DNA of 60,168 nucleotides, taken from assembly GCA_944324425.1 (NCBI GenBank), contig CALUWE010000009.1, forward strand, positions 1-60,168, in the 5' to 3' direction. Made by a program: the position numbers and the translations under genes. The DNA is from Candidatus Gastranaerophilales bacterium. GTDB lineage: Bacteria > Cyanobacteriota > Vampirovibrionia > Gastranaerophilales > Gastranaerophilaceae. The notes under the pieces were generated by a model. It was not told where the DNA came from. It worked only from the letters and a program-made list of their open reading frames with translations, and did not search any database. The stretch's first letter is position 1, and each line of letters opens with the position of its first letter. Shown here one piece after another: positions 1-60,168 of this stretch.

Positions 1-90
1 ATGAACACTTTAAAAACGAAACCGTTCAATGCCGCCGTTATGACGAAGTGAGCTAATGCGAACGAAGGAATGAACAATTTAATATATAAA

Positions 91-117
91 AAATCCGCCT
101 TAAAATGTGGCGGATTT
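91..117. terminator. Hairpin terminator downstream of serS
   Basis: A 9-bp stem (AAATCCGCC at 91-99 pairing with GGCGGATTT at 109-117) closes a 9-base loop, with A-runs on one side and T-runs on the other. It can act as an intrinsic terminator in both directions. It sits just past the serS stop on the minus strand. The first ~80 bases of the window lie on its other side and show no gene I can support. Confidence 0.8.
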
Positions 118-136
118 TTATTTATAAGTTTCAAAA

Positions 137-1402
137 TTAAATAATATCAAAGCCCGTATATTTTCTCAAAACTTCAGGAATAATAATGTGGCCGTCTTCC
201 GTTTGGAAGTTTTCAACAATGGCAGCCCAAGTTCTGCCAACGGCTAAGCCTGAACCATTTAGAGTATGAACATATTCTAATTTTCCTGTTGCTTTTGAAC
301 GATATTTAATATTTGCTCTTCTTGCCTGAAAATCGCCAAAATTGGAGCAGCTTGAAATTTCTTTGTAGTTATTATATGAAGGAAGCCAAACTTCAAGGTC
401 ATAACATTTTCTTGCTGAAAAACCAAGGTCGCCCGTGCATAAAATAACTCTTCTATATGGAAGCCCCAAAAGTTCAAGAACTCTTTCTGCGTTTCCTGTT
501 AATTTTTCATGCTCTTCAATTGAAGTTTCAGGAGTTGTCAATTTAACAAGCTCAACTTTATTGAATTGGTGCTGTCTAATAAGCCCTCTTGTGTCTTTGC
601 CTGCTGAACCTGCTTCACGCCTAAAACATGGAGTATAAGCCGTCATATACTTTGGAAGTTCATCTTCTGATAGTATATCGCCGTTATAAATGTTTGTAAC
701 GGGAACTTCTGCTGTTGGAATTAAGTAAAGGTCTTCATCCACACATTTGAACATATCTTCTTTGAATTTTGGAAGCTGTCCTGTTCCTGTCATAGCGTTT
801 GAATTAACTAAAACAGGGGGTAAAATTTCTTCATAGCCGTGTTCTTGCGTATGAATATCCAAGAAAAAGTTGATAATGGCTCTTTCAAGCCTTGCACCTT
901 TGCCTCTGTATAAAGTAAATCTTGTGTGGGCAAGTTTAACACCGCGTTCAAAATCTAATAGATTAAGGTTAGTTGCAAGCTCCCAGTGAGGTTTTAATTC
1001 AAAATCTTTTTTTGTGGGTTCACCCCAAGTTTTTAAAACTGGGTTATGAGAATCGTCTTCACCTGTCGGAACATCTTCGGCCGGGCAATTTGGAATATTT
1101 AATAATAATTCTTTTTGCTTATTATCAAGCTCTGTCTGTTTATCTTCCAATTCTTTTACTTCATCGCCCAATTTTTTAACTTCCGCTTGGATAGAATCGG
1201 TGTTTTCACCGTTTTTTTTCATAATGCCTATTTGATTAGACATATTTTTTCTTTTTTGTCTTAATTCATCGCAAGAAAATTGAATCTGGCGTCTTTCTTT
1301 ATCTATTTCAATAACGGAATCTATTGATAAATTCGGGTTTCTTCTTTTTAAAAGTTCATTTACTTTTTCAGGGTTTTCACGAATTACTTTAATATCCAAC
1401 AT
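137..1402 (-). CDS. serS: Serine--tRNA ligase
   Basis: Seryl-tRNA synthetase charges tRNA-Ser (and tRNA-Sec where present) with serine in the cytoplasm. The 421-residue length is normal for the family. Residues 1-105 form the long antiparallel coiled-coil arm that grips the tRNA variable arm. The class II core follows, with TAEVP at ~230, motif 2 at ~260-284 ([20 protein letters not shown]) and motif 3 near the C-terminus ([10 protein letters not shown]). It is the second gene of a pair: its ATG lies 2 bases after the stop of the pseudouridine synthase gene, so the two are probably co-transcribed. A hairpin terminator follows it. Confidence 0.98.
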
Positions 1403-1404
1403 AT

Positions 1405-2127
1405 CTAATTTTCCTTAATTTTTTCCAAATAACTTTTTAATTCTCTTATTTGCTTCGGCTTTAACTGTTTATATTGACCTCGCTTTAAGCCTATCACATC
1501 AATAGTTGCATGTCTAATTCTTTTAAGATTAATAACTCTATGCCCCAAATATTCAAACATTCTTCTTATTTGGCGGTTTAAGCCCTGATATAAAGTAATT
1601 TCAAGAAGGGTGGAATTAGAGTCTTGTTCCAATATTTCAGAATCACAATATGCAATTTTTCCTTTTTCGAGTTCAATTCCTTTTGCTAAAATTTCCAGTT
1701 CTTCATATTTAATTTTAGCATCCACCTTAACCCTATAAACTTTTGAAACCTTGATAGAGGGGTGTGTTAATTCATATATTAAATCGCCGTCATTTGTTAA
1801 AATTAAAAGGCCTGAGGAATCTTTATCAAGCCTGCCGACAGGTTTTAAGTTTTGCAATTCAGGCGGCAGATAATCATAAATTGTTTTTCTGCCTTTTTCA
1901 TCATCTTTTGTTGTAATGCAGCCTGTGGGCTTATAAAATTTATAATATGAAAAGTTATTGGCACGAATTAATTTATCGTCAACGGTTACTTTATCTTTGG
2001 TTCTTATTTCAAAACCAAGCATTGTAACAACTTCACCATTCACTTTAACTCTGCCTGATAAAACAAGCTCATCCGCTTTTCTTCTTGAAGCAATTCCTGA
2101 TTGTGCTATGTATTTATTAATTCTCAT
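1405..2127 (-). CDS. RsuA/RluB-family pseudouridine synthase
   Basis: This enzyme isomerises a specific uridine in rRNA to pseudouridine. Residues 1-50 are an S4 RNA-binding domain ([20 protein letters not shown]). The catalytic domain carries the family signature [18 protein letters not shown], with the nucleophilic Asp at 101. The 240-residue length fits RluB, RluE, RluF or RsuA, and the exact target (23S or 16S) cannot be told from sequence alone. It is the first gene of the operon with serS and is divergent from the DegT aminotransferase gene, with about 90 bases between them for both promoters. Confidence 0.93.
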
Positions 2128-2216
2128 AGGAAAATTTTAACATAAAGAATATGTAAATATAGAATAATTGCGTGGTAGAATATAATTAACAAGGGATTAG
2201 AATAAGGGAGAAATTT

Positions 2217-3335
2217 ATGATACCTATCATTGATTCAAAAAGACAATATGCAACAATAGCAGAAAAAGCGGAAAAAGAAGTTTTAGAGGTTATGCGCTCG
2301 GGGCAATATATTTTAGGCAAGCACAATAAAGCCTTTGAAGAAGAAATTGCAAAATATATTGGCGTAAACCATGCGGTTTGTTTGAATTCAGGAACAGACG
2401 CTCTGCATTTAGCTCTAAGAGCATTAAATATAGGCGAAGGTGATGAAGTTATAACAGTTGCCTTCACTTTTGTTGCAACAACAGAAGCCATAGGTATTGT
2501 AGGCGCAACTCCTGTTTTTGTTGATATTGATGAAAACACCTTTAATATGAACCCTGATAAAATTGAAGAAAAAATTACCCCGAAAACAAAAGCCATTCTT
2601 CCCGTTCACTTATACGGTCAACCCTGCGATATGGATAAAATCATGGCAATAGCCAAAAAATATAATTTATACATTATTGAAGATTGCTGCCAAGCAATCG
2701 GCGCAGAATATAAAGGCCAAAAAGTAGGAACATTTGGTGATATTGGCTGTTACAGTTTCTACCCCACCAAAAACTTAGGCACAATGGGCGATGGCGGCTT
2801 AGCAATTACAAACGATGAAAACCTTAAAAATAGAATTATAGCCTTAAGAAACCATGGCGGTGCTATCAGATATCATCATGATGAAATCGGCGTAAATTCA
2901 AGACTGGATGAAATTCAAGCAGCAATATTAAGAGTTAAATTACCTTATATTGATGAATGGAACAAATCAAGAAGGGCCCATGCCGCTTATTACAACGAAC
3001 TTTTTAAAGGTGTTGAAGGCATTGAAACACCAAAAGAATTAGACAATACATATTGCGTTTATCACCAATACACAATTAAAATTGAAAATAGGGATGAAGT
3101 TCATAAAATGCTTCAAGAAAACGGTATAGGCGCCATGATATACTACCCGATTCCTTTACATTTGCAAAAAGTTCATGAATATTTGGGCTTTAAGGAAGGC
3201 TATTTACCAAAAACAGAAAAGAACACAAAACTTGTATTGTCGCTTCCGATGTTTGCGGAAATTACAAAAGAAGAACAAGAAACCGTTGCAAAAACCGTTA
3301 TTGAATGTGTTAAAAAGTGCTTAGTTAAAGCATAA
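2217..3335 (+). CDS. DegT/DnrJ/EryC1/StrS-family sugar aminotransferase
   Basis: This is a PLP-dependent aminotransferase of the family that puts an amino group on keto-sugar nucleotides for LPS, capsule or glycan biosynthesis. At 372 residues it is full length. Visible landmarks are the cofactor phosphate region SGTDALHLAL (58-67), the Asp that contacts the PLP ring in IIEDCCQA (D156), and the Schiff-base lysine in FYPTKNLGTMGDGG (K185). The start has a good ribosome binding site (AAGGGAGAAATTT). No other sugar-nucleotide genes are next to it, so the specific substrate is open; WbpE-, WecE- or ArnB-like activities are all possible. It is followed by a strong terminator and reads as a single-gene transcript. 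Confidence 0.93.
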   Translation: MIPIIDSKRQYATIAEKAEKEVLEVMRSGQYILGKHNKAFEEEIAKYIGVNHAVCLNSGTDALHLALRALNIGEGDEVITVAFTFVATTEAIGIVGATPVFVDIDENTFNMNPDKIEEKITPKTKAILPVHLYGQPCDMDKIMAIAKKYNLYIIEDCCQAIGAEYKGQKVGTFGDIGCYSFYPTKNLGTMGDGGLAITNDENLKNRIIALRNHGGAIRYHHDEIGVNSRLDEIQAAILRVKLPYIDEWNKSRRAHAAYYNELFKGVEGIETPKELDNTYCVYHQYTIKIENRDEVHKMLQENGIGAMIYYPIPLHLQKVHEYLGFKEGYLPKTEKNTKLVLSLPMFAEITKEEQETVAKTVIECVKKCLVKA

Positions 3336-3351
3336 TAAAACAAAAAATATT

Positions 3352-3383
3352 AAATGCGCCCTTAAAAAACAAAGGGCGCATTT
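3352..3383 (+). terminator. Intrinsic terminator after the DegT gene
   Basis: An 11-bp perfect stem (AAATGCGCCCT at 3352-3362 with AGGGCGCATTT at 3373-3383) around a 10-base A-rich loop is followed by a T/A run. It ends the aminotransferase transcript. A second, small GC-rich hairpin (ACCGG/CCGGT, 3406-3419) lies further on in the otherwise empty 282-bp gap before panD. Confidence 0.85.
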
Positions 3384-3597
3384 TTTAAAAAAATCGCAAA
3401 AAAAAACCGGCGAGCCGGTCAAATTTACCACATATTAGAGAGAGGAATTAGAGAGAGAAACTTTTTTATAATCCTGTTAGATTAATTATCTTTATTACAC
3501 TTATAATGTTCCCCAAATTGTAAATTTTATAACAATTTTTTTTCATTTTTTTAACATTTCTTAAAATTTCCTTCGTCAATTGTTATGGAACTATGTT

Positions 3598-3606
3598 TGA
3601 TATAAA
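3598..3606 (+). promoter_or_regulatory. Putative extended -10 promoter of panD
   Basis: TGATATAAA (TG, one base, then TATAAA) lies just ahead of panD, with a TTGTTA-like -35 at 3580-3585 at a short 15-base spacing. Transcription would begin around 3613, leaving about five bases before the ATG. No ribosome binding site is visible, so panD may be read from a nearly leaderless mRNA. Confidence 0.4.
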
Positions 3607-3617
3607 ATTTCTTTGCT

Positions 3618-3971
3618 ATGTTACAAGAATTTTTATACGCAAAAATCCATAGAGCAACGGTAACTGATGCAAATCTTAATTATGTGGGCTCAATCACAAT
3701 AGATAAGGCTCTGCTCAAAGCATCAGGCATTAAAGAAAACCAAAGAGTTGATATTTTAAACATTAATAACGGCGAGAGGTTTAATACATACGTTATCGAA
3801 GGCGAAGAAAATTCAGGCTGTATTTGCTTAAACGGTGCCGCCGCAAGAAAAGCCGAAAAGGGCGATTTGGTTATCATTGTTGCATATGCGCTTTTAGATA
3901 AAGAAGAACAAAAAACTTTTGTTCCGAAAGTAGTCCACGTTGATAAAGATAACAAAATCGCTAACAAATAA
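3618..3971 (+). CDS. panD: Aspartate 1-decarboxylase
   Basis: PanD decarboxylates L-aspartate to beta-alanine for pantothenate and coenzyme A synthesis. It is made as a proenzyme that cleaves itself at Gly24-Ser25 to create the pyruvoyl cofactor. That site is present (NYVGSITID), as are Lys9, His11 and Tyr22, which in the family shape the active site. The length of 117 residues is typical, and matching these positions fixes the start codon. No Shine-Dalgarno sequence precedes it. No other pantothenate gene is nearby. Confidence 0.96.
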
Positions 3972-4078
3972 AATTACAAACTTTTGTAAAAAATGGCATA
4001 CAAAAATAGCAACTTTCAATGTTTAGCACTCTTTATGCAGTTGTCTAGATATTTTATAAGCTTGTTTCCGGAAGGTTT

Positions 4079-5188
4079 ATGAAGGTTAACAACATAAAAA
4101 GTCAATACACATATAATTCGCATGTAAACAATGCGCAGCTCAAAAAAACAAGCAAAGGGTCAAACCCTTCTTTTGGCGGCGCTTTAGCAATTAACTTTTG
4201 GGATGCGGTTGCAAGAGGCGGCTTTGCTGCTTCATTTACCTTGCAAGATATGACGGGGACCAATTTTCCGAGAACTTGGCAAGCATTACAAAGAAATAAA
4301 GAAATAACAGGCGAAAATAACTACAAAGCGGCAGCCGAAGTTGCAATAAGAGAATTTGTAACAGGTCCTTCCATGACCTTAATTCCTATGGCGGTATTGG
4401 CAATTGCCAAAAAGACGGGCGGAAAGGCAAACGATGTGCCGCTAGAAAACATTGCACCGTTTGCAGATCAGATGAAGGCAATTTTGGAAAAAACAGAGTT
4501 CCACAGAACAGACTTGGATTTTGTTAAGAACTTCCCGCAGCAATATTCACAAAGAATAAAATTAAGCTTCTATGAAAGAATGTTTGCTCTTGCATTGGGT
4601 GAAAATATAGGCGACGGCAAAAATATTTCAGACCATGCAAAACATCTTGCAAAAATGCTTGAGCAATATGACGATGCGCCCAAAAGGGGCTTTATGAAGC
4701 AGCTTTTAAACCAAGACTTAAGAGAAAAAGTGGACAACACAGGAACAGAAACCAAAGGTGCAATCATTCAAGCAAAAGACCAAATATTGGAAAAAATAAT
4801 AACAACATTTACCGATATAAGAAAAACATCGGAAACAGACTATACAAGATTGTTAAAAACAGACATGAACGGTTTATTGGACAAAGAAAACTCTATCACA
4901 ACCCTTGTAAAAGATTTTTCAAACTTCGGATGCGATGTACAAAATGTTATGAAGAAATCCACTGCGCATAACGGCGCAATTACGGATGTTAGTGTCAGAG
5001 CAAATTCGTTTATGGATCATTTTAAAGCCCAAAGAACAGGTTCTAAATTCCTTACTAACGTATTAATGGTCGTAGCAACAGGCTTGTTTATGATGAATAT
5101 ACCAAAACTTTATACCTTATATAAAACAAACCCTGAAACAGACGCATTCAGAAACAAAGAAGGCGAGGTAATACGTGCGAATAAATAG
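4079..5188 (+). CDS. Lineage-specific membrane-anchored protein with N-terminal SFGG tag
   Basis: I do not recognise a named family. The 369-residue protein starts with a polar, Asn-rich leader of ~30 residues ending in NPSFGGAL (31-34 is SFGG). A hydrophobic patch follows at ~95-110 and a likely membrane helix at ~324-345 (FLTNVLMVVATGLFMMNIPK). The middle is helical and charged. A GGAAGG ribosome binding site precedes the ATG. It overlaps the start of the next gene by 14 bases, so the two are translationally coupled and their products probably act together at the membrane. The leader resembles those of other proteins in this window (37,395, 39,852 and 42,384). Confidence 0.75.
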   Translation: MKVNNIKSQYTYNSHVNNAQLKKTSKGSNPSFGGALAINFWDAVARGGFAASFTLQDMTGTNFPRTWQALQRNKEITGENNYKAAAEVAIREFVTGPSMTLIPMAVLAIAKKTGGKANDVPLENIAPFADQMKAILEKTEFHRTDLDFVKNFPQQYSQRIKLSFYERMFALALGENIGDGKNISDHAKHLAKMLEQYDDAPKRGFMKQLLNQDLREKVDNTGTETKGAIIQAKDQILEKIITTFTDIRKTSETDYTRLLKTDMNGLLDKENSITTLVKDFSNFGCDVQNVMKKSTAHNGAITDVSVRANSFMDHFKAQRTGSKFLTNVLMVVATGLFMMNIPKLYTLYKTNPETDAFRNKEGEVIRANK

Positions 5189-6434
5189 TATTACAAATGC
5201 CGTTTCAAAAGGCGCTACAAGAATAGGGCAAGCAATTTTGGACAACAAGCCGGAAGGTGCAAAGTTAAGCAACGGCCTCAGAAAAGTAAATAACTTTATT
5301 CAAGGCGAAAGCTTCAACCCCGGCAGAGGTGCATATTATTTCTTAATGGGCGGCTGCGTTATAGCGCCGAGGTTAATTCAGGCAAGAGAACCCGATGAAT
5401 TCAGGGAAATCTTAACAAGGGATATAGTAACGGTTTTAACAATTCTTTTTGCAATGAAAGGGTTGAAATCCGGCATGTGTACAGCAGCACAGAAAAAAGC
5501 CGGAATTCCCTTGGTTGAAGACTTAGTCGGCACAGGAGCCAAAAAATTCGACCGCTTGAAAGGATATTTAAACCCTAATGGCGGCATTACCGCACTTGAT
5601 TCCGTTGAAATTAACTCAAGATATTCAAGAATATTCACTAAAGATGAACTTGTAAGCACCATGAAAATGGTTGATAAAGAAGGCGGAAACATCGCCAACA
5701 TGTTTTCTGTCGAAACAAAAGGCGGCTTTATGTCGAAAATTTTCGGCAAAAAAGATAAGAAAACGCCTCTGTTAGATGCTGCAAAACAAATGTTCGGGGA
5801 TGATTTTGCAACAAAAACAAATCAAGAACTAATCAAAATTGTTGAAGATATAACTCCCGACAACAAGACGGCAATGGCAGGCATGGAAGCCATTATAGGT
5901 TCAAAACCTTTTGGCGAAGAAGCATTTTGCAGACAATTATCTCAAGATGCTGACGAATTTTACAGAGAAAAATTAAAATCATTAATGTCTGTACAAATCG
6001 ATAAAACAAAAGAAAATGCTGCAAGTGCAATTAACAATTTAAAAAATAAAAAAGTCGGGCCGGAAGATACTTTCCTGAAAGCAAAAGAAGCAGCCGAAGA
6101 AGCAACTTCCAAATTCAGAAAAGAAAGGCTCTCGCAAGTTCAAGAAGGCATTTTAAACGGCAAAAACAATCCTATAACATATTATGCAAGAAATATTGCC
6201 GCCAACTTTGAAACATTATCATTAGCATTAACTGCAGGTTTCTTGGGCTTTGGCTTACCTAAATTTAATGAACAATTAACAATAAAAAAACACTTAAATA
6301 AACCGGGCACAAACCCGACAAGAGAACCCATTCCCACAACCGCTTGCCCTGCGGAAAACCACGGCATAATATACGGAACAATTGAAAAACAAAACAAAAA
6401 ACCGTTCCAAGCATTTATGGGAAATATGGAATAA
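5175..6434 (+). CDS. Hypothetical membrane protein coupled to the upstream gene
   Basis: This is an unrecognised 419-residue protein. Hydrophobic segments are visible at ~53-70 (YYFLMGGCVIAPRLI), ~83-97 and ~342-360 (LSLALTAGFLGFGLPKF). Between them lies a long, charged, mostly helical region. The start is a GTG inside the end of the preceding gene, supported by the AGGCGAGG ribosome binding site at 5161-5168. The N-terminus (MRINSITN) resembles that of its neighbour. The shared layout of a soluble middle between terminal membrane segments suggests a two-component membrane assembly, but no function can be assigned. Confidence 0.75.
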   Translation: MRINSITNAVSKGATRIGQAILDNKPEGAKLSNGLRKVNNFIQGESFNPGRGAYYFLMGGCVIAPRLIQAREPDEFREILTRDIVTVLTILFAMKGLKSGMCTAAQKKAGIPLVEDLVGTGAKKFDRLKGYLNPNGGITALDSVEINSRYSRIFTKDELVSTMKMVDKEGGNIANMFSVETKGGFMSKIFGKKDKKTPLLDAAKQMFGDDFATKTNQELIKIVEDITPDNKTAMAGMEAIIGSKPFGEEAFCRQLSQDADEFYREKLKSLMSVQIDKTKENAASAINNLKNKKVGPEDTFLKAKEAAEEATSKFRKERLSQVQEGILNGKNNPITYYARNIAANFETLSLALTAGFLGFGLPKFNEQLTIKKHLNKPGTNPTREPIPTTACPAENHGIIYGTIEKQNKKPFQAFMGNME

Positions 6435-6436
6435 AT

Positions 6437-7177
6437 TTATTTGGCAACCCAAAGCGGACAATTTGTTCTTTCTTTAACAACCGAAAGAATATCAATTACT
6501 CTTGATGCAATTGATTTTGTTGCTTCGCCTTCGGGGTTTGCAGCTATATATTTTTTATAAAACCTCACGGCTTGGGTATATTTTTCTGTTTTGTCAAAAC
6601 ATATCCCAAGCCCCAAATATGCTCTTGAATAGGTATCATCTATTCTTAAAATATCAAAAAATATTCTTGCGGCTTCTTCAAAATTACCCATGCTCATCAA
6701 TAAGCCCGCTTTGTGGTTGTGAGCAACAATAAAATCGGGTTTTTCTTCAATAATTTTTTCATATATTTTATACGCCATTTCAGGCTCATCCATTAATTCG
6801 TGAGAAATTGCAAGCTGAATTTGAGCGCTCAAAAAATCAGGATTTAACTTAATTGTCTTTCTGAAGTTTTTTGTAGCAGCTTCAAATTCTGTATTTAAAA
6901 GATGATTAAGGCCAAGTTCATAGTAAATCTCGTAATCAAAGGTATCAATGGTTTTTGCTTTTTCTAAATGTTTGATTGCTTTATCATACTGTTGAAGTTC
7001 TTTATAAGCACGGGATGCACCCAAATACGTTTTTATATTTCTGTTTTCTTTGATAATTGATTTCAAGTACTCACTCACAGCTTCTTTAGGCATGGATTTT
7101 TGCATATATTCATCGCCCTTTTTAAGAGAAGGGTTGACTGCCGCTTTTTCATTTTTTAACTTCTCAATCAAACTCAT
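6437..7177 (-). CDS. TPR-repeat protein
   Basis: The 246 residues consist almost entirely of tetratricopeptide repeats (roughly residues 18-225), with the usual pattern of small residues and Ala/Tyr pairs (for example AIKHLEKAKTIDTFDYEIYY and AARIFFDILRIDDTYSRAYLGLG). Such proteins act as scaffolds for protein-protein contacts. No signal peptide or membrane segment is seen, so it is probably cytoplasmic. It is divergent from the MscS channel gene and ends two bases after the membrane protein gene on the other strand. The partner is unknown. Confidence 0.85.
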   Translation of the reverse strand: MSLIEKLKNEKAAVNPSLKKGDEYMQKSMPKEAVSEYLKSIIKENRNIKTYLGASRAYKELQQYDKAIKHLEKAKTIDTFDYEIYYELGLNHLLNTEFEAATKNFRKTIKLNPDFLSAQIQLAISHELMDEPEMAYKIYEKIIEEKPDFIVAHNHKAGLLMSMGNFEEAARIFFDILRIDDTYSRAYLGLGICFDKTEKYTQAVRFYKKYIAANPEGEATKSIASRVIDILSVVKERTNCPLWVAK

Positions 7178-7277
7178 AAACTAATCCTCAATCTACATAA
7201 ACAGTTTATAAAGTTTTGATATTTTTTTTATTAATCCAAAGATTTAATTAACAAATATCTTCAGATTTATTTTTAGA

Positions 7278-7286
7278 TGATATAAT
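7278..7286 (+). promoter_or_regulatory. Putative extended -10 promoter of the MscS gene
   Basis: TGATATAAT is a perfect extended -10 element (TG-n-TATAAT), 21 bases before the ATG at 7307. It is followed by a GGGGG-type ribosome binding site. No convincing -35 is visible, which is common for extended -10 promoters. Confidence 0.5.
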
Positions 7287-7306
7287 TTATAAAAACAGGG
7301 GGCATA

Positions 7307-8164
7307 ATGGTAACATTAAACGATTTCAACAGTCTGGAAACAATACTTTCCAAAATCGATATAGGTCTGATTACAAAGCTTTGTTTGGAAGTTGTTTTCT
7401 ATTTTATAGTGCTGTTTGCCGCAAAGAAAATAATAGAGTTGTTTTTCACAAAAGTTGCAGCAAAAATAAGAGACCATGAAATAAAAAGGCAATATGCCAC
7501 AATTCAATATTTATGCATTTCAATTGCAAATGTCATTATTTTTCTTTTCTTTATGACAAACATTTTAGGCGACCTTGGAATTGATATGAAACCGATTTTG
7601 GCAACAGCCGGTGTTTTTGGTGTTGCAATAGGTTTTGGCGGCAAAAGGTTTGTTGAAGATATAATTTCAGGATTGATGATATTATTATCAGGACAATTAA
7701 GAGCAGGAGACTATATAACCATTGATAATTCAACGGGAACCGTCGAAAAAATAAATTTAGCCATGATAAAAATCAGAGCCTATAACGGCGATGTGCATTT
7801 TGTGAGAAACGGGCTTGTGGAAAAAGTTATCAACCATACAAGAGATTTTTCTAACCCCGTTGTTGAAATTCCTGTTCCATACAACGCCAATATTCCCTAC
7901 GTTATGGAAATTTTAAAAGAATTAGGCGAAGAAATCAGAAAAAATAAAGATTTTTCACACTATATTTTATCTGAACCGGAAATCGTAGGCATAGACAAAT
8001 TTGCAGACTCTGCCATTATTTTAAAAGTCAGATTTAAAACAACCGCTATGCAGCAATGGGCAGTTCAAAGATATTTCAGAATTATGGTTAAAGAAAAATT
8101 CGATGAATTGAATATTTCAATTCCATATAACCAATTAGATATAACGGTTAAAGAAAAAATCTGA
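7307..8164 (+). CDS. Small-conductance mechanosensitive channel (MscS family)
   Basis: MscS-type channels open under membrane tension and release solutes on osmotic downshock. The 285-residue protein has membrane helices at ~20-48 and ~65-88. The pore-lining TM3 follows, with the Gly/Ala-rich stretch ILATAGVFGVAIGFGGKRF at ~97-115. After it come the beta domain (RAGDYITIDNSTGTVEKI) and the C-terminal alpha/beta vestibule. The length matches the short MscS class (E. coli MscS is 286). An extended -10 promoter lies immediately upstream. Its 3' end abuts the convergent gene at 8,165. Confidence 0.93.
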   Translation: MVTLNDFNSLETILSKIDIGLITKLCLEVVFYFIVLFAAKKIIELFFTKVAAKIRDHEIKRQYATIQYLCISIANVIIFLFFMTNILGDLGIDMKPILATAGVFGVAIGFGGKRFVEDIISGLMILLSGQLRAGDYITIDNSTGTVEKINLAMIKIRAYNGDVHFVRNGLVEKVINHTRDFSNPVVEIPVPYNANIPYVMEILKELGEEIRKNKDFSHYILSEPEIVGIDKFADSAIILKVRFKTTAMQQWAVQRYFRIMVKEKFDELNISIPYNQLDITVKEKI

Positions 8165-8908
8165 TTATATTTCTTTTTTGGTTTTTTTAGAGCCGTTTTT
8201 ATCTACATTTACTTCAGAAGTTGTTCTTCCGTTTGGTGAATATTTAACAGCTTCTGTTGCAGGTTTTTCATCTTTTTTTAATTCGGCTTTTTCAGCTTTT
8301 GTTTTTTTATCCTTAACTTTTGTTTCAGTTTTGGAAGTTTTTTCTTTACCTTGAATTTGAGAAGCCTTATCAGCTTTTCTTGAAATTATTTCCTTGATGG
8401 CACAAGCACCGATTGCACCTAATAAAACAGCGCCCGAAACCATTAAAACATTTTGCAATCTGGTTACATCTTTAAAAGATTTGAATATATCTTTTGAAAG
8501 ATATTTGTTTGATAATTCGGAAACACCTTTTTTAAGGTTTTCACCTTCAAGTGTTGAGCCGATTTTTCTTGCAGCGTTATTTCTGTAACCGTCAATTAAA
8601 TCAGAGCTTGATTTTTTAACAGCATCTGCAATTTCATCGGGGTTTGTTAAACCTTTTAAGGATTTATTAATTTTACCGAAAAAGCCTTTTTTAGCTTCAA
8701 CGGCACGATTTAAAAAGTCATTGTGTTTTCTGACAAACTGGTCGCATTCGGCAGGGGCAGAGTTAAAAGCCTGAACGGTTTTATCGGCAAGTCTTTTAAG
8801 ACCGTGGTTATTAACACCGGAAACAACCGCACCCGAAACAACGGCGCCTGTTGCAGCTGTCAAATAAGAATCTGTTGAAATTTTATTATTGGTTGAATTT
8901 ACAGACAT
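8165..8908 (-). CDS. Hypothetical single-pass membrane protein with Lys-rich tail
   Basis: No family is recognised. The 247-residue protein has an Ala/Gly/Val-rich N-terminal stretch (17-32, TAATGAVVSGAVVSGV) and a helical charged middle. One clear membrane helix lies at ~152-175 (QNVLMVSGAVLLGAIGACAI). The ~70-residue C-terminal tail is very rich in Lys, Glu and Thr and probably disordered. The stop codon touches the stop of the convergent MscS gene with no terminator between them. Confidence 0.65.
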   Translation of the reverse strand: MSVNSTNNKISTDSYLTAATGAVVSGAVVSGVNNHGLKRLADKTVQAFNSAPAECDQFVRKHNDFLNRAVEAKKGFFGKINKSLKGLTNPDEIADAVKKSSSDLIDGYRNNAARKIGSTLEGENLKKGVSELSNKYLSKDIFKSFKDVTRLQNVLMVSGAVLLGAIGACAIKEIISRKADKASQIQGKEKTSKTETKVKDKKTKAEKAELKKDEKPATEAVKYSPNGRTTSEVNVDKNGSKKTKKEI

Positions 8909-8945
8909 TTTTATACAATAATACTTTCTAACTTCACAAGGTAAT

Positions 8946-8985
8946 AAAAAAGCGCAAACGGCAAAAATTGCTATTTACGCTTTTT
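8946..8985 (-). terminator. Hairpin terminator downstream of pepA
   Basis: AAAAAGCG on the left pairs with CGCTTTTT (8978-8985), extended by a partly paired inner stem. Read on the minus strand it comes right after pepA and ends in U-rich sequence. It separates pepA from the hypothetical gene downstream. Confidence 0.6.
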
Positions 8986-9009
8986 ATTTGTTAATTATTG
9001 TAACAATGA

Positions 9010-10467
9010 TTATTTTGTTAAATATTTAACAAGGCTTCTGACCATAACCCCTGTTGCCCCTTTTTGAAGCTCTGAATAGGGTTTATCAATATATGCGGTT
9101 CCTGCAATATCAATATGAAGCCATTTTTTAGATTGAGTGAAATTTTCTAAAAATCTGCCTGCAACGGATGAACCTGCATATCTTGGGCCTGTATTTTTCA
9201 TATCGGCAATATCTGATTTCAAGTTATCTTGCATATCATCAAAAATAGGCAATTGCCAAACGGGTTCTCCTGTTAATTTGCAAGTTTCGATAAATTCATC
9301 AATCATTTCTTGGTTGTTACCCATAATGCCCGTTATATTGTTACCGAGTGCCACAATGACAGCACCTGTCAGAGTTGCAATATCAATAACTTCATCGGGG
9401 TTAATAGAATCAGCATATGTTAAAACATCTGCTAAAGTCAACCTTCCTTCAGCATCCGTATTGTCTACTTCAATTGTTTTACCTGATTTTGAAATTAATA
9501 CATCACCCACTTTATAGCTTGAGCCGGATGGCATATTTTCACATAATGCAGACATAACGTGAAGTTCAATATCAGGTTTTAATTCGCAAATTGCCTTCAT
9601 AACCCCTAAAACGGTAGCGCACCCTGTCATATCCGTTTTCATGGTAAGCATTGAGCTTGGGGGTTTAATATCCAAGCCGCCTGAGTCAAAAGTGATACCC
9701 TTACCGATAAGCGCAACTTTTTTCTTCGGGTTTTCGCTTTTATATGTTAAATGAATAAATTTTGGTTCTTGAGCGCTTCCTTGCCCTACTGCAAGAAAAG
9801 CATTAAAGCCCATTTCTTTTAATTCATCTTTATTATAAACCTTAATTTCAATGCCGTAGTTTTTAGCTAAATCTGCAGCAATTTCAGAAACTTTTGTTGG
9901 CGTCATAATTTCAGCAGATTCAAAAACCAAATCTTTTGTAAAATTCATTGAATTTGAAATAATTTCTGCCATATTAATGGCTTCATCTAAATCAGAATCA
10001 TCAACTAAAGTTAAAAATTCAATGTTTTCAACCTTTTTATCTTGTTTTTTTGTTTTATATTTATCAAATTTATAATTTCCAAGGTTAATTCCTAAAGGAA
10101 CTGATGAAATAAGGCATTTTTTACAAACATTATCATTTAAAATGTGTTCAAATGAAATTATCCCGTCAGCCGCCAATTTTTGAATAGAAGAATAATTTTT
10201 AACAATCAATTCTCTTAATTTTTTAGATGTAAATTCATTGTATTTACCCAAACCCAAAGCAACGATTTTAACGCCGTTTTCAAGAGGGAAAGTTAAAAAT
10301 TCATTGAATTTACCTTCAACATTTTTTAAAACATTAGCTGAAATGACACCCAAAAACTTTTTATCAAGTTCAGTTTGAATTTCGCTTAATTCTTTTTTGT
10401 CTTCATAAAACCCTAAAACAATAAGCTTTGAATTTGTTTCAGTTGGTTTGATTTTAACTGTTTTCAT
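9010..10467 (-). CDS. pepA: Leucyl aminopeptidase (M17 family)
   Basis: This cytosolic di-metal exopeptidase removes N-terminal residues from peptides. The 485-residue protein has the N-terminal macro-like domain (1-160) and the M17 catalytic domain. Visible hallmarks are GKGITFDSGG (lysine and aspartate metal ligand), KTDMTGCATVLG and the family signature NTDAEGRLTLADVL. A terminator follows the gene. It is on the same strand as trmFO, about 37 bases downstream of it, so the two could share a transcript. Confidence 0.96.
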   Translation of the reverse strand: MKTVKIKPTETNSKLIVLGFYEDKKELSEIQTELDKKFLGVISANVLKNVEGKFNEFLTFPLENGVKIVALGLGKYNEFTSKKLRELIVKNYSSIQKLAADGIISFEHILNDNVCKKCLISSVPLGINLGNYKFDKYKTKKQDKKVENIEFLTLVDDSDLDEAINMAEIISNSMNFTKDLVFESAEIMTPTKVSEIAADLAKNYGIEIKVYNKDELKEMGFNAFLAVGQGSAQEPKFIHLTYKSENPKKKVALIGKGITFDSGGLDIKPPSSMLTMKTDMTGCATVLGVMKAICELKPDIELHVMSALCENMPSGSSYKVGDVLISKSGKTIEVDNTDAEGRLTLADVLTYADSINPDEVIDIATLTGAVIVALGNNITGIMGNNQEMIDEFIETCKLTGEPVWQLPIFDDMQDNLKSDIADMKNTGPRYAGSSVAGRFLENFTQSKKWLHIDIAGTAYIDKPYSELQKGATGVMVRSLVKYLTK

Positions 10468-10504
10468 AAAGCTAAAAACTCCTTTTTTAAATTTATAAAT
10501 TGAG

Positions 10505-11830
10505 TTATAGCATATTTTTTAATTCTTGAATACAACTAATTGAGCGATTTGCAAGAAGCGAATTTTTCGCTTTTTTATCCTTCCTTATTTTTTTATCAAG
10601 TTCAATAGGAGCTACAATTCCCCAATTTGAATTAACGGGCTGCAAATTTTTATGCCCAACATATGTTATATAATCAATTAAAGCGCCAAGCATTGTTTTA
10701 TTATCAAGCTCAATTAAAGGTTCATTTTTAATTAGGCGGTAAGCATTAATTGCAGCAAAAAGCCCCGTTGCAATAGATTCATTATACCCTTCAACCCCTG
10801 TAATTTGCCCTGCAAAAAATAAATTCGGGTTAAATTTTGTTTGAAGGGTTTTAGATAAAAGTTTGGGGCTATTAATAAAGCAATTAGCGTGCATAACGCC
10901 ATATCTGACAATTTCAGCGTTTTCTAACCCGGGGATTGATTGAATCATTTTCTTTTGTTCGCCCCATTTTAAATTAGTTTGAAAACCAACTAAATTGTAT
11001 AGTTCAGCTTCTTTATCATCTTGTCTTAATTGAACAACCGCATAGAATTGTTGTTTTTTAAATTCGGTTTTAATTCTTTTATCAAACAAGCCGACAGGTT
11101 TCATCGGCCCAAACCTTAAAGTATCAACTCCCCTTTTTGCCATAACTTCAACAGGCATGCACCCTTCAAAAAATTTTGCTTCGAAATTTTTAAGCTCAAT
11201 GGTTTCTGCCGTTGTTAAAATTTCATAAAATTTTTCATATTCTTCTTTTGTCATTGGGCAATTAATAAAATCGGCATCTCCTTTGTCCCATCTTGAAGCA
11301 TAAAATGCTTTATCAAAATTAATTGAACTTTTTTTCACAATAGGAGCAACGGCATCATAAAAGCTGAAATTGCTTGAACCTGTTTTTTTGATAATGTCAT
11401 CTGCTAAATTTTTGCTTGTCAGAGGCCCTGTTGCAATAATGTTAATACCGTTATCAGGCAATTCTACAATTTCATTTTCAATAAAATTTATATTCGGGTG
11501 GTTTTTTATAATGTCGGTTATTTTTTTAGAAAAACCAAACCTGTCTATTGATAGGCTGTTCCCTGATGGAACGGAATTTAAAAAAGCTTCTTTAATTAAG
11601 GTTGAACCTAAAAGTTTCATTTCTTCTTTTAATAAGCCTGAAGCGCTTGTTATATCAATAGCTCCCAGTGAATTTGAACAAACAAATTCTGCGCAATAAC
11701 CTGTTTTATGCGCCCCTGTTGTTTTATTCGGACGCATTTCAATTAAATCTACTTTAATTCCCCTGTCTGCAAGGTATATGGCAGCTTCTGAACCTGCTAA
11801 ACCTGCACCGATTACAGTAATTTTTTCCAT
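10505..11830 (-). CDS. trmFO: Methylenetetrahydrofolate--tRNA-(uracil-54-C5)-methyltransferase
   Basis: TrmFO makes ribothymidine at position 54 of tRNA, using methylenetetrahydrofolate as carbon donor and FADH2 as reductant. The 441-residue sequence begins with the FAD-binding fold (GAGLAGSEAAIYLADRGIKV). It has the GidA-like motif GCMPVEVMAKRGVDTLRFGP and the C-terminal FAD contact region GVEGYNESIATGLFAAINAYR. It is divergent from rlmN with only 11 bases between start codons, so each promoter must lie in or next to the other gene. Confidence 0.96.
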   Translation of the reverse strand: MEKITVIGAGLAGSEAAIYLADRGIKVDLIEMRPNKTTGAHKTGYCAEFVCSNSLGAIDITSASGLLKEEMKLLGSTLIKEAFLNSVPSGNSLSIDRFGFSKKITDIIKNHPNINFIENEIVELPDNGINIIATGPLTSKNLADDIIKKTGSSNFSFYDAVAPIVKKSSINFDKAFYASRWDKGDADFINCPMTKEEYEKFYEILTTAETIELKNFEAKFFEGCMPVEVMAKRGVDTLRFGPMKPVGLFDKRIKTEFKKQQFYAVVQLRQDDKEAELYNLVGFQTNLKWGEQKKMIQSIPGLENAEIVRYGVMHANCFINSPKLLSKTLQTKFNPNLFFAGQITGVEGYNESIATGLFAAINAYRLIKNEPLIELDNKTMLGALIDYITYVGHKNLQPVNSNWGIVAPIELDKKIRKDKKAKNSLLANRSISCIQELKNML

Positions 11831-11841
11831 AAAAATATTTT

Positions 11842-12903
11842 ATGTTAAAATCACAGGATATGGAAGAAAAAATTGTTTTAGCAAAATTAAATGAAGATGA
11901 GCTCATGAATTTTTTGTTATCTTTAGATGACAAAAAGTTTAGAGCAAAACAAATTATAAATTGGATTTATAATAAATCGGCATCAACATTTGATGAGATG
12001 ACCGATGTTAAAAAAGAATTAAGAGAAAAATTAAATGAAATAGCCAAAATAACGGATGTTAAAATTAAAACAAAACAAGTAAGTAAAGATGGCACTATTA
12101 AATATCTTCTTGAATATAATGACGGCAACGTTGCAGAATGTGTTTTAATGAGGTTTGATAACAGGGGCAACTTAACCGCTTGCTTAAGCTCTCAAATAGG
12201 CTGCCCCATGGGCTGCATTTTCTGCGCAACGGGGAAAAGAGGTTTTATAAGGAATATGGCACCTTATGAAATTATAGAGCAAATTTTAACCATTCAAAGA
12301 GACACAAAATTAAAAGTTACAAATGTTGTTTTTATGGGGCAAGGGGAACCTTTTTTAAATTTTGAAAATGTTAATGAGGCAATAAAAATTTTAAATGATA
12401 AATTGCAAATTGGAATAAGAAGAATAACGGTTTCAACTTGCGGCATAGTTCCAAAAATTAAAGAAATTGCAGAGAAAGAATTAATCCCAACCCTTGCAAT
12501 TTCCCTTCATGCGCCAACAACTGCTTTAAGGCAAAAAATCATGCCTGTTGAAAAAAAATATAATTTAGAAGAACTAAAAAATGCTCTTAAATTTTATATA
12601 GAAAAAACAGGCAAAAGGGTTACCTTGGAATACATTTTAATCGGCAAAATGACGGATACAAAAGAATGCGCCTTAGAACTTTCAAAATATATAAAAGATA
12701 TTAAATGCAATATAAATTTAATTCCTTATAACCCTGTTGAGAATTTAGGGGAAGAATATAAAAAACCGACTAAAAAAGATATGATGTTATTTAAGTATAT
12801 TTTGGAAGCCTCGGGCAAAAAGGTAACCATTCGCCTTGAAAGAGGGGCGGATATAGACGCTGCCTGCGGCCAATTGGCAGGAAAAAAAAAATTAAGGGGC
12901 TAA
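11842..12903 (+). CDS. rlmN: Dual-specificity 23S rRNA/tRNA (adenine-C2)-methyltransferase
   Basis: RlmN is a radical-SAM enzyme that methylates A2503 of 23S rRNA and A37 of some tRNAs. At 353 residues it is full length. It has the N-terminal accessory domain (FRAKQIINWIY), the cluster motif CPMGCIFCATG and the SAM-binding GQGEPFLNF. Its C-terminal end contains the cysteine that carries the transient methyl group (DAACGQL). The start is uncertain. An ATG at 11,860 (protein starting MEEKIVLAKL) is equally possible and would put TGTTAAAAT at 11,843-11,851 in place as an extended -10. Neither start has a well-spaced ribosome binding site. Confidence 0.95.
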   Translation: MLKSQDMEEKIVLAKLNEDELMNFLLSLDDKKFRAKQIINWIYNKSASTFDEMTDVKKELREKLNEIAKITDVKIKTKQVSKDGTIKYLLEYNDGNVAECVLMRFDNRGNLTACLSSQIGCPMGCIFCATGKRGFIRNMAPYEIIEQILTIQRDTKLKVTNVVFMGQGEPFLNFENVNEAIKILNDKLQIGIRRITVSTCGIVPKIKEIAEKELIPTLAISLHAPTTALRQKIMPVEKKYNLEELKNALKFYIEKTGKRVTLEYILIGKMTDTKECALELSKYIKDIKCNINLIPYNPVENLGEEYKKPTKKDMMLFKYILEASGKKVTIRLERGADIDAACGQLAGKKKLRG

Positions 12904-12920
12904 ATTAAGCCCCCTTTTTT
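12894..12920. terminator. Terminator between rlmN and glgA (convergent)
   Basis: AAGGGGC at the rlmN stop pairs with the GCCCCC run at 12,909-12,914 and is followed by six T residues. It ends rlmN and sits between the two converging genes. Confidence 0.75.
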
Positions 12921-12924
12921 AAAT

Positions 12925-14559
12925 TTATTTATTTAAAAGTTTTTTGAATAAATCAACATATTCTTTAGCGGAATCATCCCAAGTGAATTTTGAATTTATG
13001 GCATTTTTCTTTAACAATTCAAAATCATCTTTTCTGTCATAATATGTCCAAACACCGTTTTTAATTTCATCTACCATAGATTTAGCATCATACGTTAAAA
13101 ATTTAAAACCGTTTGCTTTTTCGTTTGGATATGAAATAACAGTATCATCAAGCCCGCCTGTTGCACGAACAATCGGAATTGAACCATATTTCATTGCAAT
13201 CATTTGGCTGATTCCGCAAGGTTCAAATAAAGAAGGCATTAAGAATAAATCTGACCCTTTATAGATTGTTTCAGACAGTTCGGGTTTAAAATCTATCCAT
13301 GCTCTCATATTGTTTGAATTATTCGAACACCAAATAAGCATATTTTGGTATCCGTTATCCCCTGTTCCTAAGAAAACAAAATCAGCCGGAATATTCATCA
13401 AATCAAACTTTGCAAAATCAATTAAATCAAGCCCTTTTTGATATACAAGCCTTGATATAAAGGCAACAAGCGGTCTATCAGGGTTATTTGGCAAACCAAA
13501 AAGTTTTTGAACTTCTTTTTTATATTTTGCCTTGTCCTTTAAATTAAATTTTTTATCATAGTAAGTGCCGTTTAATATACCTTTGATTTTATTTGTTTGC
13601 CCCCTTAGCGTATAATCCATACCTTCGCCCATTTCAGAGCCTAAAATTTCATTTGCATATCTTGGGGAAACCGTTGTAATAAAATCGGAACAATATATTG
13701 CACCTTTTACCCAGTTAACTTTACCGTAGTGTTCAACACAGTTATCATACCAAACGTTATCCCATCTCATATTTGCAAAATCTATAATTTCTTTTTCACA
13801 AGAACCCTGATAAGCTAAATTGTGGATTGTAAAAATGGATTTTGTACCTTTATAAAATTCATCAAATTTATAATTTGTTTTAAGGTAAACGGGAATCATG
13901 GCTGTGTGCCAATCGTTTGCTTGAATAATATCGGGTTTAAAGTTTAAAAGCTTTGCGTACTCTAAAATAGCGAGAGAAAATGAAACATACCTTTGTTGTT
14001 CATACATTTCATCCACCCACATGGGATAAACCACATTAAAACAAGAAAAATATTTTGGGTTATCAACAAAAAAGATATTTATATTTTTTGATTTTGGGTG
14101 TTTTGCCATTTTTAATTTAAAAATGTGTTCTGTGTGCCCCATTGAAATTTTTAGCTCAGAATTTGGAAGCTCAACAATTCCCCATTTTTCTTGGTCAATG
14201 CAGCCATATAAAGGGGTAAACACGGCAACTTCACACCCTTCTTTTTCTAAAAAAGGAGGCAGTTCCCCTGCAACATCAGCTAGGCCGCCAACTTTTGAAA
14301 ACGGGGCAACTTCGCTTGAAGCTATTAAAACTTTAATTTTTGATGAAACATTTTTATCTTTTACAGAGGCTTTTTTTTCTGATGTTTTAGTTTTTTTCTC
14401 TTTTTTTTCAGGGGTTTTTGTTGAAGATGTTTTTTTGCTTGCAGTCTTGCTTTCGGCAGTTTTTTTAACCTCTTCTTTTTTTGCGGAAGCTTTTTTTGCT
14501 GCTTGTGCACTTGCGGCTTTTTTCTTTTCGTCAGCGGTTAATTTAATGGTGAGTACCAT
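12925..14559 (-). CDS. glgA: Glycogen synthase (ADP-glucose, GT5) with basic N-terminal extension
   Basis: GlgA transfers glucose from ADP-glucose to a growing alpha-1,4-glucan. The GT5 core starts at residue ~74 (IKVLIASSEVAPFSKVGGLADVAGELP, with the KVGGL substrate loop) and runs through the GT-B fold to EPCGISQMIAMKYGSIPIV. The first ~73 residues are unusual for the family: a low-complexity stretch of Lys, Ala, Ser, Thr and Glu. It is genuinely translated if the start is right, and a perfect TAAGGAGG ribosome binding site five to seven bases before the ATG supports that. The site overlaps the stop of ruvA, so ruvA and glgA form an operon. The extension could be a disordered targeting or glycogen-binding tail; its role is unknown. 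Confidence 0.93.
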   Translation of the reverse strand: MVLTIKLTADEKKKAASAQAAKKASAKKEEVKKTAESKTASKKTSSTKTPEKKEKKTKTSEKKASVKDKNVSSKIKVLIASSEVAPFSKVGGLADVAGELPPFLEKEGCEVAVFTPLYGCIDQEKWGIVELPNSELKISMGHTEHIFKLKMAKHPKSKNINIFFVDNPKYFSCFNVVYPMWVDEMYEQQRYVSFSLAILEYAKLLNFKPDIIQANDWHTAMIPVYLKTNYKFDEFYKGTKSIFTIHNLAYQGSCEKEIIDFANMRWDNVWYDNCVEHYGKVNWVKGAIYCSDFITTVSPRYANEILGSEMGEGMDYTLRGQTNKIKGILNGTYYDKKFNLKDKAKYKKEVQKLFGLPNNPDRPLVAFISRLVYQKGLDLIDFAKFDLMNIPADFVFLGTGDNGYQNMLIWCSNNSNNMRAWIDFKPELSETIYKGSDLFLMPSLFEPCGISQMIAMKYGSIPIVRATGGLDDTVISYPNEKANGFKFLTYDAKSMVDEIKNGVWTYYDRKDDFELLKKNAINSKFTWDDSAKEYVDLFKKLLNK

Positions 14560-14568
14560 ATTTCCTCC

Positions 14569-15180
14569 TTATATATTCGATAACATTGATAATGCTTCTT
14601 TCAATATATCTTCAGATGTTTTGGCATTTTTATTTTTTAGTGCAAATTCAATTGCTTTTGTATATTCGTTGGGGTTATATCCTAAAGATTGAAGAATTGT
14701 TTGAACATCTTCAATAATATCTGGCGCTATGTCTTGAGCGTTAATTTTACCTCTCACAATTTCAGATACCGTTTGTTTTTGGGTTAATTTGCCTTTTAAT
14801 TCCAAAATTATTTTTTGAGCTAATTTTGGGCCAACACCTTTTGCTCTTGAAATAGATTTATAATCTTCAGATATAACATAATCAACAAGTTCAGACCCAG
14901 AAAATTCATCCAGCAAGGTTAGTGCAACTTTTGTACCGATACCTGAAACGGACGTTAAAATATCAAAAATGGTTCTATCTTCTTTTTGTTTGAACCCTGC
15001 CAATAACATAGCGTCTTCTTTATGGATTAATTTTGTATAAACGGTAACTTTTGCACCGATTTCGCCAAAAAGAGAAATTGTTCTTTTATTTGTTAAAATT
15101 GAATACCCGATTCCGTTATTTTCAACAACAATCGTGTTTTCGCCCGTATATACCAATTCGCCTTTAATGTAGTCAAACAT
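14569..15180 (-). CDS. ruvA: Holliday junction branch migration complex subunit RuvA
   Basis: RuvA binds four-way DNA junctions as a tetramer and loads the RuvB motor. The 203-residue protein has the N-terminal OB fold (MFDYIKGELVYTGENTIVVE), the helix-hairpin-helix region (LTSVSGIGTKVALTLLDEF and RAKGVGPKLAQKIILELK) and the C-terminal RuvB-contact domain (ALKNKNAKTSEDILKEAL). Its stop codon overlaps the ribosome binding site of glgA. ruvB is not in the window. Confidence 0.96.
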   Translation of the reverse strand: MFDYIKGELVYTGENTIVVENNGIGYSILTNKRTISLFGEIGAKVTVYTKLIHKEDAMLLAGFKQKEDRTIFDILTSVSGIGTKVALTLLDEFSGSELVDYVISEDYKSISRAKGVGPKLAQKIILELKGKLTQKQTVSEIVRGKINAQDIAPDIIEDVQTILQSLGYNPNEYTKAIEFALKNKNAKTSEDILKEALSMLSNI

Positions 15181-15255
15181 ATAAGGATTATAATATAAAA
15201 TTTACAACTTAGCTAAAAAAGAATAAAATTAAATTAATAAATTTTGGAGAAAAAT

Positions 15256-16176
15256 ATGAAAGTTTATAGCAACCTTATAGAGCTTATCGGCTCAACCCCC
15301 CTTGTTGAATTGCATAATTTTAAAAAGCACTTCAACTTAAATTCAAAAATAATTGCAAAAATTGAAAGCTTTAACCCCGGGGGGTCCGCCAAAGACAGAG
15401 TTGCTCTAAAAATGGTTGAAGAAGCTGAGAAAAAAGGGTTAATTAAAAAAGGCGGCACAATAATTGAGCCTACAAGCGGAAATACAGGGATAGGCCTTGC
15501 CATGGTTGCTGCAATTAAAGGATATAAAGTAATTTTGACCATGCCGGATACTATGAGTGAAGAGAGAAGAAAACTTTTAAAAGCTTATGGGGCAGAACTT
15601 ATTTTAACGGATGGCAAACTTGGAATGCAAGGTGCGGTTGAAAAAGCATTTGAACTTTTAAAAACAACCGAAAATGCTTTTATTCCCTCACAATTTACAA
15701 ACCAAGATAACCCAAAAAGCCACTTTGAAACAACAGGCCCTGAAATTTGGGAAGATATGGACGGCAAAATTGATATTTTTATTGCAAGTATTGGAACAGG
15801 GGGCACGCTAACGGGGACAGGCAAATTTTTAAAATCAAAAAACCCTGAAATTAAAGTTATTGGTGTTGAGCCGTATTCATCCCCGCTGTTAACAAAAAAT
15901 GTTGCAGGCCCTCATAAAATTCAAGGAATTGGCGCTAATTTTATCCCTGAAACCTTAGATAAAACGGTTTATGATGAAATTATTGATATAAAAGATGAAG
16001 ATGCAATAAATATGTGTGCTTTTATTGCAAAAAATGAAGGTTTACTTGTGGGTATTTCAAGCGGAGCGGTTTTAGCTGCAGCAGTTGAAGCAAGTAAAAA
16101 ATATGAAAACAAGAACATTGTAGTTCTTTTACCCGATACCGGCGAAAGATATTTAACATCTGATATGTTTAACTAA
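15256..16176 (+). CDS. cysK: Cysteine synthase (O-acetylserine sulfhydrylase)
   Basis: CysK is a PLP enzyme that makes L-cysteine from O-acetylserine and sulfide. The protein is 306 residues when started at the ATG at 15,256, chosen because TTTGGAGAAAAAT just before it is an evident ribosome binding site; an in-frame TTG at 15,244 falls inside that site. The PLP lysine is K46 in NPGGSAKDRVA, the substrate loop is TSGNTG, and the phosphate loop is GTGGTLTGTGKF. It overlaps the convergent FHIPEP-like gene by four bases. Confidence 0.95.
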   Translation: MKVYSNLIELIGSTPLVELHNFKKHFNLNSKIIAKIESFNPGGSAKDRVALKMVEEAEKKGLIKKGGTIIEPTSGNTGIGLAMVAAIKGYKVILTMPDTMSEERRKLLKAYGAELILTDGKLGMQGAVEKAFELLKTTENAFIPSQFTNQDNPKSHFETTGPEIWEDMDGKIDIFIASIGTGGTLTGTGKFLKSKNPEIKVIGVEPYSSPLLTKNVAGPHKIQGIGANFIPETLDKTVYDEIIDIKDEDAINMCAFIAKNEGLLVGISSGAVLAAAVEASKKYENKNIVVLLPDTGERYLTSDMFN

Positions 16177-17621
16177 ATTTTGCCTAAAATTTTAAGTTCA
16201 AATTCGGGGGCAATTTCATCAAAGCTGATTGTCGGAATATCCATAAAAAGTTGTGAAACAAGAGCAAAAACAACAGCTCTTAAATGGCTTGGCACAACCA
16301 AAACAACCGATTTTTCATAAGATAATTCGGCAATTTTTTTCACCATTTCTTCAAATTGAAGCCCGTCAATTTTAACAATTGAATCCCCATCATCAGGTTC
16401 AACGGCATTTTCTTCCAATGCCGAAATTAATTCATCAGAAAGTTCATAAGCTTCAATCTCTTTATCTTTGTTACTTATAGACCAACAAATTTGACGGGAT
16501 AGAGAAATTCTTAATTTTTCAAGCAAATCGGCTTTTGAATTGTCATCCGCAAAATCGTTTATTTTTTCAAAAACATAAATAACGTCTTTAACGCTTATTC
16601 TTTCCCTGATTAAAGAACAAAAGATATATTTTAATTCACCGATTGAAATAAAATCGCCCAAAATTGTATCGATAATTAACGGGTTATTATCGGAAACAAT
16701 TTCAATATAGCGGTTCATATCTGAATAGTTGAATATTTCATGAACATGCTTAATTGAAAAATATTTCAAGCACTTTGCAATGAATTCATTGGGGTCTAAC
16801 CCTTGAACCCAATAATCTTTTGTATATTCATCTTTTATCCATACAATTTGTCTTGAATTTGTCGGGTCAACTTCCATAACCGATTCGGGCGGAAATTCAT
16901 CCATATTAAGCTCGTCCGCATAAAAAGCCCTGTAATCAGGGTATGCAAAACCTGATGCAACGGGAACACCATGAACATTTATGGTAAATGCGTTGTCTTC
17001 AAGCTCGCTGTGCTCTAAAAATTGAACTTTAGGAATAATATATCCTAATTCTTTTGTTAATTCCTGCCTTGTTTTAATTGTTTGGGATAAAAGATTTTTT
17101 TCACGGTAGGGGTCGTTAAGAGAATAGTTTTCTTCGCTTAATGAAATTGATAACCTTTCTTCGCCCAAATTAGCAGCCATTTTGGATGGCGATAACAAAC
17201 TTTTTAACTGTTTTTTAAGAGAATTCAGCCTGTCTACTTCTTTTGCAATTTCTTCGTTTAAAACAGCTCTTTCATCTTCTTTGGCGCCGTCTAAGAAATT
17301 TTTAATTTCGTCAATTTTTTCTCTTTTTTCTTTGATTTTCTTTTGAAAATTCAAGCAAAGTTCATAAGGCTCTTCTTTAGATGAAAACATTTTTTCCATC
17401 ATGGTTTTATAGCCTTGAATATCAATATCATCAGAATCTTCTATTTCAATTTCACGGGTGAATATAATGTTATAAACAACTTTATTGTTTAATTCCCCTT
17501 CATAAATCGAATATAAATCCCAGCCGTCTTTAGACATTGAATTTAAAACCGCCTCAACGGAAGCAAGGTCATCAGTCGGTGCAGATTTAATACAAAATTC
17601 TTGTCGTTGTCCTCTAATCAT
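16173..17621 (-). CDS. Soluble FHIPEP-type (FlhA/SctV cytoplasmic domain) protein with DUF4177-like head
   Basis: The C-terminal ~325 residues (158-482) match, in order, the cytoplasmic domain of the type III export-gate protein FlhA/SctV. I can see LLSQTIKTRQELTKELGYII, INVHGVPVASGF, IVWI, IKHVHEIFNYSDMN, LGDFISIGELKYIFCSLIRE, RISVKDVIYVFEKI, LRISLSRQI and the terminal SFDEIAPEFELKILG. In flagella and injectisomes this domain forms a nonameric ring that docks export substrates and chaperones. Here the usual N-terminal membrane half is absent, and no hydrophobic helix is present. In its place are a ~60-residue DUF4177-like module (DGWDLYSIYEGELNNKVVYN, 32-51) and a coiled coil (~90-145). No other type III export gene is in the window. 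It may be a repurposed ring-forming scaffold or an adaptor for a distant export gate. Assignment to the fold is firm; function is inference. Confidence 0.8.
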   Translation of the reverse strand: MIRGQRQEFCIKSAPTDDLASVEAVLNSMSKDGWDLYSIYEGELNNKVVYNIIFTREIEIEDSDDIDIQGYKTMMEKMFSSKEEPYELCLNFQKKIKEKREKIDEIKNFLDGAKEDERAVLNEEIAKEVDRLNSLKKQLKSLLSPSKMAANLGEERLSISLSEENYSLNDPYREKNLLSQTIKTRQELTKELGYIIPKVQFLEHSELEDNAFTINVHGVPVASGFAYPDYRAFYADELNMDEFPPESVMEVDPTNSRQIVWIKDEYTKDYWVQGLDPNEFIAKCLKYFSIKHVHEIFNYSDMNRYIEIVSDNNPLIIDTILGDFISIGELKYIFCSLIRERISVKDVIYVFEKINDFADDNSKADLLEKLRISLSRQICWSISNKDKEIEAYELSDELISALEENAVEPDDGDSIVKIDGLQFEEMVKKIAELSYEKSVVLVVPSHLRAVVFALVSQLFMDIPTISFDEIAPEFELKILGKI

Positions 17622-17678
17622 ATTCTAATTTTAACATAGAAATTATATTTTTTTATAACTTTATGATAGAATTTTTTT

Positions 17679-18038
17679 ATGTTTGAAGTCAGAATTGAAA
17701 CAAGTTTTTCATCAGCACACCACCTTTTAAATTACAAAGGCAAATGCGAAAATATGCACGGCCACAACTGGAAAGTTGAAGTAACCTTAAGGGGTGATGA
17801 ATTAGATAAATCAAACATTTTGGTTGATTTTAAGGTTCTTAAAAAATGTGTTAATGAAGTAATAGAATATTTAGATCATAAAGACATAAACGAGCTTGAA
17901 GAATTTAGGGGGGTTTCACCCAGCTCTGAAATAATTGCAAAATATATTTATGAAGAAGTTGAGAAAAAATTCCCCATAGTTTCAAGAGTAAACGTTTATG
18001 AAACACCAACATCTTGTGCAAGTTATTTTAAGGAATAG
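17679..18038 (+). CDS. queD: 6-carboxy-5,6,7,8-tetrahydropterin synthase (QueD/PTPS family)
   Basis: QueD converts 7,8-dihydroneopterin triphosphate to carboxy-tetrahydropterin in the queuosine (7-deazaguanine) pathway. The 119-residue protein carries the zinc ligands His14, His27 and His29 (SSAHHL and CENMHGHNW) and the catalytic Cys23 of the CxxxHGH signature. The C-terminal VYETPTSCASY matches the family's substrate-binding glutamate segment. It is followed three bases later by uppP, so the two are co-transcribed. queC, queE and queF are not visible here. Confidence 0.92.
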   Translation: MFEVRIETSFSSAHHLLNYKGKCENMHGHNWKVEVTLRGDELDKSNILVDFKVLKKCVNEVIEYLDHKDINELEEFRGVSPSSEIIAKYIYEEVEKKFPIVSRVNVYETPTSCASYFKE

Positions 18039-18041
18039 AAA

Positions 18042-18878
18042 ATGCAAACTTTGCAAGCGGTTATTATGGGGGCAGTTCAGGGCTTAACGGAATTTTTACC
18101 CGTTTCAAGCTCAGGGCATATTGTTTTATCGTCAGCTTTTTATAAAATGCTCATAGGAGCAGACATTGTTGTTACCAATGAAGAAATATTTTTTGATATT
18201 TTAATTCACTTATCTACCCTTTTTGCGGTTATAATTTATTTTTTAGGCGATATTAAGAATATTTTATCCGATTTTTATACAGCCGCAAAAGAAAAAAATT
18301 ATAAAAGCGATAATTTTTTATTTGTAATCTACATTTTAGTTGCAACTTTTGTAACAGCACTTTTTGGCCTGATTACAAAGGAAGCCGCTCACAATTTAAC
18401 CGAAAACCCTTTTATTGTAAGCATTTTTATTGTTACAACGGGTTTTGTTCTCTTGATTTCAGAAAAAATCAAAACTAAAGGCAAAAACAAAATAAACCTG
18501 AAAACTGCGCTTGTTGTGGGGCTTTTTCAAGGCTTTGCCGTTATGCCGGGGTTATCAAGATCGGGCATGACAATTTCATCAGCTATGTTTATGGGGCTAA
18601 AAAGGTTTGATGCAGCGAAGTTTTCATTCATTTTAAGCATTCCGATTATTTTGCTTGCATCTTTTGTTTACCCTATATTAACATTTGACCTTAAAGATGT
18701 TAGCAATTTTAATTTTTTAGCGCTTATTTCAGGCATGGTAACATCTTTTATAACGGGCTATATCTGCATTAAATATTTTATGAACTTTTTAAAAAATAAC
18801 AATTTAAGGTGTTTTGCATATTATTGCTTTATTATGGGGACATTAAGCGCCATTATATTTTTTATAAACGGGGTTTAG
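18042..18878 (+). CDS. uppP: Undecaprenyl-diphosphatase
   Basis: UppP (BacA) dephosphorylates undecaprenyl pyrophosphate to recycle the lipid carrier of peptidoglycan and surface-polysaccharide synthesis; overexpression in other bacteria confers bacitracin resistance. The 278-residue protein is hydrophobic, with seven or eight membrane spans. It carries both family signatures, GLTEFLPVSSSGHIVL near the N-terminus and PGLSRSGMTISSAM in the middle. It is co-transcribed with queD, and its stop codon abuts the convergent S4-domain gene. Confidence 0.96.
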   Translation: MQTLQAVIMGAVQGLTEFLPVSSSGHIVLSSAFYKMLIGADIVVTNEEIFFDILIHLSTLFAVIIYFLGDIKNILSDFYTAAKEKNYKSDNFLFVIYILVATFVTALFGLITKEAAHNLTENPFIVSIFIVTTGFVLLISEKIKTKGKNKINLKTALVVGLFQGFAVMPGLSRSGMTISSAMFMGLKRFDAAKFSFILSIPIILLASFVYPILTFDLKDVSNFNFLALISGMVTSFITGYICIKYFMNFLKNNNLRCFAYYCFIMGTLSAIIFFINGV

Positions 18879-19127
18879 CTATTCTGATATAACTTCATAT
18901 AAGCTGTCAGCTTCATTAACGGAAACATTTCCATTTGGAATTTTTAAAACCTTTACAACCAAAGTTTTTACTTTATATTCAATCGTTATAATATCGCCAA
19001 CCTTCAATTGTTTTGCAGGCTTTGCGGGGTTAGAATTTACAAAAACTCTTGCCATATCGCAAACTTCATTTGCAACGGTTCTTCTTTTTATAATCCTTGA
19101 AACCTTCAAAAATTTATCTAGGCGCAT
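18879..19127 (-). CDS. S4-domain RNA-binding protein (RqcP/HslR-like)
   Basis: The 82-residue single S4 domain (MRLDKFLKVSRIIKRRTVAN, GDIITIEY) matches the small RqcP/YabO and Hsp15 group. RqcP-type proteins act with RqcH on obstructed 50S subunits in ribosome quality control. The start overlaps the end of the PfkB-family kinase gene by 10 bases, so translation is probably coupled. RqcH is not in the window, so the specific role is inference. Confidence 0.88.
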   Translation of the reverse strand: MRLDKFLKVSRIIKRRTVANEVCDMARVFVNSNPAKPAKQLKVGDIITIEYKVKTLVVKVLKIPNGNVSVNEADSLYEVISE

Positions 19128-20167
19128 ATAATTTCAACCTTATAATCGGGATTATCCTTAAGCCTTTCTTCAATTAAAGGGAGAGGAATTAACCCTTCTT
19201 GAGCGCCAAAAACTTCAACACAAGAAGCAGAATTAACGGACGCCATTTTAATTGATTTTTCAATATTTCCCCCTGTTATCTCCATTGCGGCAACAAAAGT
19301 GGATGAAAAAGCATCCCCGGCCCCTAATGTACTTCTTACTTCAGCAGGAAACTCGGGAGCCTTATAAAATTTATTGCCGTCATATGCAATTGCACCATTT
19401 TTGCCGTCTGTGATTATAATAATCGAATCATTTTGATTTCTTAGCTTTTTAAACATCGAAACCATATCGGGGTGAATTTTTTCTTTTGAGAAAAATTCGG
19501 TTTTAGTATCGGGGCGAACTTGAATTTTTGTAAGCATAGAAGCTTCTTCTTTATTTAAAATTAAAATATCGCAAGCATCAATAATTTTTCCGAAATATTT
19601 TTCACCCTTTTTAATTGCTGTCGTACCTGCATTTATAGCAAGTTTTATATGGTTTTCTTTTGCAAACTCGGCAATTTTATCCATTAATTTATTGGATGAA
19701 CCGGCAAGTGGTGCCATATAAATCCATTTTGTGTTTTTAAGCTTTTCAAAATCAATGTCGCTTTCATTTATGCAGGCATTTTCGCCTCTGTGAGCAAGAA
19801 CTGTTCTGTCCCCTTGGAAACTTACCAATATTATGGAAAAGCCGGTTAAACCCTGATTGGAATGAATAATGTTTGATGTATCTATTTTATGAGATTTTAT
19901 TTTATCTTCAACAACAGGTGCAGTTTCATCACAGCCTAATTTCACAACAACGGATGTTCTTAACCCTAAATTCTGAAAATTTATTGCCGTATTCACGGCA
20001 CCCCCGCCAAAATTCCTTGAAAAATCAGTTATTTCAATTTTAGAGCCATAGGGAAATGACATAAATTCGCTGCATTTATTTTTAGATGTAACGGAAACTA
20101 TATTAGCATCATCCGATTCAATAAAAACATCTAAAGTGGCAGAACCTATTGTTATAACATCAAACAT
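19118..20167 (-). CDS. PfkB-family carbohydrate/nucleoside kinase
   Basis: This is a ribokinase-fold kinase that phosphorylates a sugar, sugar phosphate or nucleoside. The 349-residue protein has the N-terminal substrate motif NFGGGAVNTAINFQNLG and the PfkB signature with the anion hole and catalytic base (STLGAGDAFSSTF, Asp in GAGD). The substrate cannot be inferred from the sequence or neighbours. It is slightly longer than ribokinase, because of an insertion near residues 220-240. It overlaps the downstream S4-domain gene. Confidence 0.9.
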   Translation of the reverse strand: MFDVITIGSATLDVFIESDDANIVSVTSKNKCSEFMSFPYGSKIEITDFSRNFGGGAVNTAINFQNLGLRTSVVVKLGCDETAPVVEDKIKSHKIDTSNIIHSNQGLTGFSIILVSFQGDRTVLAHRGENACINESDIDFEKLKNTKWIYMAPLAGSSNKLMDKIAEFAKENHIKLAINAGTTAIKKGEKYFGKIIDACDILILNKEEASMLTKIQVRPDTKTEFFSKEKIHPDMVSMFKKLRNQNDSIIIITDGKNGAIAYDGNKFYKAPEFPAEVRSTLGAGDAFSSTFVAAMEITGGNIEKSIKMASVNSASCVEVFGAQEGLIPLPLIEERLKDNPDYKVEIICA

Positions 20168-20235
20168 AAAATAATTACCTTTTATTGTATCAAGTTTTAT
20201 TATAATATAAATTTAACCAAACAGGGCAAATAGTT

Positions 20236-21330
20236 ATGTTTTTAAAAAATATCCAATTAAAAAATTTCAGAAACTATTCTTTTCTTGAATTTGAATTTAA
20301 GAAAAATAAAACCTTGTTTACAGGCAAAAATGCCCAAGGAAAAACCAACCTTTTAGAAGCCGTTTATTATTTATCAGCGCTTGATTCAACAAGAATTAAA
20401 AAAGATTCCGAATTAATTAAATTTAATGAAAATCTAACAAGCATAAAAGGTACGGTAAATAAAGGCGATGTTGATATTGATTTGGATGTTTTAATAAACC
20501 CCCCTAAAAATAAAATTATCAAAGTAAACGGCATTAAAAAAAATAAACACAAAGAATTTATAAGAGTTTTATCTGTTGTAAGTTTTAGCACTCAAGACTT
20601 ATCCCTTTTAAGGGGAGAACCAAATGACAGAAGAAAATGGCTTGATTTGGCAATATCTCAAGTTTACCCTCAATATTTTGAAAAGCTTGCCAAGTTTAAT
20701 AAAATAAGGCTTCAAAAAGCAAACTATCTTTCAAATTTCTCATATTCAAAAGAAATGCTTGATGTTTTTAACGAGCAATTTGCAATTGCAAATTCAAATA
20801 TAGTTTATTTAAGAATGAAATACCTGAATGAAATTAAAGAAGGCGCAAAAGAAAAACACAAAACCATATCGGAAGATGAGGAATTAAACATAAAATATGA
20901 ATCGGAAACAATAAAAGAATTAATGCCGATTGTTGAAATGACGGAAATTTTCAAAAAAGCGCTTGATGAAAATAAAGAAAAAGAAATACAAAGAGGCTCT
21001 TGCCTTGTCGGTGCTCATAGAGATGATATTTGTTTTGAAATTAACAACAATGACGCAAGAAAGTTTGCCTCTCAAGGTCAGCAAAGAACATTAATTTTGG
21101 CCCTGAAACTTGCCGAGTTGGATGTTATTTCAAATAAAACCGGCGATAACCCGCTTCTTTTATTGGATGATGTTTTGGCGGAATTGGATGATAAAAGGCA
21201 AAATTATCTTTTAAAAGCAATTAAAAAAGAAATTCAAACAATTATAACAAGCGTGGATACGTTCTTTTTTGATGAAGAATTTCTAAAAGATGTTGATATT
21301 GTAAATATCAAAAACGGCGAAATAATTTAA
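20236..21330 (+). CDS. recF: DNA replication and repair protein RecF
   Basis: RecF is an SMC-like ATPase that helps load RecA at single-strand gaps. The 364-residue protein has the Walker A loop GKNAQGKTNLLEAVYYLS near residue 36, the family sequence LRGEPNDRRKWLDLAISQVYP, the ABC signature SQGQQRTLILALKLAE and Walker B LLLLDDVLAELDDKR. It stands alone, outside the dnaA-dnaN-recF-gyrB cluster common in other bacteria. A strong terminator follows. Confidence 0.96.
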   Translation: MFLKNIQLKNFRNYSFLEFEFKKNKTLFTGKNAQGKTNLLEAVYYLSALDSTRIKKDSELIKFNENLTSIKGTVNKGDVDIDLDVLINPPKNKIIKVNGIKKNKHKEFIRVLSVVSFSTQDLSLLRGEPNDRRKWLDLAISQVYPQYFEKLAKFNKIRLQKANYLSNFSYSKEMLDVFNEQFAIANSNIVYLRMKYLNEIKEGAKEKHKTISEDEELNIKYESETIKELMPIVEMTEIFKKALDENKEKEIQRGSCLVGAHRDDICFEINNNDARKFASQGQQRTLILALKLAELDVISNKTGDNPLLLLDDVLAELDDKRQNYLLKAIKKEIQTIITSVDTFFFDEEFLKDVDIVNIKNGEII

Positions 21331-21357
21331 AACCCCCTTCTTTTGAAAGGGGGTTTT
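21331..21357. terminator. Terminator between recF and the 806-residue gene
   Basis: AACCCCCTTC pairs with GAAAGGGGGTT around a TTTT loop (21,331-21,355), followed by TTT. It serves recF and, being symmetrical, may also serve the convergent gene. Confidence 0.85.
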
Positions 21358-21383
21358 AAGCTTATGACTGCCGATAGTCTTTA

Positions 21384-23804
21384 TTATTTGTCTTCATCCT
21401 TTTGTTGTTCTTGTTCCTTTTTGTCGGAATCATTTGCTGCATCATCTTTGTCGTTTTTAGGATTTATGTGTTCATCCCAATATTCATTAACTGCTTCTTC
21501 TGCAGCATCCGATGCATCTGAAGGATCGGTAATGTGTCTTTCTGCAGCTTTTCTTGCTGAATCCCTGATACCTGTCAAGTATGCAAGACCTGTAAGTTCA
21601 TGGATATCATCAGCATCAATTACCACATCGCCGTACAAATATTCATCCGTAGCAGGTGTTTCATCTTTCATTTGTTCAAGTCTGTCTTTAACATTGTCAA
21701 TGATATCTGAACCCGGAGCATTTTCATATGCATCTTCTACATCTTCATCGGTTGCATGAATTAACGCTTGACTTGCATTTGCATCATCTGCAATTTGACC
21801 GTAGAAGGTTTCAAGGTTATCAGCTGTATTCAAGGTTTCTTTGCCTTCAATATCTTTGCCGTCTTTAGTTACAGTGAAGGTATTGATTACGCTTGAGCCG
21901 TTGATATCATCATAGCTTTCCTGATAATTATCACCTCTTGTTGAATCCGCAATATCATCGCCGGAACCGGTACCGACCATTTTGCTGATATCAATAGACG
22001 TGATACCTGCATCTCTTGCGCTTGAGTATGAAACTTTGAAGTCAACAGAGTTAGTGTAGCTCGGACCTTTTTTATACGCATCAACATCTGCTTTAGAGCC
22101 TACTGATTCATCCTGATTATTTGCCATAAGCATCATTTCATCAAGAGCGTATACTGTTTTTCCGTCAACTTTTCGAGAGTCGTTTCCGTCAATGACGCCG
22201 TCGCCGTTGTAGTCGTACGCAATAAGTTCTTCAGCGCCTCTTTCTGAACCCAAAAGGTCATTTTCTTTGCCGTTTGCATAATCAAACGTACCGTCTTCCA
22301 TTTTTTCAGCATTCAGGAAGGTGTATGTTGTGTTACCGTCTTGGAAGGTCATCGGGTCAAATCTGTCAACTTCACCGGATGTGGAGTCATCGCCTTCTTT
22401 TGCAGCATCACCGCCAACATTCCAATAGTTAAGAATTTGTTCGCCGATTGTTTTGTATAATGTGCCGCTTGCTTCATTATCAGCAACTTTTTGATATGTA
22501 CGTTTTCCGCTTTGATCGCTTAAATCATAAATAATACCTGCGTCAGGGAAAAGTTGAGTAAATGTATACATTGCTTCTTTGAAGGTAAAGCCTGCTTCAT
22601 ACATTGTAGTTAATATACCGTCTTCTTCAACAGCTTTTTTCATTTCAGCCATCTGTGTTTGGTTAACGGAATCAGCAGTTACGCTCTTTTGAGAACTTGT
22701 AATCAATTCCGTTAGAGCTACAAATGCGGGTTCTTTAACCCAAGCGTCTGATGAGTGGCCGTATGGAATCTTCCAGTTATTGCCGTTTTTCGTAATGCCG
22801 ACATCCCAATTGGCTTGAACAAACGTCATAATTTCATCAACATTCATGCCTGAAGCTTGCAAATCGTCAATCATGCCGCCTGCAATAAGGTTTCTCAAAT
22901 TCATCAATTCAGGGTTTTGTTGAGCTGAATATTTATCACCGTTTGAATAGTTGCCTTGTTTTTGTCCGAGCCATTCCGTTTTGGTTGCTTCAATGTTTTC
23001 GGCATTGGCACCGGCATTTTGTACTGCTGTTAAATCACCTTCAGCCGTGTATCTTGATTGATATTGAGAAAGTAATTGGTTTGCAACTTCTGCTTTTGCG
23101 CCTGAGAAAATAGGAACTTTAGTATCTGTATCAACGTTTTTGTATGCGTCTTCAACCATACTTTGTTCCATAATATTTTTAGTTCTTGTAAGTAAGCTGA
23201 TTGTCGCATTAACGTTTTTCAATTGAGCTTCCAAGCCGTTTACTTTATCTAAAGCACGTCCAATTTCATCAGCAATTGAAGTAATGCCGGCTTTGTTGGC
23301 TTCATAAATTTCATATAATGATTGAATTTCAGATTGGTTTGCCTGCAAACCGCCTAAACGTTTTTTAAACGCTTCATTAAAGCAGGTTGCAAAATCTTGG
23401 TCGCCATTACCCCTTTTATAACTTGCAATGGCATCTTTTGCCGCATACCTTGCCGCTTGAGCCGTAGCATCCTGGAATTTGCCTGTTGCATTTGTTAAAT
23501 CAGCAGCAGAATCTGCGAGTGCATCACCTTTTTTGTTGGCTTCATCGTTGCTTTCTTCAATGTCAGCTAAGATTTTTTGAGCCTCTTCTTCAAGGTCTTC
23601 AATTTTGCCTTGCAAGGTGGCAATTTGTTTTTCTATCTTCTTTGCACCTTCTTCGCCTTCATTGTAGGTTTGCATGTCGGTAAACAAGGTTTCAATTTGG
23701 TCTTTTACCTGAGCTGCGCTTGCCTCACTTGCGCCCATCATGTTAATCTTGTCAATGCTTTCGAGCAAAGTGTCGACATTTTGTTTGTTGTTAATGGCAG
23801 TCAT
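21384..23804 (-). CDS. Large acidic coiled-coil protein with EF-hand-like loop
   Basis: No named family is recognised. The 806-residue protein lacks a signal peptide or membrane helix and is rich in Asp, Glu, Ala and Asn. Residues ~35-110 form a strong coiled coil (IEKQIATLQGKIEDLEEEAQ), and a second helical region lies at ~150-230. A calcium-binding type loop DYNGDGVIDGNDS lies at ~528-540 (DxNxDGxID, as in EF-hands and dockerins). The C-terminal 30 residues are a Lys/Asp/Glu tail. The start has a GGAAAGGAAAAAGT ribosome binding site. Size, acidity and a Ca-type loop suggest a secreted or structural protein, but export is not evident. The small gene just upstream on the same strand may be its partner. 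Confidence 0.7.
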   Translation of the reverse strand: MTAINNKQNVDTLLESIDKINMMGASEASAAQVKDQIETLFTDMQTYNEGEEGAKKIEKQIATLQGKIEDLEEEAQKILADIEESNDEANKKGDALADSAADLTNATGKFQDATAQAARYAAKDAIASYKRGNGDQDFATCFNEAFKKRLGGLQANQSEIQSLYEIYEANKAGITSIADEIGRALDKVNGLEAQLKNVNATISLLTRTKNIMEQSMVEDAYKNVDTDTKVPIFSGAKAEVANQLLSQYQSRYTAEGDLTAVQNAGANAENIEATKTEWLGQKQGNYSNGDKYSAQQNPELMNLRNLIAGGMIDDLQASGMNVDEIMTFVQANWDVGITKNGNNWKIPYGHSSDAWVKEPAFVALTELITSSQKSVTADSVNQTQMAEMKKAVEEDGILTTMYEAGFTFKEAMYTFTQLFPDAGIIYDLSDQSGKRTYQKVADNEASGTLYKTIGEQILNYWNVGGDAAKEGDDSTSGEVDRFDPMTFQDGNTTYTFLNAEKMEDGTFDYANGKENDLLGSERGAEELIAYDYNGDGVIDGNDSRKVDGKTVYALDEMMLMANNQDESVGSKADVDAYKKGPSYTNSVDFKVSYSSARDAGITSIDISKMVGTGSGDDIADSTRGDNYQESYDDINGSSVINTFTVTKDGKDIEGKETLNTADNLETFYGQIADDANASQALIHATDEDVEDAYENAPGSDIIDNVKDRLEQMKDETPATDEYLYGDVVIDADDIHELTGLAYLTGIRDSARKAAERHITDPSDASDAAEEAVNEYWDEHINPKNDKDDAANDSDKKEQEQQKDEDK

Positions 23805-23910
23805 ACTTTTTCCTTTCCGCTGTTAAGCTTATTACATGTACATTAAAATCGTCATAAAACCGCAAAAACTTTAGTTAATAAAATGTGAATTTTACATTTA
23901 TTAACAAAAG

Positions 23911-24120
23911 TTAAGCACCCTCAGTGTTTTTTGCAGATTCTTTGTATAAAATTAAAAAGTCATCCATATTGTCAAAGGCTCTGCTTACCGCATCCGCTGC
24001 ATCATCCGACCAAGAATCATCGAAGCAATTTAGATTTTTTTCTTCATGCGGCAATTCATTTTCTTTTTGAACACCTAAATTTTGGGGAGAGCAATTGTTG
24101 AAATTAACAAGGTTGTCCAC
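23911..24120 (-). CDS. Small acidic hypothetical protein
   Basis: This is a 69-residue protein, Asn/Asp-rich, with an acidic helix towards the end (DDAADAVSRAFDNMDDFLILY). The start is GTG, supported by an AAAGGAGA ribosome binding site at proper spacing. It is the upstream neighbour of the 806-residue gene on the same strand, about 100 bases away. No family is recognised. Confidence 0.5.
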   Translation of the reverse strand: MDNLVNFNNCSPQNLGVQKENELPHEEKNLNCFDDSWSDDAADAVSRAFDNMDDFLILYKESAKNTEGA

Positions 24121-24220
24121 TTTTATAAGTTCTCCTTTTATTTTCCTAAAAAGAATAACGGTGTTTTTTAGTTTATCTTTAGAGTATAAAAGGAAGGATT
24201 AATAATTTGTTACAAAAAAT

Positions 24221-26224
24221 TTAATATTTTTTGAAAATAAAAAATGTTTTATCTTCGTCGTTTCCCGTCTTTTTCAAAAAACTATCAGCCGTATAATCAA
24301 CCTTTTTGTATGGAACAAAACCGTTTGAATATAAATTATCAATTTGAATTAAGCACACCTTGCCGACAGGGCGCCCCATATAATAAGCAAGCTTGCAATT
24401 GTTTGATTCTGCAAAATTTTTAATTGCGGTTAATTGTTGCAGAGTATCTTCAAAAACAATGTAATCATATTTTGAAATGTCATTCTTTGTATCGGGGGTC
24501 AGAAAATCAATTTGGCATTTGCCTTTAACTTCTAAATATTTAACAGGATATGCCATAAAACCGCTTGATAAAAACACGCCGATATTATTTGAAGAGCATA
24601 TATTTTCAATTTCGTCTTTAATAAAAATGTGGCTTTTGCTGATATTATAAAAACCGTATCTGACATCTCTCAGATTGTCAAACAAAATTGAAACGGCAGG
24701 CTTTTTAAAAAACTCCTGAACAATAGAGAAAAACGGTCGCTGTACCAAAAATAAGGGCGCAAAGAAAAGGTAAAGAACGGCAATAACGGAAACAAAAGCT
24801 TTGTACCTTTTTTTATCATAAAAAAGAGAAAACGCCGGAACCAAAAAGACAAGAAAAGATATAAAAAATCTTATAGAAGTCGGAAAATAAACTATTGAAT
24901 AAGATAAAATTATTGTCTGAAAAATAAATATTAAAACAAAAGGTCTTATTTTTTTATTAAACAGCCCCTTAACAGAAACAGGCAAAACAAAAAGAAAAGA
25001 AAGCACGCCAAGCCCCATTGCATGTTCAAACAAAGTAGCGTTTAATTTTGGAATTTCTGCATTTGAATTAAATAAAGGGTTGATATTAAGTAAACCAAAC
25101 ACCAAATGCACCAAATTGTCATACAAAGGGCTGAAAAGATAAAAAATTGCAATTCCCGAAAAATCAAAAATGGAAAAAATATATCTTATTAAATTTGAAA
25201 CTCCGCCTAAAATAAACGTTTTAATATTGTAAAAATAAAGCGAATGCTCATTAATTGCACTTTTTGCACCCAAGAATGAATGATAGTTAATTAAATTTAA
25301 AATGTAGTTATAGCTTGAAAAAACGGTGAAATTTAAGATTAGAAAAAGAAAATATTTAATAAATTGTTTTCTTAAAAGAAAGATATACCAAACTAAAAGA
25401 GGAATTGAAGCTATCACACCCGTTGATTTAACACCGAAACTTATTGCCATTGAAAGCGAGGCAAAATATAAAAGGTTGAGTTTGTTTTCTTTTTTAAATT
25501 TTAGAATTAAATACAAAGATGTTACAAGCAGGGAACCTACTAAAAGGTCGGTTTGAGTACTTGATATTTGAGATATTACGCCTGCAAAAGATGAAAAAAT
25601 TAAGACAGACCAAATTCTTTTATTAAAATCAATTTCATAAAATTCCATAACTTTATAGCTTGATATTATTAAAAGAAAGTATGAAAAAAATTGTAAAAGG
25701 CCAAAACCGATATCGTTTTTTGATAAAGATAAAATCCAAACGTAAAAAAGTTCTGAATTAATCGGCATTGAATGACATCTTACATCCGCGGTTTCAAAGT
25801 GAGAAATAAAGCCGTCAGTTGCCCAAAAAAGGGAACGAAGACAATGATAGCTTGATGCATCAGCTTCATTCGGAGGAGTAAAAGCAAGAAAAAAGCTTAT
25901 AAAAAGCATAAATATCAACCCCAAAAAAAGCAAGCAGAGAAGCTTATCATTTTTTAGAGAATTTTTAAGTTCTGACAAAAACTTTTTGATTTTAATTTTT
26001 AAAAAGGGTTTTTTTAATTTCAGCCAAACAAAAGCCAAGATAGCTGCTTCAATAAAAGTTAAAATTAAAATGTTTAGACCTGTAATTGCTTTAAATAAAG
26101 ATAAAATTTGAACATTTAAGATAACAAAAGCAAAAAATGAAATGAAAAAAAGAGGTAATAAATTAAAGGCGGAAGCCAAAAAATAACTTATTAAACTTTG
26201 AAAAACTACCCCTAAAAAAAGCAT
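24221..26224 (-). CDS. GT-C-like polytopic membrane protein, copy A
   Basis: This 667-residue protein has about twelve membrane helices and a C-terminal soluble tail of ~170 residues. The first large loop carries PPNEADASSYHCLRSLFWATDG, followed by PINSELFYVW. This layout (acidic residues and D-x-x-YH after TM, then E-L-x-x-W) is that of GT-C-fold lipid-dependent glycosyltransferases, so a glycan-transfer role is likely but unproven. Its ATG overlaps the stop of copy B (TAATG), so the two are coupled. The N-terminal ~325 residues are essentially identical to copy B, with one Val/Ile change, while the C-terminal half differs. Confidence 0.82.
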   Translation of the reverse strand: MLFLGVVFQSLISYFLASAFNLLPLFFISFFAFVILNVQILSLFKAITGLNILILTFIEAAILAFVWLKLKKPFLKIKIKKFLSELKNSLKNDKLLCLLFLGLIFMLFISFFLAFTPPNEADASSYHCLRSLFWATDGFISHFETADVRCHSMPINSELFYVWILSLSKNDIGFGLLQFFSYFLLIISSYKVMEFYEIDFNKRIWSVLIFSSFAGVISQISSTQTDLLVGSLLVTSLYLILKFKKENKLNLLYFASLSMAISFGVKSTGVIASIPLLVWYIFLLRKQFIKYFLFLILNFTVFSSYNYILNLINYHSFLGAKSAINEHSLYFYNIKTFILGGVSNLIRYIFSIFDFSGIAIFYLFSPLYDNLVHLVFGLLNINPLFNSNAEIPKLNATLFEHAMGLGVLSFLFVLPVSVKGLFNKKIRPFVLIFIFQTIILSYSIVYFPTSIRFFISFLVFLVPAFSLFYDKKRYKAFVSVIAVLYLFFAPLFLVQRPFFSIVQEFFKKPAVSILFDNLRDVRYGFYNISKSHIFIKDEIENICSSNNIGVFLSSGFMAYPVKYLEVKGKCQIDFLTPDTKNDISKYDYIVFEDTLQQLTAIKNFAESNNCKLAYYMGRPVGKVCLIQIDNLYSNGFVPYKKVDYTADSFLKKTGNDEDKTFFIFKKY

Positions 26225-26237
26225 TATTTTTTACTCC
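25253..26237 (-). repeat. Near-identical ~985-bp repeat, copy A
   Basis: This tract is repeated at 27,322-28,306 with a constant offset of 2,069 bases and no gaps. By reading, only three differences occur, all within its first ~72 bases. The last 913 bases (25,325-26,237) are identical. It covers the N-terminal half of the membrane protein plus its start codon and ribosome binding site (GGAGT), and ends sharply 13 bases upstream of the ATG. Confidence 0.9.
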
Positions 26238-28293
26238 AAATTAAAAAGTCTTTAACCGTTTCATTTTCCCTGTCTTTTAAGAATTCCGGAAGCATTGCTT
26301 CAATCTCGCCGGAAATTTTAAATCCCATATCAATTAAAAATTCACCGTTAATTTTGCAGCTTGCGGCAAATGCTTTATTAAGTTCGCCAAAATTCAAAAG
26401 TCTGGGGTTTCTCTTATAATCCAAACCCTCGTAATAACAAATTGCTTTATTAGAAGGTGTAAGAGGGTTTTTTATATCATTGTAATTAATTGCTTCTATA
26501 TGTTGAGGCAAGGTTTTTTGAGTAATTATATAATCATAATCGGACAAATTATAATCCCTTATGTGCAAAATATTCAAAGAATCAATTTGGCAATCATTAT
26601 TAAATTCTAAAAATTTTGTACTGTATAGCATATAACCGTTTGAAACAAAAACGGCAATTTTTGAATTATTTTTGCAAATCGGCTGAACTGCGCTTTTCAT
26701 TGTATACGCTTCATTAAAACTGGGGTAAAACTTATAGTTCAAATCTCGCATATTATCTTGAATTAGTTTAATATCGGGGTTTTTTTGAAATTCCTTCTTA
26801 ATGTAAAACATTGGCCTTTGTGAAAGAAAAAGTGAAGCATAACCCAAATAAAAAACAGCAAATAAAATAACAAAAAATTTATAAGGGTTCATCCTCTTAA
26901 AATAAGTAAGAGAAATTAAAGGAATTGCAAGTGCAACAAAAGTAACAATAAACCTTATACTGTATATCATATAAGCAATTGAAAAACTTAAAGTTAAAAT
27001 CATTGCCCAAAAAATAACTGAGAAAATTCTGAGTTTTTTATTAAAAAAGCCTATAATACTTGCAGGCAAGAAAACCAAAAAACCTAAAATACCAAACCCT
27101 AAAACTTGTTCCGTCATGCTTATATTGGTAAAATTAAGCCCCACATTTTCGCCTAAATTTCTTGGTATACCGAAAAACTCAATTGTGTTTGCCTGAGCAG
27201 ATAGCAAAAATTTATTAATATAAAATCCTAAAGTGAACCCCGAAAAATCAAAAAACTGAAAAATATACCTTATAAAATTAGCAACTATGGCGCCGAAACC
27301 GCCCCAAAAACCATGGCCTAAAATTGCACTTTTAGCACCCAAGAATGAATGATAGTTAATTAAATTTAAAATGTAGTTGTAGCTTGAAAAAATGGTGAAA
27401 TTTAAGATTAGAAAAAGAAAATATTTAATAAATTGTTTTCTTAAAAGAAAGATATACCAAACTAAAAGAGGAATTGAAGCTATCACACCCGTTGATTTAA
27501 CACCGAAACTTATTGCCATTGAAAGCGAGGCAAAATATAAAAGGTTGAGTTTGTTTTCTTTTTTAAATTTTAGAATTAAATACAAAGATGTTACAAGCAG
27601 GGAACCTACTAAAAGGTCGGTTTGAGTACTTGATATTTGAGATATTACGCCTGCAAAAGATGAAAAAATTAAGACAGACCAAATTCTTTTATTAAAATCA
27701 ATTTCATAAAATTCCATAACTTTATAGCTTGATATTATTAAAAGAAAGTATGAAAAAAATTGTAAAAGGCCAAAACCGATATCGTTTTTTGATAAAGATA
27801 AAATCCAAACGTAAAAAAGTTCTGAATTAATCGGCATTGAATGACATCTTACATCCGCGGTTTCAAAGTGAGAAATAAAGCCGTCAGTTGCCCAAAAAAG
27901 GGAACGAAGACAATGATAGCTTGATGCATCAGCTTCATTCGGAGGAGTAAAAGCAAGAAAAAAGCTTATAAAAAGCATAAATATCAACCCCAAAAAAAGC
28001 AAGCAGAGAAGCTTATCATTTTTTAGAGAATTTTTAAGTTCTGACAAAAACTTTTTGATTTTAATTTTTAAAAAGGGTTTTTTTAATTTCAGCCAAACAA
28101 AAGCCAAGATAGCTGCTTCAATAAAAGTTAAAATTAAAATGTTTAGACCTGTAATTGCTTTAAATAAAGATAAAATTTGAACATTTAAGATAACAAAAGC
28201 AAAAAATGAAATGAAAAAAAGAGGTAATAAATTAAAGGCGGAAGCCAAAAAATAACTTATTAAACTTTGAAAAACTACCCCTAAAAAAAGCAT
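26224..28293 (-). CDS. GT-C-like polytopic membrane protein, copy B
   Basis: This is a 689-residue paralogue of the flanking genes with the same membrane topology and the same PPNEADASSYH / PINSELFYVW loop. Residues 1-325 match copy A almost exactly. After KSAI the sequences part, and the C-terminal half (ILGHGFWGGFGAIVANFIRY onward) is closer in style to the third paralogue at 28,402. The start has a GGAGT ribosome binding site, and the stop overlaps the next start (TAATG). It probably transfers a sugar or other group from a polyprenyl-linked donor at the cytoplasmic membrane; the substrate is unknown. Confidence 0.82.
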   Translation of the reverse strand: MLFLGVVFQSLISYFLASAFNLLPLFFISFFAFVILNVQILSLFKAITGLNILILTFIEAAILAFVWLKLKKPFLKIKIKKFLSELKNSLKNDKLLCLLFLGLIFMLFISFFLAFTPPNEADASSYHCLRSLFWATDGFISHFETADVRCHSMPINSELFYVWILSLSKNDIGFGLLQFFSYFLLIISSYKVMEFYEIDFNKRIWSVLIFSSFAGVISQISSTQTDLLVGSLLVTSLYLILKFKKENKLNLLYFASLSMAISFGVKSTGVIASIPLLVWYIFLLRKQFIKYFLFLILNFTIFSSYNYILNLINYHSFLGAKSAILGHGFWGGFGAIVANFIRYIFQFFDFSGFTLGFYINKFLLSAQANTIEFFGIPRNLGENVGLNFTNISMTEQVLGFGILGFLVFLPASIIGFFNKKLRIFSVIFWAMILTLSFSIAYMIYSIRFIVTFVALAIPLISLTYFKRMNPYKFFVILFAVFYLGYASLFLSQRPMFYIKKEFQKNPDIKLIQDNMRDLNYKFYPSFNEAYTMKSAVQPICKNNSKIAVFVSNGYMLYSTKFLEFNNDCQIDSLNILHIRDYNLSDYDYIITQKTLPQHIEAINYNDIKNPLTPSNKAICYYEGLDYKRNPRLLNFGELNKAFAASCKINGEFLIDMGFKISGEIEAMLPEFLKDRENETVKDFLIWSKK

Positions 28294-28306
28294 TATTTTT
28301 TACTCC
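27322..28306 (-). repeat. Near-identical ~985-bp repeat, copy B
   Basis: This is the partner of 25,253-26,237. Identity ends at the left where the encoded proteins diverge (after KSAI) and at the right just upstream of the ribosome binding site. Such sharp edges inside otherwise diverged paralogues are typical of a gene-conversion tract. Confidence 0.9.
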
Positions 28307-28401
28307 GATACTATAAATTTAGTCTTTTTTAACCTTTTTTGCAATTTTGTATAATTTCTTTAACTCGATGCCGCACTAAACAAGAGCAATAAAGCGCAAA
28401 A

Positions 28402-30462
28402 TCACCTTTTTGAGTAAACCTCCAACGCTCTTATATCAATTGAATCTTCAATTCTGTCAAGAAAGGCATACTGGGCTTGCATTTCAAAACCGATTTTTCT
28501 TAAGTAGTCTCTGTTTAAAGTGCAAGAAGCATATATTGCAGCCTCAACGCCTTTTTTGTCTTCGTCGGCTCTGTCTGAAACAAAAAAGGCACATATAGCT
28601 TTATCTGTTGCGGTAATCGGGTTTTTAACATCATCTTTAGTAATAACATTCAGCTGCTGCATATTATCCTTAAGTAAAACCAAGGCATCATATTCATTCA
28701 AGTTATACCTGTTGATATGCAGCAAATTTAAAACATCAATTCTGCAATTATGTTCAAGTTCCAAATATTTTGCATTGTAATAAATGTGAGCATATGGCGC
28801 AAACAAGCCGATTTTGGCACCACTTTTACAATAAGGTTCAACCGAAGATTTATAAGCTTGGTTTTGCGAAAAATTAGCAGGGCCGAAAAATTTATATTCC
28901 AAACCGCGCATTTTATTTTGAACTTGTTCAAAAGAAGGTGTTTTTATTGCATTTGAGAGAATATATACAAAAGGCCTTGCAGGTATAAACAAAGAAGCAT
29001 AACAAAAATAAAAAACAGCATACAAAATGGCAAGAATTTTAATTATATTATTTTTCTCAAAATAGCTTAGCGCAAGAACAGGAAAAGAAAGAGCAACAAA
29101 AGCAACAATATATCTTATTCCGTAAACTGTATAGAGCATTGAACCCGACAAAATTAAAAAAGGAAGAAAAAACAAAAGTGAAATCATTCTGAAATTCTTT
29201 TTAAACAATGCAACAAACAAACAGGGAAGAAAAATCAAAAAGCCCAAAATTCCAAACGCTCCTACTTGTTCATCCATTCCGAAATTCACTCTTTTTATCG
29301 GGTCAATTTCAACATTATCAATCGGAATTGAAAAAAGATTAAATAAAAAGCTCTTAAAAGATAATATTACATTGTTCAAATGTTTTCCCAAGTTGAGTCC
29401 GCTAAAATCAATAAATTGAATAAAATAATTTATGATATTTGCAATGTAGGCCTTAATTCCGCCGAAAAATTTATTATAGAGGATAAAAGCATTATTAGAA
29501 AGAAAAGAGCCGTAATCAATAAAATTCAAAATGTAGTTGTAGCTTGAAAAAATTAAAAAGTTAAAGATAAAAAATCCGAAAAATTTAAGAAAATCCCTTT
29601 TTAAAAGCTTGATAAACCAAACAAAAAGTAAAGGGGCAATAAAAAATGCCGTTGTTTTAACACCGAAAGCTAAAGCCGAGGCCAGCGAAGCAAAAAACAA
29701 AAGAAGGTAATTTTTATCTTTTGTAAAACTTAAAACAAGATACAAAGAATACAAAAATAAAGCCGCAACAATCAAATCCGTTTGCGTGCTTGAAATTTGA
29801 ATTACTATTGCAGGCAGTGAAGTAAAAATTAAAATTGCCCAAACAATTCTTTTAACATCAACTTCAAAAAATTCCATTACTTTAAAGCCGGAAAAAATCA
29901 AAAGAAAATATGAAAAAAATTGCAAAAGGCCAAAACCTATGTCTTTTTTAGATAATGCCAAAATCCAAGTATAAAAAATTTCTGAATTTATCGGCATGCA
30001 AAGCGCCCTCATATCGGTTGCTTCAAAATGAGAAATAAAGCCGTCTTTCAACCAAAATAAAGCCCTTAATGCATGATAGCTTTGCGCATCCGGCTCTGTT
30101 GGCGGAGTTAAAAGTGCGAGCATAAAAGCAACCGCAATGAAAAAAATCCACGCCAAAAAAGGCAACATTAAAAGTCCGTCAGCCTTAACGGCATTTTTAA
30201 TTTTCTCAAAATATTCTAAAAAATTTGATGTCGGGTTAATTAAGGGCTTATTTTTATTAAACCAAAAAACAAGAACCGCAATAAAGGCAATAAAAGAAAA
30301 AATTAAAATATTTGCCCCGTCTATCGCCTTAAACAAAGATAAAACTTCAATATTCAAAACAATAAAAGCAAAAAATAATATCGGAAAATATGACAATCTC
30401 CCAAAAATTGAAGATAAAAAATAACTTATAAAGGCATTTAAGATTACGCCCAAAAATAACAA
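28402..30462 (-). CDS. GT-C-like polytopic membrane protein, third paralogue
   Basis: This 686-residue homologue of copies A and B is clearly diverged. It keeps the diagnostic loop (TPPTEPDAQSYHALRALFWLKD, then PINSEIFYTWILALSKKDIG) and the C-terminal soluble region with YDALVLLKDNMQQL. The start is TTG: the GGGAGA ribosome binding site lies inside the end of lepA, and lepA's stop is one base before the TTG, so it is coupled to lepA. The order lepA, this gene, copy B, copy A suggests local tandem expansion. Confidence 0.82.
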   Translation of the reverse strand: MLFLGVILNAFISYFLSSIFGRLSYFPILFFAFIVLNIEVLSLFKAIDGANILIFSFIAFIAVLVFWFNKNKPLINPTSNFLEYFEKIKNAVKADGLLMLPFLAWIFFIAVAFMLALLTPPTEPDAQSYHALRALFWLKDGFISHFEATDMRALCMPINSEIFYTWILALSKKDIGFGLLQFFSYFLLIFSGFKVMEFFEVDVKRIVWAILIFTSLPAIVIQISSTQTDLIVAALFLYSLYLVLSFTKDKNYLLLFFASLASALAFGVKTTAFFIAPLLFVWFIKLLKRDFLKFFGFFIFNFLIFSSYNYILNFIDYGSFLSNNAFILYNKFFGGIKAYIANIINYFIQFIDFSGLNLGKHLNNVILSFKSFLFNLFSIPIDNVEIDPIKRVNFGMDEQVGAFGILGFLIFLPCLFVALFKKNFRMISLLFFLPFLILSGSMLYTVYGIRYIVAFVALSFPVLALSYFEKNNIIKILAILYAVFYFCYASLFIPARPFVYILSNAIKTPSFEQVQNKMRGLEYKFFGPANFSQNQAYKSSVEPYCKSGAKIGLFAPYAHIYYNAKYLELEHNCRIDVLNLLHINRYNLNEYDALVLLKDNMQQLNVITKDDVKNPITATDKAICAFFVSDRADEDKKGVEAAIYASCTLNRDYLRKIGFEMQAQYAFLDRIEDSIDIRALEVYSKR

Positions 30463-30463
30463 T

Positions 30464-32266
30464 TTATTCTTCTCCCAAGCTTAATACAGCCATAAATGCT
30501 TCCTGCGGAATTTCCACCCTTCCCACAGATTTCATGCGCTTTTTACCTTTCTTTTGCTTTTCCAAAAGTTTTCTTTTACGGGTAATATCGCCCCCGTAGC
30601 ATTTATCTAAAACATTTTTCCTCATTGCTTTAATTGTGGTTCTTGCAATAACTCTGCCGCCGATTGCAGCCTGAATTGCAACTTCAAACATTTGTTTGGG
30701 AATAATTTCTTTTAATTTTGTCGTTAATTTTTGCCCTATTCCATAGGCAGAATCTTTGTGGCATATAACAGACAAAGCGTCAACCGTCTCACCTGATAAT
30801 AGAATATCCATTTTAACCAGCTCTGACCTTTTGTATGAATGGAATTCATAATCAAGGCTTGCATATCCTTTGGTTCTGGATTTTAATTGGTCGTAAAAAT
30901 CGGTAATAACTTCAGATAAAGGAATATGATATTCAAGATTTACCCTAGTTTTATCAAGATATTGCATATTGATAAAATCACCCCTTTTAGATTCGCACAA
31001 ATCCATTAAGGCGCCCACATAATCATTCGGGGTAAACAAATTAACCTTTACATAAGGCTCTTCAATATAATCCCTGTATTGAGCATCCGGCAATTTTGCG
31101 GGGTTATCTATTTCAACCATGGTGCCGTCTGTCTTATAAACTTTGTAAATAACGCTGGGTGCCGTTGTTATTAAATTAAGGTTATATTCCCTCTCTAACC
31201 TTTCTTGAGCAATTTCCATATGCAGCATACCCAAAAAACCGCATCTGAAACCAAACCCCAAAGCAGACGATGTTTCGGGTTCAAACGTTATTGATGAATC
31301 GTTTAACTTTAATTTTTCAAGGGCATCTTTAAGATCATGATATTGATCGTTATCAACGGGGTATAACCCTGAAAATACCATTGGTTTTGCTTCTTTATAG
31401 CCTTCTAAGGGTTCATCGGCAGGTTCATTTGCATTTGTTATGGTATCGCCCACAAACCTTGTAATTTCTTTAATGGAACATGCCATATACCCAACTTCAC
31501 CCGTTTTAAGTTCATTCACAGGGTTTCTTAAAGGGTTTAAAAAGCCCAGTTCAACAACTTCAAATTTTTTACCAGTTGCCATAAATTGAATGGTATCGCC
31601 AAGTTTAATTGACCCGTCCATTACCTTGAAAAAGCAAATTGTGCCCAAATATTGGTCATAAGCACTGTCAAAAACAAGCGCTCTTAAAGGTTTATCGGAT
31701 GTATCAACAGGCGGCGGAATAAATTTAACAACAGCCTCTAAAACTTCCTCTATGCCCGTTCCTTCTTTGGCACTCACAGGAATAGCATAGCTTGCATCAA
31801 TTCCCAAAACTTCTTCGATTTCCTGTTTAACTCTTTCGACATCAGCGGACGGCAGGTCAATTTTGTTAATAACGGGGATAATTTCCAAATTTTGTTCCAT
31901 TGCAAGATAAACGTTTGCTAACGTTTGCGCCTCAACCCCTTGGGTGGCATCCACAATTAATAATGCTCCTTCGCATGCAGCAAGCGACCTTGAAACTTCA
32001 TAAGAAAAATCCACATGCCCCGGCGTATCAATTAAATTCAAAATGTATTCTTTGCCATCTTGAGCTTTATACTTCATTTTGGCAGCATTTAATTTAATTG
32101 TAATACCGCGTTCACGCTCAATATCCATGGTGTCTAAGAGCTGGTCTTGCATGTCGCGCTTATCTATGGTTCCTGTTTTTTCAAGGAGCCTGTCTGCAAG
32201 CGTTGATTTGCCATGGTCAATATGCGCAATAATACTAAAGTTTCTTATGTTTTCAATTCTTTGCAT
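30464..32266 (-). CDS. lepA: Elongation factor 4 (LepA)
   Basis: EF4 is a ribosome-associated GTPase implicated in back-translocation and 30S biogenesis. The 600-residue protein has G1 [10 protein letters not shown]3 DTPGHVDF, G4 NKIDLP, the EF-G-like domains and the LepA-specific C-terminal domain ([20 protein letters not shown]). Its stop is one base before the TTG start of the GT-C-like gene, so it heads a four-gene operon. This association with membrane glycan genes is not a usual lepA context. Confidence 0.97.
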
Positions 32267-32350
32267 AAGAAAAGTATAGTATAAAAATGAAAATATTTAT
32301 TATATTTTCAAAAAACCAAAAAGCATTAGCGAATTAAAAATAAATCAATA

Positions 32351-32632
32351 TTATTTTAAGCCGATTTTGTTATTAAGCTCGGTTTTTAAGTTGTATTGAT
32401 TTAAGTTTGAAACCGCACTGCTTTTGTTGAGCGCAAAATTAGCCATTGCATTAAAGTAAACAGCTTGGTTTTCTTTGTGTCCCATTACCGCAGTTTGTTC
32501 GGTTGTTGAAATATAATCGGAAAGAACCGATTCCGAACCGCTTGCTGCTTTGTTTTGTTGTATGGGAGAAGAAACGTGTAACTGTTCTCCTGCTCTAGCT
32601 GTGTAATAATAGCTACCTACTTGGCTACTCAT
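32351..32632 (-). CDS. Small hypothetical protein
   Basis: The 93-residue polar protein is rich in Ser, Asn and Gln. It has a Tyr-rich N-terminus (MSSQVGSYYYTARAGEQLHV) and a probably helical middle. The ATG has a GAGGA ribosome binding site at eight-base spacing. It is not similar to anything I recognise. It stands alone between lepA and the divergent dciA operon. Confidence 0.55.
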   Translation of the reverse strand: MSSQVGSYYYTARAGEQLHVSSPIQQNKAASGSESVLSDYISTTEQTAVMGHKENQAVYFNAMANFALNKSSAVSNLNQYNLKTELNNKIGLK

Positions 32633-32775
32633 CTTAATGTCCTCGTTTGTGTTTAGTTATAATTTATCTCTCTTGTATATATAAAAACTATATACCTGCA
32701 AAAAGTGCTTTTTTATTTTTATTGTGTTAAGTTTTGTTAACAATGTAAAAACTATTTTAAGAAAAGCTAAAAAAA

Positions 32776-32804
32776 TTGCTTTAGGCAAAGTTTCTTTGTA
32801 TAAT
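32776..32804 (+). promoter_or_regulatory. Sigma-70-type promoter of the dciA operon
   Basis: TTGCTT (32,776-32,781) and TATAAT (32,799-32,804) are separated by exactly 17 bases. This is the best canonical promoter visible in the window. Transcription would start near 32,811, giving a leader of ~28 bases that holds the GGAAGGA ribosome binding site. Confidence 0.7.
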
Positions 32805-32838
32805 CTAATGAAAACAACCCTTTCGGAAGGACATTTTG

Positions 32839-33363
32839 GTGGGCGATTTTAATAAAGTATCGGATATTTTAGCTGAAGAAGTTTTTAATAAAAACGCCTG
32901 CTTGGGTTCAATTAAAAAGGCCGTTGCTTTTGGTTTTTGGAAAAATATATGCGGAGAAAAATTTGCAAAATTCTCAAAACCTTATGACATTAAAGGAAAA
33001 ACCCTTTTTGTTGCGGTCAAAAACCCTGCCGTTATGCAGGAATTAATTTTTTACAAATCCGCGCTTCTTGGAAAGCTTAAAAACTATTTTTCGCCGGTTA
33101 ACATCGAAATAGAAGAAATAAGATATGACTACAAAAACTGGCAAAAAATAGCAGCAGGTGAATCCTACCTTAAAGGGGATGATTCTCTTGAATATTATTC
33201 AAACGAAGAAATCAGCAAAATAGAGCTCTCTGTATATGAGGCGGAAGAACTAAAAAAAGTTACGAACACAATTTCAAATTTAACCTTCCTTGATGAAAAA
33301 TTAAGAGAATCAATGAAAAGAAACATTGTAACATCAACTAAGGCAAAGAAAATAAGAAAATAA
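32839..33363 (+). CDS. DUF721/DciA-like protein
   Basis: The N-terminal ~100 residues fit the DUF721 domain of DciA, the ancestral loader of the replicative helicase DnaB (VSDILAEEVFNKNACLGSIKKAVAFGFWKNICG, then DIKGKTLFVAVKNPAVMQEL). A Lys-rich tail follows, of the DNA-binding kind. I chose the GTG at 32,839 (174 residues), because GGAAGGA then has a seven-base spacing; a TTG one codon earlier is closer than usual. It heads an operon with a zinc-finger protein, a HEAT-like protein, ruvX and a DUF1292 protein. Confidence 0.8.
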   Translation: MGDFNKVSDILAEEVFNKNACLGSIKKAVAFGFWKNICGEKFAKFSKPYDIKGKTLFVAVKNPAVMQELIFYKSALLGKLKNYFSPVNIEIEEIRYDYKNWQKIAAGESYLKGDDSLEYYSNEEISKIELSVYEAEELKKVTNTISNLTFLDEKLRESMKRNIVTSTKAKKIRK

Positions 33364-33373
33364 AGGTGAGAAA

Positions 33374-33628
33374 TTGACAGACAAAGAACACAAGGTTTTA
33401 TCCTTCGGGAAAAAACAAAAAAACGAAAAAAAAGAAATTAAAAATATAGAATATTGCAGCTTCTGCAAACGCCCGAACACCGAAGTTCCCAAAATGGTAA
33501 AAGGGCCGGATGTTAATATTTGCTCTGAATGCACGCTCATTGCGGTTCAATATTTAATATTGCAAGACGGTGTTTTATCAAAAGAAGCGCAAAAAATTCT
33601 TGATTTATTCTGGGGAGCAAAAAACTAA
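33374..33628 (+). CDS. Stand-alone ClpX-type zinc-binding (C4) protein
   Basis: The 84-residue protein has a single treble-clef zinc finger with Cys28, Cys31, Cys50 and Cys53 (CSFCKRPNTEVPKMVKGPDV, then ICSECT). This is the N-terminal domain of ClpX without the AAA+ motor. In ClpX this domain dimerises and binds adaptors and substrates. The first 25 residues are Lys-rich. The start is TTG with an AAAGGTGA ribosome binding site. It abuts the next gene (stop TAA directly followed by ATG). It could be a ClpXP competitor or adaptor, or a nucleic-acid-binding accessory of the operon; neither is shown. Confidence 0.75.
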   Translation: MTDKEHKVLSFGKKQKNEKKEIKNIEYCSFCKRPNTEVPKMVKGPDVNICSECTLIAVQYLILQDGVLSKEAQKILDLFWGAKN

Positions 33629-35254
33629 ATGCCGTTGAATAAAATTCAATTAAAGGCAAAAGTCTTTGAGATAATCAATCCCTTGAGGAATTTGGAAGCA
33701 ATTGACGACAAAACAATCTATAAAGCCATCAAAGAAATCAAGGCAATCAAAGACGCAGACTTTGAATTTTTAGCAAGAATTTTAATCAAAGAAGCCGATA
33801 TTAAAACGACAAAGAGCGCAGGAGCTTTTTTATATATTGCTGAAAACTTAGCGCCCGAATCTTTTGTTGAGCTGATTTTGAACGAATTAAATTCAAACAA
33901 AATTTCAGACTCAAAAAAAATGTTTTTTTTGAATATACTTTCAGGGCTCGGAATAAAATTTAATGCGGAAGATATAAACAGTTTTTTAAACAACCCTGAT
34001 GAAGCAATAAACAACGAAACATCAAGATTTTTAGAAAGCGCAAAAGTAGATCCTGAGGCACAAATCGACTTTTTGGATTTTTACTTTTCATCGGATAATA
34101 CAGATAAAAAAGAGCTTGTTAATTCTGTTGTAAGAGATTTTGAAGGCGACAGACTGATAAACATTTTATCTCCGCTGGTTTTAACAGCAGATGATAAAGA
34201 AACAATTGATTATTGCCTTGAAATAATGGAAAAGCAAAAATCTTTGTTGTCCGTAAAACCGTTAAAATATTTATCAAGCTTAAAATCAACAAGTAAACTC
34301 CAAAAAAAGGCCTCAAAAATTCTGCAAAAAATGTCCATGTCGGGTTTTTACAATAAAAAAAAGTTATACGAATATTATAAAGACCTTCTGAAAGATTTTG
34401 AGCCCCCAACAGCTGCAATTTCACCGCCTGACGGAAATTCAAATTTTTCAGTCATAATTTCAAGAAAAACGCGTCAGGGAACTTGCTTTTTGTTTTTTGT
34501 CGCAGTAAATATTGAGCTTGGGCCGTTTTCCTGTTTCGGGTTTTCTTCGCTGACAGAAAACGATTACGATACGATTATAAAAAGGTTCTTTAACTCAAGA
34601 GAAAGGTTTTTCATTCCGGTAAATGAAGCAAAAACAATCTTGAACCTTCTTACATTAAAAAGAATTTCGCTGAATAAAATCATTCCGTACGAATATTATT
34701 GCTGGGAAAGATTGCTGGATGACATAGAACCGCTGGAAGAGAGCCTTTTTGAAATAATAGAAAAAAATATTGAAAAAAATAAAACCGACGAATTTACAAA
34801 AAAACTGATAAACAATTCCCCCTACATTGAAAATTGGTTTTACAGATATTCAAAAAATTCACCTTATTTTTCCAAACTGATGGATGAGATTTTAAAACTT
34901 AAAGACGAAGAAATATACAAAACAGACAACCTTGTGGAAGAGTTTTCAAAAAACGAAGATTTAAGAGAAAATATTAAAAATAAGCTGAAATTTTTGGCTT
35001 ATTGTTTTAATTCAAACAACAAAAAAGAATTTGCAAGCGCATTTTATTCATTAATTTTTGATGAAGAAGAATTTAGTACATTTGTAAAAAACATTTTAAA
35101 AAGAAGCATATATGAATTTGCACTAACCTTAAATCTGCCACAAAAAACCGAAGATAGCCTCTTTAGAAAAACAGAAATTAAAAAAGACAACAAAAAAGCA
35201 AAAACAATAATAAATTTTGTTGAAACGGAATGGATAAAAGAAGATGGAAATTAA
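33629..35254 (+). CDS. HEAT-like repeat protein of unknown function
   Basis: The 541-residue protein is predominantly helical. Residues ~15-230 look like degenerate HEAT/ARM pairs (FLARILIKEADIKTTKSAGA, LVNSVVRDFEGDRLINILSP). The centre (~265-330) has a beta-rich insert (SNFSVIISRKTRQGTCFLFF). No enzyme motif is seen. It starts directly after the stop of the zinc-finger gene and overlaps ruvX by 11 bases, so it is tightly coupled in the operon. No named family is recognised. Confidence 0.75.
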   Translation: MPLNKIQLKAKVFEIINPLRNLEAIDDKTIYKAIKEIKAIKDADFEFLARILIKEADIKTTKSAGAFLYIAENLAPESFVELILNELNSNKISDSKKMFFLNILSGLGIKFNAEDINSFLNNPDEAINNETSRFLESAKVDPEAQIDFLDFYFSSDNTDKKELVNSVVRDFEGDRLINILSPLVLTADDKETIDYCLEIMEKQKSLLSVKPLKYLSSLKSTSKLQKKASKILQKMSMSGFYNKKKLYEYYKDLLKDFEPPTAAISPPDGNSNFSVIISRKTRQGTCFLFFVAVNIELGPFSCFGFSSLTENDYDTIIKRFFNSRERFFIPVNEAKTILNLLTLKRISLNKIIPYEYYCWERLLDDIEPLEESLFEIIEKNIEKNKTDEFTKKLINNSPYIENWFYRYSKNSPYFSKLMDEILKLKDEEIYKTDNLVEEFSKNEDLRENIKNKLKFLAYCFNSNNKKEFASAFYSLIFDEEEFSTFVKNILKRSIYEFALTLNLPQKTEDSLFRKTEIKKDNKKAKTIINFVETEWIKEDGN

Positions 35255-35666
35255 AGAAAGAGTATTAGCGCTTGATGTTGGCGACAAAAGAATAGGCATT
35301 GCGGTTTCGGACCCTTTCTTTCTTTTTGCAACGGGCTTAAAAGTTATAACAAGAGAAAATGACAAAAAGGCACTTGAAGAAATTAAAGAAATCTGTCAAA
35401 CTTATAAAGTAAAAAAAATTGTTGTCGGGCTTCCTTACAATATGGATGGTTCTATTGGTGCACAAGCCCAAAAAACGGTTAAATTTACGGAACATCTTAA
35501 AGATGATTATGAATTAATATACAGAGATGAAAGGCTTACATCTTTTGAAGCGGAAGAGCTTTTAAAAAAAGAAAATAAAAAATATACAAAAAATAAAGGC
35601 CTTGTAGATATAAAAGCAGCGTGCATAATTTTACAAACATATATAGGAGAACAAAATGGACAATAA
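35244..35666 (+). CDS. ruvX: Putative pre-16S rRNA nuclease / Holliday junction resolvase YqgF
   Basis: This is an RNase H-fold nuclease of the YqgF family, linked to 16S rRNA 5'-end maturation and possibly junction resolution. The 140-residue protein has the first catalytic Asp in LALDVGDKRIGIAVSD, GLPYNMDGSIG, and the Glu/Asp segment DERLTSFEAEELL. It ends in DIKAACIILQTYI, whose Asp is the last catalytic residue. It overlaps both neighbours, upstream by 11 and downstream by 11 bases. Confidence 0.93.
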   Translation: MEIKERVLALDVGDKRIGIAVSDPFFLFATGLKVITRENDKKALEEIKEICQTYKVKKIVVGLPYNMDGSIGAQAQKTVKFTEHLKDDYELIYRDERLTSFEAEELLKKENKKYTKNKGLVDIKAACIILQTYIGEQNGQ

Positions 35667-35973
35667 TACGGAAGAACTGCAAATAATTAAAACCGTCGGC
35701 GAAAACGGCGAAGAAGTTGAATTAAAACTTTTGGATATCGTAACCATAGATGACAGAGATTACGCACTTTTATTGCCGGTTGATGAAGAAGCAAACGAAG
35801 ACAGCGAAGTTGTTTTAATGAGATTAAAACATGAGGGGGATGAATATCTTTTTGAAACAATTGAAGACGATGACGAATTTAATGAAGTTGCAAAAATTTT
35901 AGCAGAAGAAGATGAATGCGAATGCGAATGCGATTGCGACGGCGAATGCGATTGCGGCTGCCACAATCATTAA
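35656..35973 (+). CDS. DUF1292 protein with Cys/acid-rich metal-binding-like tail
   Basis: Residues 1-80 are a DUF1292 domain (VELKLLDIVTIDDRDYALLLPVD, then LMRLKHEGDEYLFETIEDD), a small beta domain often found next to yqgF in Firmicutes. The last ~20 residues are unusual: alternating acidic and Cys residues (ECECECDCDGECDCGCHNH) with seven Cys and two His, resembling a metallothionein-like or metal-chaperone tail. GGAG precedes the ATG. It is the last gene of the operon, followed by a terminator. Confidence 0.85.
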   Translation: MDNNTEELQIIKTVGENGEEVELKLLDIVTIDDRDYALLLPVDEEANEDSEVVLMRLKHEGDEYLFETIEDDDEFNEVAKILAEEDECECECDCDGECDCGCHNH

Positions 35974-35992
35974 TTTTTAAAACAAAAAATTA

Positions 35993-36018
35993 AAGGGGGC
36001 TTAATTGCCCCCTTGTTT
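35993..36018. terminator. Bidirectional terminator between the DUF1292 gene and glyA
   Basis: AAGGGGGC (35,993-36,000) and GCCCCCTT (36,007-36,014) form an 8-bp GC-rich stem with a TTAATT loop, followed by GTTTT. On the other strand it follows glyA. Confidence 0.85.
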
Positions 36019-37271
36019 TATGCTTCACATTTTGCTAAAAGTTCAGGATACAAAGGAAATTCATCACATAGCTTTTGAGTTCTTTTTCTTAAATTTTCTT
36101 TTGAATCTCTCTTTAAAATGCAATCCGCAATAATTTTGCCTATTTCAACCATTTCTTTTTCTCTGAACCCTCTTGTAGTTGCTGCAGGAACACCGATTCT
36201 TACACCCGATGTTACAAAAGGAGATTTGGGGTCATTTGGAACAGTATTTTTGTTTGCCGTTATGCCGATTTCTTCCAATTCATTTGCAATGTCTTTGCCT
36301 GTTTTATCAAGTTTTATAAGGTTAACTGTCATAAGGTGGTTTTCCGTACCGTTACCTACAATATCAATTCCTTCATCCATCAAGGTTTCAGCCAAAACCT
36401 TAGCATTTTTTATAATTTGATTTGCATAATCAATAAATTCAGGCTTCAAGGCTTCTAATAATGCAACCGCTTTTCCTGCAATCACATGTTCTAAAGGCCC
36501 GCCTTGAACCCCAGGGAATACGGCTTTATCTATTCCTTGAGCGTGCTCTTCTTTGCACATAATAATGCCGCCTCTTGGGCCCCTTAAGGTTTTATGGGTT
36601 GTTGTTGTAACAAAATCCGCATAAGGAACAGGGCTTGGATGAACTCCGCCCGCAACAAGCGCTGCAATGTGAGCAATATCTGCCATTAAATATGCACCGA
36701 CTATATCCGCAATTTCTTTAAATCTTCTGAAATCAATAATTTTAGAATAGTTGCTAGCACCTGCAATAATTAATTTCGGTTTATTTTCAACTGCTAATTT
36801 TTCAAGCTCATCATAATCAATTTCGCCGTTTTCGTTCACGCCATAGCTTACAATGTTAAAATAAAGCCCCGAAAAATTAACGGGTGAACCGTGGGTTAAG
36901 TGTCCGCCGTTGGATAAATCCATACCCATAACCGTATCACCATGTTTTAGCGCATACAAAAAGACTGCCATATTAGCTTGTGCGCCTGAATGAGGCTGAA
37001 CGTTAGCGTGGTCGCAGCCAAAGAGTTTTTTACATCTTTCAACTGCCAATTCTTCAATTTTATCAACATTTTCACACCCGTTATAAAACCTTTTATAAGG
37101 TTTTCCTTCAGCATATTTATTTGTTAAAACGCTTCCCTGAGCTGCCATAACCGCAGTTGATGTAAAGTTTTCGGATGCTATTAATTCAATTGTGTTTTGC
37201 TGCCTTTTTAATTCCATTTCAATTAAATTGGCAACCTCCATATCTTCTTTTCTTATAACATCAAGTTCCAT
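36018..37271 (-). CDS. glyA: Serine hydroxymethyltransferase
   Basis: GlyA interconverts serine and glycine while loading one-carbon units onto tetrahydrofolate. At 417 residues it is full length. It has the tetrahydrofolate/PLP region [20 protein letters not shown], the substrate loop [10 protein letters not shown] and the Schiff-base lysine in [14 protein letters not shown]. It is divergent from the hypothetical gene at 37,395. Confidence 0.97.
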
Positions 37272-37394
37272 TTAACCTACCCCCTAAATATCTGTTTAAA
37301 AAGATTTTACTTTTAAATAGGATAATAGTAAAGTTAAGTTTTATTCAAATATTTTATTTTTGAGTTTTATAATTTCAGGAAAGAGAGAAAGTAA

Positions 37395-37982
37395 ATGGAA
37401 ATTTCATTTCAAAGAGCAATAAAAATAGATTCAACCGCAAATCCGTATACAAATTATAAAGACCATAAAGTTGACCCTGCGACAATGGCCGTTATTGACA
37501 CAATGAAGGGTTATTCATCAGCATACGACAAAGAAACATCAAGAAAAATAGGAAATTTTCTTCGGGCACACATTGGCGATTATGATAAAAAAACAGGGGT
37601 TTATGCAAGAAGAATAGACGGCTACCCCTACATTTTTACAGGTGAAGAAGCCAAAAAAGCAAGAGAAATTAATCAAGATGCAAGAAGAGAAATTGAAGAA
37701 CTTGAACAAAGATATTTAAAAGGCCCGAACAGTTCAATGCCTTTATCAGAACAGACCGAACTTGAAAATGAATCTTTGCATAAAATATACAGGCAAAATA
37801 TTTTTTTAAGGCGAGATAAAAAACTGCTTGAAATGGTTGAAGACGGAGACACTTATGATAAGCCGCATACCTACTTAAGATTTGAAATGGATGACAGCGG
37901 AAAATTAAAAGGAATAACATATAATTATTTCAAAAGAGAAAACGACAGCTTTGTAGAAAAACAAGCAAACTTAACAATATAA
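37395..37982 (+). CDS. Hypothetical protein with short N-terminal ISFQR tag
   Basis: This unrecognised, soluble, highly charged 195-residue protein starts MEISFQRAIKIDSTANPYTN, and the rest is mixed alpha/beta with a helical middle (REIEELEQRYLKGP). The Phe near the N-terminus and polar leader resemble other proteins in this window (31-34 of the 4,079 gene, 11-12 of the 39,852 gene). It has an AAAGAGAGAAAGT ribosome binding site. It is upstream of typA, with ~50 bases between. Confidence 0.65.
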   Translation: MEISFQRAIKIDSTANPYTNYKDHKVDPATMAVIDTMKGYSSAYDKETSRKIGNFLRAHIGDYDKKTGVYARRIDGYPYIFTGEEAKKAREINQDARREIEELEQRYLKGPNSSMPLSEQTELENESLHKIYRQNIFLRRDKKLLEMVEDGDTYDKPHTYLRFEMDDSGKLKGITYNYFKRENDSFVEKQANLTI

Positions 37983-38034
37983 TTTTTTGTTATAAAATAT
38001 TTTAGTAAACAATAACTATCAGGATTAACAACAA

Positions 38035-39825
38035 ATGAAAAAGAAGAATATCAGAAATATAGCAATTATTGCTCACGTTGACCATGGCAAAACTACGCTT
38101 GTAGATTGCATTTTGCAACAAACAGGCGTTTTTAAAGACCATCAGGAAGCAGGTGTTTGCGTTTTAGACAATAACGACATTGAACGTGAACGCGGGATAA
38201 CAATTTTGTCAAAGAATGTTTCGGTTAACTATAATGGTGTAAAAATTAACGTTGTAGACACCCCCGGCCACGCAGATTTCGGCGGAGAAGTTGAAAGGGT
38301 TCTTGGCATGGTAGATGGCGCCCTTTTAATTGTAGACGCTCAAGAAGGCCCAATGCCACAAACAAGATTTGTTTTATCAAAAGCGCTTGAAATGGGCTTA
38401 AAAATAATCCTTGTGGTAAATAAAATAGATAAACAAGGGGCAGACCCAAACGGCACAATAGATAAAGTTTTTGACCTTTTTACGGAATTAACCGACAATG
38501 AAGAATTAATTGATTTTCCGATTATTTATGCAAGTTCATTGCATAAATTTGCAAAAAAAGAACTAACTGATGAATCAGACAATATAATTCCACTTTTAGA
38601 TTGCATTTTAGAAAACATTAAACCGCCAAAAGGTGATGAAGAAGCCACTTTGCAATTTCAGGCAACAACATTGGATTACAATGAATATGTAGGAAGAATT
38701 GCAATCGGGAGAATTATAAACGGCAGAATAAAATCGCAAGATATGGTAACTTTGATTAAATCGGACGGAACTTTCCAAAAAGGCAAAATTACCAAATTAT
38801 TTGGTTTTAAAGACCTTGGCAGAGTTGAAATTCAAGAAGCAGAAGCAGGCGATATAGTTGGTATTGCAGGCTTTCCTGAAATTCAAATCGGCGAAACCTT
38901 ATCAAGTGTTGTAAACCCGATAGCGCTTCCTTTAATTCACATTGATGAACCTACCCTGCAGATGAATTTTTCCGTTAACGACTCACCCTTTGCAGGGCAA
39001 GAAGGCAAATTTGTAACAAGCCGCCAATTAAGAAAAAGACTTTATTTGGAATTAGAAAAAAATGTATCTTTAAGAGTTGAAGATACTGATTCCACCGATG
39101 TTTTCAGAGTTTCAGGCAGGGGCGAACTTCACTTGTCAATTTTGATTGAACAAATGAGAAGAGAAGGCTATGAATTTCAGGTGTCAAAGCCTGAAGTTAT
39201 CTTTAAAAAAGATGATGAAGGTGAAATTTTAGAACCTTATGAAAATTTGATTATAGATGTACCTGATGAATATACAGGCTCAGTTATTGAAAGAATTTCA
39301 AACAGAAAAGGCCAAATGTTAAATATGGAAACGGGCCTAAAAAGAACAAACATTGATTTTTCAATTCCTGCAAGGGGCTTAATCGGCTTTAGGTCTGAAT
39401 TTATAAGAATGACCAAAGGCGAAGGCATTATGTATCACACTTTTGAAAAATATGCACCCTACGCAGGCGATATGCAGCGCCCGAGAAACGGTTCTCTAAT
39501 TGCTTTTGAAGACGGCGAAGCAATTCCTTATGCACTTCATCAATTTGAAGACAGAGGCGTATTTTTTGTAACACCCAAAACAAAAGTTTATAAGGGAATG
39601 ATTATAGGCGAATGCAACCGCCCGCAAGATATTGCGGTTAACATCTGTAAAACCAAAAAATTAACCAATATGAGATCAGCAACGGCTGATGTTATGGTAA
39701 CCCTGCAATCTCCAAGAATTATGAGCTTAGAGGATTCTCTTGAATATATAGGAGAAGACGAACTTGTTGAAGTTACACCCCAAAATGTAAGAATCAGAAA
39801 AGCAAATTTAACAAAAATAAGATAA
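38035..39825 (+). CDS. typA: GTP-binding protein TypA/BipA
   Basis: This is a translational GTPase related to EF-G and LepA that assists 50S assembly and stress adaptation. The 596-residue protein has G1 [10 protein letters not shown]3 [11 protein letters not shown]4 NKIDKQGAD and the BipA-specific C-terminal domain ([20 protein letters not shown]). A terminator shared with the convergent gene follows. Confidence 0.97.
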
Positions 39826-39853
39826 ATAAAAGGGTCCTAAGGCCCTTTTATTT
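39826..39853. terminator. Bidirectional terminator between typA and the GH77 gene
   Basis: ATAAAAGGG (39,826-39,834) pairs with CCCTTTTAT (39,843-39,851), with a short inner CC/GG pairing. A-tract and T-tract lie on opposite flanks, so it works for both converging genes. Confidence 0.8.
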
Positions 39854-42377
39854 ACTCTTCAATTTTTTCTGCAGTTATTTTTAATTCATCATTTAATTTT
39901 TTATATTTGCTGTCAAGCCCCATTGCTTCAAGCGAAACACTCAAAGCCTGAGGGATATTTATGCCTCTTTTTGAAGGCAGGGTTTCTTCAAAATACCTTC
40001 TTTCAAAACTGTCATCCGAAGAAGACACTCTTAAATTCCAATTGTGTTCTTTATCAAGACGGCCCGGGAAATTATATCTTTTTTTGCTTGCAAATAAATC
40101 AAGCCAATTTAAAAGCACATAATTTGGGGTATCAGGGTTTTTATCCGCTGCAAAAATTCTTGCAATCTTTGCTCTTACAAAATTAAAAGGGTTTTTCTTG
40201 TCTAAAAGCGGCTCTATTTCAATGTTTAATTCCCTGCTTATATATTTTGCGTTTTGTTCTCTTTTTTCATCACTAAAGCCTTCAAGCACTTTTTCATACG
40301 GAGGAGAATCATGGGAGCCTATAAGCCAATAATTACCTTGTTCATCAGGGTTAATTTCTCTGTAAATGTGCCTTTCATCCAAGGGGTCAGAATACATTGC
40401 ATCACGAAGACCGATAAGCCCTAAATCCTTCATAACTTGTTTTAAGGGCATGGTTAAAGCGCCCAAATCTTCACATATAAGTAACGAACGAGCCTTATCT
40501 TTAATCTCTTCATCATTCATATTTAACTGAAGCGCCTTATTTCTTTCCTGAATAACTTCAAAACCCGCAGTTAAAACAATATCTTGTATAACCTTAGAGT
40601 AATGGGCCAAAATTTCATCTTTATTTTTAAGGTAAATTTCCGCAGCTTTATCAAAATCTTTTACGCCCCTTTGTTCCATAATTTTTCTGTCGTTTGAATT
40701 GGGGTCGAAAATAGCCCTTGTAGGGTCAATAACGCCTGAAATTGTCTCATCATTAAAACCTAACTTTTTAAGAGGTTCCAATGTGCCGTCCAAAAGCAAG
40801 CTGAAGTAATATCTTTTACCGGTGCAAGCATTTGCATATTTAATTTTTTCAATAGAATTTTCATTGTCGGATAATATCTTATTTGCACCGTCAAAATCAA
40901 CAACGCCTCTTGATTCAAGAATTTTTCTCTCTTCATTGTTATCACCTCTTATGGCACCTATCGGATCCTTCAGTCCTGCAACCGTATCTTGGTTAATTCC
41001 GAACTTACTTAAACCTTTTAGCGAAGTTAAAAGCAAAGTGTTAAATTTAATCGGCGAAACTTCTCCGTTTTGATTAGCGGTATAAATCCAAGGGTCAATC
41101 ATTCCCAAAATATGGTCAATTCTAAGGCCGCCCGGGTTATCTTCAAAGGCTTTTTTCATTAATTTTTTAAGGTATATTCCGCCCTGCCCAAGTGAGCCGT
41201 CAAGATTAAACAAATTTTCCCACGGAATAAATTGAAAATTCCAGTCTTGTCCGAAATGCCCCTTTGTTAAATTCGGCGGAGCGCCTAAAAATTCATTTCT
41301 TGTAAAAACAGAGGGGTTAGACCAAATATCCATTGAAGAATAGCCAATTTGCTTGTCTCCGATAATAGAAACCCCTTTTGCGGATTTTTTAAAGGCTAAA
41401 AGTCTTTTTTTCAAATATTCGTATTTATCTTTTGAAATTTCGCCTTTTTTATAGGCTTCTTCAACCGTCTTAATATCGGAATCATACGAAACTATGCCAA
41501 GCTTCATTGCATAATCGGTGAAATCTTTTTGTTGTTTATTTACAACAAATTGCGAAAATTTATAAAATTCAATATCATAGGCAAAAAGCTTTTCAAGCCT
41601 TTTTATCTCGTTTTCTTTGACTTCTCTTGAAATTAATTTGTCGGAATAATCAAAAAGTGTTCTGTGAATGGGGTTTTCCCAGTTAGGATAGTAATCGTTA
41701 CCGTAAAATTTTGAAAGAGCATAATAAAGGGAATCGCCTCTCAAATAATAGTCATTTTTTACCGAAAATTCCATAAATTCGGAATTTAATTCAAGCGCCC
41801 TTTTATCTTTTGATTTAACCTTATCTTTAAAATTTTTAAATGCGATATTTAAAGCTTCATTATGTTTTAAAATTGCATAATCATATATTACTCTGTCATG
41901 ATCAAGCTCAACCTGTTTTCTTGCAACGGTTTTGCCGCCTCTTACAACAGGAACCGAAATATTATAATTTTTGCCCATTACTACATTTCTGACAGTGTCT
42001 TGATCCAAAATATTTGCCCAATAATCACCGGAAAGCGCCAATAAATCAACAACCGGTTTTTTGGATAATACAGAACTGTCATATGGAGAATAATAATCAG
42101 CTTTAATTATGCCTTGGGGTTCAATTGAAACGGCATCAATCCCGTTATTATAAGCAAAATTAATATAGCTGACAGCACCTTTATTTAAAGACATAACGCC
42201 AATGCCTGTATCTTCTTCTTTTGAAGAAGGAAAAGAAGGAGTGTGTGTAACAAGCACAATATTATTCAACCCTATTGCTTTTTTTGCATCATCGGTTTGC
42301 ACTCTGTTTTCAATTGTTTCAATAGGAGTCAAACGTCTTTTAAAAGAAATTTTTGAATTAATGCCGTAAATTTTCAT
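39852..42377 (-). CDS. GH77 4-alpha-glucanotransferase (MalQ-like) with repeat insert and N-terminal tag
   Basis: This enzyme rearranges alpha-1,4-glucans by transferring maltosyl or longer segments. GH77 landmarks appear in order: GAPPN and GHFGQDWNFQFIPW (~365-380), the nucleophile region LRIDHILGM (~417-422), the acid/base region CEDLGALTMPLKQVMKDLG (~636) and GSHDSPPYEKV (~688). PGRLDKEHNWNLR lies near the end. At 841 residues it is longer than usual MalQ. Part of the excess (~445-605), between nucleophile and acid/base, holds two copies of a ~60-residue unit (KFGINQDTVAGLKDP... and KLGFNDETISGVIDP...). The N-terminus (MKIYGINSKISFKRRL) resembles the tag on other proteins here. It lies 6 bases after the kinase-like gene in one operon. 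Confidence 0.85.
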   Translation of the reverse strand: MKIYGINSKISFKRRLTPIETIENRVQTDDAKKAIGLNNIVLVTHTPSFPSSKEEDTGIGVMSLNKGAVSYINFAYNNGIDAVSIEPQGIIKADYYSPYDSSVLSKKPVVDLLALSGDYWANILDQDTVRNVVMGKNYNISVPVVRGGKTVARKQVELDHDRVIYDYAILKHNEALNIAFKNFKDKVKSKDKRALELNSEFMEFSVKNDYYLRGDSLYYALSKFYGNDYYPNWENPIHRTLFDYSDKLISREVKENEIKRLEKLFAYDIEFYKFSQFVVNKQQKDFTDYAMKLGIVSYDSDIKTVEEAYKKGEISKDKYEYLKKRLLAFKKSAKGVSIIGDKQIGYSSMDIWSNPSVFTRNEFLGAPPNLTKGHFGQDWNFQFIPWENLFNLDGSLGQGGIYLKKLMKKAFEDNPGGLRIDHILGMIDPWIYTANQNGEVSPIKFNTLLLTSLKGLSKFGINQDTVAGLKDPIGAIRGDNNEERKILESRGVVDFDGANKILSDNENSIEKIKYANACTGKRYYFSLLLDGTLEPLKKLGFNDETISGVIDPTRAIFDPNSNDRKIMEQRGVKDFDKAAEIYLKNKDEILAHYSKVIQDIVLTAGFEVIQERNKALQLNMNDEEIKDKARSLLICEDLGALTMPLKQVMKDLGLIGLRDAMYSDPLDERHIYREINPDEQGNYWLIGSHDSPPYEKVLEGFSDEKREQNAKYISRELNIEIEPLLDKKNPFNFVRAKIARIFAADKNPDTPNYVLLNWLDLFASKKRYNFPGRLDKEHNWNLRVSSSDDSFERRYFEETLPSKRGINIPQALSVSLEAMGLDSKYKKLNDELKITAEKIEE

Positions 42378-42383
42378 CTGCTT

Positions 42384-43757
42384 CTACTCAAACTTTGTAA
42401 CATCAGGAATTTCAAAATCCTGAATACCCGTTTTTTCAGTACATTGAGAAATTATATCCTGCATATAATCCGGAGTATCGTTTGAATCCGTCTTTAAACA
42501 GGTTAAAAGCCAATTTGAAAGCCCCATAACCCAGCCGGAAATTTTTTCCTGATTATATTTTGCATATTCCTTCATATACGCATAATACATTCTTTTTTCA
42601 GGTGTATTAGGACGCATAAGCATTTCGGACGAAAATTTTTCCAATTTCTTTGCCTGAATTAATGAATTCCACTTAAGAGAAATATTTGCCAAAGGATTTA
42701 ATAGCAATATTTCATTTTTATAAGCAAGCTCGGAGTTATATGTAATGCCGCCTCTTAAAAGCTCAGCCTGAACAACATTTTTATCTGGATTTTGAAGAGC
42801 ATCTGAAACTGTTTGCTCATAATCGGCCATTTTTCTGACTCTTTTTGATGATTCTGAATCTATATCACCCCTTTTAGCTTGCAAATTCAAGCTTTCAGCT
42901 CTTTTGGAATGGTAACCCGCTTTTAACCTTAAATAATCCGTAAAGAAAGCTTTTGCAGCAACAGGGTCTTGTTTTTTTAAATCATTCACATAAGGAAAAA
43001 TAAGAGTGTCTTCCAAGCTTCTTAAATTGGAAGGAGCCTCAAAATGCGGAAAATTATTCTGATTGGTATTTTCTTCAAAGTTAAAAAGGTCAAAAGATAT
43101 TGCGGCACCGAAATCAATCAGGCCGGCATTGTCGTTATCATCAATTATAATGTTTTCTTTTTTTAAATCTCTGTGCAAAACTCCGTCCAAATCAAGGGCA
43201 AAAGCAGCATCGAGCATTGAGGATATATTAGCGGAATTTAGCGGCCTTGTAGTTAAATCGGGATTTTTACCTTTTACAAAGGTTGTAACAAGAACATTTC
43301 TGCCATCTTTCATATTTAAAACCGCAACATAATGCTGGGAATTTTCATCAAGGCTTTTAACCTTCTTTAAAACTTCAATCTCATCTTTGAAATCGCAGCC
43401 CGTTCTTTGCATTTCACCCGTTTTGGGATTTTTGGAATCAATGTGCGAAACTTTTACCGCAAGCCCTTCCGGAAAACCTGCAACATCTTGCACTTTATAA
43501 ACTGCACCGTCAGCACCGTATCCGATTGGTTTTACCAAAGAATCGGGCGCAACAATATTTTCGACCTGATTTCTTATTTGCTGCCTTTGAACATCGGTTA
43601 TTTGTTCTAAATATGATTCTTTTTTAATTGGAGACGCAGTGAATTTATCTGCACCCAAAAAACTTACATTTTTATAGCCGGCTTTTATGGCTCCATTATT
43701 TTGAACATTTCTGTTTGAAAAAATTTTAAAATTGTAGCCTGTAATACTGTTTAACAA
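42384..43757 (-). CDS. Protein kinase-like (Hanks-type fold) protein with N-terminal SFLG tag
   Basis: The 457-residue protein has a complete set of kinase hallmarks. These are the glycine-rich loop GYGADGAVYKV (79-89), the ATP-anchoring lysine in AVKV (K102), a plausible alpha-C Glu (E126 or E128), catalytic-loop HRDLKKENIIID (Asp197, Asn202) and DFG (215-217). The activation segment and C-lobe are divergent, with no clear APE, so it may belong to an atypical or small-substrate branch. The N-terminal 40 residues are a polar leader ending in NVSFLGADKF. It has no membrane helix or PASTA domain. It is the first gene of the operon with the GH77 enzyme, which may be its substrate or co-effector; that is inference. 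Confidence 0.8.
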   Translation of the reverse strand: MLNSITGYNFKIFSNRNVQNNGAIKAGYKNVSFLGADKFTASPIKKESYLEQITDVQRQQIRNQVENIVAPDSLVKPIGYGADGAVYKVQDVAGFPEGLAVKVSHIDSKNPKTGEMQRTGCDFKDEIEVLKKVKSLDENSQHYVAVLNMKDGRNVLVTTFVKGKNPDLTTRPLNSANISSMLDAAFALDLDGVLHRDLKKENIIIDDNDNAGLIDFGAAISFDLFNFEENTNQNNFPHFEAPSNLRSLEDTLIFPYVNDLKKQDPVAAKAFFTDYLRLKAGYHSKRAESLNLQAKRGDIDSESSKRVRKMADYEQTVSDALQNPDKNVVQAELLRGGITYNSELAYKNEILLLNPLANISLKWNSLIQAKKLEKFSSEMLMRPNTPEKRMYYAYMKEYAKYNQEKISGWVMGLSNWLLTCLKTDSNDTPDYMQDIISQCTEKTGIQDFEIPDVTKFE

Positions 43758-43869
43758 AATTGAATCCTTTGCGCTTGATAGTTACGGATATAAAACACGT
43801 AAAGGATATTTTTTGCATTTCCGTCCCTTTTGTTAAGAGTAAAATTCAAACAGAAAAGTCTTTTGTATA

Positions 43870-43933
43870 TGAGGCTCAAAATCTAAATGGTGAAAATTCG
43901 CGCCTTGGAGACTCTGCCGAACAAAAATGCGAA
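43870..43933 (+). repeat. 64-bp direct repeat, copy 1
   Basis: The unit begins TGAGGCTCAAAATCTAAATG and ends AAAAATGCGAA. It matches copy 2 at 43,992-44,055 with one mismatch (C at 43,922 versus T at 44,044) and an offset of 122 bases. Confidence 0.9.
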
Positions 43934-43973
43934 TCGTTGAGCATTTTTGTGAGAGGGCAAGTTGAAAACTTGC
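43922..43973. repeat. Two hairpins between the 64-bp repeats
   Basis: CAAAAATGC (43,922-43,930) pairs with GCATTTTTG (43,941-43,949). GCAAGTT (43,957-43,963) pairs with AACTTGC (43,967-43,973) around a GAA loop. These could be structured RNA or recombination-related palindromes. Confidence 0.6.
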
Positions 43974-43991
43974 ACAAGGACAGGAACTTAG

Positions 43992-44055
43992 TGAGGCTCA
44001 AAATCTAAATGGTGAAAATTCGCGCCTTGGAGACTCTGCCGAATAAAAATGCGAA
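43992..44055 (+). repeat. 64-bp direct repeat, copy 2
   Basis: This is the second copy of the unit at 43,870-43,933, with a single mismatch. Confidence 0.9.
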
Positions 44056-44118
44056 CTTGAAATAAACTCTCATTATAAGATTAAAAATACAAGAATATGA
44101 GATTGATTTAAAAAAGTT

Positions 44119-44142
44119 AAAATTTACCGTACGGTAAATTTT
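44119..44142. promoter_or_regulatory. HipB-type operator O1 (perfect 24-bp palindrome)
   Basis: A perfect inverted repeat with half-site AAAATTTACCGT. It is the strongest of three related sites upstream of hipB and is expected to bind the encoded repressor dimer. Confidence 0.75.
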
Positions 44143-44171
44143 GCAGTGATATTTGTTTCTATGCCTCTATT

Positions 44172-44191
44172 TTTTTACCGTTCAGTAAAAA
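44172..44191. promoter_or_regulatory. HipB-type operator O2
   Basis: TTTTTACCGTTCAGTAAAAA is a less perfect copy of the same TTTACC/GGTAAA dyad, ~50 bases downstream of O1. Confidence 0.65.
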
Positions 44192-44222
44192 TTATTGATT
44201 TTTAGATAATAATATTGTAAAA

Positions 44223-44240
44223 TTTTACCGATAGGTAAAA
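44223..44240. promoter_or_regulatory. HipB-type operator O3 overlapping the hipB start region
   Basis: TTTTACCGATAGGTAAAA ends one base before the hipB ATG, with seven-base half-sites. It overlaps the weak ribosome binding site (AGGT). Repressor binding here would block transcription directly. Three regularly spaced sites (~50-base steps) suggest cooperative autoregulation, as in E. coli hipBA. Confidence 0.7.
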
Positions 44241-44241
44241 A

Positions 44242-44463
44242 ATGAACATAACAGATACTAAAAAACTGGGAGCATATATTAAAAATGTCCGTAAGGAACA
44301 ACATCTTACGCAAGCGGATTTGGCGATTGCCGCTAATGTCGGAGTAAGGTTTCTTGTTGATCTGGAAAACGGGAAAGAAACAGCACAAATTGGGAAAGTC
44401 ATAAATGTTTGTCGTGCCTTAGGGATTACAATAGATGTAAAATCACCTTATGAAAAAATTTAA
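44242..44463 (+). CDS. hipB: XRE-family antitoxin/repressor (HipB-like)
   Basis: The 73-residue protein is a single helix-turn-helix domain (HLTQADLAIAANVGVRFLVD, HTH ~23-44) of the HipB type. It should bind the palindromes directly upstream and neutralise the kinase toxin encoded seven bases downstream. Its length is typical of the family. Confidence 0.88.
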   Translation: MNITDTKKLGAYIKNVRKEQHLTQADLAIAANVGVRFLVDLENGKETAQIGKVINVCRALGITIDVKSPYEKI

Positions 44464-44470
44464 GAGGTAA

Positions 44471-45712
44471 ATGTTGAGTAATTCTTTGAACGTATTTTTG
44501 AATGATAAACATATCGGAACATTAGAAAAAGACGATAATGGCGGCGTAATTTTTCAATATTCAAACAATGCTGATAGAATCTTATCTTTGAGTTTGCCAA
44601 TTCAAAAAGCTCCTTTTGAAAATAAACAATGCAGAGGATTTTTTAACGGTTTGCTTCCGGAAAGCGAACATACAAGAATTGTTATCGGGAAAAAATACGG
44701 AATTAATCCCAAAAACGATTTTTCTATATTGCAGGCAATAGGTTATGATTGTGCGGGTGCTGTTTCATTTTTTGATAGTTATGATGAGCAAACACCTTCA
44801 AAATACTTGCAAGAAACTTATGAAATTGACTATACACCATTGTCAGAAAATGAACTTGAAAAATTTATAGTTGAACTTCCCCAAAAACCATTGGCAACAG
44901 GAGTTGAAGATATGCGGCTATCTTTAGCCGGAGCACAGGATAAAACTTCTGTAATAGTTGTTGATGGGCAAATAGGAATTCCAAAAGATAACGTGCCGAC
45001 AAGCCATATCTTAAAACCGGCAATAAATGGCTTTAATGAAACTATTGAAAATGAATTTATTTGTATAAAAACAGCTGAAAAATTAGGGATAAAAGTTCCC
45101 GATGTAAAAATCGGTTATGCAAATAAAACAAAATACTTTTTAATTCAAAGATACGATAGAGAAATAATTGTCAATAAAATAAAAAGAATTCATCAAGAAG
45201 ATTTTTGTCAGGCTTCAAATATTCCAAGTACATACAAATACCAAGCCGAAGGCGGGGTTGATTTCAAGAGATGTTTTGAAATTTTAAGAGTCACGTCTCA
45301 GCCTGCAGTTGCAATTAACCAATTTATTCAATTAATGATTTTTAATTACTTGATAGGAAATAATGATGCACACGGCAAGAATTTTTCTATACTGCATTAT
45401 GACAATGGAGAAATAAAGTTTGCACCTGCATACGATATTTTGTGCTCTCAAGTTTATCCTGAATTATCAAATAAAATGGCAATGAAAATCGGCGGGCATT
45501 ATAAACATGATGAGATTTTATTAATGCCTTTTGAAAAATTGGCAAATGAAAATGATATCAGTTTTACCCAGTTAAAAAAAATTATAAAAAATCAATGTGA
45601 AAATCTTCCAATTATTGTTGAGGATGTGATAAACAGCTTTGACAATAAAATAGGAAAAGATATCTTATCGGTAGTACAAAAAAATTGCACTAAATTGTTA
45701 AAAGAATTTTAG
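44471..45712 (+). CDS. hipA: HipA-family serine/threonine kinase toxin
   Basis: HipA-type toxins phosphorylate translation-related targets (GltX in E. coli) and induce dormancy. The 413-residue protein has the N-terminal HipA_N domain and the flexible P-loop SLAGAQDK (151-158, S151 at the place of the autophosphorylated Ser). It also has the catalytic loop NNDAHGKN (Asp299, Asn304) and the metal-binding Asp322 in APAYDIL. All key residues are intact. An AAGAGG ribosome binding site lies in the short gap after hipB. Its 3' end overlaps that of the second hipA-like gene by four bases. Confidence 0.93.
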   Translation: MLSNSLNVFLNDKHIGTLEKDDNGGVIFQYSNNADRILSLSLPIQKAPFENKQCRGFFNGLLPESEHTRIVIGKKYGINPKNDFSILQAIGYDCAGAVSFFDSYDEQTPSKYLQETYEIDYTPLSENELEKFIVELPQKPLATGVEDMRLSLAGAQDKTSVIVVDGQIGIPKDNVPTSHILKPAINGFNETIENEFICIKTAEKLGIKVPDVKIGYANKTKYFLIQRYDREIIVNKIKRIHQEDFCQASNIPSTYKYQAEGGVDFKRCFEILRVTSQPAVAINQFIQLMIFNYLIGNNDAHGKNFSILHYDNGEIKFAPAYDILCSQVYPELSNKMAMKIGGHYKHDEILLMPFEKLANENDISFTQLKKIIKNQCENLPIIVEDVINSFDNKIGKDILSVVQKNCTKLLKEF

Positions 45713-46818
45713 TTTGAGTACAAATTTTTGCATTTTTCTTGAATATCTAAGGCAATATCTTTGGCAGCTTTTTCCTTAAGCCCTATATTTTTTGCAACCG
45801 CTAAAATATCATCTAAACTTGGATTTTTACCTTCTCCGTTAATCGTTGTCGCATGTTCTCCATTGAAAGAAGAACTATAAGTCAGGTCATACGCAGGGGA
45901 TAAATGCCACTCTTTTTTATTGTCATCATAAAGATAAGAAAAATTCTTTGAATGATCATCTCTATTGTGCGCAAAGACATTGAAACACATCAGCCTGAGT
46001 AGTTGTTCAATATCCTGATAATTTCTTGTAATCTCAAGTGTGAGTTTCATCAATATGTTGTAATCGAGATTAGGAAGTCTGTGACTTGTTTCTAGCAGTC
46101 CGCTGGCTGACACCATATGAACTTTTTTACCGTTTTTACGGTCAAACCTTTTTACTCCGAAATACCCTGAACAAATTTTGGATGGGAAAAGCCTTGTTTC
46201 CGGCATATTTATACTGCAATCCTTTGCACAAAGTGAATATTGATATTCTTTTTCCCCGATATTTTTAGGGTCAGATGATGACGGAAATTTAATTATCCAG
46301 TCTTCATTATCTATAGAAGTCAGAATTTTTGGTCTTGCTCCACCAGAGGAACCGCCCAGTTGAAAAAGTTCATCCAAATTGTCCGAATCTTGTGATTCCA
46401 GTATTTTTGAACACTCTTGAGCAAGAAGATCATAATCATCAATATTATTTTTTGTTTCAAATATGTGTTCGGGTTTATAACTCAATGCCCCCATTCCGCT
46501 TTTCTGAACAACTGCAAGACGATTAAGATTATCGACTTCGACAGGGTTTATTCTGTTTTTCAAGAGCAGTCTGTCAACAAGCAACCGTCCCCAGCCGTCT
46601 GGTAAACTGTCATTAAAAACACCAAATAACCCTCCAAATGGTTCGTATTTGGGGATAAAAACTTTCTTGACAAGGGGTAGACTAAAGGGCGAAATGCTAA
46701 AACCGTTGTTCAACCAATTCGAATCATATTCAAAAGCAACAACCTTTTCGGGAGTTTTTGCAAGAGTGCCGACTAAAGTATCGTTATAAAATACTTTTAA
46801 ATATTTATAGTTGTCCAT
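45709..46818 (-). CDS. Second HipA-family kinase toxin
   Basis: The 369-residue protein has all HipA elements: the N-terminal domain with FNDSLPDGWG (68-77), the P-loop GGSSGGARPK (155-164), the catalytic loop DDHSKN (Asp287, Asn292) and SPAYDL (Asp311). It is shorter and only distantly similar to the hipA at 44,471, so the two are different subfamilies rather than a recent duplicate. It overlaps the start of its own XRE gene's end by 14 bases, so the two are coupled. Confidence 0.9.
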   Translation of the reverse strand: MDNYKYLKVFYNDTLVGTLAKTPEKVVAFEYDSNWLNNGFSISPFSLPLVKKVFIPKYEPFGGLFGVFNDSLPDGWGRLLVDRLLLKNRINPVEVDNLNRLAVVQKSGMGALSYKPEHIFETKNNIDDYDLLAQECSKILESQDSDNLDELFQLGGSSGGARPKILTSIDNEDWIIKFPSSSDPKNIGEKEYQYSLCAKDCSINMPETRLFPSKICSGYFGVKRFDRKNGKKVHMVSASGLLETSHRLPNLDYNILMKLTLEITRNYQDIEQLLRLMCFNVFAHNRDDHSKNFSYLYDDNKKEWHLSPAYDLTYSSSFNGEHATTINGEGKNPSLDDILAVAKNIGLKEKAAKDIALDIQEKCKNLYSN

Positions 46819-47089
46819 TTATGACCTCATCAATGGAAACGTAGTTTTTTTGCGTAAACAAATTTTCTAAATCCCCTTCTAAATTAAGAGCAATCAGAAT
46901 TTTTATAAAAGAATTCAAAGAAATTTCATATTTGGACTCAAATCTTTTGATAGAGCCAAGGCTGACACCTGATTTTGAAGCAAGCTGCATTTGTGAAATT
47001 TTAAGCTTTTTTCGATGCTGCTTAATTTTTGCAACCAATTCTTTTGCTATTTCATTAGGAGTTTTAGGGTTAAACAAAAAGCTGTTCAT
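46805..47089 (-). CDS. XRE-family antitoxin/repressor of the second hip module
   Basis: This 94-residue helix-turn-helix protein (ISQMQLASKSGVSLGSIKRF at 31-50) has a short N-terminal arm and a C-terminal tail that overlaps the toxin gene. It is expected to repress its own operon through the palindromes at 47,090-47,150 and to antagonise the HipA-like toxin. Confidence 0.88.
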   Translation of the reverse strand: MNSFLFNPKTPNEIAKELVAKIKQHRKKLKISQMQLASKSGVSLGSIKRFESKYEISLNSFIKILIALNLEGDLENLFTQKNYVSIDEVINGQL

Positions 47090-47105
47090 AGATAATATAT
47101 TATAC
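47090..47105. promoter_or_regulatory. Second-module operator, start-proximal half-perfect site
   Basis: AGATAATATATTATAC directly abuts the start codon and matches the core of the palindrome 40 bases upstream (AGATAATATATTATCT). Confidence 0.6.
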
Positions 47106-47126
47106 TATTTTTGTTAAAAAGTCAAT

Positions 47127-47150
47127 AATTAGATAATATATTATCTAATT
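47127..47150. promoter_or_regulatory. Second-module operator (perfect 24-bp palindrome)
   Basis: A perfect inverted repeat with half-site AATTAGATAATA. It is unrelated in sequence to the TTTACC operators of the first hip module, so the two modules should not cross-regulate through DNA. Confidence 0.75.
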
Positions 47151-47248
47151 TGTGCGCAAGCTCTTCAACCCGAAACACAACAAAATGAAGTTGTGTTGTA
47201 TTTTTTTTGAATATGAGAGCCAAATTTTCTAAACCCCGCTTGAATGCC

Positions 47249-47281
47249 GTTTAAACATTGTTTAAATAGTGTTTAAATTTT
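47249..47281. repeat. Three 11-bp direct repeats (GTTTAAAnnnn) upstream of the recombinase
   Basis: GTTTAAA recurs at 47,249, 47,260 and 47,271, exactly 11 bases (one helical turn) apart, about 65 bases before the recombinase gene. Spacing by one turn suggests a row of protein-binding sites, such as integrase arm sites or an operator. Confidence 0.6.
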
Positions 47282-47346
47282 GTGTCATTCGTCTTTACTT
47301 TTTATAGGGAAAAAGCAATCATTGTCTGAGATTAAGCAGATTTCAA

Positions 47347-47886
47347 ATGAACATAGTACAACCTATAAAAAAGATAGAAGATATTCAAAAGATTAAAAAA
47401 TATTTGGCAAAAAAGCCAAGAGATGCACTGCTTTTTAGTTTTGGGATAAATACAGGACTCAGAATATCAGATATATTATCGCTTGATGTAGTGGACGTAA
47501 AAGGCCGAGATTATATTGAAATTAGAGAGAAAAAGACGAATAAGTATAAAAAATTCCCGCTTAATAGGTTTTTGAAAAAGGAGATTGATTTATTTGTAGA
47601 ATGTTTACCGAGTGAGCAACCGCTTTTTTATACTCAAAAACATTGCAGGTTGGATAGAGCACAGGCATATAGAATTTTGAATAAGGCAGCACAAGCTGTT
47701 GGGGTAAAGGAAAGGATCGGAACTCATACATTGAGGAAGACATTCGGATATAATCATTATAAAAAATATAATGATATAGTACTCCTGCAAAAAATCTTTA
47801 ACCATTCCTCCCCATCAGTAACGCTTCGATATATAGGAATTGAACAAGACACAATCGATGAAAGTTATATGAATTTTTATTTGTGA
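47347..47886 (+). CDS. Minimal tyrosine recombinase (phage integrase family)
   Basis: The 179-residue protein is only the catalytic domain of a tyrosine recombinase; the usual N-terminal core-binding domain is absent. Catalytic residues are intact: Arg39 (TGLRISD), a Lys at 62-64, His127 and Arg130 (HTLRK), His153 (FNHSS) and the nucleophile Tyr162 (LRYIG). Such short enzymes occur on mobile islands. It may integrate or excise this island, or act on a local invertible site. No hsdS cassette partner is visible in the window. Confidence 0.88.
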   Translation: MNIVQPIKKIEDIQKIKKYLAKKPRDALLFSFGINTGLRISDILSLDVVDVKGRDYIEIREKKTNKYKKFPLNRFLKKEIDLFVECLPSEQPLFYTQKHCRLDRAQAYRILNKAAQAVGVKERIGTHTLRKTFGYNHYKKYNDIVLLQKIFNHSSPSVTLRYIGIEQDTIDESYMNFYL

Positions 47887-47909
47887 TAAACTTATAAAAA
47901 AGGGATTTT

Positions 47910-49235
47910 ATGGCATTAATAGAAACAGAGCTTGAAGTTATTAATATTAAGAATTTAAAAAATATTAAAATTCCTGATTATCAAAGACCATATTCTTGGA
48001 GTGTAGAGTCTGTAAATACTCTTTTTGAAGATACATATAATGCGGCTCAAAAACAAATTGCAGAATACCGTTTAGGGACTCTTATTTTACATAAAAAACA
48101 AGACATATATAATATAGTAGATGGACAACAGAGATTAACAACTATTGCAATTTTATTATTTTGTTTAATCCAAAAATGCAAGTTGCCATATGAGTTTTGT
48201 TTAATGAATGCATTATATAGTTCGTTATCAAAGAATGCAATATTAACAAATTATAAAATTTTAAATCAACGAGTTAATGATTTAAATGATCTAGAAAGTA
48301 AAAATTATTTGGATTACATACTATCTCGCTGTACTTTTGTAAAAATAGTCACAGATAGCGAACAAGAAGCTTTTCAGTTTTTTGATTCTCAAAATTCTCG
48401 TGGAAAAGAATTAGCTCCCCATGATTTATTAAAATCATATCACCTGAGAGAAATGAACAATATTGATATTAATAGAAAAGTAAGTATCATTAATAAATGG
48501 GAAAATATAAAACAAGATGATTGGAAAGAGCTATTTGCTAATTATTTATATCCTATTACTCAATGGTATAAAGGGCGGAATGGTTTGTATTATTCATCAA
48601 AAAAAATAAGTCAATTTAAAGGTATTACTCAAAACAATAATTATAATTATGCTATATATCACAAAGCAAGTAATCTTTTTGTTGAACAGTTTAATCAGTC
48701 TGGCAACAATCAATTACTAAACAATGAAATGTTGAATCAATTCCAATTAACTCAACCAATTATTGCAGGGAATCGCTTTTTTACATATAGTATTCATTAC
48801 AAGAATTTATTAGAAGCCATACGAAATAAATTAGAGATTTATCATAAAGATAAAAATGAAATTCCAAATGAAAGATTTGGCGATATTTATATAAAACAAT
48901 TGTATGAATGTTCGTTATTATTTTTTGCAGATAAATTTGGAATAAATTCTGTTAATGATACTACAATACGGATTATTTATACTTGGTGTTATTTGCTTAG
49001 GTTAAAAATGATTGCAATTTATATGCAAACAATCAACAAATATGCTTGTGGAAATCATAATTCAAGAACTAATATTGATATAAATCTTTTTGAATACATC
49101 AATGATATTTCAAAGCCAAATGATTTAAACCTCCTTATTATTCCAAAACCGCAAGACGATGAAATAGATAATAAAAATAAAGTAAAGTATAAAGCAATAT
49201 ACAATAAATTATATAAAGATAATGGATGGAAATAA
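47910..49235 (+). CDS. DUF262-domain protein, first of pair (GmrS/RloF-like)
   Basis: The 441-residue protein has the ParB/Srx-fold DUF262 domain: IPDYQRPYSW (21-30), GTLIL and DGQQRLTT (71-78), the nucleotide-hydrolysis motif of GmrSD, BrxU and SspE-type defence proteins. The C-terminal half is helical and lacks a recognisable HNH motif. AAAAGGGA precedes the ATG. Its stop lies within the start region of the next DUF262 gene, so the two proteins probably form one complex. A role in restricting modified or foreign DNA is inferred from family and context. Confidence 0.85.
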   Translation: MALIETELEVINIKNLKNIKIPDYQRPYSWSVESVNTLFEDTYNAAQKQIAEYRLGTLILHKKQDIYNIVDGQQRLTTIAILLFCLIQKCKLPYEFCLMNALYSSLSKNAILTNYKILNQRVNDLNDLESKNYLDYILSRCTFVKIVTDSEQEAFQFFDSQNSRGKELAPHDLLKSYHLREMNNIDINRKVSIINKWENIKQDDWKELFANYLYPITQWYKGRNGLYYSSKKISQFKGITQNNNYNYAIYHKASNLFVEQFNQSGNNQLLNNEMLNQFQLTQPIIAGNRFFTYSIHYKNLLEAIRNKLEIYHKDKNEIPNERFGDIYIKQLYECSLLFFADKFGINSVNDTTIRIIYTWCYLLRLKMIAIYMQTINKYACGNHNSRTNIDINLFEYINDISKPNDLNLLIIPKPQDDEIDNKNKVKYKAIYNKLYKDNGWK

Positions 49236-49236
49236 A

Positions 49237-51054
49237 ATGCTGGACTGTAAACTCAAACCAATACAAATATCCATTGATGATATTTTTAAAGATGTTATAT
49301 ATGTAGTTCCAATATATCAAAGGAACTATGCTTGGAATGCAAAACAAATAGAACAATTAATAGACGATATAAATAGTGCTGAAAACAATTATTATCTTGG
49401 AACTCTGATAACAAATCAAAAAGAACCGAGCGTGTACGAAATAATAGATGGCCAACAAAGATTAACAACTTTGTACTTGCTAAAATTATACTTATCAAAT
49501 AATTTAAATCAAAAAGATTTATGTAAAGGTGAACCATTACAATTTGAAGCACGCAAAAAATATCGTAATACACTAATATGTCTTAAAAATAGTTCTGTAA
49601 TAAATGATGAAATTATAGTTCCAGAACTATATGACGGTTATATTGCTATAAAAAAATATTTTGAAAATAATTCTAATATATTAAATCCAAATAAATTCCG
49701 TGAAAAACTTAAAAGAGTCTACCTAATAAGAATACAGGTTCCAAAAAATATAGATTTAAATCATTATTTTGAAATAATGAACACTAGAGGAGAACAATTG
49801 GAGCTTCATCAAATTGTAAAAGCAAAAATACTGGAAAAATTAGAAAAACCTGAAGACAAGGAAATTGCGTCAAAAATCTGGGATAGTTGTGCAAATATGG
49901 ATTCCTATATTCAAATGAATTTTAATACAAGAATAAGAAATAGTTTGTTTTCAAGTGGTTGGACAGATTTGCAAGAAGAGATTATTGATAATTGGGATAA
50001 TCTAGTTCAGGCCTTTACGCATCAAAATAAAGAAAAATCATTTGACAAATGTTCTTTAAAGGAAATTTTGACAGAAGTAAATACTGAAAATATTAAGAAC
50101 CTCGATGATGAAGATTATAATGATAATGAGCGTTTTAAATCTACAATATCATTCCCCAATTTTATTTTACAAGTTAATGCTGCAATTAATAATGACGAAA
50201 AAAATGATTATTCATTAGATGATAAATACTTTATAGAAATATTAAAAAATAATTGGGCAGACGAAAAAACGTCAAAAAACTTCATATTAAAAATGTTACA
50301 ATGCCGTACATTATTTGATAAATATATTATAAAACGTGAATATGCAAAAGATTATCAAAAAATAGGTAAATGGTCATTGCAAAAACTAGAAAAGTATACT
50401 AATAAAAATGAAAATGATAATGCAAAACCAATATATAAATCAACATACTCAAAATCCGATAAGGAAGAAGAAGATAATATAACCCAAAAGTTGCGGACTT
50501 TAGAATCTGCATTGCGTATTACATATACATCTCCCAAAACTATGCATTGGATTACAATTGTACTTAAAAAATTATTAGAAGATAAAAATACTGATTTAAT
50601 ACCTGTATTAGAACAATACTGTTTGGGAAAAATATCTGATTCAAATTACAAAAATAAAAGTGGATTTGATATAGAAAGAATAGTTTTTTCATATCTAGAT
50701 TATTTATTATACAGAGATAATTATAATAATATTGTAGAAAAAGATTGGGAATTCCAGTTCAGGAATTCAATCGAACATTTTTATCCTCAACACCCTGATA
50801 ATGGTGAATATTGGGGTTTAAATGAACTTAATGATTTTGGCAATTTAGCTTTGATAACAGTATCGGGAAATTCAAAATTTTCGAATATGCCACCAAGTGC
50901 AAAAAGTGATTATAAAGAAATAATAAATCAAAGTATAAAACTTCGTATTATGTCAATTATTGTTAATAATAATGATAAAATTTGGACAAAAGAACTTGCA
51001 GAAAAACATAAGCAGGAAATGATAAATATTCTTGATAATAATGGAATAAAATAA
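49237..51054 (+). CDS. DUF262 + DUF1524 protein, second of pair (GmrSD/RloF-like)
   Basis: The N-terminal DUF262 domain carries VPIYQRNYAW and DGQQRLTT (71-78). The C-terminal DUF1524 domain has an HNH-like nuclease signature (SIEHFYPQHP, then LNDFGNLALIT and NSKFSN). This is the layout of type IV restriction enzymes such as GmrSD and of SspE: an NTPase sensor plus nuclease. I chose the ATG at 49,237 (605 residues), as GGATGG gives it a ribosome binding site; an ATG at 49,222 inside the previous gene is also possible. Two adjacent DUF262 genes, only one with the nuclease, suggests a hetero-complex. Confidence 0.87.
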   Translation: MLDCKLKPIQISIDDIFKDVIYVVPIYQRNYAWNAKQIEQLIDDINSAENNYYLGTLITNQKEPSVYEIIDGQQRLTTLYLLKLYLSNNLNQKDLCKGEPLQFEARKKYRNTLICLKNSSVINDEIIVPELYDGYIAIKKYFENNSNILNPNKFREKLKRVYLIRIQVPKNIDLNHYFEIMNTRGEQLELHQIVKAKILEKLEKPEDKEIASKIWDSCANMDSYIQMNFNTRIRNSLFSSGWTDLQEEIIDNWDNLVQAFTHQNKEKSFDKCSLKEILTEVNTENIKNLDDEDYNDNERFKSTISFPNFILQVNAAINNDEKNDYSLDDKYFIEILKNNWADEKTSKNFILKMLQCRTLFDKYIIKREYAKDYQKIGKWSLQKLEKYTNKNENDNAKPIYKSTYSKSDKEEEDNITQKLRTLESALRITYTSPKTMHWITIVLKKLLEDKNTDLIPVLEQYCLGKISDSNYKNKSGFDIERIVFSYLDYLLYRDNYNNIVEKDWEFQFRNSIEHFYPQHPDNGEYWGLNELNDFGNLALITVSGNSKFSNMPPSAKSDYKEIINQSIKLRIMSIIVNNNDKIWTKELAEKHKQEMINILDNNGIK

Positions 51055-51128
51055 GTAATATAATTCCGTATACTAATTATCTAATTATAAAATTTTATAG
51101 GGACTTTTTATTATATACTGCTAACAAT

Positions 51129-51172
51129 ACAACATAGTAATTATATTGATACGAAACATAATTATATGTTGT
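51129..51172. repeat. AT-rich inverted repeat between convergent genes
   Basis: ACAACATAGTAATTAT pairs with ATAATTATATGTTGT (51,158-51,172) with a single bulged G and a 13-base loop. It lies between the converging DUF262 gene and the unknown gene at 51,239, so a bidirectional terminator is likely, though it lacks the usual GC stem and T-run. Confidence 0.5.
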
Positions 51173-51238
51173 TCCATTAAAAATGTTTAACTATATTAGA
51201 TATATAAATTAATATTTGAAATGCAATTTAAAATTTGT

Positions 51239-52348
51239 TTAATACATAGTTCCAAGTGAAACTTGTTTACTATTAAGATCATAAATTAAGCTTAATAAAC
51301 ATTTTTTATAATGGTGGTTCTTTTCGAACTCCAAAAATATATTAAAAGTAACAACGTTATATGCTTTTTTTATTTTTTCATTATAACCATTTTTAAATTC
51401 AATATTATACCAAGATTGATTCAATATTTTCTTATTTATTTCACTTATAAAATCCTCTTTTTTTACACCAATTCTGTTAAAAATTTGTTTATTATTCTCT
51501 AAATATAAATATTTAGCTTTATCAATTTTAACTTTGTTGATTGGTAATTGACAAGTTTCATCAGATGTTATGAACAGTGTATTTATCATTCTGTCATCAT
51601 CACTAGAAACTGTTCCAATTGTTGTATCAATTTTATATCGTAAAAAAACATCAAATAAGTATTGATTAATACCAACCACTTTATATCCAGCAGTTTTCCA
51701 ATCTAAACAACCATTATTTACGTTGCTATATTCAGTAAATTCAATGTCAGGATCTGCATTAAATATTTTATTTCCAATTTTAACATATTGCGTGGCAACT
51801 GATACATGAGAAATATATGACTTAAATTTTGAGTCAAAGCTCATATCACAAGTTCCAAGGTAATAATATTTGCTTTTGAAAAATTTATCTATGTTCTCTA
51901 TAGAAGCTTTTGAAATATTATTTATATATATAAGAAAATAATTTGCAGCCCATTTTGAGTCTATTGGGATTCCTAAAGTATGATACATAAGAGAAATAAC
52001 TGAATATAAATTAGAATCAAATGTTATTAAATCACCCATAAGAATATTATGTTTACTATTTTTATCTAATAATTCAACGATATTCTTTTCTATATCGGAA
52101 TATACCTCATTGCCATTTGGAGTTAATCTAAAAACAAACAGTTGTTCAAAACGATCTTTACCATTTGATGGTGTTAATACACATCTAAATTCGTTATATT
52201 TAACACCAGTTTTGATTAATACTTGTGTAAGTATTTTATGAGCGGCAATTATTTCTTTTTGCAGTTTATTTGCCGTCAAATCAAAATGTTCATACATTGT
52301 TTTTAGTAAAAAATTATCCCTAGCTTCAATTGAATATATAGCAGTCAT
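51239..52348 (-). CDS. Unrecognised protein in defence island
   Basis: I recognise no family for this 369-residue soluble protein. It begins with a helical region (MTAIYSIEARDNFLLKTMYE) and is mixed alpha/beta with many Tyr, Lys and Asn. There is no membrane segment, P-loop, nuclease signature or HTH that I can see. It is the only gene on the minus strand between the DUF262 pair and the type I RM operon, with its own possible extended -10 (TGCTACAAT, minus strand, 52,359-52,367) and an almost leaderless start. By position it could be a single-gene defence or anti-defence factor, or a cargo gene. Confidence 0.65.
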   Translation of the reverse strand: MTAIYSIEARDNFLLKTMYEHFDLTANKLQKEIIAAHKILTQVLIKTGVKYNEFRCVLTPSNGKDRFEQLFVFRLTPNGNEVYSDIEKNIVELLDKNSKHNILMGDLITFDSNLYSVISLMYHTLGIPIDSKWAANYFLIYINNISKASIENIDKFFKSKYYYLGTCDMSFDSKFKSYISHVSVATQYVKIGNKIFNADPDIEFTEYSNVNNGCLDWKTAGYKVVGINQYLFDVFLRYKIDTTIGTVSSDDDRMINTLFITSDETCQLPINKVKIDKAKYLYLENNKQIFNRIGVKKEDFISEINKKILNQSWYNIEFKNGYNEKIKKAYNVVTFNIFLEFEKNHHYKKCLLSLIYDLNSKQVSLGTMY

Positions 52349-52386
52349 ATCTGTGTCTATTGTAGCACAACAAGATCAAGCATTGG

Positions 52387-52398
52387 GTGTATTTACAC
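52387..52398. promoter_or_regulatory. Small inverted repeat in the hsdM upstream region
   Basis: GTGTATTTACAC (5-bp arms, TT centre) sits midway in the ~90-base divergent gap between hsdM and the unknown gene. It is suitable as an operator controlling both. The evidence is position and symmetry only. Confidence 0.3.
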
Positions 52399-52441
52399 TC
52401 TTAATATTTCTTAATATATTTAATATAAAATGAGGTAAAGT

Positions 52442-54028
52442 ATGGTTTTTGACATTAAAGATTTTCAAAATAAACTTTGGAAAACGGCTGATGACCTGCG
52501 TGCTAATTCCAGTTTAAAATATAATGAGTTTTCTACTCCTGTTTTAGGATTGATATTTTTACGTTTTGCTGACTATAGGTTTCAAAAAGCAAAGCCTAAA
52601 ATAGAAAAATTAAAATCAACCGCTTCTCGCAGAGCTTTTGATGAGAAAAATGCTTATCAGGCAAGAGGTGTTTTATTTGTTCCGGAAAAAGCATCTTTTA
52701 AATATCTTTTAAATCTCCCTGAAGGTGAAAGTGCAGGCAGTGCATTAAACGAAGCTATGTCATTAATGGAAAGCGAAAATTCAATTCTCAAAGGTGTACT
52801 TCCTAAAAACTATTTGAGAATTCCCGATGATTTATTAGTTTCAACAATGAAAATCTTTAATGATGTTGAGTTTGACCGCAATAACGGCGACATCTTCGGT
52901 AAGGTCTACGAATTTTTCCTCGGAAAATTCGCAAGCTCAGAAGGACAAAAGGGCGGAGAATTCTATACGCCTACATGTTTGGTAAAACTGCTTGTAGAGA
53001 TTATGAAGCCTTTCCATGGGAAAGTTTATGACCCTGCATGCGGCTCAGGCGGTATGTTTGTTCAAACTGCAGAGTTTGCCAAAAGAGAAAATAAAGACTC
53101 TGATAAATCTGTTAATGATTTGATAACTGTTGAAGGTCAAGAAAAAACAGAAGAAACTGTTAGATGGTGTAAAATGAACCTTGCAGTCCACGGTCTTGAA
53201 GGTGATGTTAAACAAGCAAACAGTTTTTATGAAGATGTTTTTAACTCAGTAGGTAAATATAATTTTGTTCTGGCAAATCCTCCATTTAACGTTGATGGGG
53301 TAGATAAAGAGAGATTGAAAGGCGATAAAAGATTCCCATTCGGATTACCAAAAGCCGATAACGCTAACTACTTGTGGATTCAAATGTTTTACTCTGCACT
53401 AAAGACTCCAGAGAATGGAGAAAACTCACGTGCAGGATTCGTAATGCCAAATTCTGCAAGTGATGCTAGACAAACAGAACAGACTATTCGAGAAAATATT
53501 ATCAAAGACAATGCCGTGGATGTAATGGTATCAGTTGGATCAAATATGTTTCATAACGTAACTTTACCTTGTACCCTTTGGTTTTTGGATAAAGGAAAGA
53601 AAAATACCGATAGAAAAGATAAAGTACTTTTCTTAGATGTAAGAGAAATTTATACTCAAATAGATAGAGCTCATAGAGAATTCACTGATGAACAAATAGA
53701 ATTTATTACAAATATTGTCAAGTTATATAGAGGAGAAGCACCTGAATATAAATGGGGCAGTAAAAAACTGACCCTTGAACATTTTCCTGATGAAAAATAT
53801 AAAGATATAAAAGGTCTTTGTAAAGTTGCGACTATTACAGATATAGAAAAACAAGGATGGAGTTTAAACGCAGGACGTTATGTCGGAGTAAAAGAAGTTG
53901 AAGAAGAAGACTATATCTTTGAAGAAAAACTCCAAGAGTTGGACTCTGAACTAGAAAAACTAAATTCAGAATCAAAAGACCTTGAAGAAAAGATTGCACA
54001 TAATATAAAACAATTGTTGGGTGTATAA
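52442..54028 (+). CDS. hsdM: Type I restriction-modification methyltransferase subunit HsdM
   Basis: HsdM supplies the N6-adenine methyltransferase activity of the type I enzyme. The 528-residue protein has the N-terminal HsdM_N helical domain (WKTADDLRANSSLKYNEF) and GGEFYTP. SAM-binding motif I is DPACGSGGMF (~196-205) and catalytic motif IV is NPPF (~279-282). A helical C-terminal tail contacts HsdS. A GAGGT ribosome binding site precedes the ATG. It is the first gene of the five-gene operon. Confidence 0.97.
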   Translation: MVFDIKDFQNKLWKTADDLRANSSLKYNEFSTPVLGLIFLRFADYRFQKAKPKIEKLKSTASRRAFDEKNAYQARGVLFVPEKASFKYLLNLPEGESAGSALNEAMSLMESENSILKGVLPKNYLRIPDDLLVSTMKIFNDVEFDRNNGDIFGKVYEFFLGKFASSEGQKGGEFYTPTCLVKLLVEIMKPFHGKVYDPACGSGGMFVQTAEFAKRENKDSDKSVNDLITVEGQEKTEETVRWCKMNLAVHGLEGDVKQANSFYEDVFNSVGKYNFVLANPPFNVDGVDKERLKGDKRFPFGLPKADNANYLWIQMFYSALKTPENGENSRAGFVMPNSASDARQTEQTIRENIIKDNAVDVMVSVGSNMFHNVTLPCTLWFLDKGKKNTDRKDKVLFLDVREIYTQIDRAHREFTDEQIEFITNIVKLYRGEAPEYKWGSKKLTLEHFPDEKYKDIKGLCKVATITDIEKQGWSLNAGRYVGVKEVEEEDYIFEEKLQELDSELEKLNSESKDLEEKIAHNIKQLLGV

Positions 54029-54030
54029 GA

Positions 54031-55176
54031 ATGCTAGATATTGAATTTAAAAATTTTATACAACTGCAAAGAGGTTTTGATCTACCTGAGCACTCCAGAA
54101 TATTGGGTAATGTTCCCGTTGTTGCCTCAACATCAATATCTGGTTTCCATAATGTAGCAAAAGTAAAAGCTCCAGGAGTGGTTACAGGACGAAGTGGAGC
54201 TTTAGGTGAAGTACAGTTTATAAATGAAGATTTTTGGCCTTTAAATACAACTTTGTGGGTTAAGGATTTTAAAAATAATGATCCTAAATATGTATATTAT
54301 TTTTTAAAAACTATTGACTTTAAACGCTATAATTCTGGAGCTGGTGTGCCAACCCTAAATAGAAATGATTTAGACACATTAAAAATAAAAATACATGAAA
54401 AAAATGAACAATTAAAAATTGCAAAACTTTTATCAAACTATGATGATTTGATAGAGAATAACAACAGGCGTATAAAGATATTAGAGGAGATGGCACAGAA
54501 GATATATAAAGAGTGGTTTGTAGATTTCAAATTCCCCGGTCACGAAACCACAACATTCAAAGATTCCCCCCTTGGCAAAATCCCAAACGATTGGGAGGTA
54601 AAGAAAATTGGTAAAGAATATAAAACATATTTAGGGGGCACTCCAAGTAGAAATGAAATAAAATATTGGAATGGCGACATTCCGTGGTTAAATTCCGGGA
54701 AAACAAATGAATTGCGAATAACTGAAGCAAGTGAATATATTACTAAAGCAGGATTGGAAAAATCAAGTACAAAGCTAATGCCAAAGTTTACAACAGTTTT
54801 AGCAATAACAGGAGCAACTCTAGGCCAAGTAAGTATGCTAGGGGATGAAATGTGTGCCAATCAATCTGTCGTTGGGGTATATTCTAATACAAACCAAGAA
54901 TTTGTATTTTATTTATTAAAAGACAAAATAAAAAAGTTAATACAGAATGCGAGCGGTGGAGCACAGCAACATATAAATAAGGATATTGTTAATGAAATGG
55001 AATTTATATTGCCAACAAATAATATCCTTAACGACTTCACAAACATATTAAAACCAATTAATTTGGAAATTTTTAATTTATTACATAAAAACAGGGTCCT
55101 AAAACAAACACGTGATACATTGCTTCCTCGCCTAATCTCCGGCGAAATTAATGTTGAAAATATGGAGATTGCATAA
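54031..55176 (+). CDS. hsdS: Type I restriction-modification specificity subunit HsdS
   Basis: HsdS recognises the bipartite DNA target. The 381-residue protein has two target-recognition domains (~1-140 and ~185-340). They are separated by the central conserved coiled coil (LIENNNRRIKILEEMAQKIY, then KEWFVDFKFPGHE), and a second conserved segment at the end (NRVLKQTRDTLLPRLISGEI). It is a complete, single gene starting two bases after hsdM. The target sequence cannot be read from the protein here. Confidence 0.96.
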   Translation: MLDIEFKNFIQLQRGFDLPEHSRILGNVPVVASTSISGFHNVAKVKAPGVVTGRSGALGEVQFINEDFWPLNTTLWVKDFKNNDPKYVYYFLKTIDFKRYNSGAGVPTLNRNDLDTLKIKIHEKNEQLKIAKLLSNYDDLIENNNRRIKILEEMAQKIYKEWFVDFKFPGHETTTFKDSPLGKIPNDWEVKKIGKEYKTYLGGTPSRNEIKYWNGDIPWLNSGKTNELRITEASEYITKAGLEKSSTKLMPKFTTVLAITGATLGQVSMLGDEMCANQSVVGVYSNTNQEFVFYLLKDKIKKLIQNASGGAQQHINKDIVNEMEFILPTNNILNDFTNILKPINLEIFNLLHKNRVLKQTRDTLLPRLISGEINVENMEIA

Positions 55177-55220
55177 AACAACCTCCATATGATATTATAT
55201 TTCAAATGGGATTTTAGTGA

Positions 55221-55727
55221 ATGAATAATAAAGAAATACAAGAGTTAATATCCTGTGAAAAGACAATAGTTGAACGCCCTAAACGTTCATTCAAACAAAA
55301 TGGAATGCACGAAGAGAATTCTTTTTTGCTAAAGTCTTTCGATTTTCCAAATATGAAATTTTCTGTGCGTATGCGAAAACATCTTGAATTTATTGAAAAT
55401 TATTCTATAATGCTTGCTTCTTATATTCCAGAGCTAGAAAAAGAAATTAGATTAATTAGATTTAATGGACCACATCCTAGCATGCACAAAAACAATATTA
55501 TTAACAATGAAAAATGGGATCATAAATCCCACATACATATTGCTACAAAAGAAGCTATAGAGGCAGGTTTTCAGGCGGAACATTATGCAGAAATAACAGA
55601 AGAATATCAAATATTTGATGATGCGCTTTCTTTGTTTTGGGAAAAAGTAAACATTGTAGATAGAATAGAAAATTTCTTTCCAGAAATTAAGCAGAAAAAA
55701 TTATTTAACATTCGGGTGTTAAGATGA
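55221..55727 (+). CDS. Uncharacterised protein between hsdS and hsdR (possibly DUF6978-like)
   Basis: The 168-residue soluble protein has a central His-rich stretch (FNGPHPSMHKNN, then WDHKSHIHIATKEA) and a C-terminal acidic helix. The His pattern could bind metal. I think it resembles DUF6978-type proteins that occur beside DUF1828 genes, but this is from memory and uncertain. Its stop overlaps the start of the next gene (ATGA), so the two are translationally coupled and likely partners. It is not a normal component of type I RM systems. Confidence 0.7.
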   Translation: MNNKEIQELISCEKTIVERPKRSFKQNGMHEENSFLLKSFDFPNMKFSVRMRKHLEFIENYSIMLASYIPELEKEIRLIRFNGPHPSMHKNNIINNEKWDHKSHIHIATKEAIEAGFQAEHYAEITEEYQIFDDALSLFWEKVNIVDRIENFFPEIKQKKLFNIRVLR

Positions 55728-56470
55728 ATTTAATTGAAGTTATTAAAGAGAACATAAAACCTTATATAGATATACAAGAAACCAGACCAAATCTTTACCA
55801 AATAATCGCACCTTTTTATCATGAAGATGGTGACATGGTTGAAATTTATATTGAATATAAAGATGGAAAAATTAAAATATGCGATATGGGTATGACATTA
55901 ATGAAATTGTCATACGATATTGAACTAAAAAATACAAATGAAAAAATATTTAATGAAATATTGAAAGAAAATTATTTAGATGTAGAAAATGGGAATATTT
56001 TTATTGAATCAGACATAAAAACTATTAATTCAAAGTTTCTACAGTATGCAAATGCAATAAGCAAAATTTCAGGATTAAAATATTTTACAAAACATAGACA
56101 AAAAAATATTTTTTATGAAATCTTAAGTGAATTTGTAAGAGAGAAGTTTGCAAATATTTCATATAAAGAAAAATATACTCCTATAGAACAATATAAAGAT
56201 TACATTGTTGATTTTATGTTTGGTACAAAACAAAAGCCATTATATTTATTTGCTGTAAAAGATGACAATAAAGCCAAAGACGTAATAATTGCAAACCAAG
56301 CTTTTAGATTGGAAAAAATTTCGTTTAAACCCGTTGTTGTATATCAAAATTATTCTACAATTAGTAGTATAACAAAAGAAAAAATACTTAGAGTAACTGA
56401 CAAATCTTTTTTAGATATAGAACAATTTAAAGAAGAAGCCTATCAATATATTTCGGAAGAAGTTGCATAA
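55724..56470 (+). CDS. DUF1828/DUF1829-type protein
   Basis: The 248-residue protein fits a DUF1828 N-terminal domain (YIEYKDGKIKICDMGMTLMKL, the D-x-G-x-T-L pattern) followed by a DUF1829-like C-terminal half (VDFMFGTKQKPLYLFAVKDD). The family is common near mobile elements and restriction genes, and its function is unknown. The C-terminal pattern of beta-strands with Asp and Lys (YIVDFMFG, then LYLFAVKD) is reminiscent of restriction-endonuclease-like folds, but I cannot confirm a catalytic set. It starts within the stop of the preceding gene and lies 15 bases before hsdR. Confidence 0.75.
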   Translation: MNLIEVIKENIKPYIDIQETRPNLYQIIAPFYHEDGDMVEIYIEYKDGKIKICDMGMTLMKLSYDIELKNTNEKIFNEILKENYLDVENGNIFIESDIKTINSKFLQYANAISKISGLKYFTKHRQKNIFYEILSEFVREKFANISYKEKYTPIEQYKDYIVDFMFGTKQKPLYLFAVKDDNKAKDVIIANQAFRLEKISFKPVVVYQNYSTISSITKEKILRVTDKSFLDIEQFKEEAYQYISEEVA

Positions 56471-56485
56471 GAGGCAAAAATCGCA

Positions 56486-59400
56486 ATGCATAAATTATCA
56501 GAAGAAGCATTTGAAAAAGACTTAATGCAGGAATGTAAAGACTCTCTTGGGTTTGAACTTTTTGATGCAACCTGTGAAATAGTTGGTTCTGATGATTCTA
56601 CTTTTGGCAGACAAACAACAGAAGAAGTTATTTTATCTAAAAATCTAAGAAATGCTTTAGAAAAATTAAATCCTGATTTACCCCAAGAAGCTATTGATAA
56701 TGCGTTTTATGAATTAACTCAAAATTTATCAAATAAAACAGAAATTGGTGCTAACCAGTTTATTTATAAAATTATTAAAGATGGGGTTAAAGTTCAATTT
56801 AAAGATAATAACGGAATTGACTCCAGTGACATTGTGAAAGTTATTGACTTTAATAGACCTAAAGAAAATGAATTTTTACTTGTTAGGCAGTTTAAAATCT
56901 CAGGAGAAAGATACAATTGTAGAGCTGATTTGATTTTATTTGTAAACGGATTACCTCTTGTATTCATTGAATTAAAAGCAACTCACAAACATATTGAAAA
57001 TGCGTTTTATAACAATATAACTCATTATAAAAAAGAAATTCCGCAAGTATTCTGGTATAACGCTTTTATTGTGGTATCTAATGGAACAGATGCTAAATTC
57101 GGAACGATTACTTCTAAATGGGAACATTTTTCAGATTGGAAGAAAATAAATAATGAAAATGAAAAGGGTATAATTTCTGCTGATACTTTATTGAAAGGAA
57201 TGTGTTCTCCTAATAATCTACTTGATATTATTGAAAATTTTACACTGTATCAAGAAACAAAGGGCGGAACGATAAAAATTTGCGCAAAAAATCACCAATT
57301 CTTAGGTGTTAATACTGCTATTGAGAATTTTGAAAGTAATAAAGATGGAAAATTAGGAGTCTTCTGGCATACCCAAGGTAGTGGTAAAAGTTTTTCAATG
57401 ATATTTTTTGTTCAAAAAATATTGAGAAAAGTCAAAGGAAACTGGACATTTCTAATTGTTACAGATAGAACAGACTTAGATGATCAAATATATAAAAACT
57501 TTGTTTCAACAGGAGCAGTAACAGAACAAAATGTTCAGGCTACAACAAGAGAACATTTAAAACAACTTTTAAGGGAAGATCATAGAACTGTGTTTACTAT
57601 GATTCAAAAATTTGGTACTGAAGAAAAAGGACAAAGTTTTGAAAAAATTTCTGATAGAGATGATATTATTGTAATTACTGATGAAGCCCACCGAACTCAG
57701 TATGGAACGCTTGCTATGAATATGCGAGAAGCCTTACCAAATGCAAAATTTATAGCATTTACAGGCACTCCATTAATGAAGGATGATGAAAAAACTAAAC
57801 TTGTATTTGGTGATTATGTTAGTAAATACACTTTCAAACAATCTATTGAAGATCATGCAACTGTTCCATTGTATTATGAAGCACGAATTCCTCGAATGCA
57901 GCTTACAAATGATGAATTAGAAAAGGATTTGCAAAATATCATTGATTCTGCAGATTTTACTCCCGAACAAGAGGAACAGTTTGAAAAAGAATATGTAAAT
58001 ATGTATCAGGTAATTACAAGGGAAGATCGGCTTGATGCAATTGCAAAAGATGTTGTTGAACATTTCATGAACCGCGGTTTTATGGGAAAAGCTATGTATG
58101 TTTCAATCGATAAAGCAACTGCGGTTAAAATGTATAATAAAGTCAAAAATGAATGGGAAAAATATATACAAAAACTAAAAAATAAACTTAAAACGGCAAA
58201 TGATGATCTTAAAGAAATTATCAAAAAAGATATCGAGTATATGGAAGAAACAGATATGGCTGTCGTTGTGTCCTCTTCACAAAATGAAATTGAACAATTA
58301 AAACAAAAAGGTGTTGATATTACTCCACACAGAACAAGAATGAAAAATGAGGATTTAGCAACAAACTTTAAAAATGAAAAACATCCACTACGCCTAGTTT
58401 TTGTTTGTGCAATGTGGGTTACAGGTTTTGATTGCTCTACTATTTCGACATTGTATCTTGATAAAATTTTAAAAGAACATACTTTAATGCAAACAATTGC
58501 CAGAGCTAATAGAGTATCAGAAGGAAAGTTTAATGGTCTAATTGTTGATTACATTGGTATATTCAAAGCATTACAAAAAGCTTTGGCGATTTATGGTGAG
58601 CCAACAGAACCTGCAGATAATGATGAAGATCCGGCAGAAACTAAGACAAAATTAATTGAGCTTCTTGAAAATGAATCGAAAAAGATGAAGGATTTACTTG
58701 ATTCTAAGGAAATTAATGTGGATAAAATATTTGATACAAGAGCATTAGAATGTATTAAAAATACAGAAGAAGCTGTAAATAAATTATTGGAGAATGAAAA
58801 AACAAAAGAAGATTTCCTAAAACATACACAAAATTTAAAAATGTTATTCAAGGCCATATTACCAGATTCAGAAGCAAGAAGATATGCCAAATTAGTTTTT
58901 GTGTCTTCAGTAATTTATTCAAAAATTAAAGAAGCTTTAGTAGAATATGTAGACAAAACAGAAGTAAAAAGACTTGCACAGCAAGTAGAAGAGTTGTTAA
59001 ATGAATCAATAAAACTAGCATCTTATAAAATTAATTCTGGAGAAAAATTAGATTTAAGTAAAATTAATTTTGAAGAACTCCAAAGACGAATCCTAAAAGA
59101 GAAAAAACTTGCGTTATTAGAAAAATTAAAAGCATCTATAAGTTCTAAATTATCTTCGATGTTGAAACTAAATGATATGAGAAAGCATTTTCAAGAGAAA
59201 TTTGAACAAATTATTGAAGATTATAATAATGGTAAGTTAACAATGGAACAAATGTATGTACAACTTGTTGCTTTAACTAACCAGCTAACAGAAGAAGAAA
59301 AACGTCATTTGGATGAAAATTTATCAGAAGAAGAACTTGCAATTTTAGATATTTTAACAAAACCTGAACCAAAGCTTTCCAAAAAAGAATTTGAGACTGT

Positions 59401-59635
59401 TAAATTAGCAGCACAAAAATTGGTAAAAGTAATAAAAAAAGAAAAATTAGTTTTGGATTGGCGCAAAAAACAATCAACTAGAGCTAAAGTAAAAGAAGCA
59501 ATCGAAACAATTTGTGATGAGACATTACCTGAAATATATGATAAAGATTTATTCCAGAAAAAATGTAATTATTTATACAACCACTTTTATGATCACTATA
59601 ACAATTACAAAGACAATATTTATGATGTTGCATAA
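56486..59635 (+). CDS. hsdR: Type I restriction endonuclease/translocase subunit HsdR
   Basis: HsdR is the motor and nuclease of the type I enzyme; it translocates unmethylated DNA and cuts at a distance. The 1,049-residue protein has the N-terminal PD-ExK nuclease (RADLILFVNGLPLVFIELKA, ~148-167). The SF2 helicase follows, with Walker A HTQGSGKS (~295) and DEAH box ITDEAHRTQYG (~395). Motif VI is TIARANRVSEG, and a long helical C-terminal domain binds HsdM/HsdS. All key residues are intact, so the system is likely active. Confidence 0.97.
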   Translation: MHKLSEEAFEKDLMQECKDSLGFELFDATCEIVGSDDSTFGRQTTEEVILSKNLRNALEKLNPDLPQEAIDNAFYELTQNLSNKTEIGANQFIYKIIKDGVKVQFKDNNGIDSSDIVKVIDFNRPKENEFLLVRQFKISGERYNCRADLILFVNGLPLVFIELKATHKHIENAFYNNITHYKKEIPQVFWYNAFIVVSNGTDAKFGTITSKWEHFSDWKKINNENEKGIISADTLLKGMCSPNNLLDIIENFTLYQETKGGTIKICAKNHQFLGVNTAIENFESNKDGKLGVFWHTQGSGKSFSMIFFVQKILRKVKGNWTFLIVTDRTDLDDQIYKNFVSTGAVTEQNVQATTREHLKQLLREDHRTVFTMIQKFGTEEKGQSFEKISDRDDIIVITDEAHRTQYGTLAMNMREALPNAKFIAFTGTPLMKDDEKTKLVFGDYVSKYTFKQSIEDHATVPLYYEARIPRMQLTNDELEKDLQNIIDSADFTPEQEEQFEKEYVNMYQVITREDRLDAIAKDVVEHFMNRGFMGKAMYVSIDKATAVKMYNKVKNEWEKYIQKLKNKLKTANDDLKEIIKKDIEYMEETDMAVVVSSSQNEIEQLKQKGVDITPHRTRMKNEDLATNFKNEKHPLRLVFVCAMWVTGFDCSTISTLYLDKILKEHTLMQTIARANRVSEGKFNGLIVDYIGIFKALQKALAIYGEPTEPADNDEDPAETKTKLIELLENESKKMKDLLDSKEINVDKIFDTRALECIKNTEEAVNKLLENEKTKEDFLKHTQNLKMLFKAILPDSEARRYAKLVFVSSVIYSKIKEALVEYVDKTEVKRLAQQVEELLNESIKLASYKINSGEKLDLSKINFEELQRRILKEKKLALLEKLKASISSKLSSMLKLNDMRKHFQEKFEQIIEDYNNGKLTMEQMYVQLVALTNQLTEEEKRHLDENLSEEELAILDILTKPEPKLSKKEFETVKLAAQKLVKVIKKEKLVLDWRKKQSTRAKVKEAIETICDETLPEIYDKDLFQKKCNYLYNHFYDHYNNYKDNIYDVA

Positions 59636-59656
59636 AGTTTGACTTTAGCAAACTTT
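59634..59656 (+). terminator. Weak hairpin after hsdR
   Basis: AAAGTTTG (59,634-59,641) pairs with CAAACTTT (59,649-59,656) across the hsdR stop. Few T residues follow, so it may terminate only partly or stabilise the mRNA 3' end. Confidence 0.4.
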
Positions 59657-59666
59657 TAAGTGATGA

Positions 59667-59693
59667 ATACGACACCTGAAAAGGAGGTCGTAT
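59667..59693 (+). promoter_or_regulatory. Hairpin that buries the ribosome binding site of the small ORF
   Basis: ATACGAC (59,667-59,673) pairs with GTCGTAT (59,687-59,693). Inside, CCT pairs with AGG around a GAAA tetraloop. The AGGAGG ribosome binding site (59,682-59,687) and the first two bases of the ATG (59,692-59,694) are all in the stem, so translation would be off when folded. This looks like an RNA switch, thermometer-type or dependent on translation or a ligand, but no ligand domain is seen. Confidence 0.55.
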
Positions 59694-59916
59694 GAGTAAA
59701 AGTAAGAAATATAAGATTAAACAAAAAGATTTTAGGAAGTTAGAAAAATTAGTAGAACGGATTTATAACACCGCTGTAGTCATTGATTATTTTTGCAAAA
59801 CGCAACAAGAGATTGAGAAGCTATATAATCTTACACCAATCGTCGAAAATTTAAGGCGAGATACTGATACAGTAAACGCTTATTTTATAAATTATCCTGA
59901 CAACAAGAATTTTTAA
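59692..59916 (+). CDS. Small basic hypothetical protein
   Basis: The 74-residue Lys-rich helical protein (SKSKKYKIKQKDFRKLEKLV, then a Tyr- and Asp-rich end) has a consensus AAGGAGG ribosome binding site that is sequestered in a hairpin. No family is recognised. Its position after the RM operon and its basic N-terminus are compatible with a DNA- or protein-binding accessory, but this is not shown. Confidence 0.6.
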   Translation: MSKSKKYKIKQKDFRKLEKLVERIYNTAVVIDYFCKTQQEIEKLYNLTPIVENLRRDTDTVNAYFINYPDNKNF

Positions 59917-59918
59917 GT

Positions 59919-59943
59919 GGTATTTAAAAGTTGTTTTAATACC
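59919..59943 (+). repeat. Inverted repeat after the small ORF
   Basis: GGTATTTAAAA pairs with TTTTAATACC (59,934-59,943) with one bulged T and a GTTG loop. It begins two bases after the stop codon. It may be a terminator or a protein-binding site; the ~120 bases after it show no further gene. Confidence 0.4.
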
Positions 59944-60064
59944 GTTCAAAAAGTGTTCCAAAAATGAATTGTGTCTGAATGATAAGTTTTGAGAGAGTTT
60001 GCTTGATATTTTACTCATTAAGAGTGATGAATGTCATTGCTATAAATGAATATAAGGGGTAGCA

Positions 60065-60168
60065 ATGATTGAATTAGGCAAAAAATACAAACTTAAAAAG
60101 ATTAAAGGTTTTAAGAGCTCTGATAATGAGTATTACAAAGTAATTGGCTTCTACAATTTCGACACTGT
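60065..60168 (+). CDS. Truncated ORF at window end
   Basis: An open frame beginning MIELGKKYKLKKIKGFKSSD continues past the window edge. It has a ribosome binding site (AAGGGGT) just before the ATG. Only 34 residues are visible, Lys-rich, with no recognisable domain. Confidence 0.5.
   Translation, partial: MIELGKKYKLKKIKGFKSSDNEYYKVIGFYNFDT

Follow-up and report, generated by a model that had tools for sequence, protein, structure and literature searches.

The gene that we call X occupies positions 51239–52348 on the minus strand of a 60,168-nt stretch of DNA from a Candidatus Gastranaerophilales bacterium (contig CALUWE010000009.1; hereafter the window). Its ORF starts with ATG and encodes an uncharacterised 369-aa protein, a candidate stand-alone defence protein. 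As the original prediction described, X is placed between a convergent DUF262/GmrSD_N pair and a type I restriction-modification (RM) operon beginning with hsdM. The window carries, in order, a 179-aa tyrosine recombinase (47347–47886, plus strand; Phage_integrase, 5.7e-23), the GmrSD-like pair, X and hsdM. Profile matches identify the pair as a DUF262/GmrSD_N plus DUF7834 protein (47910–49235, plus strand) and a DUF262/GmrSD_N plus GmrSD_C protein (49222–51054, plus strand), and the RM genes as HsdM, the methyltransferase (52442–54028), HsdS, the specificity subunit (54031–55176), and HsdR, the restriction subunit (56486–59635), all on the plus strand. The recombinase, which was also found at loci L052, L055 and L056, forms the far edge of a cargo slot and hsdM its near edge; the GmrSD-like pair is other cargo of the same slot. 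No Rfam family was found within window positions 47000–60168.

The X ORF is a real gene. In 20 simulations of 60 kb with matched composition, stop-free runs reached at most 151 codons, so X is far longer than a chance ORF. Pairwise dN/dS values of 0.12–0.22 among the hsdM-linked X copies place the protein under purifying selection and, together with the homologues described below, confirm X as a coding gene. In the window it is a single-gene transcription unit, and its product is soluble, with no membrane segment by hydropathy.

The original prediction also credited X with a promoter-like element of its own. An element matching TGnTAnAAT (TGCTACAAT, approximately 52359–52367, minus strand) lies upstream of X and is conserved in each of the four copies linked to hsdM. 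Judged by this match, it may be the extended −10 of X, in which case it would yield a nearly leaderless mRNA. The case for it is weak: a promoter consensus scan of the region found 14 sites where chance predicts 15.0, performed no better than on shuffled sequence and gave no convincing X promoter. On the opposite strand, the hsdM promoter and leader (TTTACA-17-TATATT, then AGGT; 52392–52441, plus strand) are retained in most hsdM loci, with X present or absent.

Several features of the surrounding DNA are recorded here in their own right. The recombinase is flanked by two HipA-like genes and an HTH antitoxin-like gene (44471–47089), and in both L052 and L055 the 369-aa HipA-like gene and its HTH gene again accompany this recombinase. 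A second variable slot lies between hsdS and hsdR (55221–56470). In the window it holds DUF6978-like and DUF1828 (PADLOC PDC-M24B) genes; elsewhere it holds PDC-S19 (L004), an AbiJ-like protein (L014), a Fic-like gene (L051) or GIY-YIG-like and Fic-like genes identified by eye (L015). Farther away, at 24221–28293, adjacent genes for membrane proteins of 667 and 689 aa are near-identical in their N-terminal halves (>300 residues) and diverge in their C-terminal halves, with a third paralogue at 28402–30462; the pair looks like a recent duplication or gene conversion.

Homologues of X were recovered by tblastn over 96–100% of its length at 25–27% identity. Full-length copies reside on conjugative and mobilizable plasmids of Burkholderia stagnalis, Burkholderia savannae, Robbsia andropogonis and Pseudomonas aeruginosa. 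The Kocuria rosea copy is partial (found with the prophage copy as query), having lost its C-terminus beside an IS3 element. A single copy came from IMG/VR, on a contig of a Mu-like prophage, and the phages collection gave no match. Closer homologues, at 49–78% identity, occur in a few genomes of the window's own family. Across profile searches of its phylum, class and family (382–386 genomes each), full-length copies were confined to the family, where the carriers are G000, G156, G288, G017, G521 and G596, with a decayed copy interrupted by three in-frame stops in G530. X therefore has an accessory distribution (7 of 383 family genomes, counting the decayed copy and leaving out a match in G113 at E 9.9e-4 and 18 bits). 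L002 and L003 are the same locus, recovered from two other metagenome bins; L004 and G521 likewise share one contig position. Members are mostly 346–369 aa long. They make up a small family without a name, spread over bacteria of distant phyla.

We found no match above threshold for X in Pfam, NCBIfam, PADLOC 2.0 (2023), PHROGs or PDB sequences, and a nine-sequence X profile searched against PDB sequences gave none either. Among nine homologues searched against PADLOC, a single member matched a CARF profile at chance level (E 0.033), and this match was set aside, as was a Pfam YtxK match. Identity with STIV_B116/AcrIII-1 (PF08960) was also rejected: the match, at residues 254–312, is below threshold (17.2 bits against a cut-off of 26), and we attribute it to chance because it appears in only two of nine homologues and the GH..T/A motif is absent. 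The accession numbers that we looked for were not found in the literature. No housekeeping or transposon gene emerged as a relative of X, a kind of homology that the original prediction had named as telling against it.

Eleven of eleven X copies share Y51, P60, E68, F71, F73, G105, Y163, G165, K176, G221, D252, D276, Y282 and K307, among other residues. Of the catalytic motifs that we looked for, none is conserved across the copies: the HEPN/MNT motifs R-x4-6-H and GS-x-DxD are absent in all ten members other than the Kocuria one, and X lacks a Walker A motif. Neither an HsdM, HsdS, HsdR or other RM domain nor a DNA-binding domain was recognised in it. The profile, PDB-sequence and motif searches thus agree with the earlier view that X has no nameable motif. 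The search for remote homology, suggested at the same time, turned up the plasmid and prophage relatives. Structure prediction gave poor models. A single-sequence AlphaFold (AlphaFold2) model was unusable (mean pLDDT 33.6), and a model from a three-sequence alignment reached a mean pLDDT of only 41.9 (35–85 locally). In the latter, residues ~65–172 are modelled as beta-alpha-beta-beta-alpha-beta and align with ribosomal protein S6, NikR and ACT domains. The best match of this low-confidence model is ribosomal S6 (VIA Z 7.9 over 85 residues, rmsd 3.3), and a Z below 8 may reflect merely a common arrangement. Foldseek against the PDB and viral models gave nothing at E ≤ 0.001. We read the model as hinting weakly at a ferredoxin-like middle domain, and we did not take the likeness to S6, NikR and ACT domains as evidence of function because the arrangement is common.

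The window hsdM, at 89% identity or above, is present in 17 of the 383 family genomes, and the genes upstream of its promoter differ between them. The slot holds an intact X in four (the window, G521/L004, G156 and G288) and the decayed copy in G530. In its place we found a type II-A retron in G088 (RT_II-A, 1.2e-98; NDT_II-A effector, 5.5e-75), Hachiman in G271 (HamA, 1.7e-53; HamB, 3.7e-208) together with a KAP NTPase, and an AbiO/Nhi-like helicase in G102 (1.5e-146). These systems take the same position next to hsdM in sister genomes, and no sequence similarity to X was detected in them. The slot is empty in G367, where the tyrosine recombinase ends just upstream of the hsdM promoter, and is also without cargo in G627 and G588, as judged from short upstream sequence. 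G290, G228 and G624 carry genes without a recognised defence domain; the upstream sequence of G546 and G537 is the same as that of G290 over the available length, and in G258 the slot is cut by contig ends. The differing contents suggest that X is one of several interchangeable defence modules. As a separate observation, the KAP NTPase that shares the Hachiman slot (L055:6964–9741; 925 aa, divergent from hsdM) has weak QatA/PifA similarity.

By raw dS, X appeared younger than hsdM and hsdR. Because low GC3 could create a falsely young X, and protein identity and raw dS can both mislead in AT-rich genes, we repeated the comparison by counting codon divergence at identical residues and scaling it to the saturation expected from codon usage. 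X reached 0.52–0.74 of saturation, hsdM 0.85–0.92 in five of six pairs and 0.55 in the window–G288 pair, and hsdR 0.83–0.98. The difference therefore holds against hsdR in all six pairs and against hsdM in every pair except window–G288, the six pairs being drawn from four sequences and thus not independent. These values suggest that X is usually younger at hsdM-linked loci than the flanking hsd genes, which would make it movable cargo and not a subunit or regulator of the RM system.

Looking across all 13 distinct X loci, window included, X has a restriction gene or another defence gene, known or predicted, beside it at 11, a count without a random-gene control; the co-occurrence with defence genes that the original prediction proposed to look for was thus observed, and the association is strong. 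In G017 (locus L016) the neighbours of X are type II methyltransferases and a homologue of type II nicking endonucleases, and in G596 (L030) AbiEii with a DUF6088 gene. The P. aeruginosa copy adjoins Wadjet JetABCD plus a CBASS cyclase that has a SAVED-HNH effector, the Robbsia copy an E1-E2/multiubiquitin locus as well as a UvrD/GajB-like helicase, the B. savannae copy IetAS, and the Kocuria copy a type III restriction (R) fragment. No recognised defence neighbour was present at the B. stagnalis and Mu-like prophage loci. Linkage to type I RM is not constant, since at seven loci (G017, G596 and five plasmids) the restriction systems beside X are of another kind or absent. In G017, the region L016:4034–9242 encodes two DNA methyltransferases and a 490-aa protein resembling the type II nicking endonuclease family PADLOC PDLC03392. 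Genes for proteins of 241 and 1072 aa near X on the B. stagnalis plasmid (L005:14955–18905), which have no PADLOC match, are possible further defence genes.

X is therefore a conserved accessory family. At one site it alternates with known defence systems, and it is repeatedly found beside defence genes; this positional evidence is the strongest clue to its role. Given the defence neighbours at 11 of 13 loci and the filling of its slot elsewhere by other systems, X is probably an uncharacterised phage-defence gene. We note that toxin-antitoxin, mobile-element or anti-defence genes share such islands and can mislead guilt by association. The original prediction had offered either a new defence system or an immunity regulator; the first finds support by association and the second does not, as most loci that share this hsdM promoter lack X, no DNA-binding domain was recognised in it, and it is also encountered where type I RM is absent.

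Two of the alternatives we considered tie X to the adjacent RM operon. In one, X guards the type I RM enzyme as PrrC does with EcoprrI, the RM complex keeping X silent until phage anti-restriction proteins attack it and release the toxin. PrrC is a known precedent for an RM-linked accessory nuclease (PMC2610378), and PrrC/RloC anticodon nucleases resemble X in being encoded by an accessory gene within a type I RM locus, though X proteins, mostly 346–369 aa, differ from them in size. X is also divergent from hsdM at four loci, with 92–93 bp between the starts, and the two co-occur strongly within the family (five of the seven X genomes carry this hsdM, compared with 17 of all 383; Fisher p 1.8e-6, only nominal because the genomes are related). 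We nevertheless consider a guard role unlikely: 12 of the 17 genomes with the same hsdM lack X, the gene appears younger than hsdM and hsdR, it has no Walker A/ABC ATPase, unlike PrrC/RloC, and the family is not tied to type I RM, sitting beside type II RM, AbiE, Wadjet/CBASS and IetAS with no type I RM in the stretch read. That X regulates the hsd operon is less probable still. The two starts, 93 bp apart, share a regulatory region, but the hsdM promoter is unchanged in loci without X, no DNA-binding domain was found and homologues elsewhere are not adjacent to hsdM.

The remaining alternatives look to other partners or to the mobile elements themselves. X may need a DUF5677 partner in Burkholderia and Robbsia: in B. 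stagnalis, B. savannae and Robbsia, a DUF5677 gene lies directly upstream on the same strand with a gap of 217–227 bp, and its product (L005:11042–11773) contains an R-x6-H string, RVFCSFAH, that appears reminiscent of HEPN RNases. X could be half of a two-gene system whose other half, this possibly HEPN-like protein, was lost or replaced in some lineages. We give this little weight, as the window genome has no DUF5677 gene and none is annotated beside the P. aeruginosa X, while the Burkholderia and Robbsia X proteins are 96% identical, so the linkage probably reflects one event and not three. We did not find DUF5677 described as defence in the literature. The plasmid and Mu-like prophage copies would also suit an anti-restriction or other counter-defence gene that helps plasmids and prophages survive defence islands. 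This too seems improbable, because copies in the window's own family lie inside chromosomal RM islands with apparently intact hsdMSR, where blocking restriction would defeat the island, and because defence systems otherwise occupy the slot.

We therefore favor, with reasonable though far from complete confidence, the reading that X is an autonomous, horizontally exchanged anti-phage gene carried as cargo between the tyrosine recombinase and the type I RM hsdM. As a working mechanism, infection would switch on X, a soluble one-protein effector working inside the infected cell. Our best guess is that triggered X would then harm cell or phage nucleic-acid metabolism, leading to abortive infection; the possible ferredoxin-like middle domain weakly suggests binding of nucleic acid or a ligand. 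A further proposal, in which X would be an effector that counters phage as a single protein through a new catalytic or sensing mechanism and would form a defence family across unrelated phyla that is absent from the searched catalogues, is tentative, and we regard it as rather doubtful.

The arrangement resembles the defence islands and hotspots with variable cargo described for the E. coli defence-island repertoire (PMC10121019), in that variable defence genes are exchanged at a fixed chromosomal site that lies beside a recombinase gene. Candidate defence genes in islands are thus already a known kind, and X differs from the catalogued island systems in belonging to a family absent from the catalogues searched. 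At 1.1 kb, the single gene is small enough for direct cloning and testing. If X protects against phage, it would add an unlisted cross-phylum family to bacterial immunity, and the other contents of the hsdM-linked slot in this bacterial family are a simple source of further candidate defence genes.
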